From Diacronema lutheri (lineage: Eukaryota > Haptophyta > Pavlovophyceae > Pavlovales > Pavlovaceae): a stretch of 64,000 nt of DNA. The DNA is taken from NCBI GenBank assembly GCA_019448385.1, contig JAGTXO010000062.1, positions 124,001 through 188,000 of the forward strand, written 5' to 3'. Positions 1-64,000 of the stretch are shown in pieces. The notes beneath the pieces are model-generated. The model did no database searches, was not told where the DNA came from, and saw only the letters and a program-made list of their open reading frames with translations. Positions within the stretch are counted from its first letter, which is position 1. Each line of letters begins with the position of its first letter. The translations under genes and the position numbers were made by a program.

Positions 1-602
1 GAGATCGGACAGCCGTGCGCGTGCGCCCACTGCAGCAGGCCGAGGTGGCCGCCGCGCGCGGCGGCCACGGACGCGTTGGCGTCCCACGGGCACACGCGCG
101 CGCGCAGCCAGTGCAGCGTGGCAAGGTGGCCGCCGCCAGCGGCGGCCTCACACGCGAGCGCCGAGAGCGGCCAGCCCGACGCGACCGCCCACTCGAGCAC
201 GTGCACGTGCCCGGCGAGCGCACCGGACGCAGCGGCCCAGGCGTTCGCGCCTGCGCCGCGCTGCCGGAGATGGTGGAGCACGTCGACGTTGCCGCGCTGC
301 GCAGCGTGCGCGCTCGTCAGCGCTAGATTCCACCCGCAGCCCTCGCCCATTGCCCAGCGCAGCAGCGGCACGCTCGCGACGATCGCGCTTGCCGGCGTGA
401 CGAAGCGCACCGTGCGCCGGCGCCGCTTGCGCGGTGCCGCGCACGCGCGCAGCGCTGCGTAAAAGGCGCGGTGGGCGAGCGCGGCAATGAACGCGTGCTC
501 CTCGCCGACGGCGGCGAGCACGAGGCGCAGCTCGTCCTCGCCGAGTAGCCGGAACGGGGACGCGGCGAGGCCGCCGGTCGGGTGCGCCTGTCGCGCCGCC
601 AT
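1..602 (-). CDS. Ankyrin-repeat protein, N-terminal part (runs off left edge)
   Basis: The reading frame is open from an ATG at 602 to base 1 on the minus strand, about 200 residues, and continues outside the window. Residues 14-50 (FRLLGEDELRLVLAAVGEE onward) resemble the short F-box-like leader common in algal and viral ankyrin proteins. After a basic patch (PRKRRRR) come degenerate ankyrin-like repeats of the form GHVHVLEWAVASGWPL, GGHLATLHWLRARVCPWD and GGHLGLLQWAHAHGCPI. Such proteins usually act as protein-protein adaptors, sometimes in ubiquitin ligases; the partner is unknown here. The start codon lies 45 nt from the divergent mannosidase start, so the two probably share a promoter. 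No intron is seen in this part. The family call is firm, the function is not. Confidence 0.85.
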   Translation of the reverse strand, partial: MAARQAHPTGGLAASPFRLLGEDELRLVLAAVGEEHAFIAALAHRAFYAALRACAAPRKRRRRTVRFVTPASAIVASVPLLRWAMGEGCGWNLALTSAHAAQRGNVDVLHHLRQRGAGANAWAAASGALAGHVHVLEWAVASGWPLSALACEAAAGGGHLATLHWLRARVCPWDANASVAAARGGHLGLLQWAHAHGCPI

Positions 603-647
603 CGTGACGCTCTCCGAAAGACTTGGCGCGGAGCGGCCGCGGGCCCG
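603..647. promoter_or_regulatory. 45-nt divergent intergenic region
   Basis: This gap separates the ATG of the ankyrin gene (602, minus) from the preferred ATG of the mannosidase (648, plus). Any core promoter must overlap the coding ends or be very small. No TATA box is visible. An in-frame GTG at 582 could extend the mannosidase into the ankyrin gene, but ATG 648 is preferred. Confidence 0.45.
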
Positions 648-2798
648 ATGCGCGCGCTCGGCACGCCGCAGGCGCGCGGCTCGGCGCGCACGATCGGCGG
701 CGGCGTGGCCGCCGCAGGCATCGCCGCCGGTGTCGACAGCCGGAGCGCGACGAGCGCGCGGCGCGTGAGCCCGCTGTGCATCCTCTTTGCGGTGCAGGTG
801 ATGGCGTTCGTGCTGCTCACCCTCGGCGCGTTCACCATGTTCACGACAAGCCGAATCGAGCACGCGGAGACGGTTAAGGAGCTGCAGCGCCTGCGCGAGG
901 ACAAGGCTCGCCTCGAGGGCGAGCTCAGCGCGCTCCGCCCGCGCGAAGCCGCCGCGCGCGCGGCCGGCGGCGCGCTCGCGCGCGATGCGCGGCCGAGCGC
1001 GCCGCCGGCCGACGCCGCGCGCGCAGACGCGCCGGCGGCGGCGGCGGTGGCGGGCCTGGCGGCGCGGTTGCGCGACGCGTTACGCGGGCAGTGCGCCTAC
1101 GCGACGGTCGGCTGGTGGACGTATGAAGTGTGCCCGTTCCGGAGCGCGCGTCAATACCATGCGGGCGGGTCCGGCGGGTCCGGCGCGGCGGGCGCGGGAG
1201 GCGCGGGAGGCGGCGGCGGCGGCGGCGGCGATGCGTTCTCGCTTGGCGAGTTCAGCGATGAGGTGGTCAACGGCGCGGGCGCAAACGCGCCGTCCACCGC
1301 ACGCGTGCACCTTCTTTCAAATGGTGACGCGTGCGCGAACGGGCGGAAACGGCAGGTGCGCGTCACGCTGCTGTGCGGCGCTGACAGGGCGGCGCAGCTG
1401 GCGCAGGTGCGCGAGGACGCAGAGTGCGAGTACGTGGCGGACGTGGCGACGAGCGCGGCATGCTTGCCTGGCGAGCGGCCGGCCGCGCCCGCCGGTGGCG
1501 GCGAGCCGGGCGTGGCGGAGCGGGTCGGCGCGAAAAGTGGCGCACTCGCCCGCCTCGCGCGGTCGCTGGGCGGCGCGGCGGTGGTCGAGGGCTCACGGTA
1601 CGAGGGGCTCGCGCGTGCAGGCACCGACGCGATCGACGAGAAGCGGGAGGCCATCGTTGAGGCGTTCCGACATTCGTGGCGGGGCTATGTCGAGTTCGCA
1701 TGGGGGCGTGACGAATTCCAGCCGTTGGGGAAAAAGGCCAAGCCGGACTGGATCGGACTCGGACTCACCGCGGTAACCGCTGCTGCTCGTCGCCGCTGCG
1801 CTCGCGCCGTGTCGCGCGCGCCGCCCGCGGCGCACGCGTGGGGGCGAGCGCCCACCCGCCGCGCGCACGCGCGGGGCCAGGCGCCCGCCCGCCGCGCCCG
1901 CCCGCCGCGCGCACGCGCGGGGCCAGGCGCCCGCCCGCCGCGCCCGCCCGCCGCGCGAACGCGCGGGGCCAGGCGCTCGCCCGCCGCGCCCGCCCGCCGC
2001 GGGCACAAGCGGGGCCAGGCGCTCGCCCGCCGCGCCCGCCCGCCCGCCGCGGGGCGCTTGCGCGGGCCGTCGAGCGACGCCATGTCCGGCGCAATGTGGC
2101 GCGCGCGCGGCTTTGCGCGCTTCATCTTCGCCTCGCATGCCGCCCCCGTCCGCCTCCATCGAACACCCGTGTGGCCCACCCCCCCCCCCCCCTGTCCCCC
2201 CCCCCCCCCCCCATACCCTTCGCCTCGCATGCCGCCCCCGTCCGCCTCCATCGAACACCCGTGTGGCCCACCCCCCCCCCCTGTCCCCCCCCCCCCCCCC
2301 ATACCCTTCGCCTCGCATGCCGCCCCCGTCCGCCTCCATCGAACACCCGTGTGGCCCACCCCCCCCCCCCTGTCCCCCCCCCCCCCCCCCATACCCTTCG
2401 CCTCGCATGCCGCCCCCGTCCGCCTCCATCGAACACCCGTGTGGCCCACCCCCCCCCTGTCCCCCCCCCCCCCCCCCCATACCCATCCGCCCCCCCCCCC
2501 CCCCCCCCCCTCCCCCCCCTCATAACTGTGTGGTCCACCCCTCACCCACCCCCCCCTCCCTCCCTCCCTCCCTCCCTTCCTCCTCCCTTTCCCTTCGACT
2601 GCGCCTCAGATTGACTCACTGTCCACGCTGCATTTGATGGGCCTCACCGCCGAATTTGAAAGCACCGTCAGTTGGATCAGCGAGCACGTCGCCGCGAGTC
2701 GCGCGCTGCCGCGGCCGATTTCCTTTTTCGAGGCGACGATCCGGTGTCTGGGCGGCCTCATCTCAGGGTGGGTGGCATGGCTGCCGCTAAGGAGCAGT

Positions 2799-2829
<31 letters not shown>

Positions 2830-5668
2830 CTGGGTGGTGTCTGGGCGGCCTCATCTCAGGGTGGGTGGCATGGCTGCCGCTAAGGAGCAGTGGGTGGGGG
2901 GGGGGGGGGCTGGGTGGTGTCTGGGCGGCCTCATCTCCGGGTGGGTGGCATGGCTGCCGCTAAGGAGCAGTGGGGGGGGGGGGGGCTGGGTGGCAGCTCG
3001 GTGCGCTCTAGGCTACCCGCACACCCACCTGACCCTCGCATCTCCCGCCACGCTCACACCCTCGCCATAGCCACAACCCAATCCGCCCATCCCCCATCCC
3101 CTTTACCCTCCTCCCCCTCCCTACCCCCCTCCCCTCCCCTCCCAGCTACGAGCTCTCAGGAGCGCAGCCCCCATCCCCCTAACCCGCCCCCCCCCCCTAC
3201 CCCCCCCCCCCTCCCCTCCCAGCTACGAGCTCTCAGGAGCGCAGCCCCCATCCCCCTAACCCGCCCCCCCCCCCCTACCCCCCCCCCCCCCTCCCCTCCC
3301 AGCTACGAGCTCTCAGGAGCGCAGCCCCTGCTCGACAAGGCGATCGACATTGGCGATGCGCTCCTGCGCGCCTTCGCAACCCCCTCGGGCCTCCCCTACT
3401 CGCAAATCAATCTGCGGACTGGCGCGGGCGGCATCGCGTCGTGGACTAAGTGCGTCACGCGTCACGCGCTGCGTGCGCCACGCGCCGCGGGCCGCGGCCT
3501 TGCGCGGACGGCGGCGCGGCTCGGCGCGCTCGCCCACGTCCGGCCAGCTATCGACTACCGGGCTACCGGACTCGTCTTTGTGCCCCCCCCCCCCTTCCCC
3601 CTTTCCCCTTCCCTCCCCCTCCCCCATCCCCCCCCCCCCCCGTTGATGCCCCGTCCACGCCCCGCTCATGCCCTAGCTATCCCCCCCCTCCCCCTCTTCC
3701 CCCTCTTCCCTCCTCGCCTCCACCCCTCGCCCCCACCCCTCCCTCCGACCCCCCCCCCCCCCCCCCCCCAAACCCTGCGCACACAGGGGCAACCTCCTCC
3801 TCGCAGAGGTGGGCACAGTCCAGCTCGAGTTTTTTAAACTCGCGCAGCTCTCCGGCCGCGCCGACTTTTACGAAAAGGCCGCCGCTGCCTTTACGCTCCT
3901 TGACGAAAAGCACCCGCGCACTGGCGTCCTCGCGACCAAAAATGGCGGACGGCTGTGGCCGCTCTACGTGAGTCCGGCGGATGGCAGCCTTGTCGGAACC
4001 TCCGTTTCGTGGGGGGCAATGGGCGATTCCTTCTACGAGTACACTTTAAAAGTGAGCGCCGCGTCGAGCGTTACCTGCCGTGCGCCGCGCGCACGCAGCA
4101 GCCGCTCGCATCGCTCGCTCTGGCACTGTGGGTGGGGGGGGGGGGGGGGGGGTGGGGTGGGGTGGGGTGGGGGGGGGGGAGGGGGGGGAGGGGGGGGACG
4201 AGGTCTTCCCCCTCTCCAAGGTTGGTATCGGGCCCAAACTGACATGCCCAGCGTATCCCAGCCCAAGCCAGCCTCCCCCCCCCCCCCCCCCCCCCCCGCG
4301 CAGCCCACCCCCCCCCCCCCCCCCCCCCGCACACACCCACACACACACACACCCACACAGGCCTATCTGCTCGTCGGTCGTAAATCGCCCGCCTACCTCT
4401 CCATGTACCGCGACGCGGTGCAGGGCATGCGCGACTCTCTCCTCGCAACCTCACCCGTCGATGGCAGCGTGTACGTCGCGCTGTCCTGTTGCGCTGTCCT
4501 GTGCGTCACAGTGTCGGCGAGCGCCTCTCTGCGGCCTCTGCCAAGCCGTTTCGATGCGACCTGTTGGACAGGCGGGCTTTGTTTCAATTCTGGGGGCCAC
4601 AAACCTGCCCCATTTCCCCCTTCCCCCCCCCCCCCCCCCCTTCTTTCCCCCCTTACCCCCCCCCCCCCCCCCCATCGCGCCCTCGCACTTTTGACCCCAC
4701 CGGCTGAATGCCGCCCACCATGCTGCGCAGATATGTCGCAGAAATGGCCAACGGCAAAGTGGTCCCCAAGATGGACCACCTCGCGTGCTTCCTCCCCGGC
4801 CTCCTCGCGCTCGGCTCGTGGCTTCTGCGCGCCGACGACCCCGCCCTCGCCGACGCTGACCTCGCGCTTGCGAAGCAGCTGGCGGCCACGTGCTGGAAGA
4901 TGTATTCCAAGCAGCACACAGGTGCGCGCGTTCGCACCGCGAGCGCGGGGCCGCGCGTGCAGCCCGTTGCCCAGCCGCGCGCTGGCCGCGTGCGCCTTGC
5001 CGCCACCCATCGCCCGTCACCGCCCCCGTCACCGCTCGTGCAACCGTCACCGCCCCCGTCACCGCTCGTGCAACCGTCACCGCCCCCGTCACCGCCCATG
5101 CGAGCGCAGGAGTGGCGCCCGAGTTTGTGCGCTTCGACGCGGTGCGTGGCATGTACAACGGGCAGAACCACAACTTGCTACGGCCTGAAACAGCTGAGTC
5201 GCTCTTCATCTTGTGGCGCGTGACCAAGGACCCGCTCTACCGCGAGCAAGGGTGGGCCATGTTTCTCGCCTTTGACAAGTGGTGCCGAGTGCCGGTGCGA
5301 GCCGCTCCGCGCGCGTCCGGACGGCGCGTGCGTGCGCGCGCCGCGACAACGTCGCGCAGCACGTCTCGCGCTCACCTCGCCGTTGCGCTGCGCTGTGGCG
5401 CCTTGTCCCGCCGGACTTTTGCCTGCCCCAGTCCGGCGGCTTTGCGGGCCTCAAGGACGTGACAAGGGAGAACCCGCTCAAGGATGACACGATGCAGTCC
5501 TTCTGGCTCGCCGAGACGTTGAAGTACCTTTATTTGCTCTTCGCAGACGACGACAAGCTCGACCTGACGCAATGGGTCTTCACGACCGAGGCGCACCCGA
5601 TCCGGATCATGTCCGAACCGCCGGATGCGCTCGCCCTCAGGCGGTGGGCGACAGCCGCGTCGGGCTGA
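648..5668 (+). CDS. OS-9-type MRH lectin domain fused to GH47 alpha-1,2-mannosidase
   Basis: Eight exons join in frame to 805 codons: 648-1772, 2610-2767, 3303-3449, 3787-4051, 4361-4470, 4731-4921, 5110-5294, 5432-5668. A hydrophobic anchor ([20 protein letters not shown]) near residue 55 and a short coiled coil suggest a type II ER/Golgi membrane protein. Next comes an MRH domain with six cysteines and the tandem-Trp motif WWTYEVCPF...QYH typical of the ERAD lectin OS-9. From about residue 345 ([21 protein letters not shown]) a complete GH47 catalytic domain follows, with [40 protein letters not shown] and the Ca-binding TTEAHP near the C-terminus. GH47 enzymes trim mannose from N-glycans; OS-9 reads trimmed glycans for ER-associated degradation. 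ATG 648 was chosen over an upstream GTG. All donors used here are GT. The fusion is the unusual feature. Confidence 0.92.
1840..2480. repeat. Intron 1 tandem repeats of the mannosidase gene
   Basis: The intron (1773-2609) holds about four GC-rich units of roughly 48 nt (1845-2050, each containing cgcgcggggccaggcg). Four units of about 90 nt follow, starting near 2126, 2218, 2306 and 2396; each has cttcgcctcgcatgccgccc, then a Ser/Thr-like stretch, then two poly-C runs. A C/T-rich tract leads to the acceptor at 2609. Long open frames here in several phases are repeat artefacts. Confidence 0.85.
2743..3330 (+). repeat. Tandem copies of both splice-site regions of mannosidase intron 2
   Basis: The exon 2 end plus donor (gtctgggcggcctcatctca, then ggGTGGGTGG and about 35 nt more) occurs three times, beginning near 2744, 2837 and 2917, separated by poly-G runs. 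The acceptor plus start of exon 3 (ctcccag then CTACGAGCTCTCAGGAGCGC) also occurs three times, at 3141, 3218 and 3298, separated by poly-C/T runs. Protein-family continuity selects the first donor (2768) and the last acceptor (3302). The other copies lie inside the intron. Confidence 0.9.
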
Positions 5669-5744
5669 CGCGTAATGATTCGCCCAGTTGGGGGTTCAGT
5701 CACCCGTGGGCCATGTGCACCACACGTACACCCCAGCCTTCACG

Positions 5745-8048
5745 TCAGCAGCTCAGCACGTGCCGGCTCCAGCTCGGCGTGGCGCCTTGCCGCAGCGCAT
5801 ACACGCGACTGCCATCAAGCCGCACGCGCAGCGCCACAAGCACAGTGCGGCTCACCTCCATCGTGCGCCTGCTCGAACGTTGCAAAGCCTCGGGCCGGCG
5901 GGCGGCGGAGCCGTTGGCGAGCTGCACCTCCGACCAGTCCACCGGCACGTGCAGAGCGCACGGCGTGCGCGGGCGGCGCGTGCGCAGGTGCACGCGCGCG
6001 GCGCCGATCACGTGCGGCACGGCCAGGTCGCGATCACCCTCCGCAACGGACAAGCTGAGTTCCGCCTCGACGACGCTCCCCTCGCCCAACGCGCGGCTTG
6101 TTGGCCCGCCAGCCTCGACGAGCACGCTTACGCAACTCGCGCGCACATCCAGCGCAAAGGGCTTTGTCAGCATCACGCCCCACCCGTCGGCGCCGTCATC
6201 GAGCGTGCTGGACTCCCGCTGCAGGCCCACGAGCGCGCCACGCGGCCAGACGGCCGCCATCGGCACCGTCGCTCCGCCACGGCGGGGGTGGATCCGTCGC
6301 TCCTCGTGGCGGAAGGGCATCGCCGCGTAGAAGAGCAGCGTCTCGCCGCCGAGCGCGACGGGCGCGCCGCACGGGAATATCATGCCGCTCGCTGGGGCGC
6401 CGGCCCGCGTGCCGCGCTCAACGAGCGGCTGGCGCGCGTACACCCAACCCACGTCCCAGTGCACGCCGTCGCGCGACGTGGCGAGATGCACGTCCATCGT
6501 GTCGCAGAACGGCTGCCCGGCGCGCAGCCGCGCGCACCCATCACCAAAGGGCGAGCGGGGTCGAAGCGTCTTTGCAAAGTTGAGGACGCTCAGCGCGCCC
6601 AGGATGAGCGGCGCGCGTGCCGCACTGCCCTCTGCCCAGCCAGCCGCCTGCTCCCCCTCGTCTTTCCCCTCCTCCTCCTCCTCCTCCGTGGCGGCGGGCT
6701 CCTCGGCGGCCGCGTGCGCGTAGAATTGCATGCGGTACCGGTCCGTCTTGCCGTCCAGGTCGAGGTACGAGGCGGCCCTCACGCGCCATACCGTGTCGGC
6801 CGGGCGCGCGTCTCGTGCAGCCTCCTCGAGGCTGCCCTGCGCCTCGCGCACCTCGAGCCCGCGCGTGTGCCGCCAGAGCGGCCGGCCGTCGTGCGCGTTG
6901 CGCGCGCAAAAGTTGCGCCGCGTGAGCAGCGCCGGCCGCCCTCCGTGCGCCGCATTGCGGAAGATGCTCGTGCACGTGTCGCCGGCCGCAGCGAGGAGCG
7001 ATCGGTTGGTGGCGATGCGCAGCCTTGCGTCGCCGCAGTAGGCAGTCGACGCGGCGGCTGGCGCGGGCGCGTCGCCGTACCACCACGGCCGCAGGTCGAG
7101 CAGGCCCGACGTGCCGTTGCCGACGGCTTCCGCACCGTAGAGCCGCGGCTGCTGGCTGCCGCAAAAGCTGACACGGTCTGCGTACACGAGATGCACGTCC
7201 TTGCCGTCGTGCGCGCGCCCATGCGCGCCCACGGCGGACGGGCAGGCGTCTGCCCTCAGCTGCGCGTGCACGAGCCGGGACGCGGTGCGCCACTCGCGGC
7301 CGGCGCGGCCCTCTGCATCCGGGATGCTGTGCCACACCGTGTCGTAGTGCGCCAGCCGCAGCTCGTTGCCGGCTCGGAACGCGAGGCAATACGCGTCAAA
7401 GCGATCCACGCCGCGCAGAGCAAACGTGGCGGACGGCTCGCGGCTGAAGCGCGCGACGCCACGCCACGTGGCGAGCGCGCGGTCGTCGACGAGCGTAAGC
7501 GTGCGGCCGAGTGGCAGAAGCTCGTCGGGCGCCGTGCTCGCGTGCGCCTGCGCAAGCGCGGCGCGCTGTGCGCCGCAGTGCGTGCACCGGCGGAGATGCG
7601 CCTCGTCGCACGACGTGGATTCGAAGGCCAACCGCTTGGACGATCGGTCGACGACCAGGTCGCTGGCGCGCCTGGAGATGAGACCCGCGAGCGCCAGCTC
7701 CGATGCGCGCAGTGCATGTGAGTCGGGCGGCGTCCATTCGCCCCACACGCGTGCCACGCGCGGCGGCGTGCGAAGGCCGACGGTCCAGCCCGGTGCGGGC
7801 GCAGCAACGCCAGCGGCGGCCGCGGCGTGAGCGGCGACTGCGGCTTGCTTGATGGCCTCGGCCTGCCCGGCCGCCGCGGCCTGCACGGCGTCAGCGGCCT
7901 GCACGGCGTCCGCGGCCTGCACGGCGTCCGCGGCCTGCACGGCGCCCACGGCCTGCGTGGCGGCGACGGCGGCCAGGCGTGCCGCCGGGAGGCCGTGCTG
8001 CGCCGCCGCGCTGAGCAGGCATGCGAGCAGAGCGTTGTGCCGCCCCAT
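5745..8048 (-). CDS. Secreted beta-propeller glycosidase-like protein
   Basis: A single open frame of 767 residues starts at ATG 8048, chosen over an upstream in-frame GTG at 8108 because MGRHNALLACLLSAAAQHG looks like a signal peptide. A short Ala-rich linker with a five-residue tandem repeat (AVQAADAVQAADAVQAA) follows. The body has features of five-bladed propeller glycosidases (GH32/GH43/GH68-like): DTMDVHLATSRDGVHWDVGW, GMIFPCGAPVALGGETLLFY and several paired cysteines (CGAQ, FCGSQQ, YCGDARL). An acidic insert (EEEEEEGKDEG) sits in the middle. The stop at 5745 is 76 nt from the convergent mannosidase stop. I cannot assign a substrate or fix the catalytic acids; an uncharacterised extracellular propeller family is an equally fair reading. 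Confidence 0.78.
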   Translation of the reverse strand: MGRHNALLACLLSAAAQHGLPAARLAAVAATQAVGAVQAADAVQAADAVQAADAVQAAAAGQAEAIKQAAVAAHAAAAAGVAAPAPGWTVGLRTPPRVARVWGEWTPPDSHALRASELALAGLISRRASDLVVDRSSKRLAFESTSCDEAHLRRCTHCGAQRAALAQAHASTAPDELLPLGRTLTLVDDRALATWRGVARFSREPSATFALRGVDRFDAYCLAFRAGNELRLAHYDTVWHSIPDAEGRAGREWRTASRLVHAQLRADACPSAVGAHGRAHDGKDVHLVYADRVSFCGSQQPRLYGAEAVGNGTSGLLDLRPWWYGDAPAPAAASTAYCGDARLRIATNRSLLAAAGDTCTSIFRNAAHGGRPALLTRRNFCARNAHDGRPLWRHTRGLEVREAQGSLEEAARDARPADTVWRVRAASYLDLDGKTDRYRMQFYAHAAAEEPAATEEEEEEGKDEGEQAAGWAEGSAARAPLILGALSVLNFAKTLRPRSPFGDGCARLRAGQPFCDTMDVHLATSRDGVHWDVGWVYARQPLVERGTRAGAPASGMIFPCGAPVALGGETLLFYAAMPFRHEERRIHPRRGGATVPMAAVWPRGALVGLQRESSTLDDGADGWGVMLTKPFALDVRASCVSVLVEAGGPTSRALGEGSVVEAELSLSVAEGDRDLAVPHVIGAARVHLRTRRPRTPCALHVPVDWSEVQLANGSAARRPEALQRSSRRTMEVSRTVLVALRVRLDGSRVYALRQGATPSWSRHVLSC

Positions 8049-8804
8049 CGAAGTGCCACGCCGGCTCGTGCAAGACGCGTCGGCGAGAGCGCCGCGAGCA
8101 GTCGACACGCGCGTCAGAGCGAACTAAATGGGGAACCGTTTTTGCCGCGTTTTTGGCTCCTGCAAAAATGATTCCGCACTGGATCGACATGCGCATCACA
8201 AGTATTCGCGATTGGCCGCACGGCCCACGGCCGCGAGGGGCTCGATCCGATCGAGCGTGCCTCTTACCCCCCACTCCCGCGTCGGGCGGTGTTAGAACGC
8301 GGACGACGGACGGAACGCGCGATGGGACGCCGTCCGGCAAGATGGTGTTCAGCAAGCGTGTTGGGCTCGATGAGCGCACGCTCGCCGAGGGGGGGGAGGC
8401 ACGCCGTTCGACGTGGGCACGATGCCTCTGCAGAGGATCCCTCTTTGTTGCCGCTCGGCGATTCCTCGTCGCCGCTCGGCTCGCCGTCTTTTCTTTTGCC
8501 GAGGCCGCGGCAGCTCGAGCCGATTGGCTAGCTCGAGGCGAGACATTCAGATGGTGAGCTGACGCGTTCGGCAATCTCTATGGCGCACGATCCACTCCGC
8601 AAGGATTGCGCTTTCCGCAGCAAGGCGCGTGCTGCGCTCCTCGCTGTTCGTGAATGTCCAGTCGCTCGCGCAGCTCTTCTTGCTGCTTGGCAACCTGCAG
8701 AAGAAGGGCATCGACTACGACGAGACCTCCTCGCCGACTTCCGCAGCGCTAGGGCCCAAAATTCGAGCGCGCGACTTCTGCAGCGCAAGTGCTCCGCGCG
8801 CAGA
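8049..8804. other. Intergenic stretch upstream of the propeller gene
   Basis: No gene is supported. It contains the 5' flank of the propeller gene and the 3' flank of the Dispatched-like gene. Two inverted CCAAT motifs (gattggc) occur near 8211 and 8520. A 108-codon plus-strand frame from 8580 and an overlapping frame (FVNVQSLAQLFLLLGNLQKK) at 8645-8710 have some protein-like character but no recognisable family. They could be a small gene or a remnant. Confidence 0.5.
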
Positions 8805-10261
8805 TCAGTGCAGGCCGTTCGCGACGGGCGCGCCAGCGCCATGCTGCGCGCCCGCGTCCGCGCCTGCCGCGGGAATGGCCGGCGGCGGCAACGGCTCGGG
8901 CGCTGAGTCGACGCCCGCTAGCCCCGCCGCCGCTTCGGACGACGGGCTGAAGGACGCGACGGCCGACTCGGCGGCGAGCTCGGGCGCGACAGCGGCCGAT
9001 GGCAGCTCGTGCGGAGTTTCGTCAAGAGCGCCGAGCGAGGACGAGTCCACGTACGTCGTTCGATCCAGCATGGGCGCACGCTCGCCACCGGGCGGCGCGA
9101 ACGCGCCGCGCGAGCCCACCGCCGCGCCCCACTCGCCCACGCGCGCGCCTACCGCGTCGGCGTGGGAGGTCCAGCCGTTACCGCCGCGTGCGTCCGCGCC
9201 CGCGCCGCCCGCCTTGGCCGAGCCCACGCCGCCAAGCCCGCCGCCAAAATCGCTGCCGCTGCCATCGTCATCGTCCGAGCATTGCAAGTCGCCGTCCGCG
9301 CCTCCGGCGAGCGGCCCAAATTCTAAAAGGAGCGGCACGAAGAGGCCAAGCGCGTAGATGAATGAGAAGAGGATTGAGAGGAAGATCGTCGCGCCAAACG
9401 CCTGGCTGCGCGACCGGACGGAAGGCGGGACAGCGGCAAGGGACGGGCGTGCAGCGGCACGCGCGTGCATGCACGATGGCGGCGGGGCGTGTGCTCAGCA
9501 ACGGCTCAAGCGCAGGGGGAGGGGGGTGAGGGGGGTGCAGCAGGCGAGGCGATGGCCCCAAACGAGGGGCCGGCATCGCTGGGCGCACCTCATTTTAATG
9601 TAGGCGCAGAAGAGCATCGAGGACGCGAGAAGGGTCGTCGTCGCCCCTGAGAAGATGGAGATGCCCACGAGGGACATGGCTTCCTGGGAAGGCCGGCCAG
9701 GGGCGGGGTCGAGTTGGGAAGGTGTGGAAACGAGGCACGCGAGCGTGTGTCAGTGCGAGGGCGCTGCAAGTATGTAAGCGCAGGCGTGGGCGCAGCAGCA
9801 GGCGCGGGCGCATGCAAGGCCTTGCCGCGCGGCCCGTTGGCGACGTGGTGCGGTGCGGTTCGCAGGAAGGGGCGGGCATGCGGTGCGTAGGAAGGGGCGG
9901 GCATGCGGTGCGGTGCGTAAAGGAAACGGGCCGTGCAGCGCCGTGTGTGTATGGCAGGGCCAATCGTTTCGTCACCTGCACTTTCTCGAGTCTGCTCGGC
10001 TTATGCGAGTGCTGGTAGAGGTGGGCGATGTGCAGCGTGTAGTCCACCGCGAGTCCGGAGACGATCGCCAAGTTCACGGACTCCATAAAGCCAAGGGTGC
10101 GCCCCATGAGCACGTAGCTGTAATGGGGTGAGGTGGGGCGGGGCGGGGCGGGCAGGCGAAACGGATATGACAGAGGCTGGAAGGCGAAACGCAGGAAGGG
10201 GTGGTGAGAGGCGAAATGGGGTAGGGGGATGTGACAGAGGCTCTGGACGCGTGCCCCCCAA

Positions 10262-10292
<31 letters not shown>

Positions 10293-13200
10293 CCCCTCTC
10301 GGCCTCACTGTACCGCCGCCGCGCGCCCTCCCGCGCCGCGCCGCGCACGCCGCGCGCTCACGCAGCGACGAGCGTGACCACAATGGCGCAGATTGTCATC
10401 GTTGCAAACATAGTCAGTCGCCATTCGCCCGTTACAGCGAGCATGCAGCTGGTCGCAAAAGTGAGCGAGCAGACAATCCCCACGATGGCGGTCGATGCGA
10501 GGGAGTCGAGGGTCGCCATCTGCTTCCATGACTCGGATGTCTGGAAGACGGGCGACGTGAAGTTGAGCTGCGCGTTCGCGCTGAGCGCGACGGCCTCCCA
10601 GTGGTCGTAATGCTCGTGCAGCACCTGCGAGCGGGGTTTTAAGGGGGGGGGGGGGACCAAGGGCCATAGGGGGAGGTCAGTGCAAAGGGGCGCGAAACCC
10701 CCGCGCAGAGGCCGCTACGCGCGCTGGCGAGCCGCGCGGCACCGCGCTCGCACAGCAGCAACAGCGCGCTGCTGGGGCAGGGGGCAGGGGGGGGGGGGAG
10801 GGGTGGAGGACAAGAAGAGAAAGGGAGGAGAAAAGAGGGGGAAGAGGGGAAGAGAAAAGGGGAAGGGGACTGACTGCCCAGAAAGGCCAAAGCCCAAAAG
10901 CGGCGGGAAGCAAAGCGATTGGACAGCGCGCCCTCACCGCCCCATGCTGAGACTTGAGCAAACTCGACACGACTGCAACGTCAAGCCACACCACGCTTGT
11001 GCCGCCCTCGGCGAGCCCAACCTGCGCGCCCATGCGGCCCGGACGGACGGACGGACGGACGGACGGACGGACGGACGGGCGGAGAGATGGAGGGAGGGCG
11101 GACGGACGGACGGGCGCCGAAAGCGACGGCGCGACGGCGCGGCGTGAGCGCGCGCGAACGACCGAGCGCAACGGCGCATGCCGCGCACGCCCGTCCGCGC
11201 GCACGCCCAGCCGCGCGCACGCCCGTCCGCGCGCACGCCCAGCCGCGCGCACGCCCAGCCTGTCGTCAGCCCGTGCCCTCGCGCGCGCGCTTCGCCGGCC
11301 GCCTTTCCAACTACCTTGCCCAGCCACGCCGGACGGTTTCGGCTGGGCGCGTGCCGCGCACGCCCAGCCGCGCGCGCGCGCATCGGCGCGCGCGACGGCG
11401 GCGGGCGCGCGCGCGCCGTCGCGCGCGCGCGCGCCTTATGCGCCCAGCCGAAACCGTCCGGCGTGGCGAGGTAGTCGGAAAGGCGGTCGGCGAAGCGCGC
11501 GCGCGTGGGCACGGGCCACGTCAGGTTTCGCTCACGGCGGTACTCGCGGAAGCCGATCATGGGGCACTCCGCCTGCGACGGTGCGGCGGTCCAAGCGTCG
11601 GCGGCGTGCCCGCCCTCGTCGGGGGCGGGCGCGCTCAACGACTCGCAAAAGGCGCAGATCGCCTCCTGGTCGGCCCACGCGTCGAAGGCCGGGTTGAAAA
11701 GGACGCGTCCGTGGTCGTCCGGGTCCGCGCTGTTCACGTGCGACCGGTCGATGCCTGCAGCGCCGGATTTTTTAAAACCATTGTCGCGCGGGCGCGCGCG
11801 GGCGAGCGCGCGGTGAGGGGCACGAGCGGCCGGGCCGAGGGGGGGAGGGGGGAGGTGCGAGCGGGTCGACTGGGTTGCGCGTGGGGAGTGAGGCGCACCG
11901 ACGATGCCCCACAAGAAGTGGATCTTGACCGCGCCGCCGTCGAGAGTGGGCGGGAAATTCTCTGCGCGGCAAAGAAGAATTCGAATTGTGGAATTGTGGG
12001 GTTGTGGGAAGTTTGGGTCGGGGTTTGGGGTAAGGTACAAGTTGGGATTCATTGTGGGGTTGGGATCGGGGCTGGCGCTCGCTGCGCGCGAGGCGAGCGC
12101 AGTGCGCGTGCTGCACGCGTTGTGCCCGCCCACACCGCCCGGACAGCCGACGCCCACACCGCCCGGACAGCCGACGCCCACACCGCCCGGACAGCCGACG
12201 CCCATAACGCCCGGACAGCCGACGCCCACACCGCCCGGACAGCCGACGCCCACACCGCCCGGACAGCCGACGCCCACACCGCCCAGACAGCCGACGCCCA
12301 CAACGCCCGGACAGCCGACGCCCACAACGCCCGGACAGCCGACGCCCACAACGCCCGGACAGCCGACGCCCACAACGCCCGGACAGCCGACGCCCACACC
12401 GCCCGGACAGCCGACGCCCACACCGCCCGGACAGCCGACGCCCACAACGCCCGGACAGCCGACGCCCACAACGCCCGGACAGCCGACGCCCACACCGCCC
12501 GGACAGCCGACGCCCACACCGCCCGGACAGCCGACGCCCACACCGCCCAGACAGCCGACGCCCACAACGCCCGGACAGCCGACGCCCACAACGCCCGGAC
12601 AGCCGACGCCCACACCGCCCGGACAGCCGACGCCCACACCGCCCGGACAGCCGACGCCCACACCGCCCGGACAGCCGACGCCCACACCGCCCGGACAGCC
12701 GACGCCCACACCGCCCGGACAGCCGACGCCCACACCGCCCGGACAGCCGACGCCCACACCGCCCAGACAGCCGACGCCCACAACGCCCGGACAGCCGACG
12801 CCCACAACGCCCGGACAGCCGACGCCCACAACGCCCGGACAGCCGACGCCCACAACGCCCGGACAGCCGACGCCCACACCGCCCGGACAGCCGACGCCCA
12901 CACCGCCCGGACAGCCGACGCCCACAACGCCCGGACAGCCGACGCCCACAACGCCCGGACAGCCGACGCCCACACCGCCCGGACAGCCGACGCCCACACC
13001 GCCCGGACAGCCGACGCCCACACCGCCCGGACAGCCGACGCCCACAACGCCCGGACAGCCGACGCCCACACCGCCCGGACAGCCGACGCCCACACCGCCC
13101 GGACAGCCGACGCCCACACCGCCCGGACAGCCGACGCCCACACCGCCCGGACAGCCGACGCCCACACCGCCCGGACAGCCGACGCCCACAACGCCCGGAC

Positions 13201-15099
13201 AGCCGACGCCCACAACGCCCGGACAGCCGACGCCCACACCGCCCGGACAGCCGACGCGCACCTCGCCCGGACAGCCGACGCCCACACCGCCCGGACAGCC
13301 GACGCCCACAACGCCCGGACAGCCGACGCCCACACCGCCCGGACAGCCGACGCCCACACCGCCCGGACAGCCGACGCCCACACCGCCCGGACAGCCGACG
13401 CGCACACCGCCCGGACAGCCGACGCCCACACCGCCCGGACAGCCGACGCCCACAACGCCCGGACAGCCGACGCCCACACCGCCCGGACAGCCGACGCCCA
13501 CACCGCCCGGACAGCCGACGCGCACAACGCCCGGACAGCCGACGCCCACAACGCCCGGACAGCCGACGCCCACAACGCCCGGACAGCCGACGCCCACACC
13601 GCCCGGACAGCCGACGCCCACAACGCCCGGACAGCCGACGCCCACACCGCCCGGACAGCCGACGCCCACACCGCCCGGACAGCCGACGCGCACAACGCCC
13701 GGACAGCCGACGCCCACACCGCCCGGACAGCCGACGCCCACAACGCCCAGACAGCCGACGCCCACACCGCCCGGACAGCCGACGCCCACAACGCCCAGAC
13801 AGCCGACGCCCACAACGCCCGGACAGCCGACGCCCACAACGCCCGGACAGCCGACGCCCACACCGCCCGGACAGCCGACGCCCACACCGCCCGGACAGCC
13901 GACGCCCACACCGCCCGGACAGCCGACGCCCACACCGCCCGGACAGCCGACGCCCACAACGCCCGGACAGCCGACGCCCACACCGCCCGGACAGCCGACG
14001 CCCACAACGCCCGGACAGCCGACGCCCACACCGCCCGGACAGCCGACGCCCACACCGCCCGGACAGCCGACGCCCACACCGTTCCGGTGTGCATCACACG
14101 CCGCGCAGCCCATGCGCCGCGGCGCGGGCGAGCGCACGCGCGCACCGGTCCACGCGCGGAACGTTTCGATGTTCGACTTCGCCGGCAGCATCATGCTCGC
14201 CTTGTCCTCGAGGCGGAAGCGCGAGCCGACGACCGCCGAGCTGAAGACGATGAGCGCGAAGACGCCCAGGAGCGCGCGCCGGTGTCTGTCGGCGAAGGGC
14301 ACGTAGGTCTGCGGGAAGAAGCGGTCGAGGAAGCGCTGGGGCGCGCCCATATTGTACATGGCCAAATCCTCCGCTGACGAGAACCGTTTCGACAGCGTCG
14401 GCGCGAGCGATGGCGGCCGCGAGAGCGGAGACGGCGCCGCGCCGCCTGAGCGCATGCGGCACGCCGGCGCGCGCGTGGGCGTGCCGTACCCGCCTACGGC
14501 CGCCGTCGGCGGCGCCAGCGTTGGTGCGGGCGCGGGCGCGGGCGCACCGGCGGCGGCGGCGCGCGCCGCGGCGCGCGCCGTGCCCGCGACGAGCGGGGGG
14601 CCGTCCGTGCGCGTCGTCGCGACGAGCGGGGGGCCGTCCGTGCGCGTCGTCGCGACGGCGTCGTCGACGGCGCCCGTCAGCACGGCGAGCTCGTCGGCCG
14701 TGAAGACTTCGACGATTCGCCGGGGCTCGGCTGTCGCGCCGACGCCCTCGCCGCCCGCGCCCGCCCGGCGCGCGCCGTTGGCGGGCGCGCGCTCGCGCGC
14801 CGACGCGGCGGCGCCGCCACCGGACGCCGCGTCCGGTGCAAACGTAACGGACGGAGGCCTTGATAGGCGGAGCGACGCGGTGCGCGACATGCCGCACGCG
14901 CCGGCCGCGCCGAGCGCCGTCGCGGCGCCGGCCGCGCCGTCCAGGTTGGACTCGACGGAGATGTCCTTGTGCATGCGCGGCGCGCGCTTGCGCAGCAGCC
15001 AGTCGCGGCGGCGCACATTTTCCTCGTACCTATTCAAAGGGAGCGGGGAGGGAGGTTGCTGGGTGGGTTGCGTGTGTGTGTGTGCGCGCGCGCGCGCGC

Positions 15100-15130
<31 letters not shown>

Positions 15131-15814
15131 TGTGTGCGTGTCCTCCAAAGCCGCAGGGCATGGCGAGGGGCCCTCCAAAGCCGCAGGGCATGGCGAGGGG
15201 CCCTCCAAAGCCGCAGGGCATGGCGAGGGGCCCTCCAAAGCCGCAGGGCATGGCGAGGGGCCCTCCAAAGCCGCAGGGCATGGCGCGGGGCGGTTCTCTG
15301 CGGCGCGGGCGCTGTGAGGGCGCTGCGTGGCGCGGCGCTTCGCCGCACATCGCAAGGCTCGCAAGGAAGAAGGTGCAGACGAGGATGTAGTTGGACGCTA
15401 CCACAATCGCCGCGAAGAAGCCAAAGAGGCGAATTGTCGGGATCATCGACAAAGTCGCCGTCATAAAGGCCGAGATCGTCGTCGCCGACGTGATCGCCAT
15501 CGCGGGCGCGGCGTGGCGCAGCACAAAACCCGCGCGCTCCGCGGCGGTTGCGAAACGGCCGAGGCCGCCATCGCGCGGCGCGAAGCGGGAACGCCTCCAA
15601 TTGTCGGTTACGATGAAGATGTCGTCGGCCGCGACGCCGAGCACAACGAACATGGCCATCACCGTGAGCCCGTTCACGTCACACCCGAAGACGGTCCTGT
15701 AGACGAAGTAGGACGTGGGGAAGGCGAGGACGATCGTTGCGACGGCGAGGGTCGACAGGATCACGGAGCGCGTGTGCAGCACGAAATAACTGCGCGGTGG
15801 ATGGCGGGGCACCA

Positions 15815-15845
<31 letters not shown>

Positions 15846-16383
15846 CGGGGGCAGGGCAGGGCAGGGCAGGGTTAGAAAGGAGTTTGCGGGATGGGGTTTG
15901 GGGGCGGGATCGCGGGGCAGGGCAGGGCAGGAAGGGGGGAAGGGGGGGGGGGGGTGGCAGGAGAAGAAAGGGGGTTGCGCGCGTGTTTGCATCCCGCCGC
16001 GCGCGGCGTGCAGCGGCTCGCGATGTGTCGACGGCGACCGCGCGGCCGGGGGCGAGGCGGCGGCGCTCAACGCGCGAGCAGCGGCGGGAGGCGGGGTGGT
16101 GGTGCGTGGCGCCGGGCGGGGTGGCGGCAGGCGGCGGGAGGCGGGGTGGTGGTGCGTGGCGCCGGGCGGGGTGGCGGCAGGCGGCGTCGGGTGAAATACC
16201 GGCGGCAGGCGGCAAGCGGCGCACTGGCGGGTGTGTGGCGACGATTAAAAAACCCACCGCATGCCTCGCCACCCCGCCCAGCCCTGCCCAGGCTGCCCGC
16301 CTCACAGGGCACTCCAACCTTCCATAGCCCCATTGTGCGCGCACGAGAAGAGCAGCCCCCCATCCCCCCATCCCCCCATCCCT

Positions 16384-16429
<46 letters not shown>

Positions 16430-17327
16430 CCCATCCGCCATTGTGCGCGCACGAGAAGAGCAGCGCAAAGGAGCCCGTCGTCATCATCGCGTCGCGGTAG
16501 ATGTACACGTTGAGCTCGTATCGCCACATCTCGTCGCCGGTGAAGACGATCTGCACGGGCTCCGAGCTGTTGTGCGCGAGAGGCCGGAGCACGTCGCGTG
16601 TGATCTTCTCGAGGAAGGCGAGGACACGCGCCGCCTGCTCCTGCTTTCGCTCCTGCAAGTTGGAGTAGCCCGCGAGGGGGCCGGCGAGGAGGAAGAGGGT
16701 GCGCGCGTAGGTGCAGTGGTGCGGCGGGTGGCGGCACGCGTCGTCCTTGGCGAGCAGCTGCAGCAGCCACTCGGTGCCGTCATCGACCGCGCCAAAGATC
16801 GCGCCGGCTGGGTCGTCCGTGAGGTTGCCCAGCCGGTCGAGGACGGTAATTTCCGCGTCGCCTCCGAGCGAGCGCTTCGAGGCGTAGGCCTCGTTGACGA
16901 TGGATGCGGGCGGCTGGCACACGGGTGGGTCGACGCCTGCCGTGCGCATGCACAGCTCCTCGTAGCCCGGGTAGTTCAAGATTGCGTCCTCCATGCCCTT
17001 GATGCGCTGCAGCACGGGCGCGCTCAGCAGATTGCCGCCGGCGCGGTGCCGGAAGATGACGACAAAGGTCTCGACGACGTACTGCTGCTGCGTCTGCACC
17101 TCGTTCGACTGCGTTGCCACGCCCTGCTGCGCCTGCATCCGCCCCATCTCGCGCGCGGCGAGCACCGAGCCGGTCGGCGAGAACTCGGGCAGCAGCATCA
17201 CGAACGGCGCAATCGCGAGCGAGATGGACATGAGGCCGCCGGCGAGGAGGAGCACGCCAAGCATCCACAACCAGTAGCGCGCACCGATCGCCTGGCCCCA
17301 CCGGTCGAACCGCTCATCCCACGACAT
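8805..17327 (-). CDS. Dispatched/Patched-like RND-superfamily membrane protein (sterol-sensing domain)
   Basis: Ten exons join to 1,252 residues: 17327-16453, 15789-15349, 15029-14146, 11961-11899, 11754-11444, 11021-10938, 10624-10362, 10117-9976, 9683-9589, 9405-8805. The start MSWDERFDRWGQAIG is followed by TM1, a large extracytoplasmic loop and a sterol-sensing-type bundle (VILSTLAVATIVLAFPTSYF, DVNGLTVMAMFVVLGVAADD). A long Ala/Pro-rich cytoplasmic insert and a second loop (VKIHFLWGI then GIDRSHVNSADPDDHGRVLF) follow. The second bundle has NLAIVSGLAVDYTLHIAHLY and FLSILFSFIYALGLFVPLLL. RND proteins of this kind export or move lipids using ion gradients. The exon 5/6 junction appears to use a GC donor (11443-11442). 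The start lies 175 nt from the divergent GH5 gene. Exon ends were set by frame and family continuity; the middle exons are the least certain. Confidence 0.88.
11270..11520. repeat. Inverted copy of an exon end inside its own intron
   Basis: The last ~75 nt of exon 5 of the Dispatched-like gene (minus, 11515-11441; cgacggtttcggctgggcg region) recurs in inverted orientation at about 11275-11350 within the following intron. There are a few substitutions and a short insertion. The arms are separated by about 90 nt of alternating C/G. Transcribed RNA would form a long hairpin covering the splice donor. Confidence 0.85.
12128..14082. repeat. 24-nt satellite, about 82 units, in an intron of the Dispatched-like gene
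   Basis: The plus-strand unit is cacaccgcccggacagccga plus cgcc. Units differ mainly at one A/C position (cacaCcgcc versus cacaAcgcc), with rare ggacag to agacag and cgcccaca to cgcgcaca changes. The order of variants recurs in blocks, pointing to segmental duplication. Since 24 is a multiple of three and no frame has a stop, all six frames are open and give false proteins of 700-1,400 residues. The tract lies between exon 3 (ends 14146) and exon 4 (starts 11961). Confidence 0.97.
15067..15290. repeat. GT/GC microsatellite and 30-nt minisatellite in an intron
   Basis: The intron between exons 2 and 3 of the Dispatched-like gene holds alternating (GT)n-(GC)n-(GT)n at about 15071-15140. Five 30-nt units (ctccaaagccgcagggcatg then gcgaggggcc) follow at about 15142-15290. 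The alternating purine-pyrimidine run could adopt Z-DNA. Confidence 0.92.
15815..16463. repeat. Intron 1 repeats of the Dispatched-like gene, including a donor-site copy
   Basis: A poly-G run (about 15818-15845) lies near the acceptor. A roughly 50-nt unit rich in ggcggggtggtggtgcgtgg occurs twice at about 16080-16186. The exon-end-plus-donor sequence (attgtgcgcgcacgagaaga on plus) occurs at 16439-16463, the used donor, and again at 16331-16355 inside the intron. A poly-C run separates the two. Confidence 0.88.
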
Positions 17328-17502
17328 CGTCCGCCCGTGGCGCCGTCCGCCGGGCGCGCTCGCTCCCGGCCGCGCGACGACGAGCTCCCCACCTCCCACT
17401 CGACCCCCAAGGGAATTGAAGCCGCCACTGTGGGCCCGGCCGCGCCCATTTGCCGCCGCTTTCGGTGTGGGGTTGGCAGGCGCGCACTCGCGGACGCGCG
17501 CG
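17328..17502. promoter_or_regulatory. 175-nt divergent promoter region
   Basis: This lies between the ATGs of the Dispatched-like gene (17327, minus) and the GH5 gene (17503, plus). Both genes may act on sterol-related lipids: a sterol-sensing-domain protein and a steryl-glucosidase-like enzyme. No TATA box is seen. Confidence 0.4.
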
Positions 17503-19707
17503 ATGCACGGCAAGATCGCGACGCTGCTGAACGGCAGAGCGGCGGCGGAGCACGCGCGGCTGCACGTGAGCACGCGCGGCTCCGACTTTGTCGACAGCGC
17601 CGGCCGCGTCCTCTCCCTCCGTGGCGTCAACCTCGGCGGCTCGAGCAAGATGCCCGCCGGCGCGACGGGCCCGACGCACGTGCGCGATGGCTTCTTCGAG
17701 TCGATGCGCTCCGTCTCGTTCGTCGGCCGCCCGTTCCCGCTCGTCGAGGCGAACGAGCACTTCAACCGGATGCGCGCGTGGGGCTTCAACCTCATCCGCC
17801 TCATCATCACCTGGGAGGCCGTCGAGCACGCGGGGCCGGGTGAGTACGACGAGGCGTACCTCGAGTACCTCGCCGCGCTCATCGAGCGCGCGCGTGCGTA
17901 CGGCCTCGCCGTGTACATCGACCCGCACCAGGACGTGTGGTCGCGCTTCTCGGGCGGCGACGGCGCGCCCGGCTGGACTTTTGAAAAGGTCGGCCTCGAC
18001 GTGCGCAGCTTCGAGCCGACCGGAGCGGCGCTCGTGCACGAAACGTTTGGCGGGGCCGGCGCGAGCGACGCCGACAAGGCCAAGTTCCCGCGCATGTGCT
18101 GGCCGACCAACCTGCACAAGCTGGCGTGCGCGACGATGTTCACGCTCTTCTGGGCCGGCGACGCCTACGCGCCGCGCACGACCGTCGACGGCGTGCCCGT
18201 GCAGGCATACTTGCAGGACCACTACACGCGCGCCATGTGCAAGGTCGCCGCCGCACTGCGCCACCTTCCCAACGTGCTCGGCTTTGGCACGATGAACGAG
18301 CCGCTGCCCGGGTACATCGGGATCAAGGCGCTCGACAAGCTCTCCGGACCGCTCAAGAACGGGCTGATGCCCACGCCCTTCGAAGGCATGGCGCTCGGCG
18401 GCGGCTTCCCGACGCGCGTCGGCCGTTACACGCTCGACTCGCTCCGCTGCCTCGCCGCCGGCCTGCCCGTCTCGACAGAGGTGCTCAACAAGGGGCGTGT
18501 CTCTGCGTGGCTGCCCGGTCGCGCGTGCCCGTGGCGCGCGCACGGCGTGTGGGACATCGACGCGCGCACGGGCGAGCCGACGCTCATGCGCGCCGACTAC
18601 TTTGCGCCGCGCCCCGGCTGCGACTTTGGGCACGACTTTTACGTGCCCTTCACCAAGCAGTTCGCCGCAGCGGTGCGCTCGGCGGGCCACGACGACTGGC
18701 TGATCTTCGTCGAGATGCCGCCCGCCGACCTCGGCCTCTGCCCGTTCCCCGTGCTCGATGTCGCGCACCTCGGCGGCGGGATTGTGCACGCGCCGCACTG
18801 GTACGACCAGCTGACGCTCTTTCTCGGAAAGTTCGTGCGCTGGGTGTCGATCGACGTGCAGAAGGGCTCGCCCCACTTTGGGACGGGCTCGGTCTCGCGT
18901 CTGCGCGCGCGCCAGCTGCACGAGCTCCTGCAGCAGGCCGGCACGCACGTTGGCGGGGCACCCACGCTGATTGGCGAAGTCGGCATCCCCTTTGACATGC
19001 ACGACCGCGAGGCGTATGCCGAGGGCAAGCGCGCGACGCTCGCGAACTGTGAGGCGGCGTTGCGCGCGACGGTCGACGCGCTCGAGGCCTCACACCTCTC
19101 GTACGCGCTCTGGTGCTACACCGCCGACCACACGGCGGAGTGGGGCGACGGGTGGAACCGTGAGGACCTCTCCCTCTTCTCGCGATCCGCCGCGCCGGAA
19201 GTGCCGCTCACGCTCGACCCGTTCGGCGTGTACCTTGGCGGGCGCGCGCTTGCCGCGTTCGTGCGGCCGTACGTGCAGGCGCTTGCTGGCACGCTCGTGG
19301 GCACTCCCACGTACGACTCAACGCGGCAGACATACTCGCTCACTTTCCGGCACGACGCGACGTGCGAGGCGCCGACGATCCTCTTCGTGCCCACCGCCGT
19401 GCAGTACCGGCGGGGCTTCGCGCTGCGCGTCTCGGACGGCGCGTACGAATGCGACGTGCAGCCGCCGGAGGCGGGCACGTTTGTCGTCGTGCGCTACCGC
19501 CACGACCCGGCGCACGCCGTGCACACGCTCCTCCTCACGCCGAGCGGCACGCCGCCTCCGCCCGCGCCGCGCGGGCGCGCGTCCGCGCTCATCGCAGGTG
19601 AGGCGCGCACGTCGTTCTTGTCAGCGCAGCGCCGCTCGCCACCCCTTCCGAGCCGGCGCTCTGCCGCGCCCGCGATGGTAGCGGTCAGCCGAATGCGCAC
19701 CACGTAA
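17503..19707 (+). CDS. GH5 steryl-beta-glucosidase / glucosylceramidase-like enzyme (EGH1/EGCrP2 type)
   Basis: One exon encodes 734 residues from ATG 17503; an upstream in-frame TTG is disregarded. The N-terminal half closely follows yeast EGH1 and Cryptococcus EGCrP2: LSLRGVNLGGSSKMP, SVSFVGRPFPLVEANEHFNR, NLIRLIITWEAVEHAGPG, VYIDPHQDVWSRFSGGDGAP. The acid/base Glu is in GFGTMNEPLPG and the nucleophile Glu in LIGEVGIPFDMHD. YALWCYTADHTAEWGDGWN matches the family core. A C-terminal beta-sandwich-like part (TPTYDSTRQTYSLTFRHD, VVVRYRHDP) follows. Enzymes of this subfamily hydrolyse glucose from steryl glucosides or glucosylceramide. A consensus donor (gcagGTGAGG) occurs near 19599, so a different spliced C-terminus is possible. 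The neighbouring divergent gene is sterol-sensing. Confidence 0.9.
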   Translation: MHGKIATLLNGRAAAEHARLHVSTRGSDFVDSAGRVLSLRGVNLGGSSKMPAGATGPTHVRDGFFESMRSVSFVGRPFPLVEANEHFNRMRAWGFNLIRLIITWEAVEHAGPGEYDEAYLEYLAALIERARAYGLAVYIDPHQDVWSRFSGGDGAPGWTFEKVGLDVRSFEPTGAALVHETFGGAGASDADKAKFPRMCWPTNLHKLACATMFTLFWAGDAYAPRTTVDGVPVQAYLQDHYTRAMCKVAAALRHLPNVLGFGTMNEPLPGYIGIKALDKLSGPLKNGLMPTPFEGMALGGGFPTRVGRYTLDSLRCLAAGLPVSTEVLNKGRVSAWLPGRACPWRAHGVWDIDARTGEPTLMRADYFAPRPGCDFGHDFYVPFTKQFAAAVRSAGHDDWLIFVEMPPADLGLCPFPVLDVAHLGGGIVHAPHWYDQLTLFLGKFVRWVSIDVQKGSPHFGTGSVSRLRARQLHELLQQAGTHVGGAPTLIGEVGIPFDMHDREAYAEGKRATLANCEAALRATVDALEASHLSYALWCYTADHTAEWGDGWNREDLSLFSRSAAPEVPLTLDPFGVYLGGRALAAFVRPYVQALAGTLVGTPTYDSTRQTYSLTFRHDATCEAPTILFVPTAVQYRRGFALRVSDGAYECDVQPPEAGTFVVVRYRHDPAHAVHTLLLTPSGTPPPPAPRGRASALIAGEARTSFLSAQRRSPPLPSRRSAAPAMVAVSRMRTT

Positions 19708-20255
19708 CCGCGACAGCAAGCCCGTCACCGTCACCGCGCCGGTGACGGTGACGGCCGCTCAAGGCAGACACGCTCGCGCGCGAAGTGTGCCGCAAGCCGA
19801 CGGGTGGGCGACGCGCGTCCGTCCGCCTGCGCCTCGCGCGATCGGCTCGCTGCCAGGCACCGGTCGATGCTGTCGTGCGCTGGCTGATTGTCTCTGCGCG
19901 CCGGCGCGCGCACCGCGCCGCGCATGCCTGGCGCGCGTGCGTGGGGAGCATGCGGAGGCGCGTCTCCTGCCCGTTGAGCGCGCCGGCTCGGTCGAGCTGC
20001 TCGAGCTCGCGCGCTCAAGCTCGGCGCGCGCTGAGGCGGTGTTGGCGCCAGGGGCTTCCGCCGGTGGGGCCGAGCCGCCGCCGCTCGTGGCTGCGCCCGC
20101 GGCCGAGGGCGAGGGCGAAGGCGTGGGCGACTTGCGTGGCGAGACGGCGATGGGCAGTGCGTCGACGCAGCAGCTGCTGCTGGCGCCGCACCGCAGCATG
20201 TCGCTCGGCGCGTGATGTCGCTCACTGTAGAATGAGTGCAGCAGTGCGGGTTGTC
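19708..20255. other. Region between GH5 and metallophosphoesterase genes
   Basis: No confident gene. A plus-strand frame ending at 20215 (ERAGSVELLELARSSSARAE near its middle) is open for about 157 codons. It could be an alternative 3' exon of the GH5 gene, but no acceptor restores the phase cleanly. Confidence 0.4.
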
Positions 20256-21050
20256 TCAGGTTCCGGTCTCCGTCGGCGCACGCACGTCGAAGACGATCGG
20301 TGCGTTCGCCGCTGAATATTTGAGGTTGCACGTCGATGCGTTGATGAACGTCGTGAAGCCGTCGGTCGACGCGCCGTAGCCTTCGTGCACGTGCCCGAAA
20401 ACATGGTAGCGCGGCCGAAGCCTGCGCACGGCGTGCAGCAGCTGCTCGCACCCCGCGTGGTAGCCCCCGCGCGCGCACTGGTCGCCGTGGCCCGCGGGCG
20501 GGCCGTGCGTGACGAGCACATCGATGCCTTCGGGGATCTGCCGCCACCGCTCGGCGCACGGCTCGCCGCGCGGGAGGTTGAAGGCCCAGTTGCAGAACTC
20601 GGGCTGCCACGGGCTGCCGTACACGCGCAGCCCGCAGACGATCGCCTCCGCGTCCTGCAGGTAGGTCACGTTCGCGCTCTCCGTCAGCAGCGAGCGCACG
20701 CGCTCGCTGTCGCGCTTCTTGTGGTGGAAGCGCTGCCAGTGCTCCTCGTAAAAGGACGTGTGGAAGGTGATGTCGTGGTTGCCCGCGATCACCACCTTGT
20801 GCGCATGTGGCAGGCACGAGAGCCACCGCTCGAGCGAGAGCACCTGCTCCTCCTCGCCCGTGTTCGAAAAGTCGCCCGCGTGGATCAGCACGTCGCCGGC
20901 AGGCACGCGGTGCGCCATCCTGCCGTGGAGGCCGTGCGTGTCCGAGATACAGACGAAGCGCACGAAGCCGGACGGCGGCGGCGTGCTCGGGTCGGCGACG
21001 ATCGCCGGGGCGGCGAGCGGCGGCTCCGTCCTGCCCGTCCGTGGCGGCAT
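20256..21050 (-). CDS. Metallophosphoesterase (MPPED1/2-like, calcineurin fold)
   Basis: The frame encodes 264 residues from ATG 21050; an upstream ATG at 21137 would add 29 residues without domain content. All metal-binding motifs of the calcineurin-like phosphoesterase fold are present in order: CISDTHGL (DxH), IHAGDFSN (GD), IAGNHDITFH (GNHD), LVTHGPPAGHGD and VFGHVHEGYG (GHxH type). Length and spacing fit the MPPED family of small cytosolic phosphoesterases, whose members act on phosphodiesters such as cyclic nucleotides in vitro. The physiological substrate is unknown. No introns are needed. The C-terminus (NLKYSAANAPIVFDV) is intact. Confidence 0.93.
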   Translation of the reverse strand: MPPRTGRTEPPLAAPAIVADPSTPPPSGFVRFVCISDTHGLHGRMAHRVPAGDVLIHAGDFSNTGEEEQVLSLERWLSCLPHAHKVVIAGNHDITFHTSFYEEHWQRFHHKKRDSERVRSLLTESANVTYLQDAEAIVCGLRVYGSPWQPEFCNWAFNLPRGEPCAERWRQIPEGIDVLVTHGPPAGHGDQCARGGYHAGCEQLLHAVRRLRPRYHVFGHVHEGYGASTDGFTTFINASTCNLKYSAANAPIVFDVRAPTETGT

Positions 21051-21133
21051 CTCGTCCGTATTCTGGACGCGGGTTAAATAAGGGGGCGCTGCCCTGGGGC
21101 TGGAGACCCCGCCGGGGGGCGGGGGGCCGTTTT

Positions 21134-22555
21134 TCATGTTGCCGGATTAAAGAATGCACCGAGTCGAGGCTTGTGAGGGACCGAGGCTGAAGGCCTGCCG
21201 GCCAGGATTGAGGCTGCGAGACGTTTGGCCGTCTCGGCGTGCGGCATTAACGAGCGCCGGCGGCCGGTGCAGGACACCGTTGAAGTGGCGGACCGGGCGT
21301 ACGGCGAGGGCGGGCGGTGGGTGCAGGGGAAGGCGCTTGAGGGCGGGCACGCGTAGCGTGGAGGCAGTGGCGGTCTGAGGGGGAGCGCGCGCACGGCGGT
21401 CGCGCCGCGGTCGGTCCGACGGCGCGAGCTGCGGCGTGATCGCGGACGGTGGTGGCGCGCGTCGGCTAGCATCCCTCGGGAAGCGCGAGCTGGCCGGGCA
21501 ACGTTGGCGGCGACGGGCTCGGCGTGGGCGAGGACGCGATACACGCGCTTGGAGTTGTTGAAGTAAGCGAGGGCCTGGTCGCCGTTGGTGTAGCTCCATC
21601 GCTTGAGAACGGGGATCCAGCGTGGGTTGCACGTTGCGGCGAGGTCGATCTTGGCGTTTTGCAGGGCGTGGTAGCCGCCGACAGAGCTCACCTCGATGCG
21701 GTTGTCGGAGAATTTGGTGTACGTGAGTGTGCAGAAGTGCGTCTCCGTAGCGGCGACGAAGGCGTCGGCGAGGCCGGCGATGTCAGTGGCGCCGGCGCAC
21801 GACAAGTCGGAGAGGTCGGCGTTGCCATCGACCATCTGGTGGAACGCGCGCGTGAGCATGATCGCCTCGAGGGGGATGCGCGGCACGGAGAAGAAGATGG
21901 TGACACCATTGGCGTTGTAGTATTTGATCTCCGCGTGGAAGTAGTCGACGGCGCGCGCGCGGGCGAGGACGAAGAGGAGGTACGCGTGGACTTGCTCGCA
22001 CTGTTCGGCGGTGAGCTGGAGCGCGAAGGTGGCCGCGATCCTCTTGCCCGTGACTTCGCCGGCGCGGTTCGTTGTCGGCGAGACTCCGAGGCTCACGCGC
22101 ATGCCCTTTGCCGCGTTGGGCGGCACGCTCGACGGCGGTGTGGTGGCGAGCGCGACGTGTGCGGCGTGCGCGGCGACGGGCGCGGCGTTCGCGGGGGCGG
22201 CGGCGTCGGCGGCAGCAGTCGGTTCGGCCGGTAGCGGTGGCGCGCGTAGCGCGGGCGGCGAGGCGGAGGCGACGTGCCCGGGCGGCTTAAGCGGCACGTC
22301 GCCGTCGGACTCGCCATCGGAAACGCCACAGGACGCACCGTGTGGGTGATCTGCGGCAGAGAGGTCGGCGACGACGGGGCGCGCGCGAGATTTGCCCTTG
22401 CCGTCCTTGCCTGTGCGGCTCCGCTTGCGCACGATCGGCTCGTCCGAGGAGGTCGACGAGCGCACAGGTATTGGCGAGGGCGCGGTGCCTGCGATGAGGC
22501 TGCGGTTGGCGTCAGCTTTGCGGCCGTGCGACTTGGTCTTGAGGAAGCGTGGCAT
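21134..22555 (-). CDS. Unidentified protein with a conserved-looking globular core
   Basis: From ATG 22555 (MPRFLKTKSHGRK) the frame gives 473 residues. The N-terminus is basic and disordered. The middle (residues about 165-355) looks globular: TGKRIAATFALQLTAEQCEQ, HAEIKYYNANGVTIFFSVPR, ETHFCTLTYTKFSDNRIEVS, IPVLKRWSYTNGDQALAYFN. The C-terminal third is Arg/Pro-rich and may be non-coding or belong to a later exon. A different frame just upstream, starting at ATG 22827 (MAHFLVDDQPQPSESLSSS), could be a first exon, but I could not fix the splice. I do not recognise the family. It lies 83 nt upstream of the metallophosphoesterase ATG on the same strand. Confidence 0.6.
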   Translation of the reverse strand: MPRFLKTKSHGRKADANRSLIAGTAPSPIPVRSSTSSDEPIVRKRSRTGKDGKGKSRARPVVADLSAADHPHGASCGVSDGESDGDVPLKPPGHVASASPPALRAPPLPAEPTAAADAAAPANAAPVAAHAAHVALATTPPSSVPPNAAKGMRVSLGVSPTTNRAGEVTGKRIAATFALQLTAEQCEQVHAYLLFVLARARAVDYFHAEIKYYNANGVTIFFSVPRIPLEAIMLTRAFHQMVDGNADLSDLSCAGATDIAGLADAFVAATETHFCTLTYTKFSDNRIEVSSVGGYHALQNAKIDLAATCNPRWIPVLKRWSYTNGDQALAYFNNSKRVYRVLAHAEPVAANVARPARASRGMLADARHHRPRSRRSSRRRTDRGATAVRALPLRPPLPPRYACPPSSAFPCTHRPPSPYARSATSTVSCTGRRRSLMPHAETAKRLAASILAGRPSASVPHKPRLGAFFNPAT

Positions 22556-22827
22556 GCACTCGATGTGGGCGGCGCTGGCTGGGCGGCGGCGCGCGGCGGC
22601 GACGGCAGCGACGGCGACGGCGGTGGCGAAACGGGCGGGTCGTCCGGGGGAGCGGGCGAGGGTAGCACGCAGCACTCGGTGGCAGGGAATGCCGCAAATG
22701 CTTCGCGCGCCATCTCGGAAGAGCGCAACCGCTTAGCGGCCTGGGGAAGAGAGGCTCCCACCCAGCGTGCTGAGGAGGAAAGGCTCTCGCTTGGTTGAGG
22801 CTGGTCATCTACCAAAAAGTGCGCCAT

Positions 22828-22942
22828 CTCGACCGTTTTCCCGTTGGCCGGTTCAAAAATCGTTCGAGAAACCCTCCGATTGGCCAGGCTAATTCGATTG
22901 GCTGGTCATATACCAAAATGACGAACCCGTCTGAGGAGAATC
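22828..22942. promoter_or_regulatory. Intergenic segment with inverted CCAAT motifs
   Basis: Two gattggc motifs (about 22878 and 22894) and a repeated ggctggtcat phrase (22799 and 22902) precede the plus-strand repeat-protein gene and follow the 5' end of the unidentified minus gene. The promoter role is inferred from position only. Confidence 0.3.
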
Positions 22943-23040
22943 GTTTGGATTATACTAACGACGCTTACAGGCGGGTCAGCAGGAGGGGCGCGCACGGGGC
23001 CGAGGCTGGACAAACGGAGCGAGCGAAAGTTTGGATTATA
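22943..23040 (+). mobile_element. 74-bp short inserted element with 12-bp target-site-like duplication
   Basis: The segment 22955-23028 begins ctaacgacgcttacaggcgg and ends gagcgagcgaaa. It is flanked on both sides by the perfect 12-nt direct repeat gtttggattata (22943-22954 and 23029-23040). The identical 74 nt recur at 40604-40677. The left end with flank reads TACTAACgacgcttACAG, matching a branch-point and 3' splice-site pattern. It has no coding capacity. It could be a SINE/MITE-like or introner-like insertion. Confidence 0.75.
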
Positions 23041-23102
23041 GCATCCCAGGGCTCGGTGTCCACCTCAGCTCTGTTTTAAAAAGCTGAGGGGTCTCCAGGA
23101 TT

Positions 23103-25046
23103 ATGAGCTCCGCGATGCGGACGCTCGCGATGGTGTGCGCGTGCGCGACACGCCCATGCCCGGTCGGGCGCGCGGGCGCGTCGCGCGTCGCGGCACGCAT
23201 GGCGCTTCCGTCGAAGCCGGCGACGCACCAGCCCACCGTCGTCCTCGCGGACGACAAGGAGCGCATCCGCGCGCCGGTCAAGCTCACATCGCTGCGCGCG
23301 GGGAAGCCGCGCCGGCAGCCGCAGCGCTGGACGGAGGAGCGCGTCGTAAGCGAGCTGCGCGCGTTCATCGCGCGGCACGGCGATGAGGGCATCATGCCCA
23401 CGCGCTTCTGCCTCGAGTCGCACGACCGGAGCGACCTCGCCGTCGCGATCGAGCGGCGGTTTGGCGGCTTGCGCAAGCTCGCGAGTCGGATGGACCTGGC
23501 GATGACCGGGCGGCACGAGCAGCGGCACTGGTCGTCGTTCGAGGTGGTCGAGCGGGCGCTGCGCGATTTCATCGCCGCCAACGGCACGCGCGACCTCATG
23601 CCCTCCAGCTTGCAGCTGCGCGAGCACGGGCGCAACGACCTACTCCTCGCGATCCGCTCGCATGGCGGCCTGCGCGCCGTCGCCAACCGGACGGGTATGC
23701 GGCTGCGGCCTGCGCTGCTCGCGAAGCGGTTCGACTGGGCCGATTGGGACGTCCTCGCCTCCGAGCTCTTCGCCTTCGTCGCCACCAACGGTACGAGCGG
23801 CGTGATGCCGTCCGCGGCGGAGCTGCGCACGCATGGCCGAGGCAAGCTCGTCCACGCCATACACAAACACCACGGCGGGCAAAAGGCGGTCGCGGCGCGG
23901 CTCGGGCTGCGCAGGCGCGCGCGCGCGCCCGAGCGCGAGCAGGTGCCGCGCGGCTTCTGGGTCGAGCCCGCCAACCTCGAGCGCGAGCTGCTCGCATACG
24001 CGCGCGGCGCGCGCGCGCGCGAGGTCGCCGCGGCAGCGCGGTACCGCGGCGTGCCGCTCGCGCACGTGGCTGCAGAGGCGAGCACCAACGCGGCGTCGGC
24101 CGGCGCGCGCACGCTCGTGCGCGCTGCACCGCTCGACGCCGCTGCCTCGCCGCCATCGTCGGCGCCGGCGAACGAGCGTCCCCTCACGATGCCGACCAGC
24201 CGCGCGCTCGTCGCGGCCGGTCGAACGGACCTGCACCGCGCGATCTGCGCGCATGGCGGGTACTTCGAGGTGGCGGCGCGGTACGGGCTCGAGCGGCGCG
24301 ACGGTCGGCGGCGCAAGAACTGGGCGGATAAGGACGTGCTGCGCGCCGAGCTGCTGCGGTATATCGCAGAGAACGGGACAGTCGGCGAGATGCCATCGCA
24401 CGACCAACTTCAAATCGATGGGCGAACCGACTTGCTTTCAGCGATGGCGGCGCACCACGGCTCGATGCGGCTCGTCGGAGAGGCGCTCGGCCTCAAGCCG
24501 CACGATGGCTTCACCTTCCACGACTGGCAGCAGTGGGAGAATGTCGAGCGCGAGTTGCGCGCGTTCGTGCTCGAACGCGAGGCGCGCGGCTTCCCGAAGG
24601 GCCTGATGCCGACCGCGCTCGAGCTGCGCATGGAGAACAAGACGGGGCTCACGTTCGCGATCAAGCAGCACCGCGGCTTTTACAATGTCGCTCGACGGAT
24701 GCGCCTCTACTGCCCGGGCGGGTACGACGAGACCTTGGGCAGCGCGCGCGTCGCCGGCCTGCGCGGCGCGGCGCGCGTCCGAGCGTTTCGCGGCCGGCCG
24801 CACGACGACGACGACGACGACGACGGCGCGGCCGCGCACGAGGACGCGCGCCGCGCCGAGGCGGAGCTGCTGCTGCACCTGCGCAGGCAGTACGCGCGCG
24901 AGAAGGCGATGGAGCGGCAGCAGAAGCTCACGGCCGCGCACGAGCGCGACGGGCAGCCTGTCGCCGCCTACGACGCGAACGCAGATTCGTCGGGCTCCCT
25001 CGGGCCGAGGGACGGCGACAGGAACACAGCGGCCGAATTCGGCTGA
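23103..25046 (+). CDS. Six-repeat protein with GR-DL/HGG-VA repeats, probably organelle-targeted
   Basis: The frame encodes 647 residues from ATG 23103. The first ~45 residues are Arg/Ala/Ser-rich with few acids, like a plastid or mitochondrial transit peptide. Six repeats of about 60-65 residues follow, with the pattern W-x(6)-ELRxFI-x-NGT-x-MPS-x-L-x-HGRxDL-x-AI-x-HGG-x-VAxRxGL; one example is LMPSSLQLREHGRNDLLLAI. The fourth repeat is diverged and holds an Ala/Pro-rich insert. A D-run and a charged helix (LRRQYAREKAMERQQK) end the protein. Similar units occur in some plastid proteins, including starch-granule PTST/FLO6 types, but no CBM48 is visible. The function is unknown; binding to nucleic acid or glucan is only a guess. 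Confidence 0.82.
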   Translation: MSSAMRTLAMVCACATRPCPVGRAGASRVAARMALPSKPATHQPTVVLADDKERIRAPVKLTSLRAGKPRRQPQRWTEERVVSELRAFIARHGDEGIMPTRFCLESHDRSDLAVAIERRFGGLRKLASRMDLAMTGRHEQRHWSSFEVVERALRDFIAANGTRDLMPSSLQLREHGRNDLLLAIRSHGGLRAVANRTGMRLRPALLAKRFDWADWDVLASELFAFVATNGTSGVMPSAAELRTHGRGKLVHAIHKHHGGQKAVAARLGLRRRARAPEREQVPRGFWVEPANLERELLAYARGARAREVAAAARYRGVPLAHVAAEASTNAASAGARTLVRAAPLDAAASPPSSAPANERPLTMPTSRALVAAGRTDLHRAICAHGGYFEVAARYGLERRDGRRRKNWADKDVLRAELLRYIAENGTVGEMPSHDQLQIDGRTDLLSAMAAHHGSMRLVGEALGLKPHDGFTFHDWQQWENVERELRAFVLEREARGFPKGLMPTALELRMENKTGLTFAIKQHRGFYNVARRMRLYCPGGYDETLGSARVAGLRGAARVRAFRGRPHDDDDDDDGAAAHEDARRAEAELLLHLRRQYAREKAMERQQKLTAAHERDGQPVAAYDANADSSGSLGPRDGDRNTAAEFG

Positions 25047-25088
25047 CACATCACATTTCGATGTAGGCCTCTCACCTTTCTTATACGC

Positions 25089-27134
25089 TCATTGATGCTC
25101 GCCCTCGCCCGTTGGCCCCGCCACGGTCGCACCCCCGGCACCGGACGGCGCTTGTCTGCGCACGAGGCGCGCGCTCAGCTGTTCGAAGCGCGCGCACAGC
25201 GCGTCCATTTTCAGCCGGTTGTTCGTGACGGCCACGCCCACCTGCGCCTCGCCCATCGACTCGCGCAGCTCGCGCAATGATGCCGCGACGCCGTCGACGC
25301 CGACGCCAGCTTCGTGCAGGAGCAGGAGCGTTGTGCGGCTGAGTGACGGGTCGCCGCTGACGATCAGGTAGGCGAGCACCGTCGTCGCGAGCTGCACGGT
25401 GAGTAGCCCCGCCTCGAGCCGGCCGAGGAAGAGCTCGCCGTCGTCGTCGTCGTCGTCGCCGCCGCCGTCAGCCTCGACGCGCGCACGCGCCTCGAACGCC
25501 GCGACGCGCGCGGCATACGCCTGGCGCGTCGCGACAAGCGCCGCGACCTTGTCGTGCCCGCCCTCGACGAACTTGCCGAGCAGCCGCTGCCTGTACCGCC
25601 CGTCGAGCTCGTGGCAGAGCGACGCGAGGAGCGAGATGATATGCTCGTCGTCCTCGCGCTGTGCCGTCTCGCGCTCGGCGCGCGACTTGAGGTGCGCGAG
25701 CGGCAAGCTCGCGGCGCGGCCGACGTACGGGAAGAGCGCGCCGAGCCCGCGCGAGTCGACGATCCGCTCGGCGACCACCGCGTTGCGCTGCGCGGCGAAG
25801 TCGAGCGTGCGGAGCGCGCCGCGCGCGCCGAACCGACCCTCGCGCAGCGCGAGGATCATCAGCTCGACGCCCTCCGCTTTTAAAAAGAGTGTCTGGTTGG
25901 CGGGAAAGAGCAGGGCGGAGCAAATGCTATCGAAGAGGTTCTCGCACAACTCCTCCTCCTCGCCGCCCGCCGGCTCTGCGGGCCGCGCGCCGCGCCGCGT
26001 GGCGGCGGCGGGGAGGGGGGGGGGGGCGCGGCGGCCGACCGGCGCGTGGGCGCGGCGGCGCGCGCGCGCGCGCGGATCGGGCGAGGCACGCGCCAGCCGC
26101 GCGGCGGAGGGCGAAGGCGTGCGCGCGCGGCAGCGGCGTGCTAGGCCGGCACCTTTCCGCTTGAACGGCGCGACGGCGAGGAGCAGCGCCTCCATGCCGT
26201 CGGCCGCGCCGAGCTGCTCGCGCACGACGCTGCTCGCCTGCAACAGGATGGAGAGCAGCTCGCTTGCGTACAACTTGTTCGCGTCGAATGCGCGCGGCTG
26301 GCGGACGGCGTGCGCGTGCGCGCGAAGCAGGCGAGATGTGGGGCATGAGCACGGAGCGCGCGCGCGCGCGTGCGCGCGTGCGAAGCGCGGCGCGCGCCGG
26401 CGCCACACCTTGATGCGCTGCAGAAGCCACGGGAGGAGGGCGGTCTTGCCGACGAGGAGCTCGGCGACGCGCGCGGGCTGCGCCTCGAGCAAGTTCTCGA
26501 CGATCAGCAGCGATTTGTGCACCGCCTCCGCCTCGTCCGCGTCGGCCTCGTCGAGGCGCGAGATGTGCTCGACGATCGTCTCGACGCCTCCGCTCTCGAG
26601 CAGCGCGGCGATGAGGGTGTTGGCGGCCGCAAGCTCGCGGAGCTCGACGAGGAGGTCGGCGTCGGTGAGCTCAGAGAGCAAGTCGATCACCTCGACCGAG
26701 ATGTCCGTGTTCTCATGCGCGAGCAGGCTGAGAATCGTCGTGAGCGCGCCGGTCCGCACAAACGGCGGGATGAGCGCCGGCGACGTTGCGAGCGCGTGCA
26801 GCTTCTTGAGCTCGGCGAAGAGCTCGATCTCCGATTTGAGAAAGCGGTTGGGCTCGGTCGCGAACTTTGCGCGCATCCGCACGTTCTCCGTCACGCGCTT
26901 CTCGAGCGCGAGCACGAGGCGCTTCACCGACGCCTCGTCGAGGGCCTCGTCGGCGCCATTGCCCGCCTCGTCTGCCGCCGCGAGGCGACGCGCCACTTCG
27001 TCGCGCGTCGCGCGCGCCTGTTCGGCGTGCGCGGCAGTTCGCGCGCGCTTGCTCGCCGACTCCGCCCCGGCGCGCTCGTCCTCCCGAGGGTCGGGTTCGG
27101 CACTAAACTCGGAGAGCGCGTGGAGGGCCTCCAT
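25089..27134 (-). CDS. CTNNBL1: CTNNBL1, beta-catenin-like protein 1 (spliceosome-associated armadillo protein)
   Basis: Three exons (27134-26409, 26297-26153, 25975-25089) give 585 residues, close to the 563 of human CTNNBL1. Both introns keep the frame partly open, so an unspliced reading exists. Diagnostic stretches: LVLALEKRVTENVRMRAKFA, LSLLAHENTDISVEVIDLLS, FDANKLYASELLSILLQ, ENLFDSICSALLFPANQTLF, RYRQRLLGKFVEGGHDKV and ELFLGRLEAGLLTVQLATTV. The N-terminus carries a basic KRAR cluster consistent with nuclear import. In other eukaryotes CTNNBL1 associates with the Prp19-CDC5L spliceosomal complex. The gene is convergent with the repeat-protein gene (42 nt between stops) and 41 nt from the start of the response-regulator gene. 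Confidence 0.95.
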   Translation of the reverse strand: MEALHALSEFSAEPDPREDERAGAESASKRARTAAHAEQARATRDEVARRLAAADEAGNGADEALDEASVKRLVLALEKRVTENVRMRAKFATEPNRFLKSEIELFAELKKLHALATSPALIPPFVRTGALTTILSLLAHENTDISVEVIDLLSELTDADLLVELRELAAANTLIAALLESGGVETIVEHISRLDEADADEAEAVHKSLLIVENLLEAQPARVAELLVGKTALLPWLLQRIKVWRRRAPRFARAHARARAPCSCPTSRLLRAHAHAVRQPRAFDANKLYASELLSILLQASSVVREQLGAADGMEALLLAVAPFKRKGAGLARRCRARTPSPSAARLARASPDPRARARRRAHAPVGRRAPPPLPAAATRRGARPAEPAGGEEEELCENLFDSICSALLFPANQTLFLKAEGVELMILALREGRFGARGALRTLDFAAQRNAVVAERIVDSRGLGALFPYVGRAASLPLAHLKSRAERETAQREDDEHIISLLASLCHELDGRYRQRLLGKFVEGGHDKVAALVATRQAYAARVAAFEARARVEADGGGDDDDDDGELFLGRLEAGLLTVQLATTVLAYLIVSGDPSLSRTTLLLLHEAGVGVDGVAASLRELRESMGEAQVGVAVTNNRLKMDALCARFEQLSARLVRRQAPSGAGGATVAGPTGEGEHQ

Positions 27135-27175
27135 CGTGGGGCCGTTTCACGCGCGGATCCCACGACCGAGGAGCA
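27135..27175. promoter_or_regulatory. 41-nt divergent promoter
   Basis: This is the whole gap between the ATG of CTNNBL1 (27134, minus) and the ATG of the response-regulator/homeodomain gene (27176, plus). Transcription start sites must be inside this gap or inside the neighbouring coding regions. Confidence 0.5.
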
Positions 27176-29407
27176 ATGCCGTTCGCGACCGGATCCTCGC
27201 CATACGGCGAGCCGCGGACGAGCAGAAGGCGCGCGGCGAGCGCGCGCACGCGAGCGCGCTCGCCACGGTCGCAGCCGCCGCCGCCGCCGCCAGGCGGCAG
27301 CAGGGACCCTGCGGATCGCGCTGCAGTGCCGACGGGCCGCCGCGCGAGGCTTTCGCCTCGATCGCCGCCACGTGATGCGGCCAGCGCGCGCGCGGGCAAC
27401 GCAGCGAGCCCGCGTGGAACGGACGTTTCACTCGCGCGGGCCGCGCGCGTGCGACCCGACGCGCGCGCTGGCGGCGTAGGCGAGCCGGCCGACGCGCCTC
27501 CGCCGACGCCGCGCGAGTCTGCGCCGCTCGCGCCGGCCGCTCCGAGCACGCTTGACGCGCGGATGGCGGCCGGCGCGGCCGTGAGCGACGAGCGCGCCCA
27601 GACTGGCACCCGCACCGCGCCGCGCACCTCGCACGCCGCGCGCCCGCCCTCCGCTCCGGCCGCTCCGACCGGTGTGCTCGTCAGACCAAGCGACGCATTC
27701 CACGAGCGCGTGCATTTCCACATGCGGGCCAAGCAGGCGGGCGAGAGGCGCAGTTCGCTCGGCAGCACCGCTCGGTACGGCTCGACGCTCGCCCTACCGA
27801 CGCTCGCGATCCTCGCGCAGGCGCAGGCCACCGCCGAGACGCAGGCAGCGGCCGATGGCGCCGAGGGAAGGACGGCGCGTCCAAAACGAATCTCGCTACT
27901 CGGCACGATGCCGCCGCCGCCGCCGCCCGCGCCGCCAAAGTCGGCGCACGCGCGACGGGACGCGGCGGCGTCGGCGGCCGAGCAGCCCGTGCTGCCCGGC
28001 CTCCACATCCAGCTCGCTGACGAATCTCCCGAGACGCCATCGTACCTCCGCGCTCGGCGCGTGCTTGCGATGGCTGACCGAGCGAAGCGCAGGCAGGAGC
28101 GCGGGCTCGAGCTGGCGAGCTACCTCAAGACGACGTTGGGCGGCAACGTCGACGACGCGCAGGCCAAGACACCGCGCCCGCCAACGACCTCGCCGCCGCG
28201 CAGGCGGCCGCCCGCCGCGCGCGCCGAGCCCAGCGCCGTCCGGATTTTAATCGTGGACGACGAACCGGTAGCGCGCAAGCGCGTCGAGCTGCTCGTGCGC
28301 CGGTTCATCGACGCGGAGACGATCGTGCCCGCCAAGGACGGCGTCGAGGCCGTGCGCGCCGTCGTCGCGGCGGGCGACGCGGGGTTCGACCTGGTCATCA
28401 TGGATATCAACATGGGCGGCAAGTCGTTCTTCGACCCGCTCAACGGGCCGGCGGCCGCGTACACGATCATGCAGATGGAGAAGCAGCGCAAGGACGCGCG
28501 GCGCACGCCGCTCATCTTCCTCTCCGCCACCTCGCGCCTCTCCGCCTCGTACCGCGCTCTGTACGAGGTGTGTGGTGCATCTGCGATCGCCTCCAAACCC
28601 GCCAACAACGACTTTGGCAAGACCGCCGCGGCGCTGCTGCAGAAAAGCACCGAGGCGGCGGCGCACGCTGCGCAGCCGGGCGGGCGCGCGTTGCGCGCCC
28701 TTGGCAGCAGCGGCGCACTGCGCGCAACGGCCAAATACAGCGAGGCGCTCACCAAGCAGTTACGCGCAGTACGCTCTAAGCGGCCGGCCCAAAGGCCCGG
28801 GCCGCCCGAGCGCGAGCGTGAGCCGCCGCCACGCCCGACCGGTCACTTGCCTGCCGGCCGGCGGATCCTTGCCGTGCGCGCTCTCGCGCTTCTCGAGGCT
28901 GCGTTCGAGCGGGAGGGCGGCGAGACGCCGCGCGTGCACGAGCTGGCGCGCCTCTCTGCGCGCACGGGCTTTGACTCGCAGTCGGTGTCCGAGTGGTTTG
29001 CGCACAAGCGCGCGCTCCGCCCTCGAGGCGACCCGGCGCCGGCCGATCTCGGCGCCGCGGCGAGCGTCGTGCCGAGCGCCAACGCGGCCACAGACGCTCG
29101 TGGCCAAGTGGGCGGTCGCGCTCCGCGCGGCACGAGCGCAACGGCTGTGCATGACGAACCCGACGGGCCAGCGGACGGCGAGGCGCGCGGCTCGCGCGAC
29201 GCGGCGTCTCCGTCGTCGCCCAAGCGTCACGAGAGCTTCACGTTCTCGATGATGGTGAGGACGACGCCGACGCCGCTGCGCAACGCCGACGACAAGCCGT
29301 TGAAGAGCGAGGTGGCGGTGGAGCGACAGGTGCGTGCAGCCGAGGCGGGCGCGAGCGACGCTGATGCGGCGAACGCAAAGCGTGCGGTCAAGTTTGAGCC
29401 ACTGTGA
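27176..29407 (+). CDS. Response regulator (REC) domain fused to a homeodomain-like DNA-binding domain
   Basis: One exon encodes 743 residues from ATG 27176. Residues 1-350 are Arg/Pro/Ala-rich and disordered. Residues about 354-485 form a REC domain: VRILIVDDEPVARKRVEL (acid pair), DLVIMDINMGG with the predicted phospho-acceptor at Asp410, IFLSATSRLS (switch Ser/Thr) and IASKPANNDFG (Lys). Residues about 560-612 fit a homeodomain-like fold: RALALLEAAFEREGGETPRV then LARLSARTGFDSQSVSEWFA-HKRA, with the WF-x-x-KR recognition-helix signature. This suggests a phosphorelay-controlled transcription factor. Plant type-B regulators use Myb-like domains instead. The C-terminus (RHESFTFSMMVRTTPTPLR) is polar. 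The sensor kinase partner is not in the window. Confidence 0.87.
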   Translation: MPFATGSSPYGEPRTSRRRAASARTRARSPRSQPPPPPPGGSRDPADRAAVPTGRRARLSPRSPPRDAASARAGNAASPRGTDVSLARAARVRPDARAGGVGEPADAPPPTPRESAPLAPAAPSTLDARMAAGAAVSDERAQTGTRTAPRTSHAARPPSAPAAPTGVLVRPSDAFHERVHFHMRAKQAGERRSSLGSTARYGSTLALPTLAILAQAQATAETQAAADGAEGRTARPKRISLLGTMPPPPPPAPPKSAHARRDAAASAAEQPVLPGLHIQLADESPETPSYLRARRVLAMADRAKRRQERGLELASYLKTTLGGNVDDAQAKTPRPPTTSPPRRRPPAARAEPSAVRILIVDDEPVARKRVELLVRRFIDAETIVPAKDGVEAVRAVVAAGDAGFDLVIMDINMGGKSFFDPLNGPAAAYTIMQMEKQRKDARRTPLIFLSATSRLSASYRALYEVCGASAIASKPANNDFGKTAAALLQKSTEAAAHAAQPGGRALRALGSSGALRATAKYSEALTKQLRAVRSKRPAQRPGPPEREREPPPRPTGHLPAGRRILAVRALALLEAAFEREGGETPRVHELARLSARTGFDSQSVSEWFAHKRALRPRGDPAPADLGAAASVVPSANAATDARGQVGGRAPRGTSATAVHDEPDGPADGEARGSRDAASPSSPKRHESFTFSMMVRTTPTPLRNADDKPLKSEVAVERQVRAAEAGASDADAANAKRAVKFEPL

Positions 29408-29532
29408 GGTCAGCCAGTCGGTCGGTCCGTCAGTCAGTGTTTTATCACCGTATCTATTTTCGCGCCATGACGTGTCACAGGACGCCATCGTGAGGTCAGT
29501 TAAGATTCACGGGCTCGTCTGGTAGGCGGCGG

Positions 29533-31383
29533 ATGAGCGCGACGAGCACGCGGTCGCCGACGGGGCACGACGCGCCCGCGTCAACGGGCGCCGCGCCGCG
29601 CAGCACCTACGCGCAGTTCGACACGCTTGACATTGAAGCGGCCGCGCACGACGAGCGTGCGGACGTGAACTACCGCTTTTTGCTGCAGGCGTGCGCCGTG
29701 CTCGGTCTCTCGGGGCTCATTTACGGGTACGACATTGGCGTGATCAGCGGCGCGCTGCCGGTCATGTCGGCGCGTTTTGCGCTCACGCCCGTCGAGGAGG
29801 GCCTCGTCGTCAGCCTGCTTGCGATGGGCAGCGCGTGCGGCGGCGTGCTCGCCGGGCTCGTATGCGACCGGGTCGGGCGCAAGCGGACCGTGCACGTGCA
29901 GAACGTGCTGTTCGCCGTGGGCACGCTGTGCATCGCGAGCGCGCAGGTGAAGAGCATCGTGATGTTCGGCCGTTTTGTCCTCGGCGTCGGCGCCGCCTTC
30001 TCCGCCGTCGCGTCGCTCGCCTACCTGTGCGAGCTCGCGCCCCTCCCGATCCGCGGGTGGGTCACGTCTGCATATGAGGTCCTCGTCGTGACGGGCATCC
30101 TCGTCGCGTGGGTGGCAGACTATGCGTTCGCGAGGCGCGAGGACGGCTGGCGCTGGATGTTTGGTTGCATCCTCCTCGCCGTCATCACACAAACGATCGG
30201 AATCTTCCAGATGCCCGAGTCGCCACGCTGGCTTCTCGCTCGCGGCGACGCGCGCGCAAGCCGGCGCGCGATACGGCGCGCGTTCACGTCGGAGGGGGCG
30301 GCGGACAGCGCGATGCGCCGATTGCAGCAGGAGGAGCTCCTCGCGCGCGCGTCTGACGCCGCCGTGCTCGCCGCCGACGTGGCGAGCGCCTCGGCGGCGC
30401 GCGCGCCGCACTGGCCGCTCGCCGCATCGCCAACGGCAACCTCCGCCGCGCCGGCCGCCGGCTGCGCGCGCGCGCTCGCCGGCTTTGCGAAGCCGCTGTG
30501 GCTGTGGCGGCACTCGCTTTCGCTCGGCGTGCTCATTGGCCTGTGCATGCATTTCTCCGGCGGCGTGACGGTTTTAAATTTTGCGGGCGAGATTTTCCTA
30601 CGTGCGGGCATCGACGCCGAGCGCGGCGGGCAGTTCCTCATTTACCTCGGCCTGGTCAAGTTTGGTGTCACCTTCGTCTCGATCGGGCTCGTCGACACCG
30701 CCGGTCGCCGCCCGCTCCTTCTGGGCGGCATTTGCAGCATGGCGGTCGGCATGGCGGTGCTCGCCTGGGCGTGCCGACAGCCGCCGTCCGCAACGTCGCT
30801 CCTCCCGCTTGGCGGATGCGTGCTCGTGATCGTCGGGTACGCCTTCTCGTACGGCCCGCTCGCATGGCTGCTCTGGGCCGAGCTTTTCCCAACCGCCCAC
30901 CGCGGCGAGATGATAGGGCTCGTGTCGTTCCTCTCGAATCTGTGCATGTTCGTAAACAACTTCCTCTTCGCACCGCTCGGCGCCGCGCTCGGCTCGCTCG
31001 CGCCCGTCTTTGCCGCGTACGCCACGGCCAACGTGGCCGCGCTCCTCCTCCTGGGCTACTTGCTGCCGGAGACGCGCGGCGCGCTCGCTGAGGGCACGCG
31101 CGACGAGCTGCGTCGCCGCTTCGCGTGCGCCGGCATCGCGCGCGCGCTCGGCATCGGAGGCGGCGGCCGCCGCGTCGTGAGCAGCGCGGTCGCGCGCGGC
31201 GGCGCACCGCCGCGCGCGAAGCCGACCGTCGAAGATGCGCGGGCGCCCGCGGCGGACGCGCACGAGCTGGCGCCCGCCGCCTTGCCGCGCGCCGAGGCAC
31301 GCGATGGCGAGCCGGCCGGCTGGCCGGCCAGCGCGAGGGGCGCGTCTGCCACCGTGTCTGTGCCGCCGGCGCCGCGAGCCTGA
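29533..31383 (+). CDS. MFS sugar transporter (SLC2/inositol-transporter-like)
   Basis: One exon encodes 616 residues from ATG 29533 with twelve predicted membrane spans. Sugar-porter signatures are present: LIYGYDIGVISGALPVM in TM1, CDRVGRKRTV in loop 2-3, MPESPRWLLARGD after TM6, DTAGRRPLLLGG in loop 8-9, YGPLAWLLWAELFPTAHRGE in TM10-11 and PETRGAL after TM12. Loop 6-7 carries an Ala-rich insert of about 60 residues. The cytoplasmic C-terminal tail (about 110 residues) is Ala/Arg-rich. These proteins move hexoses or polyols across the plasma or organelle membrane, often with protons; the substrate cannot be read here. It lies head-to-tail with a second, diverged MFS gene 134 nt downstream. 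Confidence 0.93.
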   Translation: MSATSTRSPTGHDAPASTGAAPRSTYAQFDTLDIEAAAHDERADVNYRFLLQACAVLGLSGLIYGYDIGVISGALPVMSARFALTPVEEGLVVSLLAMGSACGGVLAGLVCDRVGRKRTVHVQNVLFAVGTLCIASAQVKSIVMFGRFVLGVGAAFSAVASLAYLCELAPLPIRGWVTSAYEVLVVTGILVAWVADYAFARREDGWRWMFGCILLAVITQTIGIFQMPESPRWLLARGDARASRRAIRRAFTSEGAADSAMRRLQQEELLARASDAAVLAADVASASAARAPHWPLAASPTATSAAPAAGCARALAGFAKPLWLWRHSLSLGVLIGLCMHFSGGVTVLNFAGEIFLRAGIDAERGGQFLIYLGLVKFGVTFVSIGLVDTAGRRPLLLGGICSMAVGMAVLAWACRQPPSATSLLPLGGCVLVIVGYAFSYGPLAWLLWAELFPTAHRGEMIGLVSFLSNLCMFVNNFLFAPLGAALGSLAPVFAAYATANVAALLLLGYLLPETRGALAEGTRDELRRRFACAGIARALGIGGGGRRVVSSAVARGGAPPRAKPTVEDARAPAADAHELAPAALPRAEARDGEPAGWPASARGASATVSVPPAPRA

Positions 31384-31517
31384 CAGTCCTCGTCTTCTAC
31401 ATAGGTTTTTCAAAGTGAGCACTGAGACTGCCTCCGACTGTCCGCGTGTTGACTGACTCGCAGAGGCCACACAACGATCGTGCGGCGGGCGCCAAGCGGC
31501 GTCCGGGGGGGGAGACC

Positions 31518-33825
31518 ATGGCGTCGAGATCGGCTCCGACGATACCTCGCCACTGGGGCGGCATCCCGGCGACGCTCTCGGTCGCCTCGATCGCGTCGAG
31601 CCTGCACGTGCCAATGTCGCACTCGTACACGACCGAGGAGGCGACGGCGGACTTTGGCTCTGTGATGAAGGCCGTGCTCGTGAGCGCCGCGTCGTCGGTG
31701 CTCTCCGGCTACGACCAGGGCGTGATTGCCGCGGCGATGCTTACGATGAAGCCCGCTCTCGGCCTATCGAGCCTGGAGCAGGAGGTTTCGATTGGCGTGC
31801 TCAACGTGACCGCCGCGGTCGGCGGCGTGATGGCGGGCTACTACGCCGAGTGGCACGGCCGTAAGCGCGCGATCGCGCTCGCAAACCTGCTCTTCCTCGT
31901 CGGCTCGTTCATCATCGCCGGCGCGACGGGCTTCTGGACGCTCTTCGCCGGGCGCGTGCTGCAGGGCGCCGCCGTCGGCTTCGCCCTCGTCGTCGCGCCC
32001 ATCTTCACCGCCGAGCTCGTGCCGGCCAAGCAGCGCGGCATGCTCGTCTCCCTCTCAGACGTCTCGACCAACTTTGGCATCCTGTGCGCGGCGCGCGCCG
32101 GCGCGCGGCGCGGCTGTGCGCGGGCGTGCGGCTAGGGCGCGCGGTCCGTCTTGTTGCCCACCCACGCCCCGTCTCCGCCACCACCCGCATGCGCTGCGCC
32201 TTGTCGCTCAGGCTGGGGTATTCGGCGGGTCTCGTCTTCCTCGAGACGCCGTCGGGCTGGCGATGGATGTTCGCGGTCGGCGCGCTGCCCGCGTTCCTCC
32301 TCATGCTCCTCATCTGGGCCGTGCCCGAGTCGCCGCGCTGGCTCGTGGGCGTCGGCCGGCATGTGTCGGCGCGGCGCGCGCTCAACGAGCTTTATACAGA
32401 TTCGCTCGCCGCCGACCGCCATTTTGACGAAATGCGCCGCATGGCGGACGAGCACGCCGAGTCCGAGCATTCGGGCTCGTGGCGGCAGGTCTTCTGGCAC
32501 GAGGACGCCGTGCTTCGTCGCATGATCTGGCGCGGGCTCGCGATCGCCTTCCTCTCCCAGGCGATCGGCACAGAGGCCGTCGTCTACTACGCGCCTGAGG
32601 TCGTGCGCGCGGCGGGCGTCGGCACCGATCGCCAGACGCTGCTCGCGATCATGGGCATCGGGCTGTGCAAGCTCGCGTTCCTTCTCATCGCCTCGCAGCT
32701 GTTCGATCGCCTTGGCCGCCGCCCGATGCTCCTCGCCTCTGCCGCCGGACTTCTTGGCGCGCTCTTCGTCCTCGCCGCCGCGAGCCGGCCGAGCAGCCGC
32801 GACGCGGGCGCCGCGCTCGCGATCGGCGGGCTATGCGCCTTCATGGCCGCCTTCTCGCTCGGCTTCTCGCCGCTCACGTGCGCGCGCCACGACGCGCCCA
32901 CCGCCGCTCGCGCCGTCCGCGCGCCGTCGGGCGCGCGCCGCGCTGTTCACCGGCCACCATCGCTACGTTCGCGCCGTGCCGCCCGCGCCGCACCGCACCG
33001 CAACGCAACGCACCGCACCGCACCGCACCGCACCGCACCGCACCGCACCGCACCGCACCGCACCGCACCGCACCGCACCGCACCGCACCGCACCGCACCG
33101 CACCGCACCGCACCGCACCGCACCGCACCGCACCGCACCGCACCGCACCGCACCGCACCGCACCGCACCGCACCGCACCGCACCGCACCGCACCGCACCG
33201 CACCGCACCGCACCGCACCGCACCGCACCGCACCGCACCGCGCCGCACCGCACGCAGCTACGTGATCTGCTCCGAGCTCTTCCCGTCGGACGTGCGCGCG
33301 CGCGCGATGTCGCTCGCGCTCTTCACGACGCGCATCGTCGCGGGCGTCATCTCGTCGTCCTTCGTCTCCCTGCGTGAAGCCCTCGGGCCGGCGAATGCAT
33401 GGCTTCTCTTCGCGCCCGTCGCGGCGCTCGCGTTCGTCTTCGTGCTCGTCGCTATCCCCGAGACGAAGGGGCACTCGCTCGAGGAGATAGCCGACGTCTT
33501 CCGGCGCAAGCAGCGCGCGCCGCGCGCGCGCCCTCGCGAAGCCGCGCCGCGCGCGCCGGGCGGCGCGAGGCCGGCGCAGCCGAGCGGGCGCAGCGCTGGG
33601 GCTGCCGCGCCGCAGCCATCGCCCGCCATCGTCGTCGCGCTGCCGAGCTCCGCAGACCCGGCGTGCATGCAGGCGGTGGGCGCCCCGGATGGCACGGGCA
33701 GCGCGGCCGACAGCCCGTCCTGCGCGGAGTCTGTCGTCAGCCGCGCTCGCGCTGAAAGCGTCGGGCTGCTGCCCGGACGCAGCGCCGACCCGGCCGCGAC
33801 CGCGGCTGACCCTGCCGAGGACTGA
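31518..33825 (+). CDS. MFS sugar transporter, second member of tandem pair
   Basis: Three exons (31518-32083, 32212-32877, 33258-33825) join to 599 residues; ATG 31518 is used instead of an upstream GTG. Signatures: VLSGYDQGVIAAAMLTM, AEWHGRKRAIAL, VPESPRWLVGVGR, FDRLGRRPMLLAS, and across the last junction FSLGFSPLT then YVICSELFPSDVRARAMS, ending IPETKGHSLEEIADVF. The joins FGILLGYSAG and SPLTYVICSE restore family sequence exactly. Intron 2 is almost entirely a pentanucleotide repeat. The tail of about 110 residues is low-complexity. It shares topology and sugar-porter motifs with its upstream neighbour but differs clearly in sequence and intron number, so the duplication is old or the pair is unrelated within the family. 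Confidence 0.93.
32988..33255. repeat. (CACCG)n pentanucleotide microsatellite, about 50 units
   Basis: It occupies most of intron 2 (32878-33257) of the second MFS gene and stops a few bases before the acceptor. The first few units carry CAACG variants; the rest are nearly perfect. It gives false HRTAP and GAVRC repeat proteins on both strands. Confidence 0.97.
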
Positions 33826-34306
33826 GTGGCGCATGAGAGCCGTCTCAGCGAGACGTGTTCGCGGGTCTCACGTGCAGCGGCGTGCATCCGCGCGCGAGCG
33901 CGCTGCACGCGCCCTAGTTAGTGACTCTGTGCAGGTGCTCGTCGGCGCGCCGGCGGCTCAGCGCAGCCACGGTGCTTCGGCGGGACCCACTCCCATCCCC
34001 CGCGCACGGCATCGGTCATGCGCGGCAGCCGCCATCTTGAGGCCGCCTTTTGAGGCCGCCATCTTGAGGCCGCCTTTTGAGGCCGCCTTTTGAGGCCGCC
34101 TTTTGAGGCCGCCGTCTTGAGACCGCGCTGCAAAATGTCTGGCAGGACCGAGAAAGTGAGTGCGATTCACAAAAGGAGCTGTCCCATGGCAACGTGCGCA
34201 CGGTGGCGCCCCGCGCTCGCACGTCGCGGCAGGCGGCCGGGAGCGGAACAGCGGCGCTAGGCGCTCGTACAAGCGAGGCGCTAGGCGGCGCACGCGGCGC
34301 GCGCGC
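33826..34306. other. Intergenic region with a 17-nt repeat cluster
   Basis: No gene is supported. At about 34033-34115 there are six to seven imperfect units of gaggccgcct(tttt or tctt). The segment lies between the convergent ends of the second MFS gene and LARP4. Confidence 0.6.
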
Positions 34307-35489
34307 CTAATCGGACGCACTCGGCCCGACGGGCACCTGCGCGTGTGCCGTGCGCGTGCGGTGTGAGGGGGCGGGGCGGGTCAGACGCGGGGCGTGGGCT
34401 GAGGCGTGGGGCACATGACGAGGGCGAGAGCGCGAGAGCGCGACGCGCGACGCGCACCTGCGTGGACGGCGGCGCGCTCGGCGCCGGCGGCCGCGAAGCG
34501 GCGCCCCCCCCTTTCTGAACCATTGCAGCCCATGAGAAACCTGACGAAACACATGGCGGAAGGGGCGAAGCAGCAGCAGCAGCGCGGCGCGCGCCACGTG
34601 AGTGCCGCGCACCGCCGGCGCGCGTACGGCGCAGCGTGGCGCGGGCGGCGTGGCGCGGGCGGCGTGGCGTGGCGCGGGCGGCGTGGCGCGGGCGGCGTGG
34701 CGTGGCGCGGGCGGCGTGGCGCGGGCGTTGCGCGGCGTGGCGTGGCGCGGCGGGCGCGAGCGGCATTGCGCGGGCGTGGCGCGGCGCGGCGTGGCGCGAA
34801 CGCTCACCTCCACTCGACGGCCTCGGGGCGTCCGCGCCGCCCGCGCCGCCCGCAGCGGCGGGCGTGGGTGCGTCGTTGTCCGCGCCGCGCGCGTGCGGCG
34901 GCGTCGCGTCCGCGTCCGTACCCGGCGCATGGCGACCGACGCCATCGTCACTCCGAGCGACCGAGCTGGCCGGAGGCGCCGGCGCCGCGCTCTGCGCGGC
35001 CGGCGCGGCCGGCGCGGAATGCGCTAACGCCGCCGTCGCCGTCGCCGTCGGTGCGCCGCTCGGCCGTGGCGCAGCTGTCGCCGCCACGCCCGCCGCGCCC
35101 GCCGCGCCCGCCGCGCCCGCCGCGCCGGCCGCGCCCGCCGCGCCCGCCGCGCCGGCCGTAGCCGTGGCGGCTGCCACGATGGCTGCCGTAACGGGCGCTT
35201 TGCGGGCCGCGGGCATGCGCATGGCACCTGCGGCGGGCATCGGCATTCCGCTCGTCACGGCCGCGGCAGGCAGCGCGAGCGACGCGCCGCCGAGCTGCAG
35301 CGCGCCGGCGGTGGGCCTGCGAAACGGCGAAGCGGCGAGCGGCGGCGGCGGCGGCTGCGTCGGGCCTGTTTCCCTCCCAAATGCGCCAGCCGCCGCGCCG
35401 GCCGCGGCGGCAGTCGCCGAAGAGCGCGGCTGCGCGCTCAAAGCCGCGCCCGCCTCGGCGGCCGCAGTCGCCGCGCCCGCGCACCGCGT

Positions 35490-35525
<36 letters not shown>

Positions 35526-38069
35526 CGGGCCCTTACCGCCCCCGCCGCCACCACCGGCCGCCGCCATGTGCGCGACGGTGCTCGCGGACGAGAGCGACGA
35601 CTCGGCGTCCGCCTCCGTCGGCGCGCCGGCCGGGCGCAACGGCAGCGCGGGCTGCTTGCTCCCCTTTGCGCCCTGCACGCCACCGCCGCTCTCGCCACCA
35701 CCCGCAAACTCGCCGGGCGCGGCGGTCTGCTGCAGATAGGTGGGCGCGCCGGACATGCCGGACATGCCGCCCGCGCCGCCGTTACCACCGATCGGCTTAA
35801 GGAGCTCGGGCATCAGCTTTGGCTCCTTCGTCGTGACGGGGCTGTCGTGCGGGCTGCTCGCGCCGGGCGGCGGCAGGTGCGACGGCCGCAGTCGCAGCGC
35901 CGTCTGCATCTGCCCAAGGACGGCGAGAAGCTCGTTCTCGTCGTAGGCGCAAAAGCCGAGCGGCGACCGGCGCACCTTGCACGCCGCGTTTGGCAGCGGT
36001 GGGAAGTTTCCGAGCGAAAAGGACGCGACGTCCACGCCCGCGTGCAGCGCGTGCGGCTGCGCCGCTCTCGCGCCGAGGGGCGCGTCCGCCATGCGCGCGC
36101 GCTCGGCGTCGCCCTTGCCGCCGCCGCCGCCACCGGCCGCGCCGCGCTCCCTGTCGGCGCCCTTTTTCAACTTTTTCTCCTCCTTCTTCCCCTTATCGCG
36201 CTTGGCTCCCGCGCCCGCCGCGTCGGCCATCTGCTGCGCGTACACCTCGGGCACGCCGAGGTGCATCGCACCACCGAGCATCGTCGATGGCGCCGTTCCC
36301 GCCATTCCCGCCATTCCCGCCGTTCCCGCCATTCCCGCCGTTCCCGCCATTCCCGCCATTCCCGCCTGCGCGGCGCGGGCGGCGCGGGCGGCGCGGGCGG
36401 CGCGGGCGGCGCGGGCGGCGCGGGCGGCGCAGGCGGTCGGCGACGCAGCCGCGCGGCGCGACGTGGCGCGTGCGACGGCCGCGCGGCGCACCTGCTGCTG
36501 CATCAAATACTGCTGCGCGGCGAGCACGTGCGGCGGCGTCTGCGCCGCGTGGAAAGCGGACGCCATCGCGTGCTGCTGCATTGCTGCGCTCACCGCGCCC
36601 ATGCCCACGCCGCCCATGCCAACGGCACAGCCGTTTCGCATCGCCCCCTTGCCGCGCGCGCTGCCGCGTCCGCCGCCCATCCCAGCCGCGTACAGCGCCT
36701 GCCCGTCCGCGTACGGCAAGAAGCCCGCCGCTGCCGCATCGGCGCCGTGCGCGTAGAGGTGCGCCCCGTCAGCGTAGCCTGGGGGGTATGGCGCCGCGGC
36801 GCCCATGCTGCCCCATCCATGGCTGCCGCCGCGGCCCTGCCCGGCGTACGCAAAGTGGGGCGCGAGGCCCGACGGCGAGTGCGATTGCGCGTAGAAGGGC
36901 GACGGCATGCCGCCGCCCTGCGGCGCGCGGCCGCCCATCGCGCTGTACGCGCCGCCGTGCCCCGGCGATAGCGACGCCCCGTTGGGCACGCTGCCGCCCA
37001 CGCCGCCGCCAATCGGCGAAGGCGCGCTACTCGCGACGCTCGGCGCACCGCCGGCGCCGGGCGCGCCCGCCTCGCCCGGCTTGTAGAAGGAGCGCAGCAG
37101 GTTCTCCGACTTGACGCGTGCCTTCACCTGCTTGCCGTGCAGCGTCTTGTCACGGATCGACATGTGCGCGTCGACGCACTCGGCCTCCGTGTCGAACGCG
37201 ACGAACCACGTGTCGTTGATGTCCGCCTTGACGGAGGTGGGCACGGGACAGCCGTCGCCCGCGAAGATGGCGCGGATCTCGTCCGCCGTCGTGTCCGCCG
37301 AGATCTCGCGAAGCACGAGCGTCGTGCGCGACATTTTAATGTTGGGCCGAACCATCGTGCCCGTCGGGTCGAGCAGCGCCTCCGTCGAAGGCTTGAGCGC
37401 GCGCGCGATGAGCGCGGCGTCGGTGGTGAGCGAGCGGATGTTGTTGAAGGTCGCGATCACCGAGATCTGCACGTACATCTGCGAGTTCATGTGCTGCACC
37501 AGGTACGCGTCCGACGCGAGATTCTCGCGCGAGAAATAGTACTCGACCTGCTTGCGGATCGCCGCGAGCAGCTCCTCGCCCTCTGCGCAGAGGCGCGCGC
37601 GCGCGAGCGCGAGCGAGCGAGCGAGCGAGCGGACGGACGAGCGGGCGGGCGGGCGGGCGGGCGGGCGAGCGGCGCGGGCGGGCGGGCGAGCGAGCGAGCC
37701 GCGCGGGGCGCGGCGCGAGCGCGAGGGCAGGGTCGGGGGAATCGCGCGCGCGTCACGTGGTGGCGCGATGAGCGAGGCGAGCGCCGCGAGCGAGCAGGCG
37801 CGACGAGCGGCAAAGCTTCCGAGCGCCCAGCTGCGCCGGAGCGCTGAAAGCCAGCCAGCCGCGCTCGCCACGCGCCGCGCGCCGCGCGCGCGAGCGGGCG
37901 CACCGAGGTTGACCTGCACCTCCGGCGGTGCCCCCTTGGGATCGCCGTTGGGCAGCGCGGGCGGCGGTGCGGGCCGCGCGCCATCGCTCGGCACTGCCGG
38001 CGCGGATCCGCTCACCGGCGCGACCGCCGCGGCTTCGGCCAGCACGGTCTTGCCGTCGACGCCCGCCAT
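34307..38069 (-). CDS. LARP4: La-related protein 4 (LARP4): La motif + RRM, mRNA-binding
   Basis: Exons 38069-37904, 37582-34808, 34540-34458 and 34336-34307 join to 1,017 residues. The start MAGVDGKTVLAEAAAV is followed by a La motif (IRKQVEYYFSRENLASDAYL, IATFNNIRSLTTDAALIARA) and an RRM-like domain (TTLVLREISADTTADEIRAI, NDTWFVAFDTEAECVDAHMS). This order is diagnostic of LARP4/4B, cytoplasmic factors that bind poly(A) RNA and poly(A)-binding protein. The remainder is long, low-complexity and Gly/Ala/Pro-rich, with a conserved-looking FSWAAMVQKG near the end. The last exon encodes only VPVGPSASD. A 126-nt stretch (36491-36366) with a cagGTGCGC donor and gcgcAG acceptor could be an in-frame intron, giving 975 residues. 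The intron before exon 3 is full of ggcgtggcgcgg repeats. Confidence 0.9.
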
Positions 38070-38183
38070 CCGTGCGCGCAAGGAGATGAGCTCACAGGCC
38101 TCGTGGGTGTGAATGAGGGGCGGGGCGGACACCAAAGAAATGCCCGCCGAGGGAGTCCGGCGTCGTTTCAAAAAGGCCGCGCG
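38070..38183. promoter_or_regulatory. 114-nt divergent promoter between LARP4 and IDI
   Basis: This lies between ATG 38069 (minus) and ATG 38184 (plus). A GTG-started extension of the IDI frame enters it but is not needed. Confidence 0.4.
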
Positions 38184-39074
38184 ATGGGGCCGTCGCGCCT
38201 TGCGCTGTGGGCCGTCGTCGCGGCGTGCGCGTGCGGCCGGGGCGGCGCGGCGGGCGCCCGGCGGCTCGCGGCGCAGCCACGCGGAAGCATGCAGCTTGCC
38301 GTCGACCGCGGTCCGCTTGCCGGCCTCGACCCCGAGCAGGTGCGGCTGATGGAGGAGCGCGTGGTCGTCGTCGACCGCGCGGACCGGGTCGTCGGGCCCG
38401 AGTCCAAGGTGAACGCGCACCTCAACTCGCACGGGCCGATGCTCCACCGCGCCTTCTCGGTCTTCCTTTTCGACGAGCACAATCGCCTGCTTTTGCAGCG
38501 CCGCGCGCCGACCAAGGTGACGTTCCCGAGCTGCTGGACCAACACGTGCTGCTCGCATCCGCTCCACACTCCCGACGAGCTCGGCGTCGACGACGGCGCC
38601 GGCCTACTCGGCGGTGCGGTCACGGGCTGCGCGCGCGCGGCGATCCGCAAGCTCGAGCACGAGCTCGGCATTCCGCTTGACACCTTTAAAACCGACGACC
38701 TCGTCTTCCTCACGCGCATCCATTACATCGCGCGCGCGCGCGCCGACAACGAGGCCGCCGAGCGCGCCGAGTTTGGCGAGCACGAGATCGACTATCTGTA
38801 CGTGTGCCGCACGCCCGTCGCGGGCCTGCGTCTTGCGCCGAGCGCCAACGAGGTCTGCGAGACCCGCTTCGTCGACCGCGCGCAGCTGCGCGAGATGATG
38901 CGCGCGGCGGACGCGGGCGAGCTTCGGCTCACGCCGTGGTTCGCGATGATCGCCGAGCAGTTCCTCTTCCGCTGGTGGGAGGACTTGGACGACCCTGCGG
39001 CGCTGCTCTCGCACCGCGAGGTCGATGAGATATTCCGCTTCGGCGAGTGTGCGCGCGCGCCATTGGTGCAATGA
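38184..39074 (+). CDS. IDI: Isopentenyl-diphosphate delta-isomerase, type I
   Basis: The frame encodes 296 residues from ATG 38184 with a hydrophobic then Arg/Ala-rich N-terminus (ALWAVVAACACGRGGAAG), consistent with a bipartite plastid pre-sequence of a secondary-plastid alga. The mature part is a canonical Nudix-fold IDI: FSVFLFDEHNRLLLQRRA, FPSCWTNTCCSHPLHTP with the catalytic Cys, ARAAIRKLEHELGIP (Nudix box), GEHEIDYLYVC with the catalytic Glu, NEVCETRFVDRAQL and LTPWFAMIAEQFLFRWW. It interconverts IPP and DMAPP for isoprenoid, sterol and carotenoid synthesis. Single exon. Confidence 0.96.
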   Translation: MGPSRLALWAVVAACACGRGGAAGARRLAAQPRGSMQLAVDRGPLAGLDPEQVRLMEERVVVVDRADRVVGPESKVNAHLNSHGPMLHRAFSVFLFDEHNRLLLQRRAPTKVTFPSCWTNTCCSHPLHTPDELGVDDGAGLLGGAVTGCARAAIRKLEHELGIPLDTFKTDDLVFLTRIHYIARARADNEAAERAEFGEHEIDYLYVCRTPVAGLRLAPSANEVCETRFVDRAQLREMMRAADAGELRLTPWFAMIAEQFLFRWWEDLDDPAALLSHREVDEIFRFGECARAPLVQ

Positions 39075-39279
39075 GAAAACGAGTAGGAAGGGTGGGCATG
39101 CACAGACGACCCGGGTGAACTGCGAGGCCGCTGTCGCTGGCCGCAGCACGCGGAGCGTCTGCAATCACGAGCAGCGTCTGCAGCACGAGCAGCGTCTGCA
39201 GCAAACGGCGTGCCTGGCTGTCGCCATCGACACCGAGTTTCGTCACGCGATTGAGCCGTCGTCCCGGCGCGCGGCGCGG

Positions 39280-40500
39280 CTAGACGCTCCGTCCAAAGAA
39301 GCTCCACGCCGCCGAGCTCGAGCCATCCGCAGCGACCTCCGCCTGGACTGGGCAGTCCGCCTGAAGGACCTTTTCGATGTGGCACCGGCAAATCGGGCAG
39401 CGGTGCTCGCCGCGCTGCCGTAAAACCAAGAGGTGAATCGCGCAGTCGTGGCAAGTGCTCGTATGGCCGCACGGCAGGATGAGCGCGCCCGACGGGCGCG
39501 AGAGGCAGATCGAGCAGTCGGGCAGGTCCTTTGGGTCCTTGCGGAACGCGATCGAAGCCTTCAGCGCGCCGGGCGGCTGGCGCTTGCCGTCCTTGCCCTT
39601 CGCGAGCGCGAGCACGTACTCGTGCTGGCGTGCGTAGTATTTGGCGACGCGGCGGGTCGATAAGATCTTGTTGCCCACCATCTTGGGAGTGCTCGAAAAG
39701 CCAAGCGACGCAAGCAGCCCGCGCGCGAGCTGGGCGTTCGCCTCGTCCGCGATCAGCTCAACCTGGTCGATGAAATAAACCGGCGAGAGGAAGCGCATGT
39801 TGCACCAGCTGCAGCGGCGCGCATGCCGGTGGGGCACCGCGCGCGGCGCACATTGACTCGATGGCGCACGTGCGCACGGCGAGCGCGCGCCGCGGGCGGA
39901 CGCGCGCGCCGCTCTGCGCCGCGCGCCGCGGCGGCGCGATGGCGCACACCGCTTGTGCCTGAGGTTTTGGAAGATGTCGGCGGGCGCGAGCGAGATAGAG
40001 TTGGAGCAGAGGAGCGGGCCCGTGCCCGTTGCAATGTGCTCCTTCGTGAGCACGTTGTCAATTGATTGGAAGATCTCGCGCTTGAGCGCGAGGTCCTCGG
40101 GCACGGCCTCGAGGACGAGATCGACGAGCACCGCCGCGTCGAGCGACTCAGACATCTCGATCCGCTCAATGGCGTTCTCAATCATCGCGGGCGTGACGAG
40201 GTCATCGGACTGCAGCTCGACAAGCGATGCGCGCACCGCCGCGAGCGCGCGCTCGCGCGTGAAGTCGCTCCTGTCGTACAGCACGATCTTCGCGCTGCCG
40301 CGGAGCGCGAGCTGCCCAACGATCAGCTGCCCCATGCGGCCCGCCCCGATCACCAGCACGGTCGCGCCCGGTCCGACAGGTTCGACGAAGGGTGCGAGCT
40401 CTGCATCCTCCACCGCCGCGGGTTCCGCGTCCTCCGGGTCCGCCGCCGCCGGGCTCTCACTCACGTCGCGAGTGGCCCCCCACACCCGGAAGTTCACCAT
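39280..40500 (-). CDS. 3-hydroxyacyl-CoA dehydrogenase NAD-binding domain fused to a C-terminal RING finger
   Basis: Two exons (40500-39950, 39808-39280) give 359 residues. An acidic leader (AAADPEDAEPAAVEDAELAP) precedes a Rossmann domain of the 3HCDH family: VLVIGAGRMGQLIVGQLALR, VLYDRSDFTRERALAAVRAS, DLVLEAVPEDLALKREIFQS, LLCSNSISLAPADIFQNL and, after the intron, MRFLSPVYFIDQVELIAD. The usual C-terminal 3HCDH helical domain is reduced to about 50 residues. It is replaced by a C3HC4 RING: CSICLSRPSGALILPCGHTS, TCHDCAIHLL and HRCPICRCHIEKV. RING fingers typically act as E3 ubiquitin ligases. Whether the dehydrogenase half is active or only senses NAD or acyl-CoA is unknown. The join KRWCNMRFLSP fits the family well. 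Confidence 0.88.
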   Translation of the reverse strand: MVNFRVWGATRDVSESPAAADPEDAEPAAVEDAELAPFVEPVGPGATVLVIGAGRMGQLIVGQLALRGSAKIVLYDRSDFTRERALAAVRASLVELQSDDLVTPAMIENAIERIEMSESLDAAVLVDLVLEAVPEDLALKREIFQSIDNVLTKEHIATGTGPLLCSNSISLAPADIFQNLRHKRCAPSRRRGARRRAARASARGARSPCARAPSSQCAPRAVPHRHARRCSWCNMRFLSPVYFIDQVELIADEANAQLARGLLASLGFSSTPKMVGNKILSTRRVAKYYARQHEYVLALAKGKDGKRQPPGALKASIAFRKDPKDLPDCSICLSRPSGALILPCGHTSTCHDCAIHLLVLRQRGEHRCPICRCHIEKVLQADCPVQAEVAADGSSSAAWSFFGRSV

Positions 40501-40558
40501 CCTGTATGAAATATGCCTCGCTGCGCACTTCCTGACCCCATCTGTTGACCCGTCGGAA

Positions 40559-40677
40559 AGCGTCGTTAGTATGAAATGGATACACCGGATACCCATATTT
40601 ATACTAACGACGCTTACAGGCGGGTCAGCAGGAGGGGCGCGCACGGGGCCGAGGCTGGACAAACGGAGCGAGCGAAA
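40559..40677 (+). repeat. Second, identical copy of the 74-bp element, with a 13-bp stem at its left end
   Basis: Bases 40604-40677 are identical to 22955-23028. Just upstream, agcgtcgttagta (40559-40571) is the exact inverse of tactaacgacgct (40602-40614), giving a 13-bp stem with a 30-nt loop. No perfect flanking duplication is seen here; tattta-type sequence occurs on both sides. It sits in the 288-nt divergent gap between the 3HCDH-RING and SLC35-like genes. Confidence 0.8.
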
Positions 40678-40788
40678 GGGCGCACGCAAGTATTTATTGA
40701 AATACACGCACAACGGCATGATCATGAGCAAAGCCACCGCTCTGAACCAGATGCGCGCGCCGCCATCGTGACGAGCCTCGCCGCCGCG

Positions 40789-42312
40789 ATGCTCGACGCG
40801 CGGCGCGCGCTCGCGTCGGAGGACGCGTTCGACGGCGGCGCGTCGCTCGCGCTTGAGCGCGCCGTATCGGAGGATGGGCTCGATGCGGGCGACGCCCAGC
40901 CGCTCGTCGAGCCGCCGCACGGCGCTGGCGCGCCGCGCGCCGCGCTGCCGCCCGCCGTGTCGATCGCCATCTGCTCGGTGCTCGCGGCGGTCACGGCGCT
41001 CAAGAGCCTGCTGCAGGCGCACGCGGTCGAGCGCGCGAGTGGGCACTTGGCCTATTCCACCTTCTCGCTCACGCTCATCGTCGAGGGTGCCAAGCTCGTC
41101 CTCTCGGCGTTGCTCGCCGGCACGTTGCGCGAGCGCTCGTGGCCGTCCGTGCGCGAGCAGCTGCTGTACGCGGTGCCGGGCGCGCTCTACATGGTGGACA
41201 ACAACTTCGTCTTCGCCATCCTGCGGTACATCGATGCCGCCACCCTCGCCGTGCTGTGGAACGTCAAGATCATCTTCACCGCGGTTCTCCTGCGCCTTCT
41301 TCTCGCGCGCCGGCTCAACTGCCGGCAATGGATCGCGCTCGCACTGCTCACGGTCGGCGTGAGCGTGAGCAACTGGACGCGCCTCTGGCTCGCCCTCAGC
41401 CGCGGGCACTGCGCGGCGGCCGCCGCCGCAGCTGCCTCGGACGCGCCGAGCGCCGAGCGCGCCGGGTGCGCTGCGCACGGCGCGGGCACAGACTCCGCAG
41501 CCTACGCGGCGGGCGCGGTCATGACGCTCGCCGCATGCGCAATCGTCTCGCTCGCGAACGTTTTCGAGGAGAAGCTGCTCAAGGACCGGCACGAGACGCC
41601 GCTCCACTGCCAGAACGTGGTCTTGTATTCCTGGGGCGTCGCATTCAACGGCTGCGCGCTCGCCGCGCGCGGCGGCGCGCGCGCGGCGGCGCCCGACGGC
41701 GCGCCGCGCGCGAACCCGTTCCGCGGGCTCGATGGGTGGGCGGCGGCGATCATCGTCACGCAAGCCCTCTCCGGCATCCTCATCTCCGCCACGTTCAAGC
41801 ACGTGAGCAACGTGGCGGCGCTGTACTCGCACGCAATGTCGATGGTTGTCATCGCGGCGTGCACGCCCGCGAGCGCGAACGGGCCGTTCGTGCTGGGCAT
41901 GGGCATCGTCGTGCTCTCGCTCGTCGGGTTTTACGAGCAGGAGGTGCGCGCGGGCTTGGCGAGGGCGCGCGCGCAGTGCATCGAAGCGGACACGCCGCGC
42001 GCTGCTGCGCGAGCCGCCGCCGCCGCCAAGCGCGGCACGCCGTTCGGCACGGCGTCCGCGGCGCTCAGTCGCGTCACGCGCGTGACGGCAAGCGGGCCCA
42101 GCTTCGTGTACCGCGAGGTGGTGCACTCGTGCGCGGCGATGGGCAGCGGCGGTGGCGGCGGTGGCGGCGTTCGGGACGGCGGTGGCCGCGGCAACGGCGG
42201 CGGTCGGAACGGCACCATTGGCTGCGCGGACGATGGGGAAAGGCATTTCTCGGACGCTCCTGCTCTGGGCAACGCTGGCCGCAGTCGTCCCGCGGCTGAC
42301 GGTGATGAATGA
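40789..42312 (+). CDS. Nucleotide-sugar transporter (SLC35A-like)
   Basis: ATG 40789 gives 507 residues; an in-frame ATG at 40576 would read through the repeat element and is less likely. About ten membrane spans are seen. Family features: LLQAHAVERASGHLAYSTFS, GALYMVDNNFVFAILRYIDA, LAVLWNVKIIFTAVLLRLLL, QWIALALLTVGVSVSNW, SLANVFEEKLLKDRHETP, LSGILISATFKHVSNVAALY and SMVVIAACTP. The layout resembles the UDP-galactose/CMP-sialate transporter branch, which exchanges nucleotide sugars for NMP in the Golgi membrane. The substrate cannot be decided from sequence. The C-terminal ~90 residues are Gly/Arg-rich. One exon. It would supply glycan building blocks in the same compartments as the MRH-GH47 enzyme at the left of the window. 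Confidence 0.92.
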   Translation: MLDARRALASEDAFDGGASLALERAVSEDGLDAGDAQPLVEPPHGAGAPRAALPPAVSIAICSVLAAVTALKSLLQAHAVERASGHLAYSTFSLTLIVEGAKLVLSALLAGTLRERSWPSVREQLLYAVPGALYMVDNNFVFAILRYIDAATLAVLWNVKIIFTAVLLRLLLARRLNCRQWIALALLTVGVSVSNWTRLWLALSRGHCAAAAAAAASDAPSAERAGCAAHGAGTDSAAYAAGAVMTLAACAIVSLANVFEEKLLKDRHETPLHCQNVVLYSWGVAFNGCALAARGGARAAAPDGAPRANPFRGLDGWAAAIIVTQALSGILISATFKHVSNVAALYSHAMSMVVIAACTPASANGPFVLGMGIVVLSLVGFYEQEVRAGLARARAQCIEADTPRAAARAAAAAKRGTPFGTASAALSRVTRVTASGPSFVYREVVHSCAAMGSGGGGGGGVRDGGGRGNGGGRNGTIGCADDGERHFSDAPALGNAGRSRPAADGDE

Positions 42313-42989
42313 CACAGTCATTGACACGGACCCGGGACCATCTTCTCGGAAATCAGTGAAAAAAAATCTATATACGGCGCGGTCCGGGCTGGTCCGGCCA
42401 GTGTAAGGCTGAGAGTACGACCCGGGTCGTACAATCAAGGGTTAAAAGCCAGCCAATGAGCGCTCGAGGGGTCGGGGCGAGGCTTATGACGAGCCTAGGA
42501 CCGAGACACCCTCCTGACCGGCCGATTTGGAGTAGAATTCGGGGTCGAGCGGGCGCGGCGGACGGAGGGCCCGAGCCGGGCCGACGGAGGGTCCGACCCC
42601 GGAATGCGGGCGACCGGAAGGGCTTGGGTGATTTACGCCTAGTAGAATAGAATGGCGGATTCCGGGGGGGCTCGCAACTGGCATCGCGCAAGCTGAGGCC
42701 CCCTGACTGACCGGACCGCGCCGAGTGCGCGTGCACCCCGTGGAGGGCGCGGCCAGTCGGACACTCTTCGCGACTGAGCTCGCCGCGGCATACCGTGCGC
42801 TGCGCCGGCGCGCTACTTGCCGTTGGCCGAGCTGCGGGTGTTGCGCACCGCCGTGTTGCGCAGCCAGCGGCTGGATGCGCCGGTGGCCGGAACCTTGGCG
42901 CGCTTTGGCTAAGCGACCTCGGCCTGCACAGACTCGAACGCGTGCGTAAACTCGAGGCGTTGCAGGTGGCGAGCACGTGAGTTCGCGTA
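42313..42989. other. Gene-poor segment with an 18-nt perfect palindrome
   Basis: A perfect palindrome gtacgacccgggtcgtac lies at 42415-42432. The local base composition is lower in GC (aaaaaaatctatata at about 42360-42373). Minus-strand open frames continue from the decayed gene to the right but show no recognisable domain. Confidence 0.5.
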
Positions 42990-43086
42990 GGAGGTCTTGT
43001 ACTCGGTGGCCTGACTGTCGACCGACGAGAGCTTGGGCGAGTTCGGCGGCACGTTGGCTCACTTGGGCTCGGTGCGCGGCTCTGCC

Positions 43087-43119
<33 letters not shown>

Positions 43120-43952
43120 CTTCGGACTCGCTGCCCGGCTCTGCCTGTGCGGGCGCGATGCACTCGGACTCGATGCCCGGCTCTGCCTTCGTGGGCGCGG
43201 TCGCGGGCACGGGCGCGCCCTCGACCCCGTCGCGGTTGAAGACATCGAACTCGACGCACACGCCGTGGTCCTTGAAGTCGGTGGCCTCGCTGTCGTTCGC
43301 GTAAGCCTCGGGCGAACTCGCAACGAGCGACGACATCTCGGCGTGGAGCCAGCACATCTCATGCTGCACCGCGTGTTCAGGTTCTCGAGCGCTCCGTTGA
43401 AAGAGTCACTCTCACCGAGGCGCTCGCTGCACCACACCAGATAGCCATCGAGCTTGTGAGCGTGCTCGTGCGCCCGTGCGAGGTCCTTGGAGAGCGCGTC
43501 GGCGCGCGCGCACATGCCGTCGCATGACTTGGCCGGTGTCATGCTGTGCTTCCAAGGCCTGGTGCTCGGCGTTGAGCGTGTCGTGATCCTCGCGAACGAG
43601 CTGCAACCAGCTGCAGCAGCCGCGCGACGCCGCTGTCGCCGACGATGCGCTGGAGCATGTGGCCCATGAGGTGTGCGCGGCACGTGGCGAGCGCCACATT
43701 TTTGCGCAGCAGCGCGAGGATCCGGGCGCCGCGGACGAGCCGGCCCATGCACTTGAGCGCGTAGATTCGGCCGCACATGCACGCGCCGACGACCGAGTCG
43801 GCGGGCCCGCCGTCGAGCCAAAAGTTGGCCTCGGCCGCATCGCGGCGGCGGGCGACGCGCTGAAGGATGCGCACGCGGTAGTGCCGGTCGACGAGCAGCT
43901 CGTCGCCGAAGATCTCGTCGGGCAGCAGCTCGGAGACGTTCTGGGGGTACAT
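42990..43952 (-). pseudogene. Decayed coiled-coil protein gene, family unknown
   Basis: On the minus strand, protein-like sequence starts at an ATG near 43952 (MYPQNVSELLPDEIFGDEL) and continues LLVDRHYRVRILQRVARRRD, FWLDGGPADSVVGACMCG and ILALLRKNVALATCRAHLMG. Helical sequence (VREDHDTLNAEHQALEAQHD; LSKDLARAHEHAHKLDGYLV) and acidic sequence (SSPEAYANDSEATDFKDHGV) follow. These segments lie in different frames without convincing splice sites between them, so the gene looks broken in a few places. Its downstream end is repetitive (gcgggcgcgggc). I do not recognise the family; a mobile-element origin is possible given the neighbourhood. Confidence 0.5.
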
Positions 43953-44367
43953 GCTGTGCGAGCGTGCACGCGACGAGATCTCGTCGGGCGTGCCGTCCGT
44001 TCGTTCAGAGCAGAGCGCGTCGGACCGGCAGACAGACGATGCAGCGCGCGAAGGCACCTGCGGCGCGCGGCGTGGCCTCGCGTGCCGTCACGAAGCCGCC
44101 TGCGCGCACTGCGGAGGCGGCGAGCGCGACGAGGGCGGGCGCGGACGAGGTGCTGAGCGGCGTCACGTACGCGCCCTCGCTCGCCGAGCTCGACGCCGCG
44201 GCGCTGACGATGCGCGCGGCGTACCACACCGACCGCCCCTGAGACGATGCGCGGCGCCCGCGGAGGACTGGTCCGTTGGCGCGCAAACCGTGGGCGAAAG
44301 GGCGCGAAGCCAACGGCCGTCCGCGCACGTTCAAACGCGCGCATACGGGTGGCATCCTCCCACCTTC

Positions 44368-45241
44368 GGCGCCGCTTTCTAAAAGGGTGTAGGGTGTAGG
44401 GTGTAGGATGCAAAACAAGCCCTCCCCACATTTGGGCCCGACGTCATTCCTTCTTCGAAGCCGTGACGTTACTCACATACGAGTACCTTTACTTAGTGTA
44501 GGATGTATCTATTCTCTAGGTATTTGCATAGTGTAGGGTGTAGGATAAGTACGGTTACGAAAGTCCCATAGGGGGGAGAAGGAATGACGCTGTGACGAAA
44601 GAAGGAATGACGTCGGGCCCAAATGTGGGGAGGGCTTGTTTTGCATCCTACACCCTACACCCTACACCCTTTTAGAAAAGCGGCGGCGCCTCAGAGCATG
44701 GCGGCTCGACAGCATGGCGCCTCGACAGCATGGCGTCGTCCAGCGTGGCGTCCAGGATGGCGACTGCGCCCGGGCCGTGACGCCGCGACGTCGTTCGGCT
44801 GCGTCACGGAGGAGCGCCATCCGTGCGCCACGGAGGAGCGGCAGGACCACGACGCGGCGTGACGCTGGACGACGCCATGCTGTATAGGCGCCATGCTGTC
44901 GAGCCGCCATGCTCTGAGGCGCCGCCGCTTTTCAAAAGGGTGTAGGGTGTAGGGTGTAGGATGCAAAACAAGCCCTCCCCACATCTGGGCCCGACGTCAT
45001 TCCTTCTTTCGTCACAGCGTCATTCCTTCACTCCCTGTAGGACTTTCGTAACCGTACTTATCCTACACCCTACACTATGCAAATACTTAGAGAATAGATA
45101 CATCCTACACTAAGTAAAAGTACTCGTATGTGAGTAACGTCACGGCTTCGAAGAAGGAATGACGTCGGGCCCAAATGTGGGGAGGGCTTGTTTTGCATCC
45201 TACACCCTACACCCTACACCCTTTTAGAAAGCGGCGGCGCC
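44368..45241. mobile_element. Nested foldback element: two inverted ~310-bp TIR elements in an ~870-bp hairpin
   Basis: The left arm (about 44368-44745) and right arm (about 44855-45241) are near-identical inverted copies. Each arm contains an element of about 310 nt with its own ~80-nt terminal inverted repeats, ending in three TGTAGGG units and followed by gcaaaacaagccctccccac. The element interior (agtgtaggatgtatctattc and related lines) is AT-rich compared with the window. Between the elements lies a second, GC-rich inverted repeat (catggcggctcgacagcatg). The sequence gcggcggcgcctcagagcat follows both elements in the same orientation. No transposase is present, so the element looks non-autonomous. 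Confidence 0.88.
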
Positions 45242-45335
45242 TCAGAGCATGGCGCCCGCCCGCTCGAGCCGGACCTCCGCGCAGCCGGACTCGCCCCGCC
45301 CCGGGCTGCTCTGGCTGGGCGACGTCGTGCGCGCC

Positions 45336-45623
45336 TCAGAACGCCGCGCTCGCCACGCGCACGTAGCCCTCGTCCGGGTCCGGCTCGGGCGCCGCGTCGC
45401 GCACCGAGCGCGACGCGGCCTCGACGCCCGGCGTTTCGGCACGCGAGGCGACGGATGCCTCGTCCGGCCGGCCCCACGGCAGCTGCAGCTCGAGCTGGCG
45501 CTGGATGATGCGCGGCGTCGCCACGCGCCCGTGCTGCACCTCGCGACGTCGCGCGCGCACGTAGAGCACGATCGCCACCGAGCCGCTGAGGCCCATCATC
45601 GCGCCGAGCAGCACCGAGATTGT
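45336..45623 (-). CDS. Orphan last exon of a single-pass membrane protein
   Basis: The minus-strand frame from about 45623 to the stop at 45336 reads NETTISVLLGAMMGLSGSVA then IVLYVRARRREVQHGRVATP, a clear membrane span with basic cytoplasmic flank, and ends DPDEGYVRVASAAF. An acceptor-like AAGCAG precedes it. The upstream exons are not identified: the open frame continues to 45914 without protein-like sequence and would overlap the helicase-like region. It may be a fragment cut off by the rearranged sequence to the right. Identity unknown. Confidence 0.5.
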   Translation of the reverse strand, partial: TISVLLGAMMGLSGSVAIVLYVRARRREVQHGRVATPRIIQRQLELQLPWGRPDEASVASRAETPGVEAASRSVRDAAPEPDPDEGYVRVASAAF

Positions 45624-45810
45624 GGTCTCATTGTCTGCTTGGGCGCGAACGGAAAACGCGCGAAGGGTGGCGACGAAGATCGTTGGGTTGGGTTGGGCCA
45701 CCGGCTCCCGAGGATTGCTTGTGGCGCTCGACTGACCGTTGGCCCAGCTTTTTTTTTTCTCGAACCTACTGTGGAGCCGCCTGCAGCGTGATCTCCCGCG
45801 CACAACGACC

Positions 45811-48170
45811 ATGGCCGCCATCGACCTGCGCGCCTTCGACGCGGCGCTCGTCAACTGCGAGATCGTGAGCACGCGGCCGGTCAAGCCGAGCGAGCAGGCG
45901 CGCACGGTCGACAAGCTGAGCTACGGGCCGTCGCGCCGCGCGCTCGCCTTCGTCTCGCCGCCCTGCGTCGTCGACTGGCCCGAGCTCACGGGCGACGGCA
46001 ACTTTGGCACCATGTACGGGCCGACGGACGTCGACAAGGCGGCGTACACGGCCGGCGTGACCGACAAGGAGCTGCCGATTGAAGGCGCGCCGCTCGCGCA
46101 GATGGACGCCTACTTTGGCGCCCTGCGCGCCATCGACGATCAGCGCGTCGAGACGGTGCACGCGCGCCAGAAAGAGCTGCTCAACACGCGCGGCCTCTCG
46201 AAGGAGGAGGTGCGCGGCAAGCTCTCGCCCGCCGTCAAGCCCAAGTACGAGGACGACACGCTCGCGCACACGCGGCTGAACATGTCGACGCGCACGTTCA
46301 CGTGGGCGGGCTCCGAGCGCGTCGTGCCGCTCGTCGACGCGCGGCGCGAACCGGTCGACGAGATCCGGCACAGGACGTCTGCGCCATCGCCACGCAGCTC
46401 GACCGCGTCTACACGGGGCTCACGGGCTCGATGTTTGGCACCAAGTGGAACGTGTGCGGGGTCATGCTCCTGAAGCGCGCCGAGCAGCGGCCGCAGCCCG
46501 GCTCGGACGCCTTCGCCTCGTACGGCGTGCCCGCCTGGGCCGACACGTTCGACTCCACGGGGCTGTACGTGCCCGACGAGCGCGAGCGCGCGGCGGCGCT
46601 CGCGGCGGTGGCCGGTCTGCGCACGGCGCGCGCGCCGGCCGGGCCGGGCGGGCGCGAGCTCGCGCGCGCGCAGGGCTACCATCGCGCCGAGCGGGCTGCG
46701 AGCGCGGCGGCGGCGCGCGCGGCGATGGCCGAGGGCGGCCAGCAGTGCGCGCTCCACGGCGCGGTCGTCAAATCGGCGCTGCGCGGCGTGGGCAATCGGC
46801 TGCATCTTTGCGACGCGCCGGGCGGAACGGGCAAGACGTTCGTCGAGCGCGCCATTATCGCCGCCGTGCGCGCGGATGGGCACGCGGTCGTCGTGGGCGC
46901 GTCCTCGGGCGTCGCCGCCACGCTGCTGCCCGACGGCCGCACCTTCCACTTGACCTTCAAGGTGCCCGGCGGTGCCGACTCCGACGGGCAAGCCGTTCAA
47001 TGGCGTGCCGCGCTCCGAGCGCGGGCGCTCCCTGGCCGCCGCGGCGGCTGGTCGTGTGGGACGAGGCGCCGATGCAGACGCGGTGCCACCTCGACTCGCC
47101 TGATCGGTGTTTGCGCGACGTGACGGGCGTCGACGAGCGCTTCGGCGGCGAGACGCTGCTGCTCGCCGGCGACTTTCGCCAGTGCTTGCCGGTGGTGCGG
47201 CGCGGCTCGCGCGCGCAGATCGTGCGCTCCTGCCTCAAGTACTCGGCGCCGTGGCAGCACGATCGGCAGCACGCCTTGGTCGAGAACGTTCGCGCCTCGA
47301 GCGCGGCGCGCGACACGGGCGACGCGCTCGGCGCGGGCGAGTGGGCGGAGCTGCTGCGCAGCCCCGGCGACGGCGCCGTTCCCGCGGCGGTGCCGGCGGC
47401 CGGGGCCATGCCCGGCGCATTCCCGCTCGATCCCGTGCAGCTGCCCGAGGCCGTCGGCGGCGTCCCCATCCGCGTGGGCTCGGCATACCCGACGGAGCTC
47501 GTGACGACTTTGTCCACGGCGCGACGTGTTGGACCGACGACGGCTCGCTGTGCGACCGCGCGGTGCTCTGCGCCAAGCAGACGGACGTGGCGCGGATCAA
47601 CTGGCTGGCGATCGGCCGCTTCCCGGGCGCGGCGGCGAGGTGCGCGTCGGCGGACGAGCTGGCGCGACGACGGGGCGGGCAAGCAGATTGCGCTGGCGTC
47701 GGTCGAATTCCTCGACTCGCTCGAGCACGCGCAGATGCCGCACCGCGTCCTCGACCTGAAGCCCGGGATGGTGGTGATGCTGCCGCGCAACCTCTCGCCC
47801 GGCGAGGGGCTGTGCGGCGGCACGCGGCTGATCGTGCGCGGCGTGCGCGCCGGCGGCCGGCTGCTCGAGTGCGCACGCCCCGGCGCGGCCGCCGGGCGCG
47901 ACAGCACCGTGCTCGTCGCGCGTGTCGACCACCACTCGCCCGACGACGGCACGTTCGCGCTTGTGCGGATGCGCCGCCAGTTCCCCGGTGCGGCCGGCGT
48001 AACGAGGCGCAGGGGCAAGCGCTCGGGTGCGCGGGCGTGTGGCTCGCCGAGCCGTGCTTCACGCACGGCCAGCTCCACGTGGCCGCTTCGCGCGTCGGGC
48101 ACACGTCGCGCGTCCGCTTTGCGCTCGGCGCGGACCTCGTGACGCGCAGCGTCGTCTTCAAAGAGGTGCT
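45811..48170 (+). mobile_element. Broken PIF1/Helitron-type helicase with an upstream unidentified domain
   Basis: The leading part (from MAAIDLRAFDAALVNCEIVS to about KWNVCGVMLLKRA) is about 230 residues of unidentified globular sequence; a single-strand DNA-binding role is only a guess. The helicase part follows, with Walker A LCDAPGGTGKTFVERA, VVVGASSGVAATLLPDGRTF, Walker B VVWDEAPMQ, LLLAGDFRQCLPVV, MPHRVLDLKPGMVVMLPRNL, LCGGTRLIVRGV and AQGQALGCAGVWLAEPCFTH-GQLHVAASRV near the end. This order matches PIF1-family helicases carried by Helitrons and related large elements. Coding sequence is spread over several frames with about four or five breaks, so it looks dead. No Rep nuclease was found. 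Confidence 0.75.
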
Positions 48171-49715
48171 CCGCGCGGTCAGCGGTGGCGAGGCGGCGGC
48201 GGCGGCGCTCGCCGCGGCCGCCGTCGCCGCCGCGCGCGAATGCGCGGCGGCGGCGCGCGGTGGCGGCGGGCGCGGACGGCGCGCGCGGCGCCGGCGGCGG
48301 GCGGCGCGCTGGCGGCGGGCGCGCCGCCGGCGCGCGGTGCTGGCCAGCACCCGCCGGCGCGACGCCCGCCGCGCCGCTCGCGCCGACGCGCAGCCGTCGG
48401 GTGCTCGCCAGCACCGCGCGCCGCGCGACCGGCCCGCGTACCTGCGCGCCCTTCTAGGGCGCGCAGGGCGGCGCCAATGCGGCCGGCGCGCAGGGGCCTC
48501 ACGCTGGCGCGCTGCCCGCCGCCGCGTGGGTCGCCGCTGCGCGCGTGCCGTCGGCGCTGCCGCCGCCCGGCGTCGCGCTCGCGCCGCAGCCGCAGCCGCC
48601 GCCGCCGCCGTCGCCGCCGCCTGCCGCCTGCCGGCAAGCTGGGCAAGTGCGCAGCGGCGGCGACGGCGGTGCGCGACCCGGCGAGCAGGCGGCGCGCCGC
48701 CGAGCCGGGGGCGGGCTCCGTGGGCGACGAGGCTCGCCCGCCACTCGCACTACTCGCGCGCCAAGTGCGCACAACGCGCCCCCCCCCCCCCCCCCCCCCA
48801 CCCCACCCCCCGATGAATTTAATGCTCATACCATGGCGTCGCGCCACGGCAGTACGCCCGTGGCCCCGGCGGCCAGCCTCGCGCCGCTACGCCGTGTCGT
48901 CGCGGCCGGCGCACACAGCGAACTGTGTTTCCGCGGCACATGCCCGGCTGCTCGCGCGCTGCAAGCTTGCCGAACTGCTCGCGCTGGAATGGCGCGTTGC
49001 GGGCGTGCCCGCGCACCGCGCGTGTGCCATGCGCGTTCCGGGAGCGCCGCGCCGCGCGCCAAAGCGGCGCGCGGCGGACGTGCGGCCTCGGGCCGAAGAG
49101 GGGCCGGCGCGACCGGCCGCGAGGCGGGCGCAGACGCTCGGCGTGCCGGTCGATGCGTCGTCCAAATCCGCGTCGGGCGGATGCGCGCCTGGGCCGGCGC
49201 TGCGTGCAGTCGGCGGGGCCCGGCCACGCGCTCGGGCGTAACGTTCGCGCCTGTTCGGCCGAGGCGCACTCGCCGTCCCCTCGCGCCGGCAACGTGCGTG
49301 CGGGCCAGCACGCAGGCAGCGTACGATGCCACGGCAGCGGCGAGCGCGTCCCCGCCGGTGTGCCGCTCGGCGCCCCGTCACGCGCAACGTGCGCGCCGCC
49401 CGCTGCATGCGCACGCATACGCGCGCTGGCAGCGTGCGCAAAATTGCCCGGGCAAGATCGTCCCGCGCTCGCGCCGCCGACGCATCATTCCATGTGTCCG
49501 TTTCGGCATCTGCCACCATCCACCAGCCCTCGAAAGCCGGCTTGCGCGTGGGCGCCCGTCCGGTGCGAGAAGCGGCTCGCGTCCTCGCGCGGGGCGCCTC
49601 CGCGCCAGGCGCCCGGCGCGCGCTCGTCTTGCCGCGCCACCACGCTGATCTGCGCCCAACCCTCGCTCGCCAATTCCCCCGTCGTCCCTGCTGCGCAGCC
49701 CGCAACAGCGCGCGC
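48171..49715. other. Low-complexity region between helicase remnant and protease gene
   Basis: 48180-48780 is Arg/Ala-coding GC repeat sequence ending in a poly-C run (about 48778-48800). A plus-strand frame around 48900-49240 (VSAAHARLLARCKLAELLAL) looks protein-like and may be part of another decayed gene. Nothing is assigned. Confidence 0.4.
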
Positions 49716-51351
49716 ATGGCGCGTGCACGGCGCGGCGCCTTGAGCAAGTTTTACGTCGTCGGTCGGCAGCCTGTGGAAGACGCGTTTGACGGCCCGATGT
49801 GGCCGGTGAGAGTGCCCGGCGTGCCGCGTGGTGAGCGCCTGCACGGCTTGCCGGGCTCGGCGCGCGCCCAGCCAGCCTCCCTCCATCCCGCCGCAAACCG
49901 TGCGTGCGCACCCCGCACACCCGGCGCTGCGCGGCGCGGCGCAGGCGCGAAAAACGAGGGCAGCGCGTGCTACACGACCGTCCTTATGCAATCGCTCTTC
50001 GCCCTGAACATGCTCCGTGCGATGCTTCGCTCCGCTTCGCGCCGTGCCAACAGCGTCGAGAGGGCGCGTTTTCGGGACTTTGGCACGCTGATCGAGGACA
50101 CCAGGGCGCCGACACGGCTGTGTCTTGTGTCCGTCATCGACGTCATCTCGGGCCGTGGCGCGCGAAGGACGCCGCAGGATGCCGCTGAGTTCTTCCGGTT
50201 GCTGCTCGGCCGAGTGCCCGGGCTCGCTGCGGCCTTTGAAGCCGACACACGCGTCGGGCCAGTGCTCGAGCAGATCGCCGTGCCTTCAGAGGCCGGCGAG
50301 GGCATCGCCGTACTCGTCAGCGTCGGCGGCGATGCGGCGCGCGCGCTTGCACACGCTCTGGGGGGCGCCGCTGGGCCGCCGCGGGATCGCCACACGAACG
50401 CGGGCCACTCGGGCGTGCTCACGCCAGCCAGCATTGCTGTCGAGGCGCCGCGCACGACGCGCGGCAATGGCTCGCAGTGCAAGAACAACCGCGCGCTCGT
50501 GTGCGCGCCGCGGCTGCTGCTCGGCGGGCGCGACCACCTCCCCGTCGCCGGCGTGGTGCACGTGGGCGAGGGGCCGATGAGCGGGCACCTTGTCGCCATC
50601 GTGCTCCGCAACGAGGCTTGGTTTCCGTGCGACGACTACAACGTGCGGCGGCGCGCACGGTCGCTCGGTGCCGCGACCGGCGGTCGAGCGCAGCCGCGAC
50701 CGCCCCGTCCTCCCGCGCGGCACGCGCGCGTGGCCTGAAAGCTCGCGCGCGCGCCTGCCGCACGCACGCGCGTTGCCCGCGCAGATCTACAACGTGCCTG
50801 AGTCCGACGCGCTGGCGTGGGCAAGTGGTGCGAGCATGCTCGTTCACAGCCGGCTCGACGTGGAGCCGTTGGACCCGGCGCTGGGCTCAGCGTCACCGCC
50901 GTCGGCCGCATCGCCTGCGTGGCCGAGCTCGGAGCCCGACGCGCCGACCTTGCCGGCAGCCTGGCCGCGGGTGCGGCAGATGGCAGCGGTGCCAACAGAT
51001 GCGACGATCGGCATCGCGGAGACGGCTGCAGACATCTCTACGGCGGCGATCGGCCCAGCTGCGTGCGAGGCCCGCCAAGTTGTCTCCGTGACGCGCGCAT
51101 TGCCAACAGCGGTGAGTGCGTCCTCGTCTCCGGCGGCCGCTGTGCCCCCCCCCCCCCCCCCCCCCACACACACACAACTCTCCCTACCTTCTTCCTCCTT
51201 TCGCACCTCGCACGCGCACGCCGTCCGCTGTCCGCTGTCCGCGGCCCAAATTGCCTTGCGGAAGCCGAGCAGGCAGAGCCCTGCTTGGATGGCTCCAGCG
51301 CGCATCTTGTGGATGGCGACGCTGTGGGCGAGCACGGACGCTCAAATGTGA
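49716..51351 (+). CDS. USP-like cysteine protease (C19 fold), probably two exons
   Basis: Suggested exons 49716-50642 and 50785-51351. The start MARARRGALSKFYVVGRQPV is tentative; the frame is open further upstream. Ubiquitin-specific-protease landmarks: the Cys box KNEGSACYTTVLMQSLF (family NxGNTCYMNSxLQxLF), QDAAEFFRLLLGRVPGL (family QQDAxEF), NNRALVCAPRLLLGG and the His box GPMSGHLVAIVLRNEAWFPC-DDYNV. The zinc-finger insertion of typical USPs is absent, so the catalytic core is small. The second exon begins IYNVPESDALAWASGASMLV and repeats the TACAACGTGC of the exon 1 end. The C-terminal ~140 residues are low-complexity and the true 3' end may differ. It would cleave ubiquitin or ubiquitin-like conjugates if active. 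It neighbours mobile-element debris and the giant C48-like gene. Confidence 0.6.
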
Positions 51352-51449
51352 CCAGTGGCGCGCACGTGCACGTGCGCTAACTGGACGTCGAGCGTGTGCG
51401 CCTTGTCCGCACGTGTGCACTCACGTGCGTCTGCGGCGATCTGCCCGGC

Positions 51450-51990
51450 GTAGTAGTCCGCGCGCGCGGGAGCCGCGTCGGCAGTAGGAGCAGGATAACG
51501 TACTTGCGCCTGACGAGGACGGCGAGAAGTGCGGCTTTTCGCTCGGGGTCTACCATGCCGCCGAGGTTGGCGCTGGCGCGCGTGAGGCAGTCGGAGCGCG
51601 CTGGGCCCGGGTTGAAGGCCTCACCCCGGGGGACGGGAGGATTCAAGGCGCCGAGCCGCTGCGGGTGCGGCGGGAGGCCCCGGGCGGGTGTGCTAATGCG
51701 GCTCGATGGCCGCCTGCCGGGGGGGGGGGGGGGGGGGGGGGGGGAGGGGGGGGGGGGGGGGGGGGGGGGGGCGTTGGGCCGCCCGCGGAAACGGAGGTGA
51801 GCGTGTGGGAGCGGCGCGCGTCGGCGCGCGCGGCTGGCGTGCAGCACGGATAAGTCTTGTGTGGACTTCGCGGGGCGGATCCCGGTGCAGGGATCGCCGA
51901 CGTAGGCCGCGAGCGCGAGCAGGGCGGGGATGAAGACGGATGATGGGGTTGGGGCCAAGGCCGCCGCACCCGCAGCTATCACGGTGGCAG
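51450..51990 (-). mobile_element. LINE-type retrotransposon fragment, start of the APE-like endonuclease
   Basis: On the minus strand a hydrophobic stretch (ALTVAVAATVIAAGAAALAP) and a poly-C interruption are followed by RGEAFNPGPARSD and then ASANLGGMVDPERKAALLAV-LVRRKYVILLL. NPGP before an SAN-x-GL-x-DPxKRxALLxxL-x-RxxYDVxLLQET-like block is the usual beginning of ORF2 in several non-LTR families, where NPGP is part of a 2A-like peptide. The endonuclease breaks off near 51450 and no reverse transcriptase is found, so this is a short fragment. A block further upstream (WATVPLVTDEAAKLAILAAL, about 52640-52720) may belong to the same element. Confidence 0.45.
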
Positions 51991-52173
51991 CGACCGCCAC
52001 GGTCAGTGCGAGGCTCGCGTGGCCGCTGCGCGGGCAGCTCGCCCGCCAGGTCCAGGAGGGCCGGCCTGCGGCCTCAGTGCCCAGCGTTGGGCATGTCAGC
52101 GTCTGCGTCTGCGGGCCCGCCACTGCGATGGCGCATTGAGCCTGGCGCACCAAAACGCAATCGGTCCGCCGAT

Positions 52174-52210
<37 letters not shown>

Positions 52211-54113
52211 CGAGGCGTGCGCGGGGGCTTGGGGTGGGCTCCGGGTGCCGGCGCTGTGCCAGCGGCGGGCTTGGTTGACGCCGTCTCGCCGGGGCCCTTG
52301 CGCCTTGCGGCGCGAGCGTCGCGGAGGGGCGTCGGCTGCGCTGGCTCCGCGTCGGCGGTGGCGTGGGGCAGGCTCTTGTGGAGGGCGGAGCGCTCGCGCA
52401 CGAGTCGGTTGCCAAGGCGGGCTGTCTGCGTGCCGTTGGGCTGCGCTTGGGCAGGTAGGACCTGCGGCCTCGGGGGCGGGCGGGTTTTCGTGTTGGGCCA
52501 GGCGGCAACGCGCACCGGCCGTGTTCGCGGCCGGCAGGCGGACGTCCGCAGCGGGGCGGAGAATGCGGGTGAAGCGCTTGCACGGGCGCGGTTCGCACCT
52601 GGCGGCCAGGCGATCACGAACCGTTGGGTCGCCCGGCTGTTTGGTGGAGCCGAGGGCAGCAAGGATAGCGAGCTTGGCCGCCTCATCGGTGACGAGCGGC
52701 ACTGTTGCCCAGCTCTGTACCTCGAAGCCCTGGATGTGCAGGCGTCGGGGAAGTTCCCGGCAGCGTCGCCTGCGTCCGTCGAGAGGCGGACCGAAGTCGC
52801 GCCCGTGCCCCCGTTGGCGACACCGAGCTCTCGCTCGTTCACACCGGCCCGCCGACGCGGGCGCGTGGTGCGCGCGCGTTGGGTGCGTGTCTGCCTCGAG
52901 CAGCGTGCCCAGTCGCAGTGTGGGCGCGTGTCCGTCTGCCTCAAAACGCCACGTGGAGGGGAAGGCGCGGGGCGGGCTCGCCGAGGAGGTGCCGCCGCTC
53001 GCTGCCACCCGGCGCGGGCTCGGGGCAGCCGTCTTCGGGTGCCGCGCTCTTCGCGCCATGCACGAACGTTCCGCCGCGCTCGCAGCGCGCGAGCGCACAC
53101 ACAGAGCGCGCGGCGACCCCGGCGGGGGCAGTGCGTCCCGGTGGCACTCGCGGGCGCGCGCCTGGCCTGGGCGCAGCTGGGCGCGTTGCCGCCCGCGCAG
53201 CGAGCCGCCCGCGCGCCTCGCCGCGCGCGCGCTTCGTCGCACGCGTGCGCCCTGCATGCACGCGCACAGCGCGCGGCGGCTCGGCGCAGTGCAAGGCAGA
53301 GCGTGCTGCAACGGTTGCGAGGGCGCGCACGCGCGGCGCGGCGCGCCCCTGTGTGGTCGCCTGCGCGCGGCGCGTGGTCCGGACGCAGCTCGGTGGCGTG
53401 ATGCCGTTCGTGCAACACAGTGCGCGTGAGAGCCGCACGTGCACACCTGCAGTGCAACGCGGCATTGCGCGCGTTGCGTGGGCGGAGCGCGGCTGGATGT
53501 GCTTGAGGTCGCGCAGCATGCCGCGCGCCGCGCGCTGTGCGGCGCAGCGAGTCGGCCATGCCCCTGGTCCTCGTCTCCGGGGGGGGGGGGGGGGTGGTGG
53601 TGGCAACCAGGATCCGCCAGCGCGTGGTGGGCGCCGTCCAACTCCCAGCCAGGATGCGCCCCGTTCTTCCCCGACACTCTCCGTCCAAACCCGCCGCCCA
53701 GCCTGCCGCCGCACCCGCCGCCAACGCCGCCGCGCACCCATCCGCCGAGCTCACCTCGCGCGCGCTCGCGCTCACGCTGCGCGACGAGGCTGCGCAGGCC
53801 GGCGCGCGGCCGTGCAGAGCAGCGCAGGCCGGCGCGCGGCCGCGCGCGCGCGCTCACGTTGCGGCCGCGCAGCGAGCTTTCGCCGCGTCGCAGCCCCTCC
53901 GAGCAGCCACGATGCACGCCCCCGGAGGACGTTGGCCGCGCTCGGAGGCCGCGCTCGGGCGCGCAAAGAGAGGCGGCGCGGGCAAACGAGTAGGCTCGGC
54001 GCGCTGGCGGGTCCTGGTTGTGGGAGAGCGGGGCATTCTCCAGGGCATCATGTAAATTCTCCCAAGTATCATCCGGGCCGCCATCCGGACACTGACGTGC
54101 CCACAGTCTGCAG
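51991..54113. other. Unassigned low-complexity stretch with poly-G/C tracts
   Basis: Long open frames exist on both strands (for example 51377-54241 minus and 52019-53401 plus), but most are Arg/Ala/Pro-rich shadows of GC-rich sequence. Poly-G runs at 51721-51770, 52178-52210 and 53579-53595 look like intron fillers. A plus-strand segment (ITNRWVARLFGGAEGSKDSE) and the overlapping minus segment both look weakly protein-like; I cannot decide the strand. Confidence 0.4.
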
Positions 54114-57100
54114 ATGGAGGACTCCGTGAAGGACGCTTTGCCCGGCGGGCGGGGCGGCTCGGACAGTTTCTCGCTGGCCCTCAGCACCATTCTGTCGCCG
54201 GGAGATACCCACCCCCACGTGGTCCCATCCACTTGCCTCATCGCCCTGCTGCGTTACGCGGATTTCGGCACGAGCAGGGTTAGGGTGGGCGACACGGGGT
54301 GCTCGCAGCATGCGCTCAAGGTGGCGCTGCGCAACCTGCGCAAAGCATGCGCGGATGCGGACCGGTTTGGGCAGGTGCTCGTGGTCGTGCTACCGCTCTG
54401 CCTCCGCGCGTCCAGCGGCCTCGTGCACTGGACGGCGGCGTACCTGCTCCTCGCGCCGCCCGCGCAGCGCGGCGCGCCGCCCGGCGCCGCGCTCGCCCTG
54501 CTCGCCGATTCGCGCACCTTGGGCAACGGCGAATCGGCGTACGCCACGGCGGCCGGCGTGCTCATCAAGAAGCTTGCGCAGCGCATCGGCAGAACAGCGC
54601 CGCCCATCGATGCCTTCAAGGCGCCCCCGCAGAGTGGGGCCGCGTGTTGCTTCGCCGCGGCAACAGTCGCGGCCGAGGTCGTGGCGAGCGCATCGACGCT
54701 CTACGGCCGCCGCGCGAGTGTCCTTGTCGACATCAAGAAGGCTTTGGACGCGCGCCTCGCGCGCCTCACGACGGCCGCGTACGAGGAGACCCGCGCGCGC
54801 ACGCTCCGCGCCGCCATCGGCGCTCTGCTCGGCGACCGCGCCAGGCGCTTCGGCCCGTTCACCCGCGAGGCCGCGCGGCTCGCCGAGGCCGCGCGGCTCG
54901 CCGAGGCGTGCGATGCCAGTGTCGGCGGATCCGCGCCCGACGGGCTGCTGCAGGCCGTCGAGGCGGCGCTGCGCGCGCCCGACGACCGCATCGCACGCAC
55001 GGCCGCGCTCGACGCGCTCACGGGCGCTGCAGGCCGCGCGCTGTCGACGGCGGCCAGGCCGCGCGGCGCGGCGGCGCCAAGGCCGCCGTCGCGAGCGCCA
55101 CCGCCGCGTGCGCCGCAGCGGCGCGCCGCCTCGGCGTGGGGGCCCCGACCATTCAGCAGCCTCGGCGGGGGCGAGGGCGACGGGGACGATGGCGACGCCA
55201 CCACCGCTGACGACGGGGAGGGCGCGGAGGACGGGGACGACGACCCCGCGGGCGCGGCGGCTGCGGCGGTGGCGACGGGCACGGCGGCGACGAGCGCGGT
55301 GGCGGCGGGCGCGGCACCAACCTCGCCGGCGGCGGCGGACGGCGGTGGCTCGGCGCCGCTCGAACGCCGCTGCGTCTACACTGCGCCTGATGAGGGCGAC
55401 GCGGACGCGCGCGTGTACGACGCCAAGGACCCCGAGCAGCTAAAAGCGGGCAGGGCGCGGCTACGGGCGAACAGCGGGCGCGCGCCCGCCGTGGTCGACA
55501 CGCTTTTCGCGCACGCGACGGGCACGATCGTCACGCGGCAGCGCACGGAGGGCGTGACCGGCGCGGGCATGCACCACCTCGCCGCCCCGACGCAGGGCGC
55601 GGGGTACGGTACCGTCGTGCGGGCCGAGCTGGGCGAGCCCGGCTTCGCGGGGACGACATGGCACATGACGTCGGGCGTGGAGAACCAGCCGCGCGCGGTA
55701 CGAGCGGCCGCGCGCGCGTACGCGCACGACGGCTGGGGCGGCGTGTACAATGCGCACGAGGACTTTGCCGCCTTCGAGGGCTTGCCGCGGCTCGCCGCGC
55801 CCGAATCGCTCGCGGCCATCGCCGGCGGGTCGGCGGACGCGGTGTTCTGCTGGCGGTCCGGCCGGTCCGTCATCGGCGAGGTGACGACGGTTCACTTCAA
55901 TGGCGACCGCGCCGCCGCCATCGACCACGCGCGGGCGCTGCGCGTCAGGCCCGATTGGCGCTCGCAGCCCAGGATCTACGAGGCGGCGTGCGGCGCGGAG
56001 GGCACGGTGCTGCTCGTGTGGGTCGTGCCCGACCGTCACAAGAACCCGCGGCTGGACTGGGCGCCGATTCTCGTCGTGATCCACCTGCCCGCCGACCCCG
56101 ACTGGCTCGCGCGCGCCACGCCGGCGATCGCGAAGGCGCGGCGCGAGGTCGAGGACGGACGCGCGCGCGCGGAGGCGCGCGGCGTGCCGCAGCACCTCGC
56201 CTACACGCTGAGCCCACGCTTCCGAGGCACCGCGCCGCGCGGAGCCGCGCGCGTGCCGCCGCGCCTCGGCGCGAGCGACGCGCGCGAGGCGCGCGCGCTC
56301 GCGGCGCTCGAGCCGGCGCTCATGTTCGCGCCGGCCTGGCGGCGCGCGGTGCGCGCGGCGAGCCGCGCCCCCGGCAGTGGCGCCGCGGCCGTCGAGCGCG
56401 CGCTCGCGCGCCTGCACAACGCGCTCGAGCCCGATGACGAGAGCGCGCCCGAGTCGACGCGCGTCGCGCCGCTCGCCGCCGCGCTCGAGCAGTCGGCGGG
56501 CTGGCCGGCGGGCACGGCGCGCATGGCGGCAAGCGTGACCAAGGGCCCCGGCGTCGGAGATGGCGCAGGTGGCGACGAAGTGACCAAAGTGGAGGAAACG
56601 GCGAAGACGAGCGGCGACGGCTGCACCGGCACGCCTCCTCTGCGCCCGGCCGCGCGCGCGGCCGGCGCGGCGGACGACGGAGGGGCGGCGGTCGTGGCGG
56701 GCGTCGAGGGCGAGCGCGACGCACTCGCCAAGACGGGTGCCGGCGGCTGCGACGACGACGCTCGCGAGCCGCTGTCGGCCGGCAAGCCCGGCGCACTCGC
56801 CGCCGCGGCGACCGTCGGGGGTCTCGGCGAGCTCGTCGGCAGCCTATGCGCGTGGCTGGCGCGCGGCGCGGCTGGCGGCGCCATCGCGGCCATCTCCCCC
56901 GGGACGGCCGCGCGCGGAGCAAACGGCACGCCGCAGCGCGCCGAGCCGCCGGCCGCCGGCGATCCCGTCGCTCCGCACGCGCGCGTCGCCGCTGCGGCGC
57001 CCTTGGCGGGCAGCGCGGCGGCGCCGTCGTCGGCCGCGCGCGACGCGCAGCGCGGCGTCGCGGGATTCGACGCGGCCGCGCACGCGCACGCGCGCGACGG

Positions 57101-60100
57101 CAGGCGGGCGGCACGGCGGATGCGCGAGCAGGAGGGGGCGGTGCACAGGGCCTTCCGCATGTCCCTCTGGCGCGACGCGACGTTTGTCGAGTTCGTTGAG
57201 AAGCTGCGCCCCGACGGCGGCGCGCAGCTGCTCGCGCGCGAGCCCACGCGGCGCGCGGCGGCGGTGCTGTGCGAGCTCGCGCGCGGCCGCGACGGCGCGA
57301 GCGGCGCGGCCGGGCTGCTGCACGAGATGAGAGCCGCCGATGCGCGCGCGCGCGAGGCCGCCAAAGCGGCGGAGGCAGCGCAGCTTGCGCACGGGACGCT
57401 GCGCATCGTGGCAACCGTGGCGCTGGGCGGTGCGGTCTTCGCCGGCATGTCAGCGCTGGTCGTTGCTTGCGCGGCGCGCACGGCGACCGGTGCGCTTTTT
57501 GGGGCCCGCCGCCCGCGGGCGGCCGCGCGCGGAGCCGACGACGCGCTCGGCACGCTGCAGCGCGCCAAGCCGCCGCCCGCCGACAAGGGCAAGCGCAGGC
57601 GCGCCAGAGCCAACGACGACCCCGTCGACGCGGCGCGCAAGGCCGTGGGCAAGGCGGAGGGCAACTGCCGCAAGGCAGCCCGCCGGCTGCACCTCGCTGC
57701 ACTGGGCGAGGAGGAGGCGCAGCAGCGCGTGCTCGACGCCGAGGCGGCGGAGCAGCTGGCGCGCTCGCGCGAGCCGGCCGGCGGCTGGGTAGGCAGCGCG
57801 CGCGCGCGCGCGCGCGCGCGCCCCGCCGCGCGCGCGCCCGTCGATTGGCGTGCGCGCAGCGCAGAACGGCGCGCCAGCTCCGTCACCTGCGCGCCGCCGC
57901 GCCCGTGCCCCTCGCGCGCAGGGGCGCCCTGCGGACCTGCGGCTGCAACAGGCGCACTTTGGCATGCGCGAAGATGCCGACGCGGATGTGCGCCGCGCGC
58001 ACGAGGCGCTGCGCCGGGCGAGAGAGGGTGTGGCGTGCGCCAAGGCCAGCGTGCGGCAGATGGAGGCGGCGTTGCTCAACGCGACGCGCTGCGCCACCGC
58101 GGTGCTCGCGCCGCGTGGCGTGCCGGAGGGTGACGAGCAGGCCGCGGCGAGAGAGCAGGCGGCGCTGGACCGGGAGGCGCCGCCGGCCGCGCAACGCGCG
58201 GCGCCGACGGCGCGCTCGCCCTCGGAGCCGCCGTCCGAGTGGGGCCCGCCAGCGGTCGGCCGGCGCCCGACGCCGCGTGCACTGTCGCACGCCGCGGGTC
58301 GCGGGGACGACAACCCGTTTGCGCCGCTCGCAACCGTCAGCGGCGATTGGTCGCCCACGCCGAGCTCGCGCTCGCCGTCCTCGCCGCCGCGGCAGCCGCC
58401 GTCCGACCGCCGCAGCGCGCAGCGTCGCAGCGCGCGCGCGCGGCCGCCGAGGCCGACCGTTTCGCCCGAGGACGCGCTCGCAGCCGAGCGCCAGGCGCGC
58501 GCGCTGTCGGAGCAGGCGGAGCAGAGGCGCGCCAAAAAGGCCGCCGCCAAGGCCGCGCGCCGCGCCGCGCGCGCCGCCGACAAGCGGACGGCGCGCGTCG
58601 TCCACGCGTGCGTAAGCGCCGCCTTGCGGCGCGTCTGCACGAGCGTCGCCACGGGCACGCCGCTCGCCGTGCTCCGCGAGCGCGCCGAGGGGCCGCGCGC
58701 GCCGAAGCCCGCGCCCGCGCCGCCACGCCGCGCAGCGGACGGCGGCCGCGCGCTCCGCCACGCGCGCCGTGCGGCCGCCGCGGCGGCGGAGCGCGAGGCG
58801 GCGGTGGCGGCCGACGCCGACGAGCGGTTCGAGCGGCAGCCCTCCGCCGCCCGGTTCGACGGCGGCGATGGCGGCGGAGGCGGCCACGTCGAGGCGAGCG
58901 CGCGACCGCGCGCCGGCGAGGCCGGCGAGGCTGGCGCGCACGGCGCGCCTGGCGCAGCGGGGACCCCGGCGGCGTCGCTCGCGTCGCGCAGCCCGTGTGA
59001 TGCGCGCCGCACGGCACGCCTCCCGCACGCACGCGCCGCAGCCACCTGCGCACGCAACGGCGGCTGGGGTGGCAACGTCGGCGGCGACGTGTGCGGCGGT
59101 TGTTTCGGCGGCGGCGGCGTCCGTCGCGACGCCTGCGGCGGCGGCGACGCCACCTGCGGCTGCGGCGATGGCGGCGTCGGTGCTGGCGCTGGCGAGGCCC
59201 CTGCACACGGTGCGCCGGCGCGCGCGACGGCGTCGCGCTTGCTGCGCTTGCTCGGCGCGCCACGCGCCGTGCTCGGTGCGATGGCGCACGCCGCGGCCGT
59301 GTTGGCGCGCGGCGTGGCCGCAGCCGTCGCTGGCGTGCGCGCCGCCGCGCGCGCCGTGCGGCGCGCGCGCCGCCGAGCGCCTCGCGCGCGCCGCACGGCT
59401 GCGCGGCGGGCTCGCGGCCCGCCGATGCGCGACGTCGACGGCGCCCTGCGGCCCTCGCCGTCCTGGTTGCGCACACGCCTCGTCTGCGGCCGGCGCCTCG
59501 CGCCTCTGCGCCGCGCGGGCGCGCGCCCGCCGCCCGCACACGCCGCGCCGAGTTCCCGCGCGCGCGCTGCGCAACCCGACAGCGACGCGCCGGCGTGCGC
59601 GCCGCGGCGCTCGGCGCCTGTCGGTGCGCCGCCGCGCGCGCGTGGCCTGCGCGCGGCGCGCGCACGGCGCTTCCTCGACGTCGCCGGCCGCGCGGCGCGG
59701 AGCGCGCGCCTCGGCGCGCGCATCACGCGCCAGCGCACGCCGGGTTCGCCATCGGAGCCCTGCACGGCCGAGAGCGGCGACGGCGCGGGCGCCGGCGGCG
59801 TCGGCGCGGCGGCGCCTGGCGCGGCGACGATGCGCGCCACCGGCGCGCGCGCAGCGCGCGCTGCGGCGGCGGCGGTCGGTGGCGCCTCGCGTCTCGCGCG
59901 CCGCGCGATGGCAAGCGCCGCCGCCGCTGCCACCTCCATCGCCGGCGCTGCCGCCTCCACCGTCGCCGCCGCCGCCGTTGCCATCGGCGCGGCCGTCACG
60001 TCACCGGCGTTCGCCGCGGCGCGCGGCATGGCGGCCGCATGCGTCGCTGCCTGCGCCCGCCCCACCGCCGCGCAGGCGGCCGCGTCGCGCGCGCTCGGCG

Positions 60101-62369
60101 CGCTCTTCGTGCTCGTCGACGCGGCCGACGCGGCGGGCGACAGCGACGCCGCGCTCGGCGCGCTCGCGGCCGCGGTCGACGCGACGGAGCTGCGCCCGCC
60201 GCCGGCCTTTTGGCGCGCGGGCCGCGCCGCGGCGTACGCACCGCGTCCGCCGCCCCTCGACTCGGCGCGGCCGCGCTACAACCGGCGCGCGCGCGCACCT
60301 AGCCCTCCCGTCGCGGCCGCGCGGCGCAATCTCGCGCGCGCGGTGCGCGAGCTCACGCGCGCCGCGCGCGCTGAGCGCGAGCGCGCGCCGGCGCCGCGCG
60401 GCGCGCGCGGCGGCGTGCTCCACGCGCTGCGCGCGTCGCTCCCCGTGCACGCGCGTGCCGCGCTCGGCACGGACGCGGAGCTGCGCGCGGACATCGCCGC
60501 GTTCGCGCGCGCGCGCCGCGAGCTGCACAGCCTCACCGACGCCGAGGTGGCGGCGCTCGCGCGCCCGGACGGGCCGCCGCTGCCCGTGCGGCTCGCGTGC
60601 ACGGCGGTCGCGCGCGCGCGCGGCGTGACCGTGCTGCTCGACATCGTGCCGCGCGGCGGCGGCGCGCCCGAGCGGCTCGTGTGCCGCGCCCGTCGCCGCG
60701 GCGCCGCCACGCGCACGCCACGGCCGACAGCCGCCGTTATCGCGCGCGCGCCTTGCATAGCGGCGCGCGTTGGCCACACTGAGCCGGCGCGCGCGTGCGC
60801 GGGCGGATCGATCGGGGTCGCGCGCCTCCGTTCAGCGCGCCGCCGCTCTTGGCGTGGGGCGCGGCTCGACGTGCACACCCGCGAGCGGCTGGCCACACCG
60901 GTGCCAGGCCACGTCGTGGCCTGCGCCGCCGCCTCGGCCATCGGCGCGTGCGTCGCTCGCGCGCGGCTTGGGCTTGCACGGCTGGCGCGCGCGTGGCCCT
61001 GCGCCTCCGCTCCACTGGCCGCTGCTGCTGTCGCCTTCGCGCCTGCCGCCGACGGTGTTTTCTGCGCCCCGCTGGGCGCTCCTGCATCCGCCTTCGCGCC
61101 TGCCGCCGACGGTGTTTTCCCCGCCGCACTAGCCGCTGCTGCATCCGCCTTCGCGCCTGCCGCCGATTTTCCCGCCCCACTAGTTGCTCCTGCATTCGCC
61201 TCCGCGCCTGCCACCGACGGCGTTTTCCCCGCCCCACTAGCCGCTGCCGCTGCCGCGTCCGCGCCCGCCGCCGCGGGCGCGTCTTCCGCCCCACCAGCCA
61301 TCGCCGCCGCGCCCGCCGCCAACGCGCGCACCGCCAACGTGCCCGTTGCCAACGAGGCTACCGCCACCGAACCAGCCGCCCTTGAGCTTCCCCTCCAACC
61401 CGCCAACTCGGCGCTGCTTGCGTGGGCGGGCGACGCGGCTGCGCGCCGGCTGGCCGCCGCCGCCGCGAGCGCCGGCCTCCCGCAGGCAGAGCTGGAGCGC
61501 ATCGCCAGCGGCGACATGCTCGCCTCAACCGTCGACGCGTGCTGCGAGGTCGTGCTGCGCGTGCACGGGCAGGCCGGCGGCGGGCATGTCTGCCACGTGC
61601 CGCTCGCCGCGCAACCCGCGGTGTTTCAGGACGACGCCGAGCGCGCCGCGCTGCTGCACCGCCTGCGCAGCGAGGCGACAACGCAGGCTGTCATCGGCGT
61701 GTGGAGCCCGTCGGACGAGCGCGGCGGCGCGGGCGGTGACGACGGCGCGCAGCTCGCCTCCGGCCATTTCACCGCGTTGCGCCTTGTGCGCGTCGCGCGC
61801 GCGGGCGAGCATCGCTACGACGCGGTGCTCGTCGACACGCTCGCGTCGCCCTGCAGGCAGGCGCTCATGCTCGCCAAGGCGATAACTGCCACGCTGCACG
61901 CGGCGGGTCTCGACATTTCGCGCGTGCGCCGCGCGCTGCTGCTCAACGAGGCGGCGCAGCGTGGCGCGACGTGCGGCCTCGCGATAGTGGGCGCGCTCAA
62001 CGACGCGCTCGCCGCGGCGGGCTGCTCGTCCGCGCCGCGCACGTTCAGCGTGGCGGACATGTACGCTGTCGGCGAGCGCCTCCGCGTCGCGCTGACCGGC
62101 GCGGCCAGCGATCGTGCGCCGGGCGGCGTCTGCGCGGTCACGAGCGCGGTGCGTGGCGGGGGCAGCCCCGATCGCGCCGAAACGCCGCCGCAGACGCGCG
62201 GCGCCAAGGCCGCCGCTGGCGTCACCGCCGCCGCCACCGCCGCCGCCACGCCGCCGCCGCCCGCGCTGGGCGCCGCCGCCGCCGCCACCGCCGCCGCCGC
62301 CGCTGCTGCCGCCGCCGTGGCCGCGCCGCCACCGCCGCCACCGCCGCCGCCGGCCGGCGACGCGGGCGA

Positions 62370-62445
<76 letters not shown>

Positions 62446-64000
62446 GCCGCGCGCACGTTCTTGAAGCTCGCGCCCAGGGCGCGCGCGGCCGCCTCGGCGC
62501 GTGAGGCGTTGCGCGCCGCGTGTGCGCGCGCGGACGCGGCGGCGTCGTCACACGCGTCGGCGCCGCACGCGCCCGCCGGTGCGCGCCGCCGGCGGCGCGC
62601 GGGCGCAGGCGAGCTGGCGCTCGCGGCTGCGCGCGCGCTCGCCTCGACGGAGCACGGCGATTTGACGGACGACGCGCTCGAGGCCGCCGTCGAGCAGGAG
62701 CTGGGCGACGAGCGCGGCCAACTGCTGCTGTGCACGCGGGGCGCAGCGGCGCAAAGGCCCGCGCTTTGCCGGCTCCTGAAGCACGCGTGCGCGTCGGCGC
62801 GCGCGGCGAAGCGCGCGCAATTCACGGTGTTCGTCGTGCGCGCGGCCACGCGCGGCGAGCGGGGGGGCGCCGCCGCGAGGCGCGTGGACTCGGTGGTCGA
62901 GCTGTCGTGCGCGCTGCACGAGAAGGCGGGCGCGCTCGGCGGCCTCCAGCGCGTCTGTGTGCGTGGCTTCGCCCTCGAGCGCCGCCGGACACTCGACGCT
63001 GGCGCCGAGGCCGGCGCGTCCGCCATCGGCCAGGACGAGCAGGTCGAGGCAGAGGCGGGCGAGGCGTGCGTCGCCGGCGTGACGATGGCCAAGCAGCTGC
63101 GTCAGTTTGCCGAGCAAGCTGCCCGCGACGACGTGCTCTTCCACGTCGCCGTGTCCGAGGCCGACGCCCACGCCCGGCTGGCGCGCGTTGCGGGTGACGA
63201 TGTCGGCGCGTACAGCGTCGTGCTCGCAGTCGCCGGGCTCGTCTGGCTGGCCAAGGCCGACGAGGTTGCGCCGGCGGCCGCCCAGCCCGCCGCCGTGCCG
63301 CCCGCCGCCCCGCCTGCTGCCGCCACGTCCGCCGACGCCGAGCGCGACGCCTCGCCTTCCGACCGCCTGCGCGCGCTGACGCTCGCCGTGCGAGTCGCGC
63401 TCGCGCGCGGCGTGCTGCGCCACCTCCTCGCCGACGCGTCGCCGGGCGCGTCCGCGACCGCTGGCGGTAGTTGCGCGACGCCCGTCGAGGCGGCCACGTC
63501 CGCCGCCGCGCCGCCCGCCACGGGCGTCGTGACGAGTGGCGTTGCGGCGGGCGCTGTGGCGGCCGCACCGGCTGCTGCGGGCGGTGCGATGGCGGGTGCA
63601 TCGCCCATCACGCGGCCGGCGAAGCGCGCGCGGCGCACGCTCACCGCCGCTCCAGCCGCCTCGGCCGTTGCGGCCGCTGGAGGCGCACGCGCGGGCGCAC
63701 GCGGCGCGGCCGGCGCGCCTCGCGCGCGCGCCGCGCGCGCGCCGGCCGAGTACGTCTGGCTTGCCATCGCGCGCCGGATGCTGGCGGCGCGACACGCGGC
63801 GGCCGCGGGCGGCGACTTTGTCGCGTCGTGCGTCGCCGCGATGCAGGCCGAGTACGGCGACGGCTGTGCCGTCGTCGTCGGCGACGCGCCTGATGACGCC
63901 TTGGTCGAGGCTGCGGCGGCGGCGCTGCTCGAGGGCAAGCACGCGGCGGTGAGCCTCGGCTGCGTCGACCGGCCGGCGGTGCTCGTCGTGCAGCGCGCCG
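54114..64000 (+). CDS. Giant protein with two Ulp1-like (C48) cysteine-protease domains, open at right edge
   Basis: Exon 1 (54114-57788) and exon 2 (57922 to the window end) join in phase across a 133-nt GTAGGC...GCAG intron. At least 3,251 codons have no stop. The start ATG follows an in-frame TGA. Domain 1, residues about 40-185, has LVHWTAAYLL (His105), LADSRTLGN (Asp132) and APPQSGAACCFAAA (Gln173, Cys178/179). Domain 2, residues about 2420-2590, has SGHFTALRLV (His2507), AVLVDTLASP (Asp2530) and NEAAQRGATCGLAIV (Gln2571, Cys2576). Spacings fit the H-D-Q-C array of Ulp1/SENP proteases. An unassigned globular part (FCWRSGRSVIGEVTTVHFNG; VLLVWVVPDRHKN) and a membrane-like segment (LRIVATVALGGAVFAGMSAL) lie in exon 1. 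The rest is Ala/Arg-rich and partly coiled coil. It may belong to a large mobile or virus-derived element; it looks whole as far as seen. Confidence 0.72.
57789..57921 (+). other. Intron of the giant gene
   Basis: Donor TGG|GTAGGC and acceptor CGCGCAG|GGGCGC, 133 nt, with a long alternating CG run (about 57798-57822). It shifts frame exactly as needed to join PAGGW to GRPADLRLQQAHFGMRED and continue the coiled-coil-like sequence. Confidence 0.75.
62225..62455 (+). repeat. (GCC)n tract coding poly-Ala with poly-Pro patches in the giant gene
   Basis: GCC repeats with occasional ACC and CCG codons make an Ala run of about 30 residues (62371-62452), preceded by a Pro run. It stays in the same open frame. 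The other frames code long Pro and Arg runs, which are shadows. Confidence 0.9.

Follow-up and report, generated by a model that had tools for sequence, protein, structure and literature searches.

A giant gene of Diacronema lutheri is probably the main gene of a 31-kb multicopy DNA transposon with a Fanzor-type nuclease part near its right end

Results

A giant gene inside a multicopy mobile element

We analysed a 64,000-nucleotide stretch of the Diacronema lutheri genome (assembly GCA_019448385.1, contig JAGTXO010000062.1, positions 124,001 to 188,000), hereafter the window, and found that the giant gene open at its right edge is probably the principal gene of a very large DNA transposon with recent activity. 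The gene lies in a 31-kb unit with fixed ends that contains Pif1 helicase and ubiquitin-hydrolase (UCH) frames, a giant multi-domain frame and, near its right end, a Fanzor/TnpB-type C-terminus. The genome holds well over 100 dispersed near-identical copies with fixed ends. A preliminary description had listed membership in a giant mobile element among its readings of the gene, and the fixed ends, the unit of about 31 kb and the many copies bear this out. It had also placed the gene beside mobile-element debris; the mobile setting stood, but the gene appears to be the main gene of the element itself and not a neighbour of debris.

Extent and termini of the element

Alignment to the copies on contigs C9 and C33, in which similarity begins at 42367-42368 and ends at extended coordinate 73424-73427, delimited a mobile element of about 31.06 kb. 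It runs on the + strand from 42368 to the window edge (42368..64000) and continues to its right end about 9.42 kb further on the same contig (C81:197424-197427). The left terminus, STATATAS-GGCGCGGTCCGG... (42367..42432, +), is followed some 46 bp inward by a palindrome of 18 bp, and a near-palindrome is found near the right end; no terminal inverted repeat links the left and right ends. At the junctions, each TATATA column was conserved in 39-41 of the 41 left ends that could be used, and each TATAC column in 38-40 of the 40 right ends. Apart from one 13-bp exception, the 38 pairs with both flanks showed no target duplication beyond the common TATA(C), the same as after random re-pairing. A search for empty insertion sites via a flanking repeat yielded none, this repeat being another short dispersed repeat. 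Folding of the right 100-250 nt of the element, where a Fanzor guide RNA would end, gave no significant RNA structure (z -0.23 to -1.86), and neither Rfam and tRNA scans nor an NCBIfam scan of three frames returned an informative match.

Copy number in the genome

Allowing at most 2 mismatches, the ends matched 248 times (left) and 228 times (right) genome-wide, against 0 for control patterns. Among the matches listed, the first 100 per end, at least 65 formed pairs of discrete sizes, in classes of about 21.5, 26-27, 29 and 31 kb. The end pairs on contigs C1-C41 (n=63) together cover 1.78 Mb, 4.1% of the assembly. Within the giant gene, the DNA of the first of two protease-like units was 100% identical in all 40 copies scored (out of 179 candidates); that of the second was at least 97% identical in the 150 scored (out of 227), with a stop inside the match in none, and 104 of these 150 lie in an open frame of at least 4,400 codons.

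According to the genome paper, repeats make up 22.9% and are annotated chiefly as LTR and LINE elements; no word starting with 'transpos' or 'Helitron' occurs in that text. In the literature searched, which covers only part of the field, we found no description of such an element. A recent burst of 21-31 kb elements is therefore present in a genome that has been called compact and streamlined. The element exceeds the read N50 of 23.458 kb given in the genome paper, which can explain contig breaks at the element, and it may account for places where the assembly breaks. Telomere repeats were found at the start of C15, the end of C29 and the start of C30, and at their other ends C15 and C29 break off at the element or within it; a telomere-linked element was rejected.

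Structure and selection of the giant gene

The gene had been described as at least 3,251 codons long and open at the window edge, and the extended contig shows a longer one, open to 69969 in the window copy and to about 71335 in the C9 copy. Its first exon (54114..57788, +) starts with an ATG at 54114 and its second (57865..64000, +) continues past the window. They are separated by a candidate intron of 76 nt (57789..57864, +), for which alternative ends lie at 57921 or 57951; the end given for the first exon was picked from several possible GT-AG pairs. Two open frames underlie this model, one spanning 54096-58133 and one running from 57793 to the window end, and they can be joined in phase by several GT-AG introns from 57789 to 57864, 57921 or 57951, and by a few with other donors. 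The intron ending at 57921 yields the 3,251 codons described earlier.

Over the 3,755 codons of 57865-69128, 22 stops were expected and 0 found, so the giant frame is not an accident of high GC content. GC content differed clearly by codon position over most of 54-71 kb; some stretches of 58-61 kb showed this bias weakly. Between 54114 and 69000, length changes were multiples of three, or compensated to one, in four of five other copies (C9, C33, C1 and C4); the fifth, C27, located at a contig end, had many one-base changes. The signs of purifying selection were mixed. In the comparison with the ~21.4 kb class, dN/dS was 0.46 around the second protease-like unit, 0.69 over 3,279 codons and above 1 in two intervals with few changes; SNPs among six copies over 61.3-69 kb, the noisy C27 included, numbered 44, 40 and 37 by codon position, with no third-position excess.

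Two protease-like units

The preliminary description had noted that one giant frame contains two Ulp1-like His-Asp-Gln-Cys signatures separated by about 2,400 residues, with a spacing judged hard to obtain by chance, and the two signatures were confirmed. Unit 1 (HW..DS..Q..CC; 54426..54650, +) lies in an exon without counterpart in the 21.4 kb copy read; unit 2 (61381..62130, +) has H129, D152, Q193 and C198 of that stretch. Both thus present the ordered His, Asp, Gln and Cys of peptidase C48 (Ulp1), with identical Asp-Gln (41) and Gln-Cys (5) spacing and a His-Asp distance of 27 in unit 1 and 23 in unit 2. The protein used for shuffling and for comparing the units was the window first exon joined to the C9 copy frame. 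In it, the strict pattern H[WF]..D[ST]..Q..C matched 2 times, against 0 in 300 shuffles. The loose H..D..Q..C pattern also gave 2 matches but 0.84 per shuffle, and is therefore no evidence on its own; an exact-spacing pattern matched unit 1 only, its His-Asp range being too narrow for unit 2.

Both units are candidate C48 proteases; there is a substantial chance, though short of even, that the signatures arose at random or have decayed, in a protein rich in alanine and arginine. No PF02902 (C48) match was found in the frames scanned, while the 9 in the genome include none on C81 and none at the listed unit 2 copies. A PDB sequence search with both units returned no relevant match, and hhalign against three host C48 proteins, taken from five host loci retrieved, gave near-zero probability with thin profiles. 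AlphaFold pLDDT was 41.7 for unit 1 and 40.4 for unit 2, values that neither support nor contradict a C48 fold, and Foldseek on the latter model found no match at E <=0.001. Similarity between the two units was at z 0.8. Against the motifs being accidental stand the repeated strict signature with its equal spacing and the unit 2 of the ~21.4 kb class, which at 82% identity still has all four residues and around which dN/dS is 0.46. Among 21 pairs of stretches chosen by eye, one also showed similarity between unit 1 and sequence near 68.6 kb (z 4.0).

Other genes and domains of the element

To the left of the giant gene, overlapping frames at 42484..44087 (-) form a possible gene, with no family match in the four frames scanned. 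They are followed by an AT-richer near-palindrome of about 870 bp (44367..45239; 91% identity with gaps, 62% without), possibly an origin or promoter. The Pif1 helicase frames (45736..48142, +) comprise an N-terminal part without family, then PIF1 (E 1.5e-24) and Pif1_2B (E 5.5e-13) by Pfam profile matches; the frame changes along this region are probably introns. A UCH domain frame follows at 49242..50738 (+; PF00443, E 4.3e-8).

Past the window, the giant frame contains a RecE/YqaJ-like domain (RecE-like exonuclease phrog_434, E 3e-16) and a chromodomain (Chromo, E 1.5e-12). In the frame after it, near the right end, the C9 copy matched Cas12f1-like_TNB (PF07282) with an E of 1.4e-6, its 28.7 bits exceeding the cut-off of 26.3; the frame of the window copy itself scored far under that cut-off (E 2.3). 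This region has a Glu six residues ahead of the zinc-motif Cys (E-PYTSMH-C in P0001), as given for Fanzors in PMC10711439. Of the two CxxC pairs looked for, the first reads CSMP, which is not CxxC, and the second CPAC; in RuvC1, DPG is absent and replaced by DPNMG. The Fanzor part may be joined to the giant product via an intron.

Discussion

Which kind of element is it?

Searches for a mover were run exon by exon for recombinases and Rep in the genome, and on a subset of element frames. Serine recombinases, an IS607-like trait, gave 0 genome matches by a search that matched in 10 of 14 control genomes. Tyrosine recombinases, a Crypton trait, gave 16, with 0 on C81 and none in the element frames scanned, and these frames contained no known transposase.

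The element is unlikely to be a Helitron, a rolling-circle transposon, with a diverged Rep. Its Pif1 helicase has Helraiser as the best PDB match (C9 copy, E 8.6e-7), it shows neither inverted repeats nor a pair-specific duplication, and it bears palindromic sequences near both ends. However, the Helitron Rep (PF14214) had a single genome match, on C63, and 0 on C81, and the ends differ from the Helitron consensus TC...CTRR.

An endogenous Polinton-like or giant virus would fit the element's size and its combination of exonuclease, helicase and protease-like parts, and such elements are common in protists according to PMC10120064. We consider this origin improbable, and the virus-derived reading offered earlier now rates low: inverted repeats are absent, no capsid, polymerase or integrase appeared in the frames scanned (most minus-strand and alternative frames lay outside the scan), and four scans of a viral contig database gave no relative.

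A subtelomeric duplication or an assembly artefact is very improbable: several contigs start or stop at the right terminus, but the telomere repeats of C15 and C29 lie opposite the element, flanking sequence differed among most of the 40 copies fetched, and the element's length can explain the breaks.

A possible mode of action of the giant product

A SUMO/ubiquitin-like protease scaffold, also suggested earlier, finds no support as a host gene and was rejected, given the multicopy unit with fixed ends. The self-processing polyprotein proposed alongside it becomes more plausible, since a chromodomain and a RecE/YqaJ-like domain share the frame and a Fanzor-type part occupies the following one. 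If the giant product of the transposon is a polyprotein, its papain/Ulp1-like units could cut it into parts or strip SUMO or ubiquitin off host factors. Helicase and exonuclease would replicate or process the element DNA, the chromodomain would direct it to chromatin, and an unrecognised recombinase or transposase would insert the element at TATA(C)-like sites. Fanzor might then cut the empty allele, and repair would copy the element back. We put forward only as a speculative and rather unlikely proposal that this is a new class of giant DNA transposon moving without any known transposase by means of a self-cleaving polyprotein of about 6,000 residues, whose protease-like units would free three factors (exonuclease, chromatin reader and RNA-guided Fanzor nuclease) that jointly bring about TATA-site insertion and copying. 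The element combines a Fanzor-type nuclease with a neighbouring chromodomain and protease-like units, and its long frame is open in about 100 copies, so it could help to show what Fanzors do for their transposons.

Comparison with known systems

As described in PMC3627910 and PMC10711439, Fanzor-bearing eukaryotic transposons are likewise mobile with a TnpB-family nuclease near the right end, and some reach up to hundreds of copies. Unlike them, the Diacronema element measures 31 kb, has no recognised transposase and no inverted repeats, and its nuclease adjoins a giant multi-domain frame to which it may even be joined. The brown alga Ectocarpus also has giant DNA transposons, e.g. KDZ and EnSpm, with a length above 10 kb, in some above 30 kb, and a large genome share; PMC12477816 describes them among DDE transposons with inverted repeats, neither trait being found here. 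Polinton-like viruses (PMC10120064) share size and some domain types and differ in the inverted repeats, capsid, polymerase and integrase missing from the element or its scanned frames. Helraiser shares the Pif1-type helicase and the want of inverted repeats and pair-specific duplication, whereas in the Diacronema element the HUH Rep was not found, the ends are different and the frame is far longer.

The giant gene lies within a multicopy element

The giant gene starts with an ATG at 54114 and is made of two overlapping open frames on the plus strand, one at 54096-58133 and the other from 57793 onward. The preliminary description had proposed at least 3,251 codons with one short intron; we reproduced this length with a GT-AG intron from 57789 to 57921, and such an intron does join the two frames in phase, but several alternative GT-AG pairs do so as well. 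In the 3,755 codons from 57865 to 69128, 22 stops were predicted from composition and none was observed. As also proposed, the gene is open at the window edge (the window being C81:124001-188000), and when contig C81 was followed to the right its frame continued to 69969, in window numbering carried on past 64000. In the copy on contig C9, the giant frame runs without a stop through 4,513 codons, from 57793 to about 71335.

The genome (103 contigs, 43,492,796 bases) was searched with the DNA of unit 1, the first of the two protease-like signatures of the gene. There were 179 candidates, and the 40 scored copies showed 100% identity over 871 bases. Comparison of copies placed the limits of the element at 42367-42368 and at extended coordinate 73424-73427, a length of about 31.06 kb. 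The compared pieces were 99.1-99.7% identical to the copies on C9 and C33, and 98.2-99.4% identical to those on C1, C27, and C4. Short end patterns, with up to 2 mismatches, matched 248 left and 228 right ends in the genome, and reversed control patterns gave 0 matches. Among the first 100 listed of each kind, left and right ends formed 65 pairs. Of these, 29 were near 31.0 kb, 10 were near 21.5 kb, and 9 and 7 fell within 29.1-29.4 kb and 26.0-26.9 kb, respectively; the other 10 varied in length between 12.6 and 35.9 kb. The suggestion that this is a gene of a giant mobile element is thus borne out, since it lies inside a multicopy unit with defined ends.

The left end of the element adjoins a minus-strand frame (39280-42441), in which a putative 3-hydroxyacyl-CoA-dehydrogenase-like stretch and a RING-like stretch were judged by eye. 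An 80-bp stretch is present twice with 100% identity (22950-23029 and 40599-40678). Elsewhere in the window, we observed a 24-bp tandem unit in about 81 copies with 96% matches (12127-14081), an AT skew of 0.86 (12001-14000), and about 55 copies of CCGCA (32979-33253). A separate short dispersed repeat, ending in GTCGTTAG then TAT, was matched 503 times when up to 3 mismatches were allowed (fetched stretches L092 and L095; also L077-L091 and L093). Direct repeats of 10-15 bp flank two of its fetched copies, as they would a retroposon.

Gene content of the element

The leftmost part of the element carries a possible minus-strand gene, with no family found in the frames scanned, followed to the right by a long near-palindrome and by frames of a Pif1 helicase (E 1.5e-24 for PIF1), whose best-matching relative of known structure is Helraiser (E 8.6e-7). 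Between these and the giant gene is a UCH-type frame (E 4.3e-8). The giant frame itself contains a RecE/YqaJ-like domain (phrog_434, E 3e-16), for which Pfam YqaJ reached only E 0.005, under the cut-off, and a chromodomain (E 1.5e-12; solved relatives from 1.6e-9). In the frame next to it, a Fanzor/TnpB C-terminal region was detected above the cut-off in the C9 copy (PF07282, E 1.4e-6) and at E 2.3 in the window copy; among PDB entries it matched Cas12f1 best, at no better than E 0.19. Relative to other copies, the window copy has small frame-shifting length changes, and some copies are without them.

Maintenance of the giant frame

We looked at the DNA of unit 2, the second signature, in 150 scored of 227 candidate places. 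All 150 were at least 97% identical with no stops within the match; the surrounding frame had at least 4,400 codons in 104 of them and under 2,600 in 18. Where the coding parts of the C9, C33, C1, and C4 copies change in length, the changes were multiples of three or mutually compensating. The C27 copy, at a contig end, had many one-base changes, which count against a maintained frame. SNPs of six copies between 61.3 and 69 kb were evenly spread over codon positions (44, 40, and 37), as expected for very young copies, and therefore do not show selection. Evidence of purifying selection was divided: in a comparison with a single copy from the 21.4 kb class, dN/dS was 0.46 in the 300 codons around unit 2 and 0.69 over 3,279 codons, but two windows containing few changes gave values above 1.

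This shorter copy has a different N-terminal part and is without the unit 1 exon, so unit 1 is not common to all elements. The 21.4 kb copy at C4:1055330-1076790 (fetched stretches L068-L070) has both ends and the final 12 kb in common with the element; its giant gene begins differently, and divergence in its unit 2 region is far greater than elsewhere, a pattern as after recombination between lineages.

The two protease-like units

Both H-D-Q-C signatures proposed for the giant gene were present, and their matching spacing was confirmed, Asp-Gln being 41 and Gln-Cys 5 in units 1 and 2 alike; the His-Asp distance is 27 in unit 1 versus 23 in unit 2. The strict signature matched the giant protein twice and 300 shuffles 0 times; the loose one likewise matched twice, but also 0.84 times per shuffle. 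By this signature the units are protease-like, candidate members of the C48 (Ulp1-like) family. Pfam C48 had 9 matches genome-wide and 0 on C81, PDB sequence searches with both units gave no relevant match, and comparison with three host C48 proteins by hhalign, for which the profiles were very thin, yielded a probability near zero. AlphaFold models were of low confidence (pLDDT 41.7 for unit 1 and 40.4 for unit 2), and Foldseek with the unit 2 model found nothing at E 0.001 or better. In that low-confidence model, His is predicted near a strand start, Asp where the following strand ends, and Cys where a helix begins, which is the arrangement in C48 enzymes. When seven stretches of the giant protein, chosen by eye, were compared with each other, two of the 21 pairs reached z about 4, and unit 1 versus unit 2 only 0.8.

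Ends and insertion

At 41 usable left junctions, the base preceding TATATA was C in 31, G in 8, and T in 2, and the TATAC columns were kept in 38-40 of 40 right junctions. No inverted repeat was found between the element ends. Apart from one 13-bp case, the 38 pairs with both flanks showed no more duplication than the TATA(C) common to all, as did randomly re-paired ends, and a short duplication could be concealed in the common TATA. Both a fixed duplication of TATA and recombination within TATA would fit the junctions; no empty insertion site was found by way of a flanking repeat, itself a different short dispersed repeat. Genome-wide, serine recombinase had 0 matches, tyrosine recombinase 16 (none on C81), and Helitron Rep 1 (not on C81). 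Candidate movers of the element are the giant gene and the possible minus-strand gene. Judging by coordinates, some tyrosine-recombinase matches on C17, C34, and C35 fall outside the element, roughly 4-14 kb from its ends, possibly by chance.

Several contigs start (C1, C5, C6, C10, and C12) or end (C3, C8, C13, C14, C15, C32, and C33) within about 10 bases of the right-end pattern. Other contig ends carry telomere repeats, e.g., the start of C15 and the end of C29, and the non-telomeric end of both these contigs stops at or in the element. Such breaks can be explained by the element being longer than the read N50 of the D. lutheri assembly, given as 23.458 kb in PMC8379373.

Comparison with known systems

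No description of this element was found among the papers surveyed, which included PMC8379373, PMC10120064, PMC6431247, and PMC10432273 as well as those cited below. Compared with Fanzors as presented in PMC10711439, the Fanzor/TnpB region of the element shares their repositioned Glu, but has DPN where DPG is expected and CSMP in place of the first CxxC. There is a lesser chance that the element is a new class of transposon. We rank it with known kinds, because transposons carrying Fanzors (PMC3627910, PMC10711439) and giant transposons of algae (PMC12477816) are already known.
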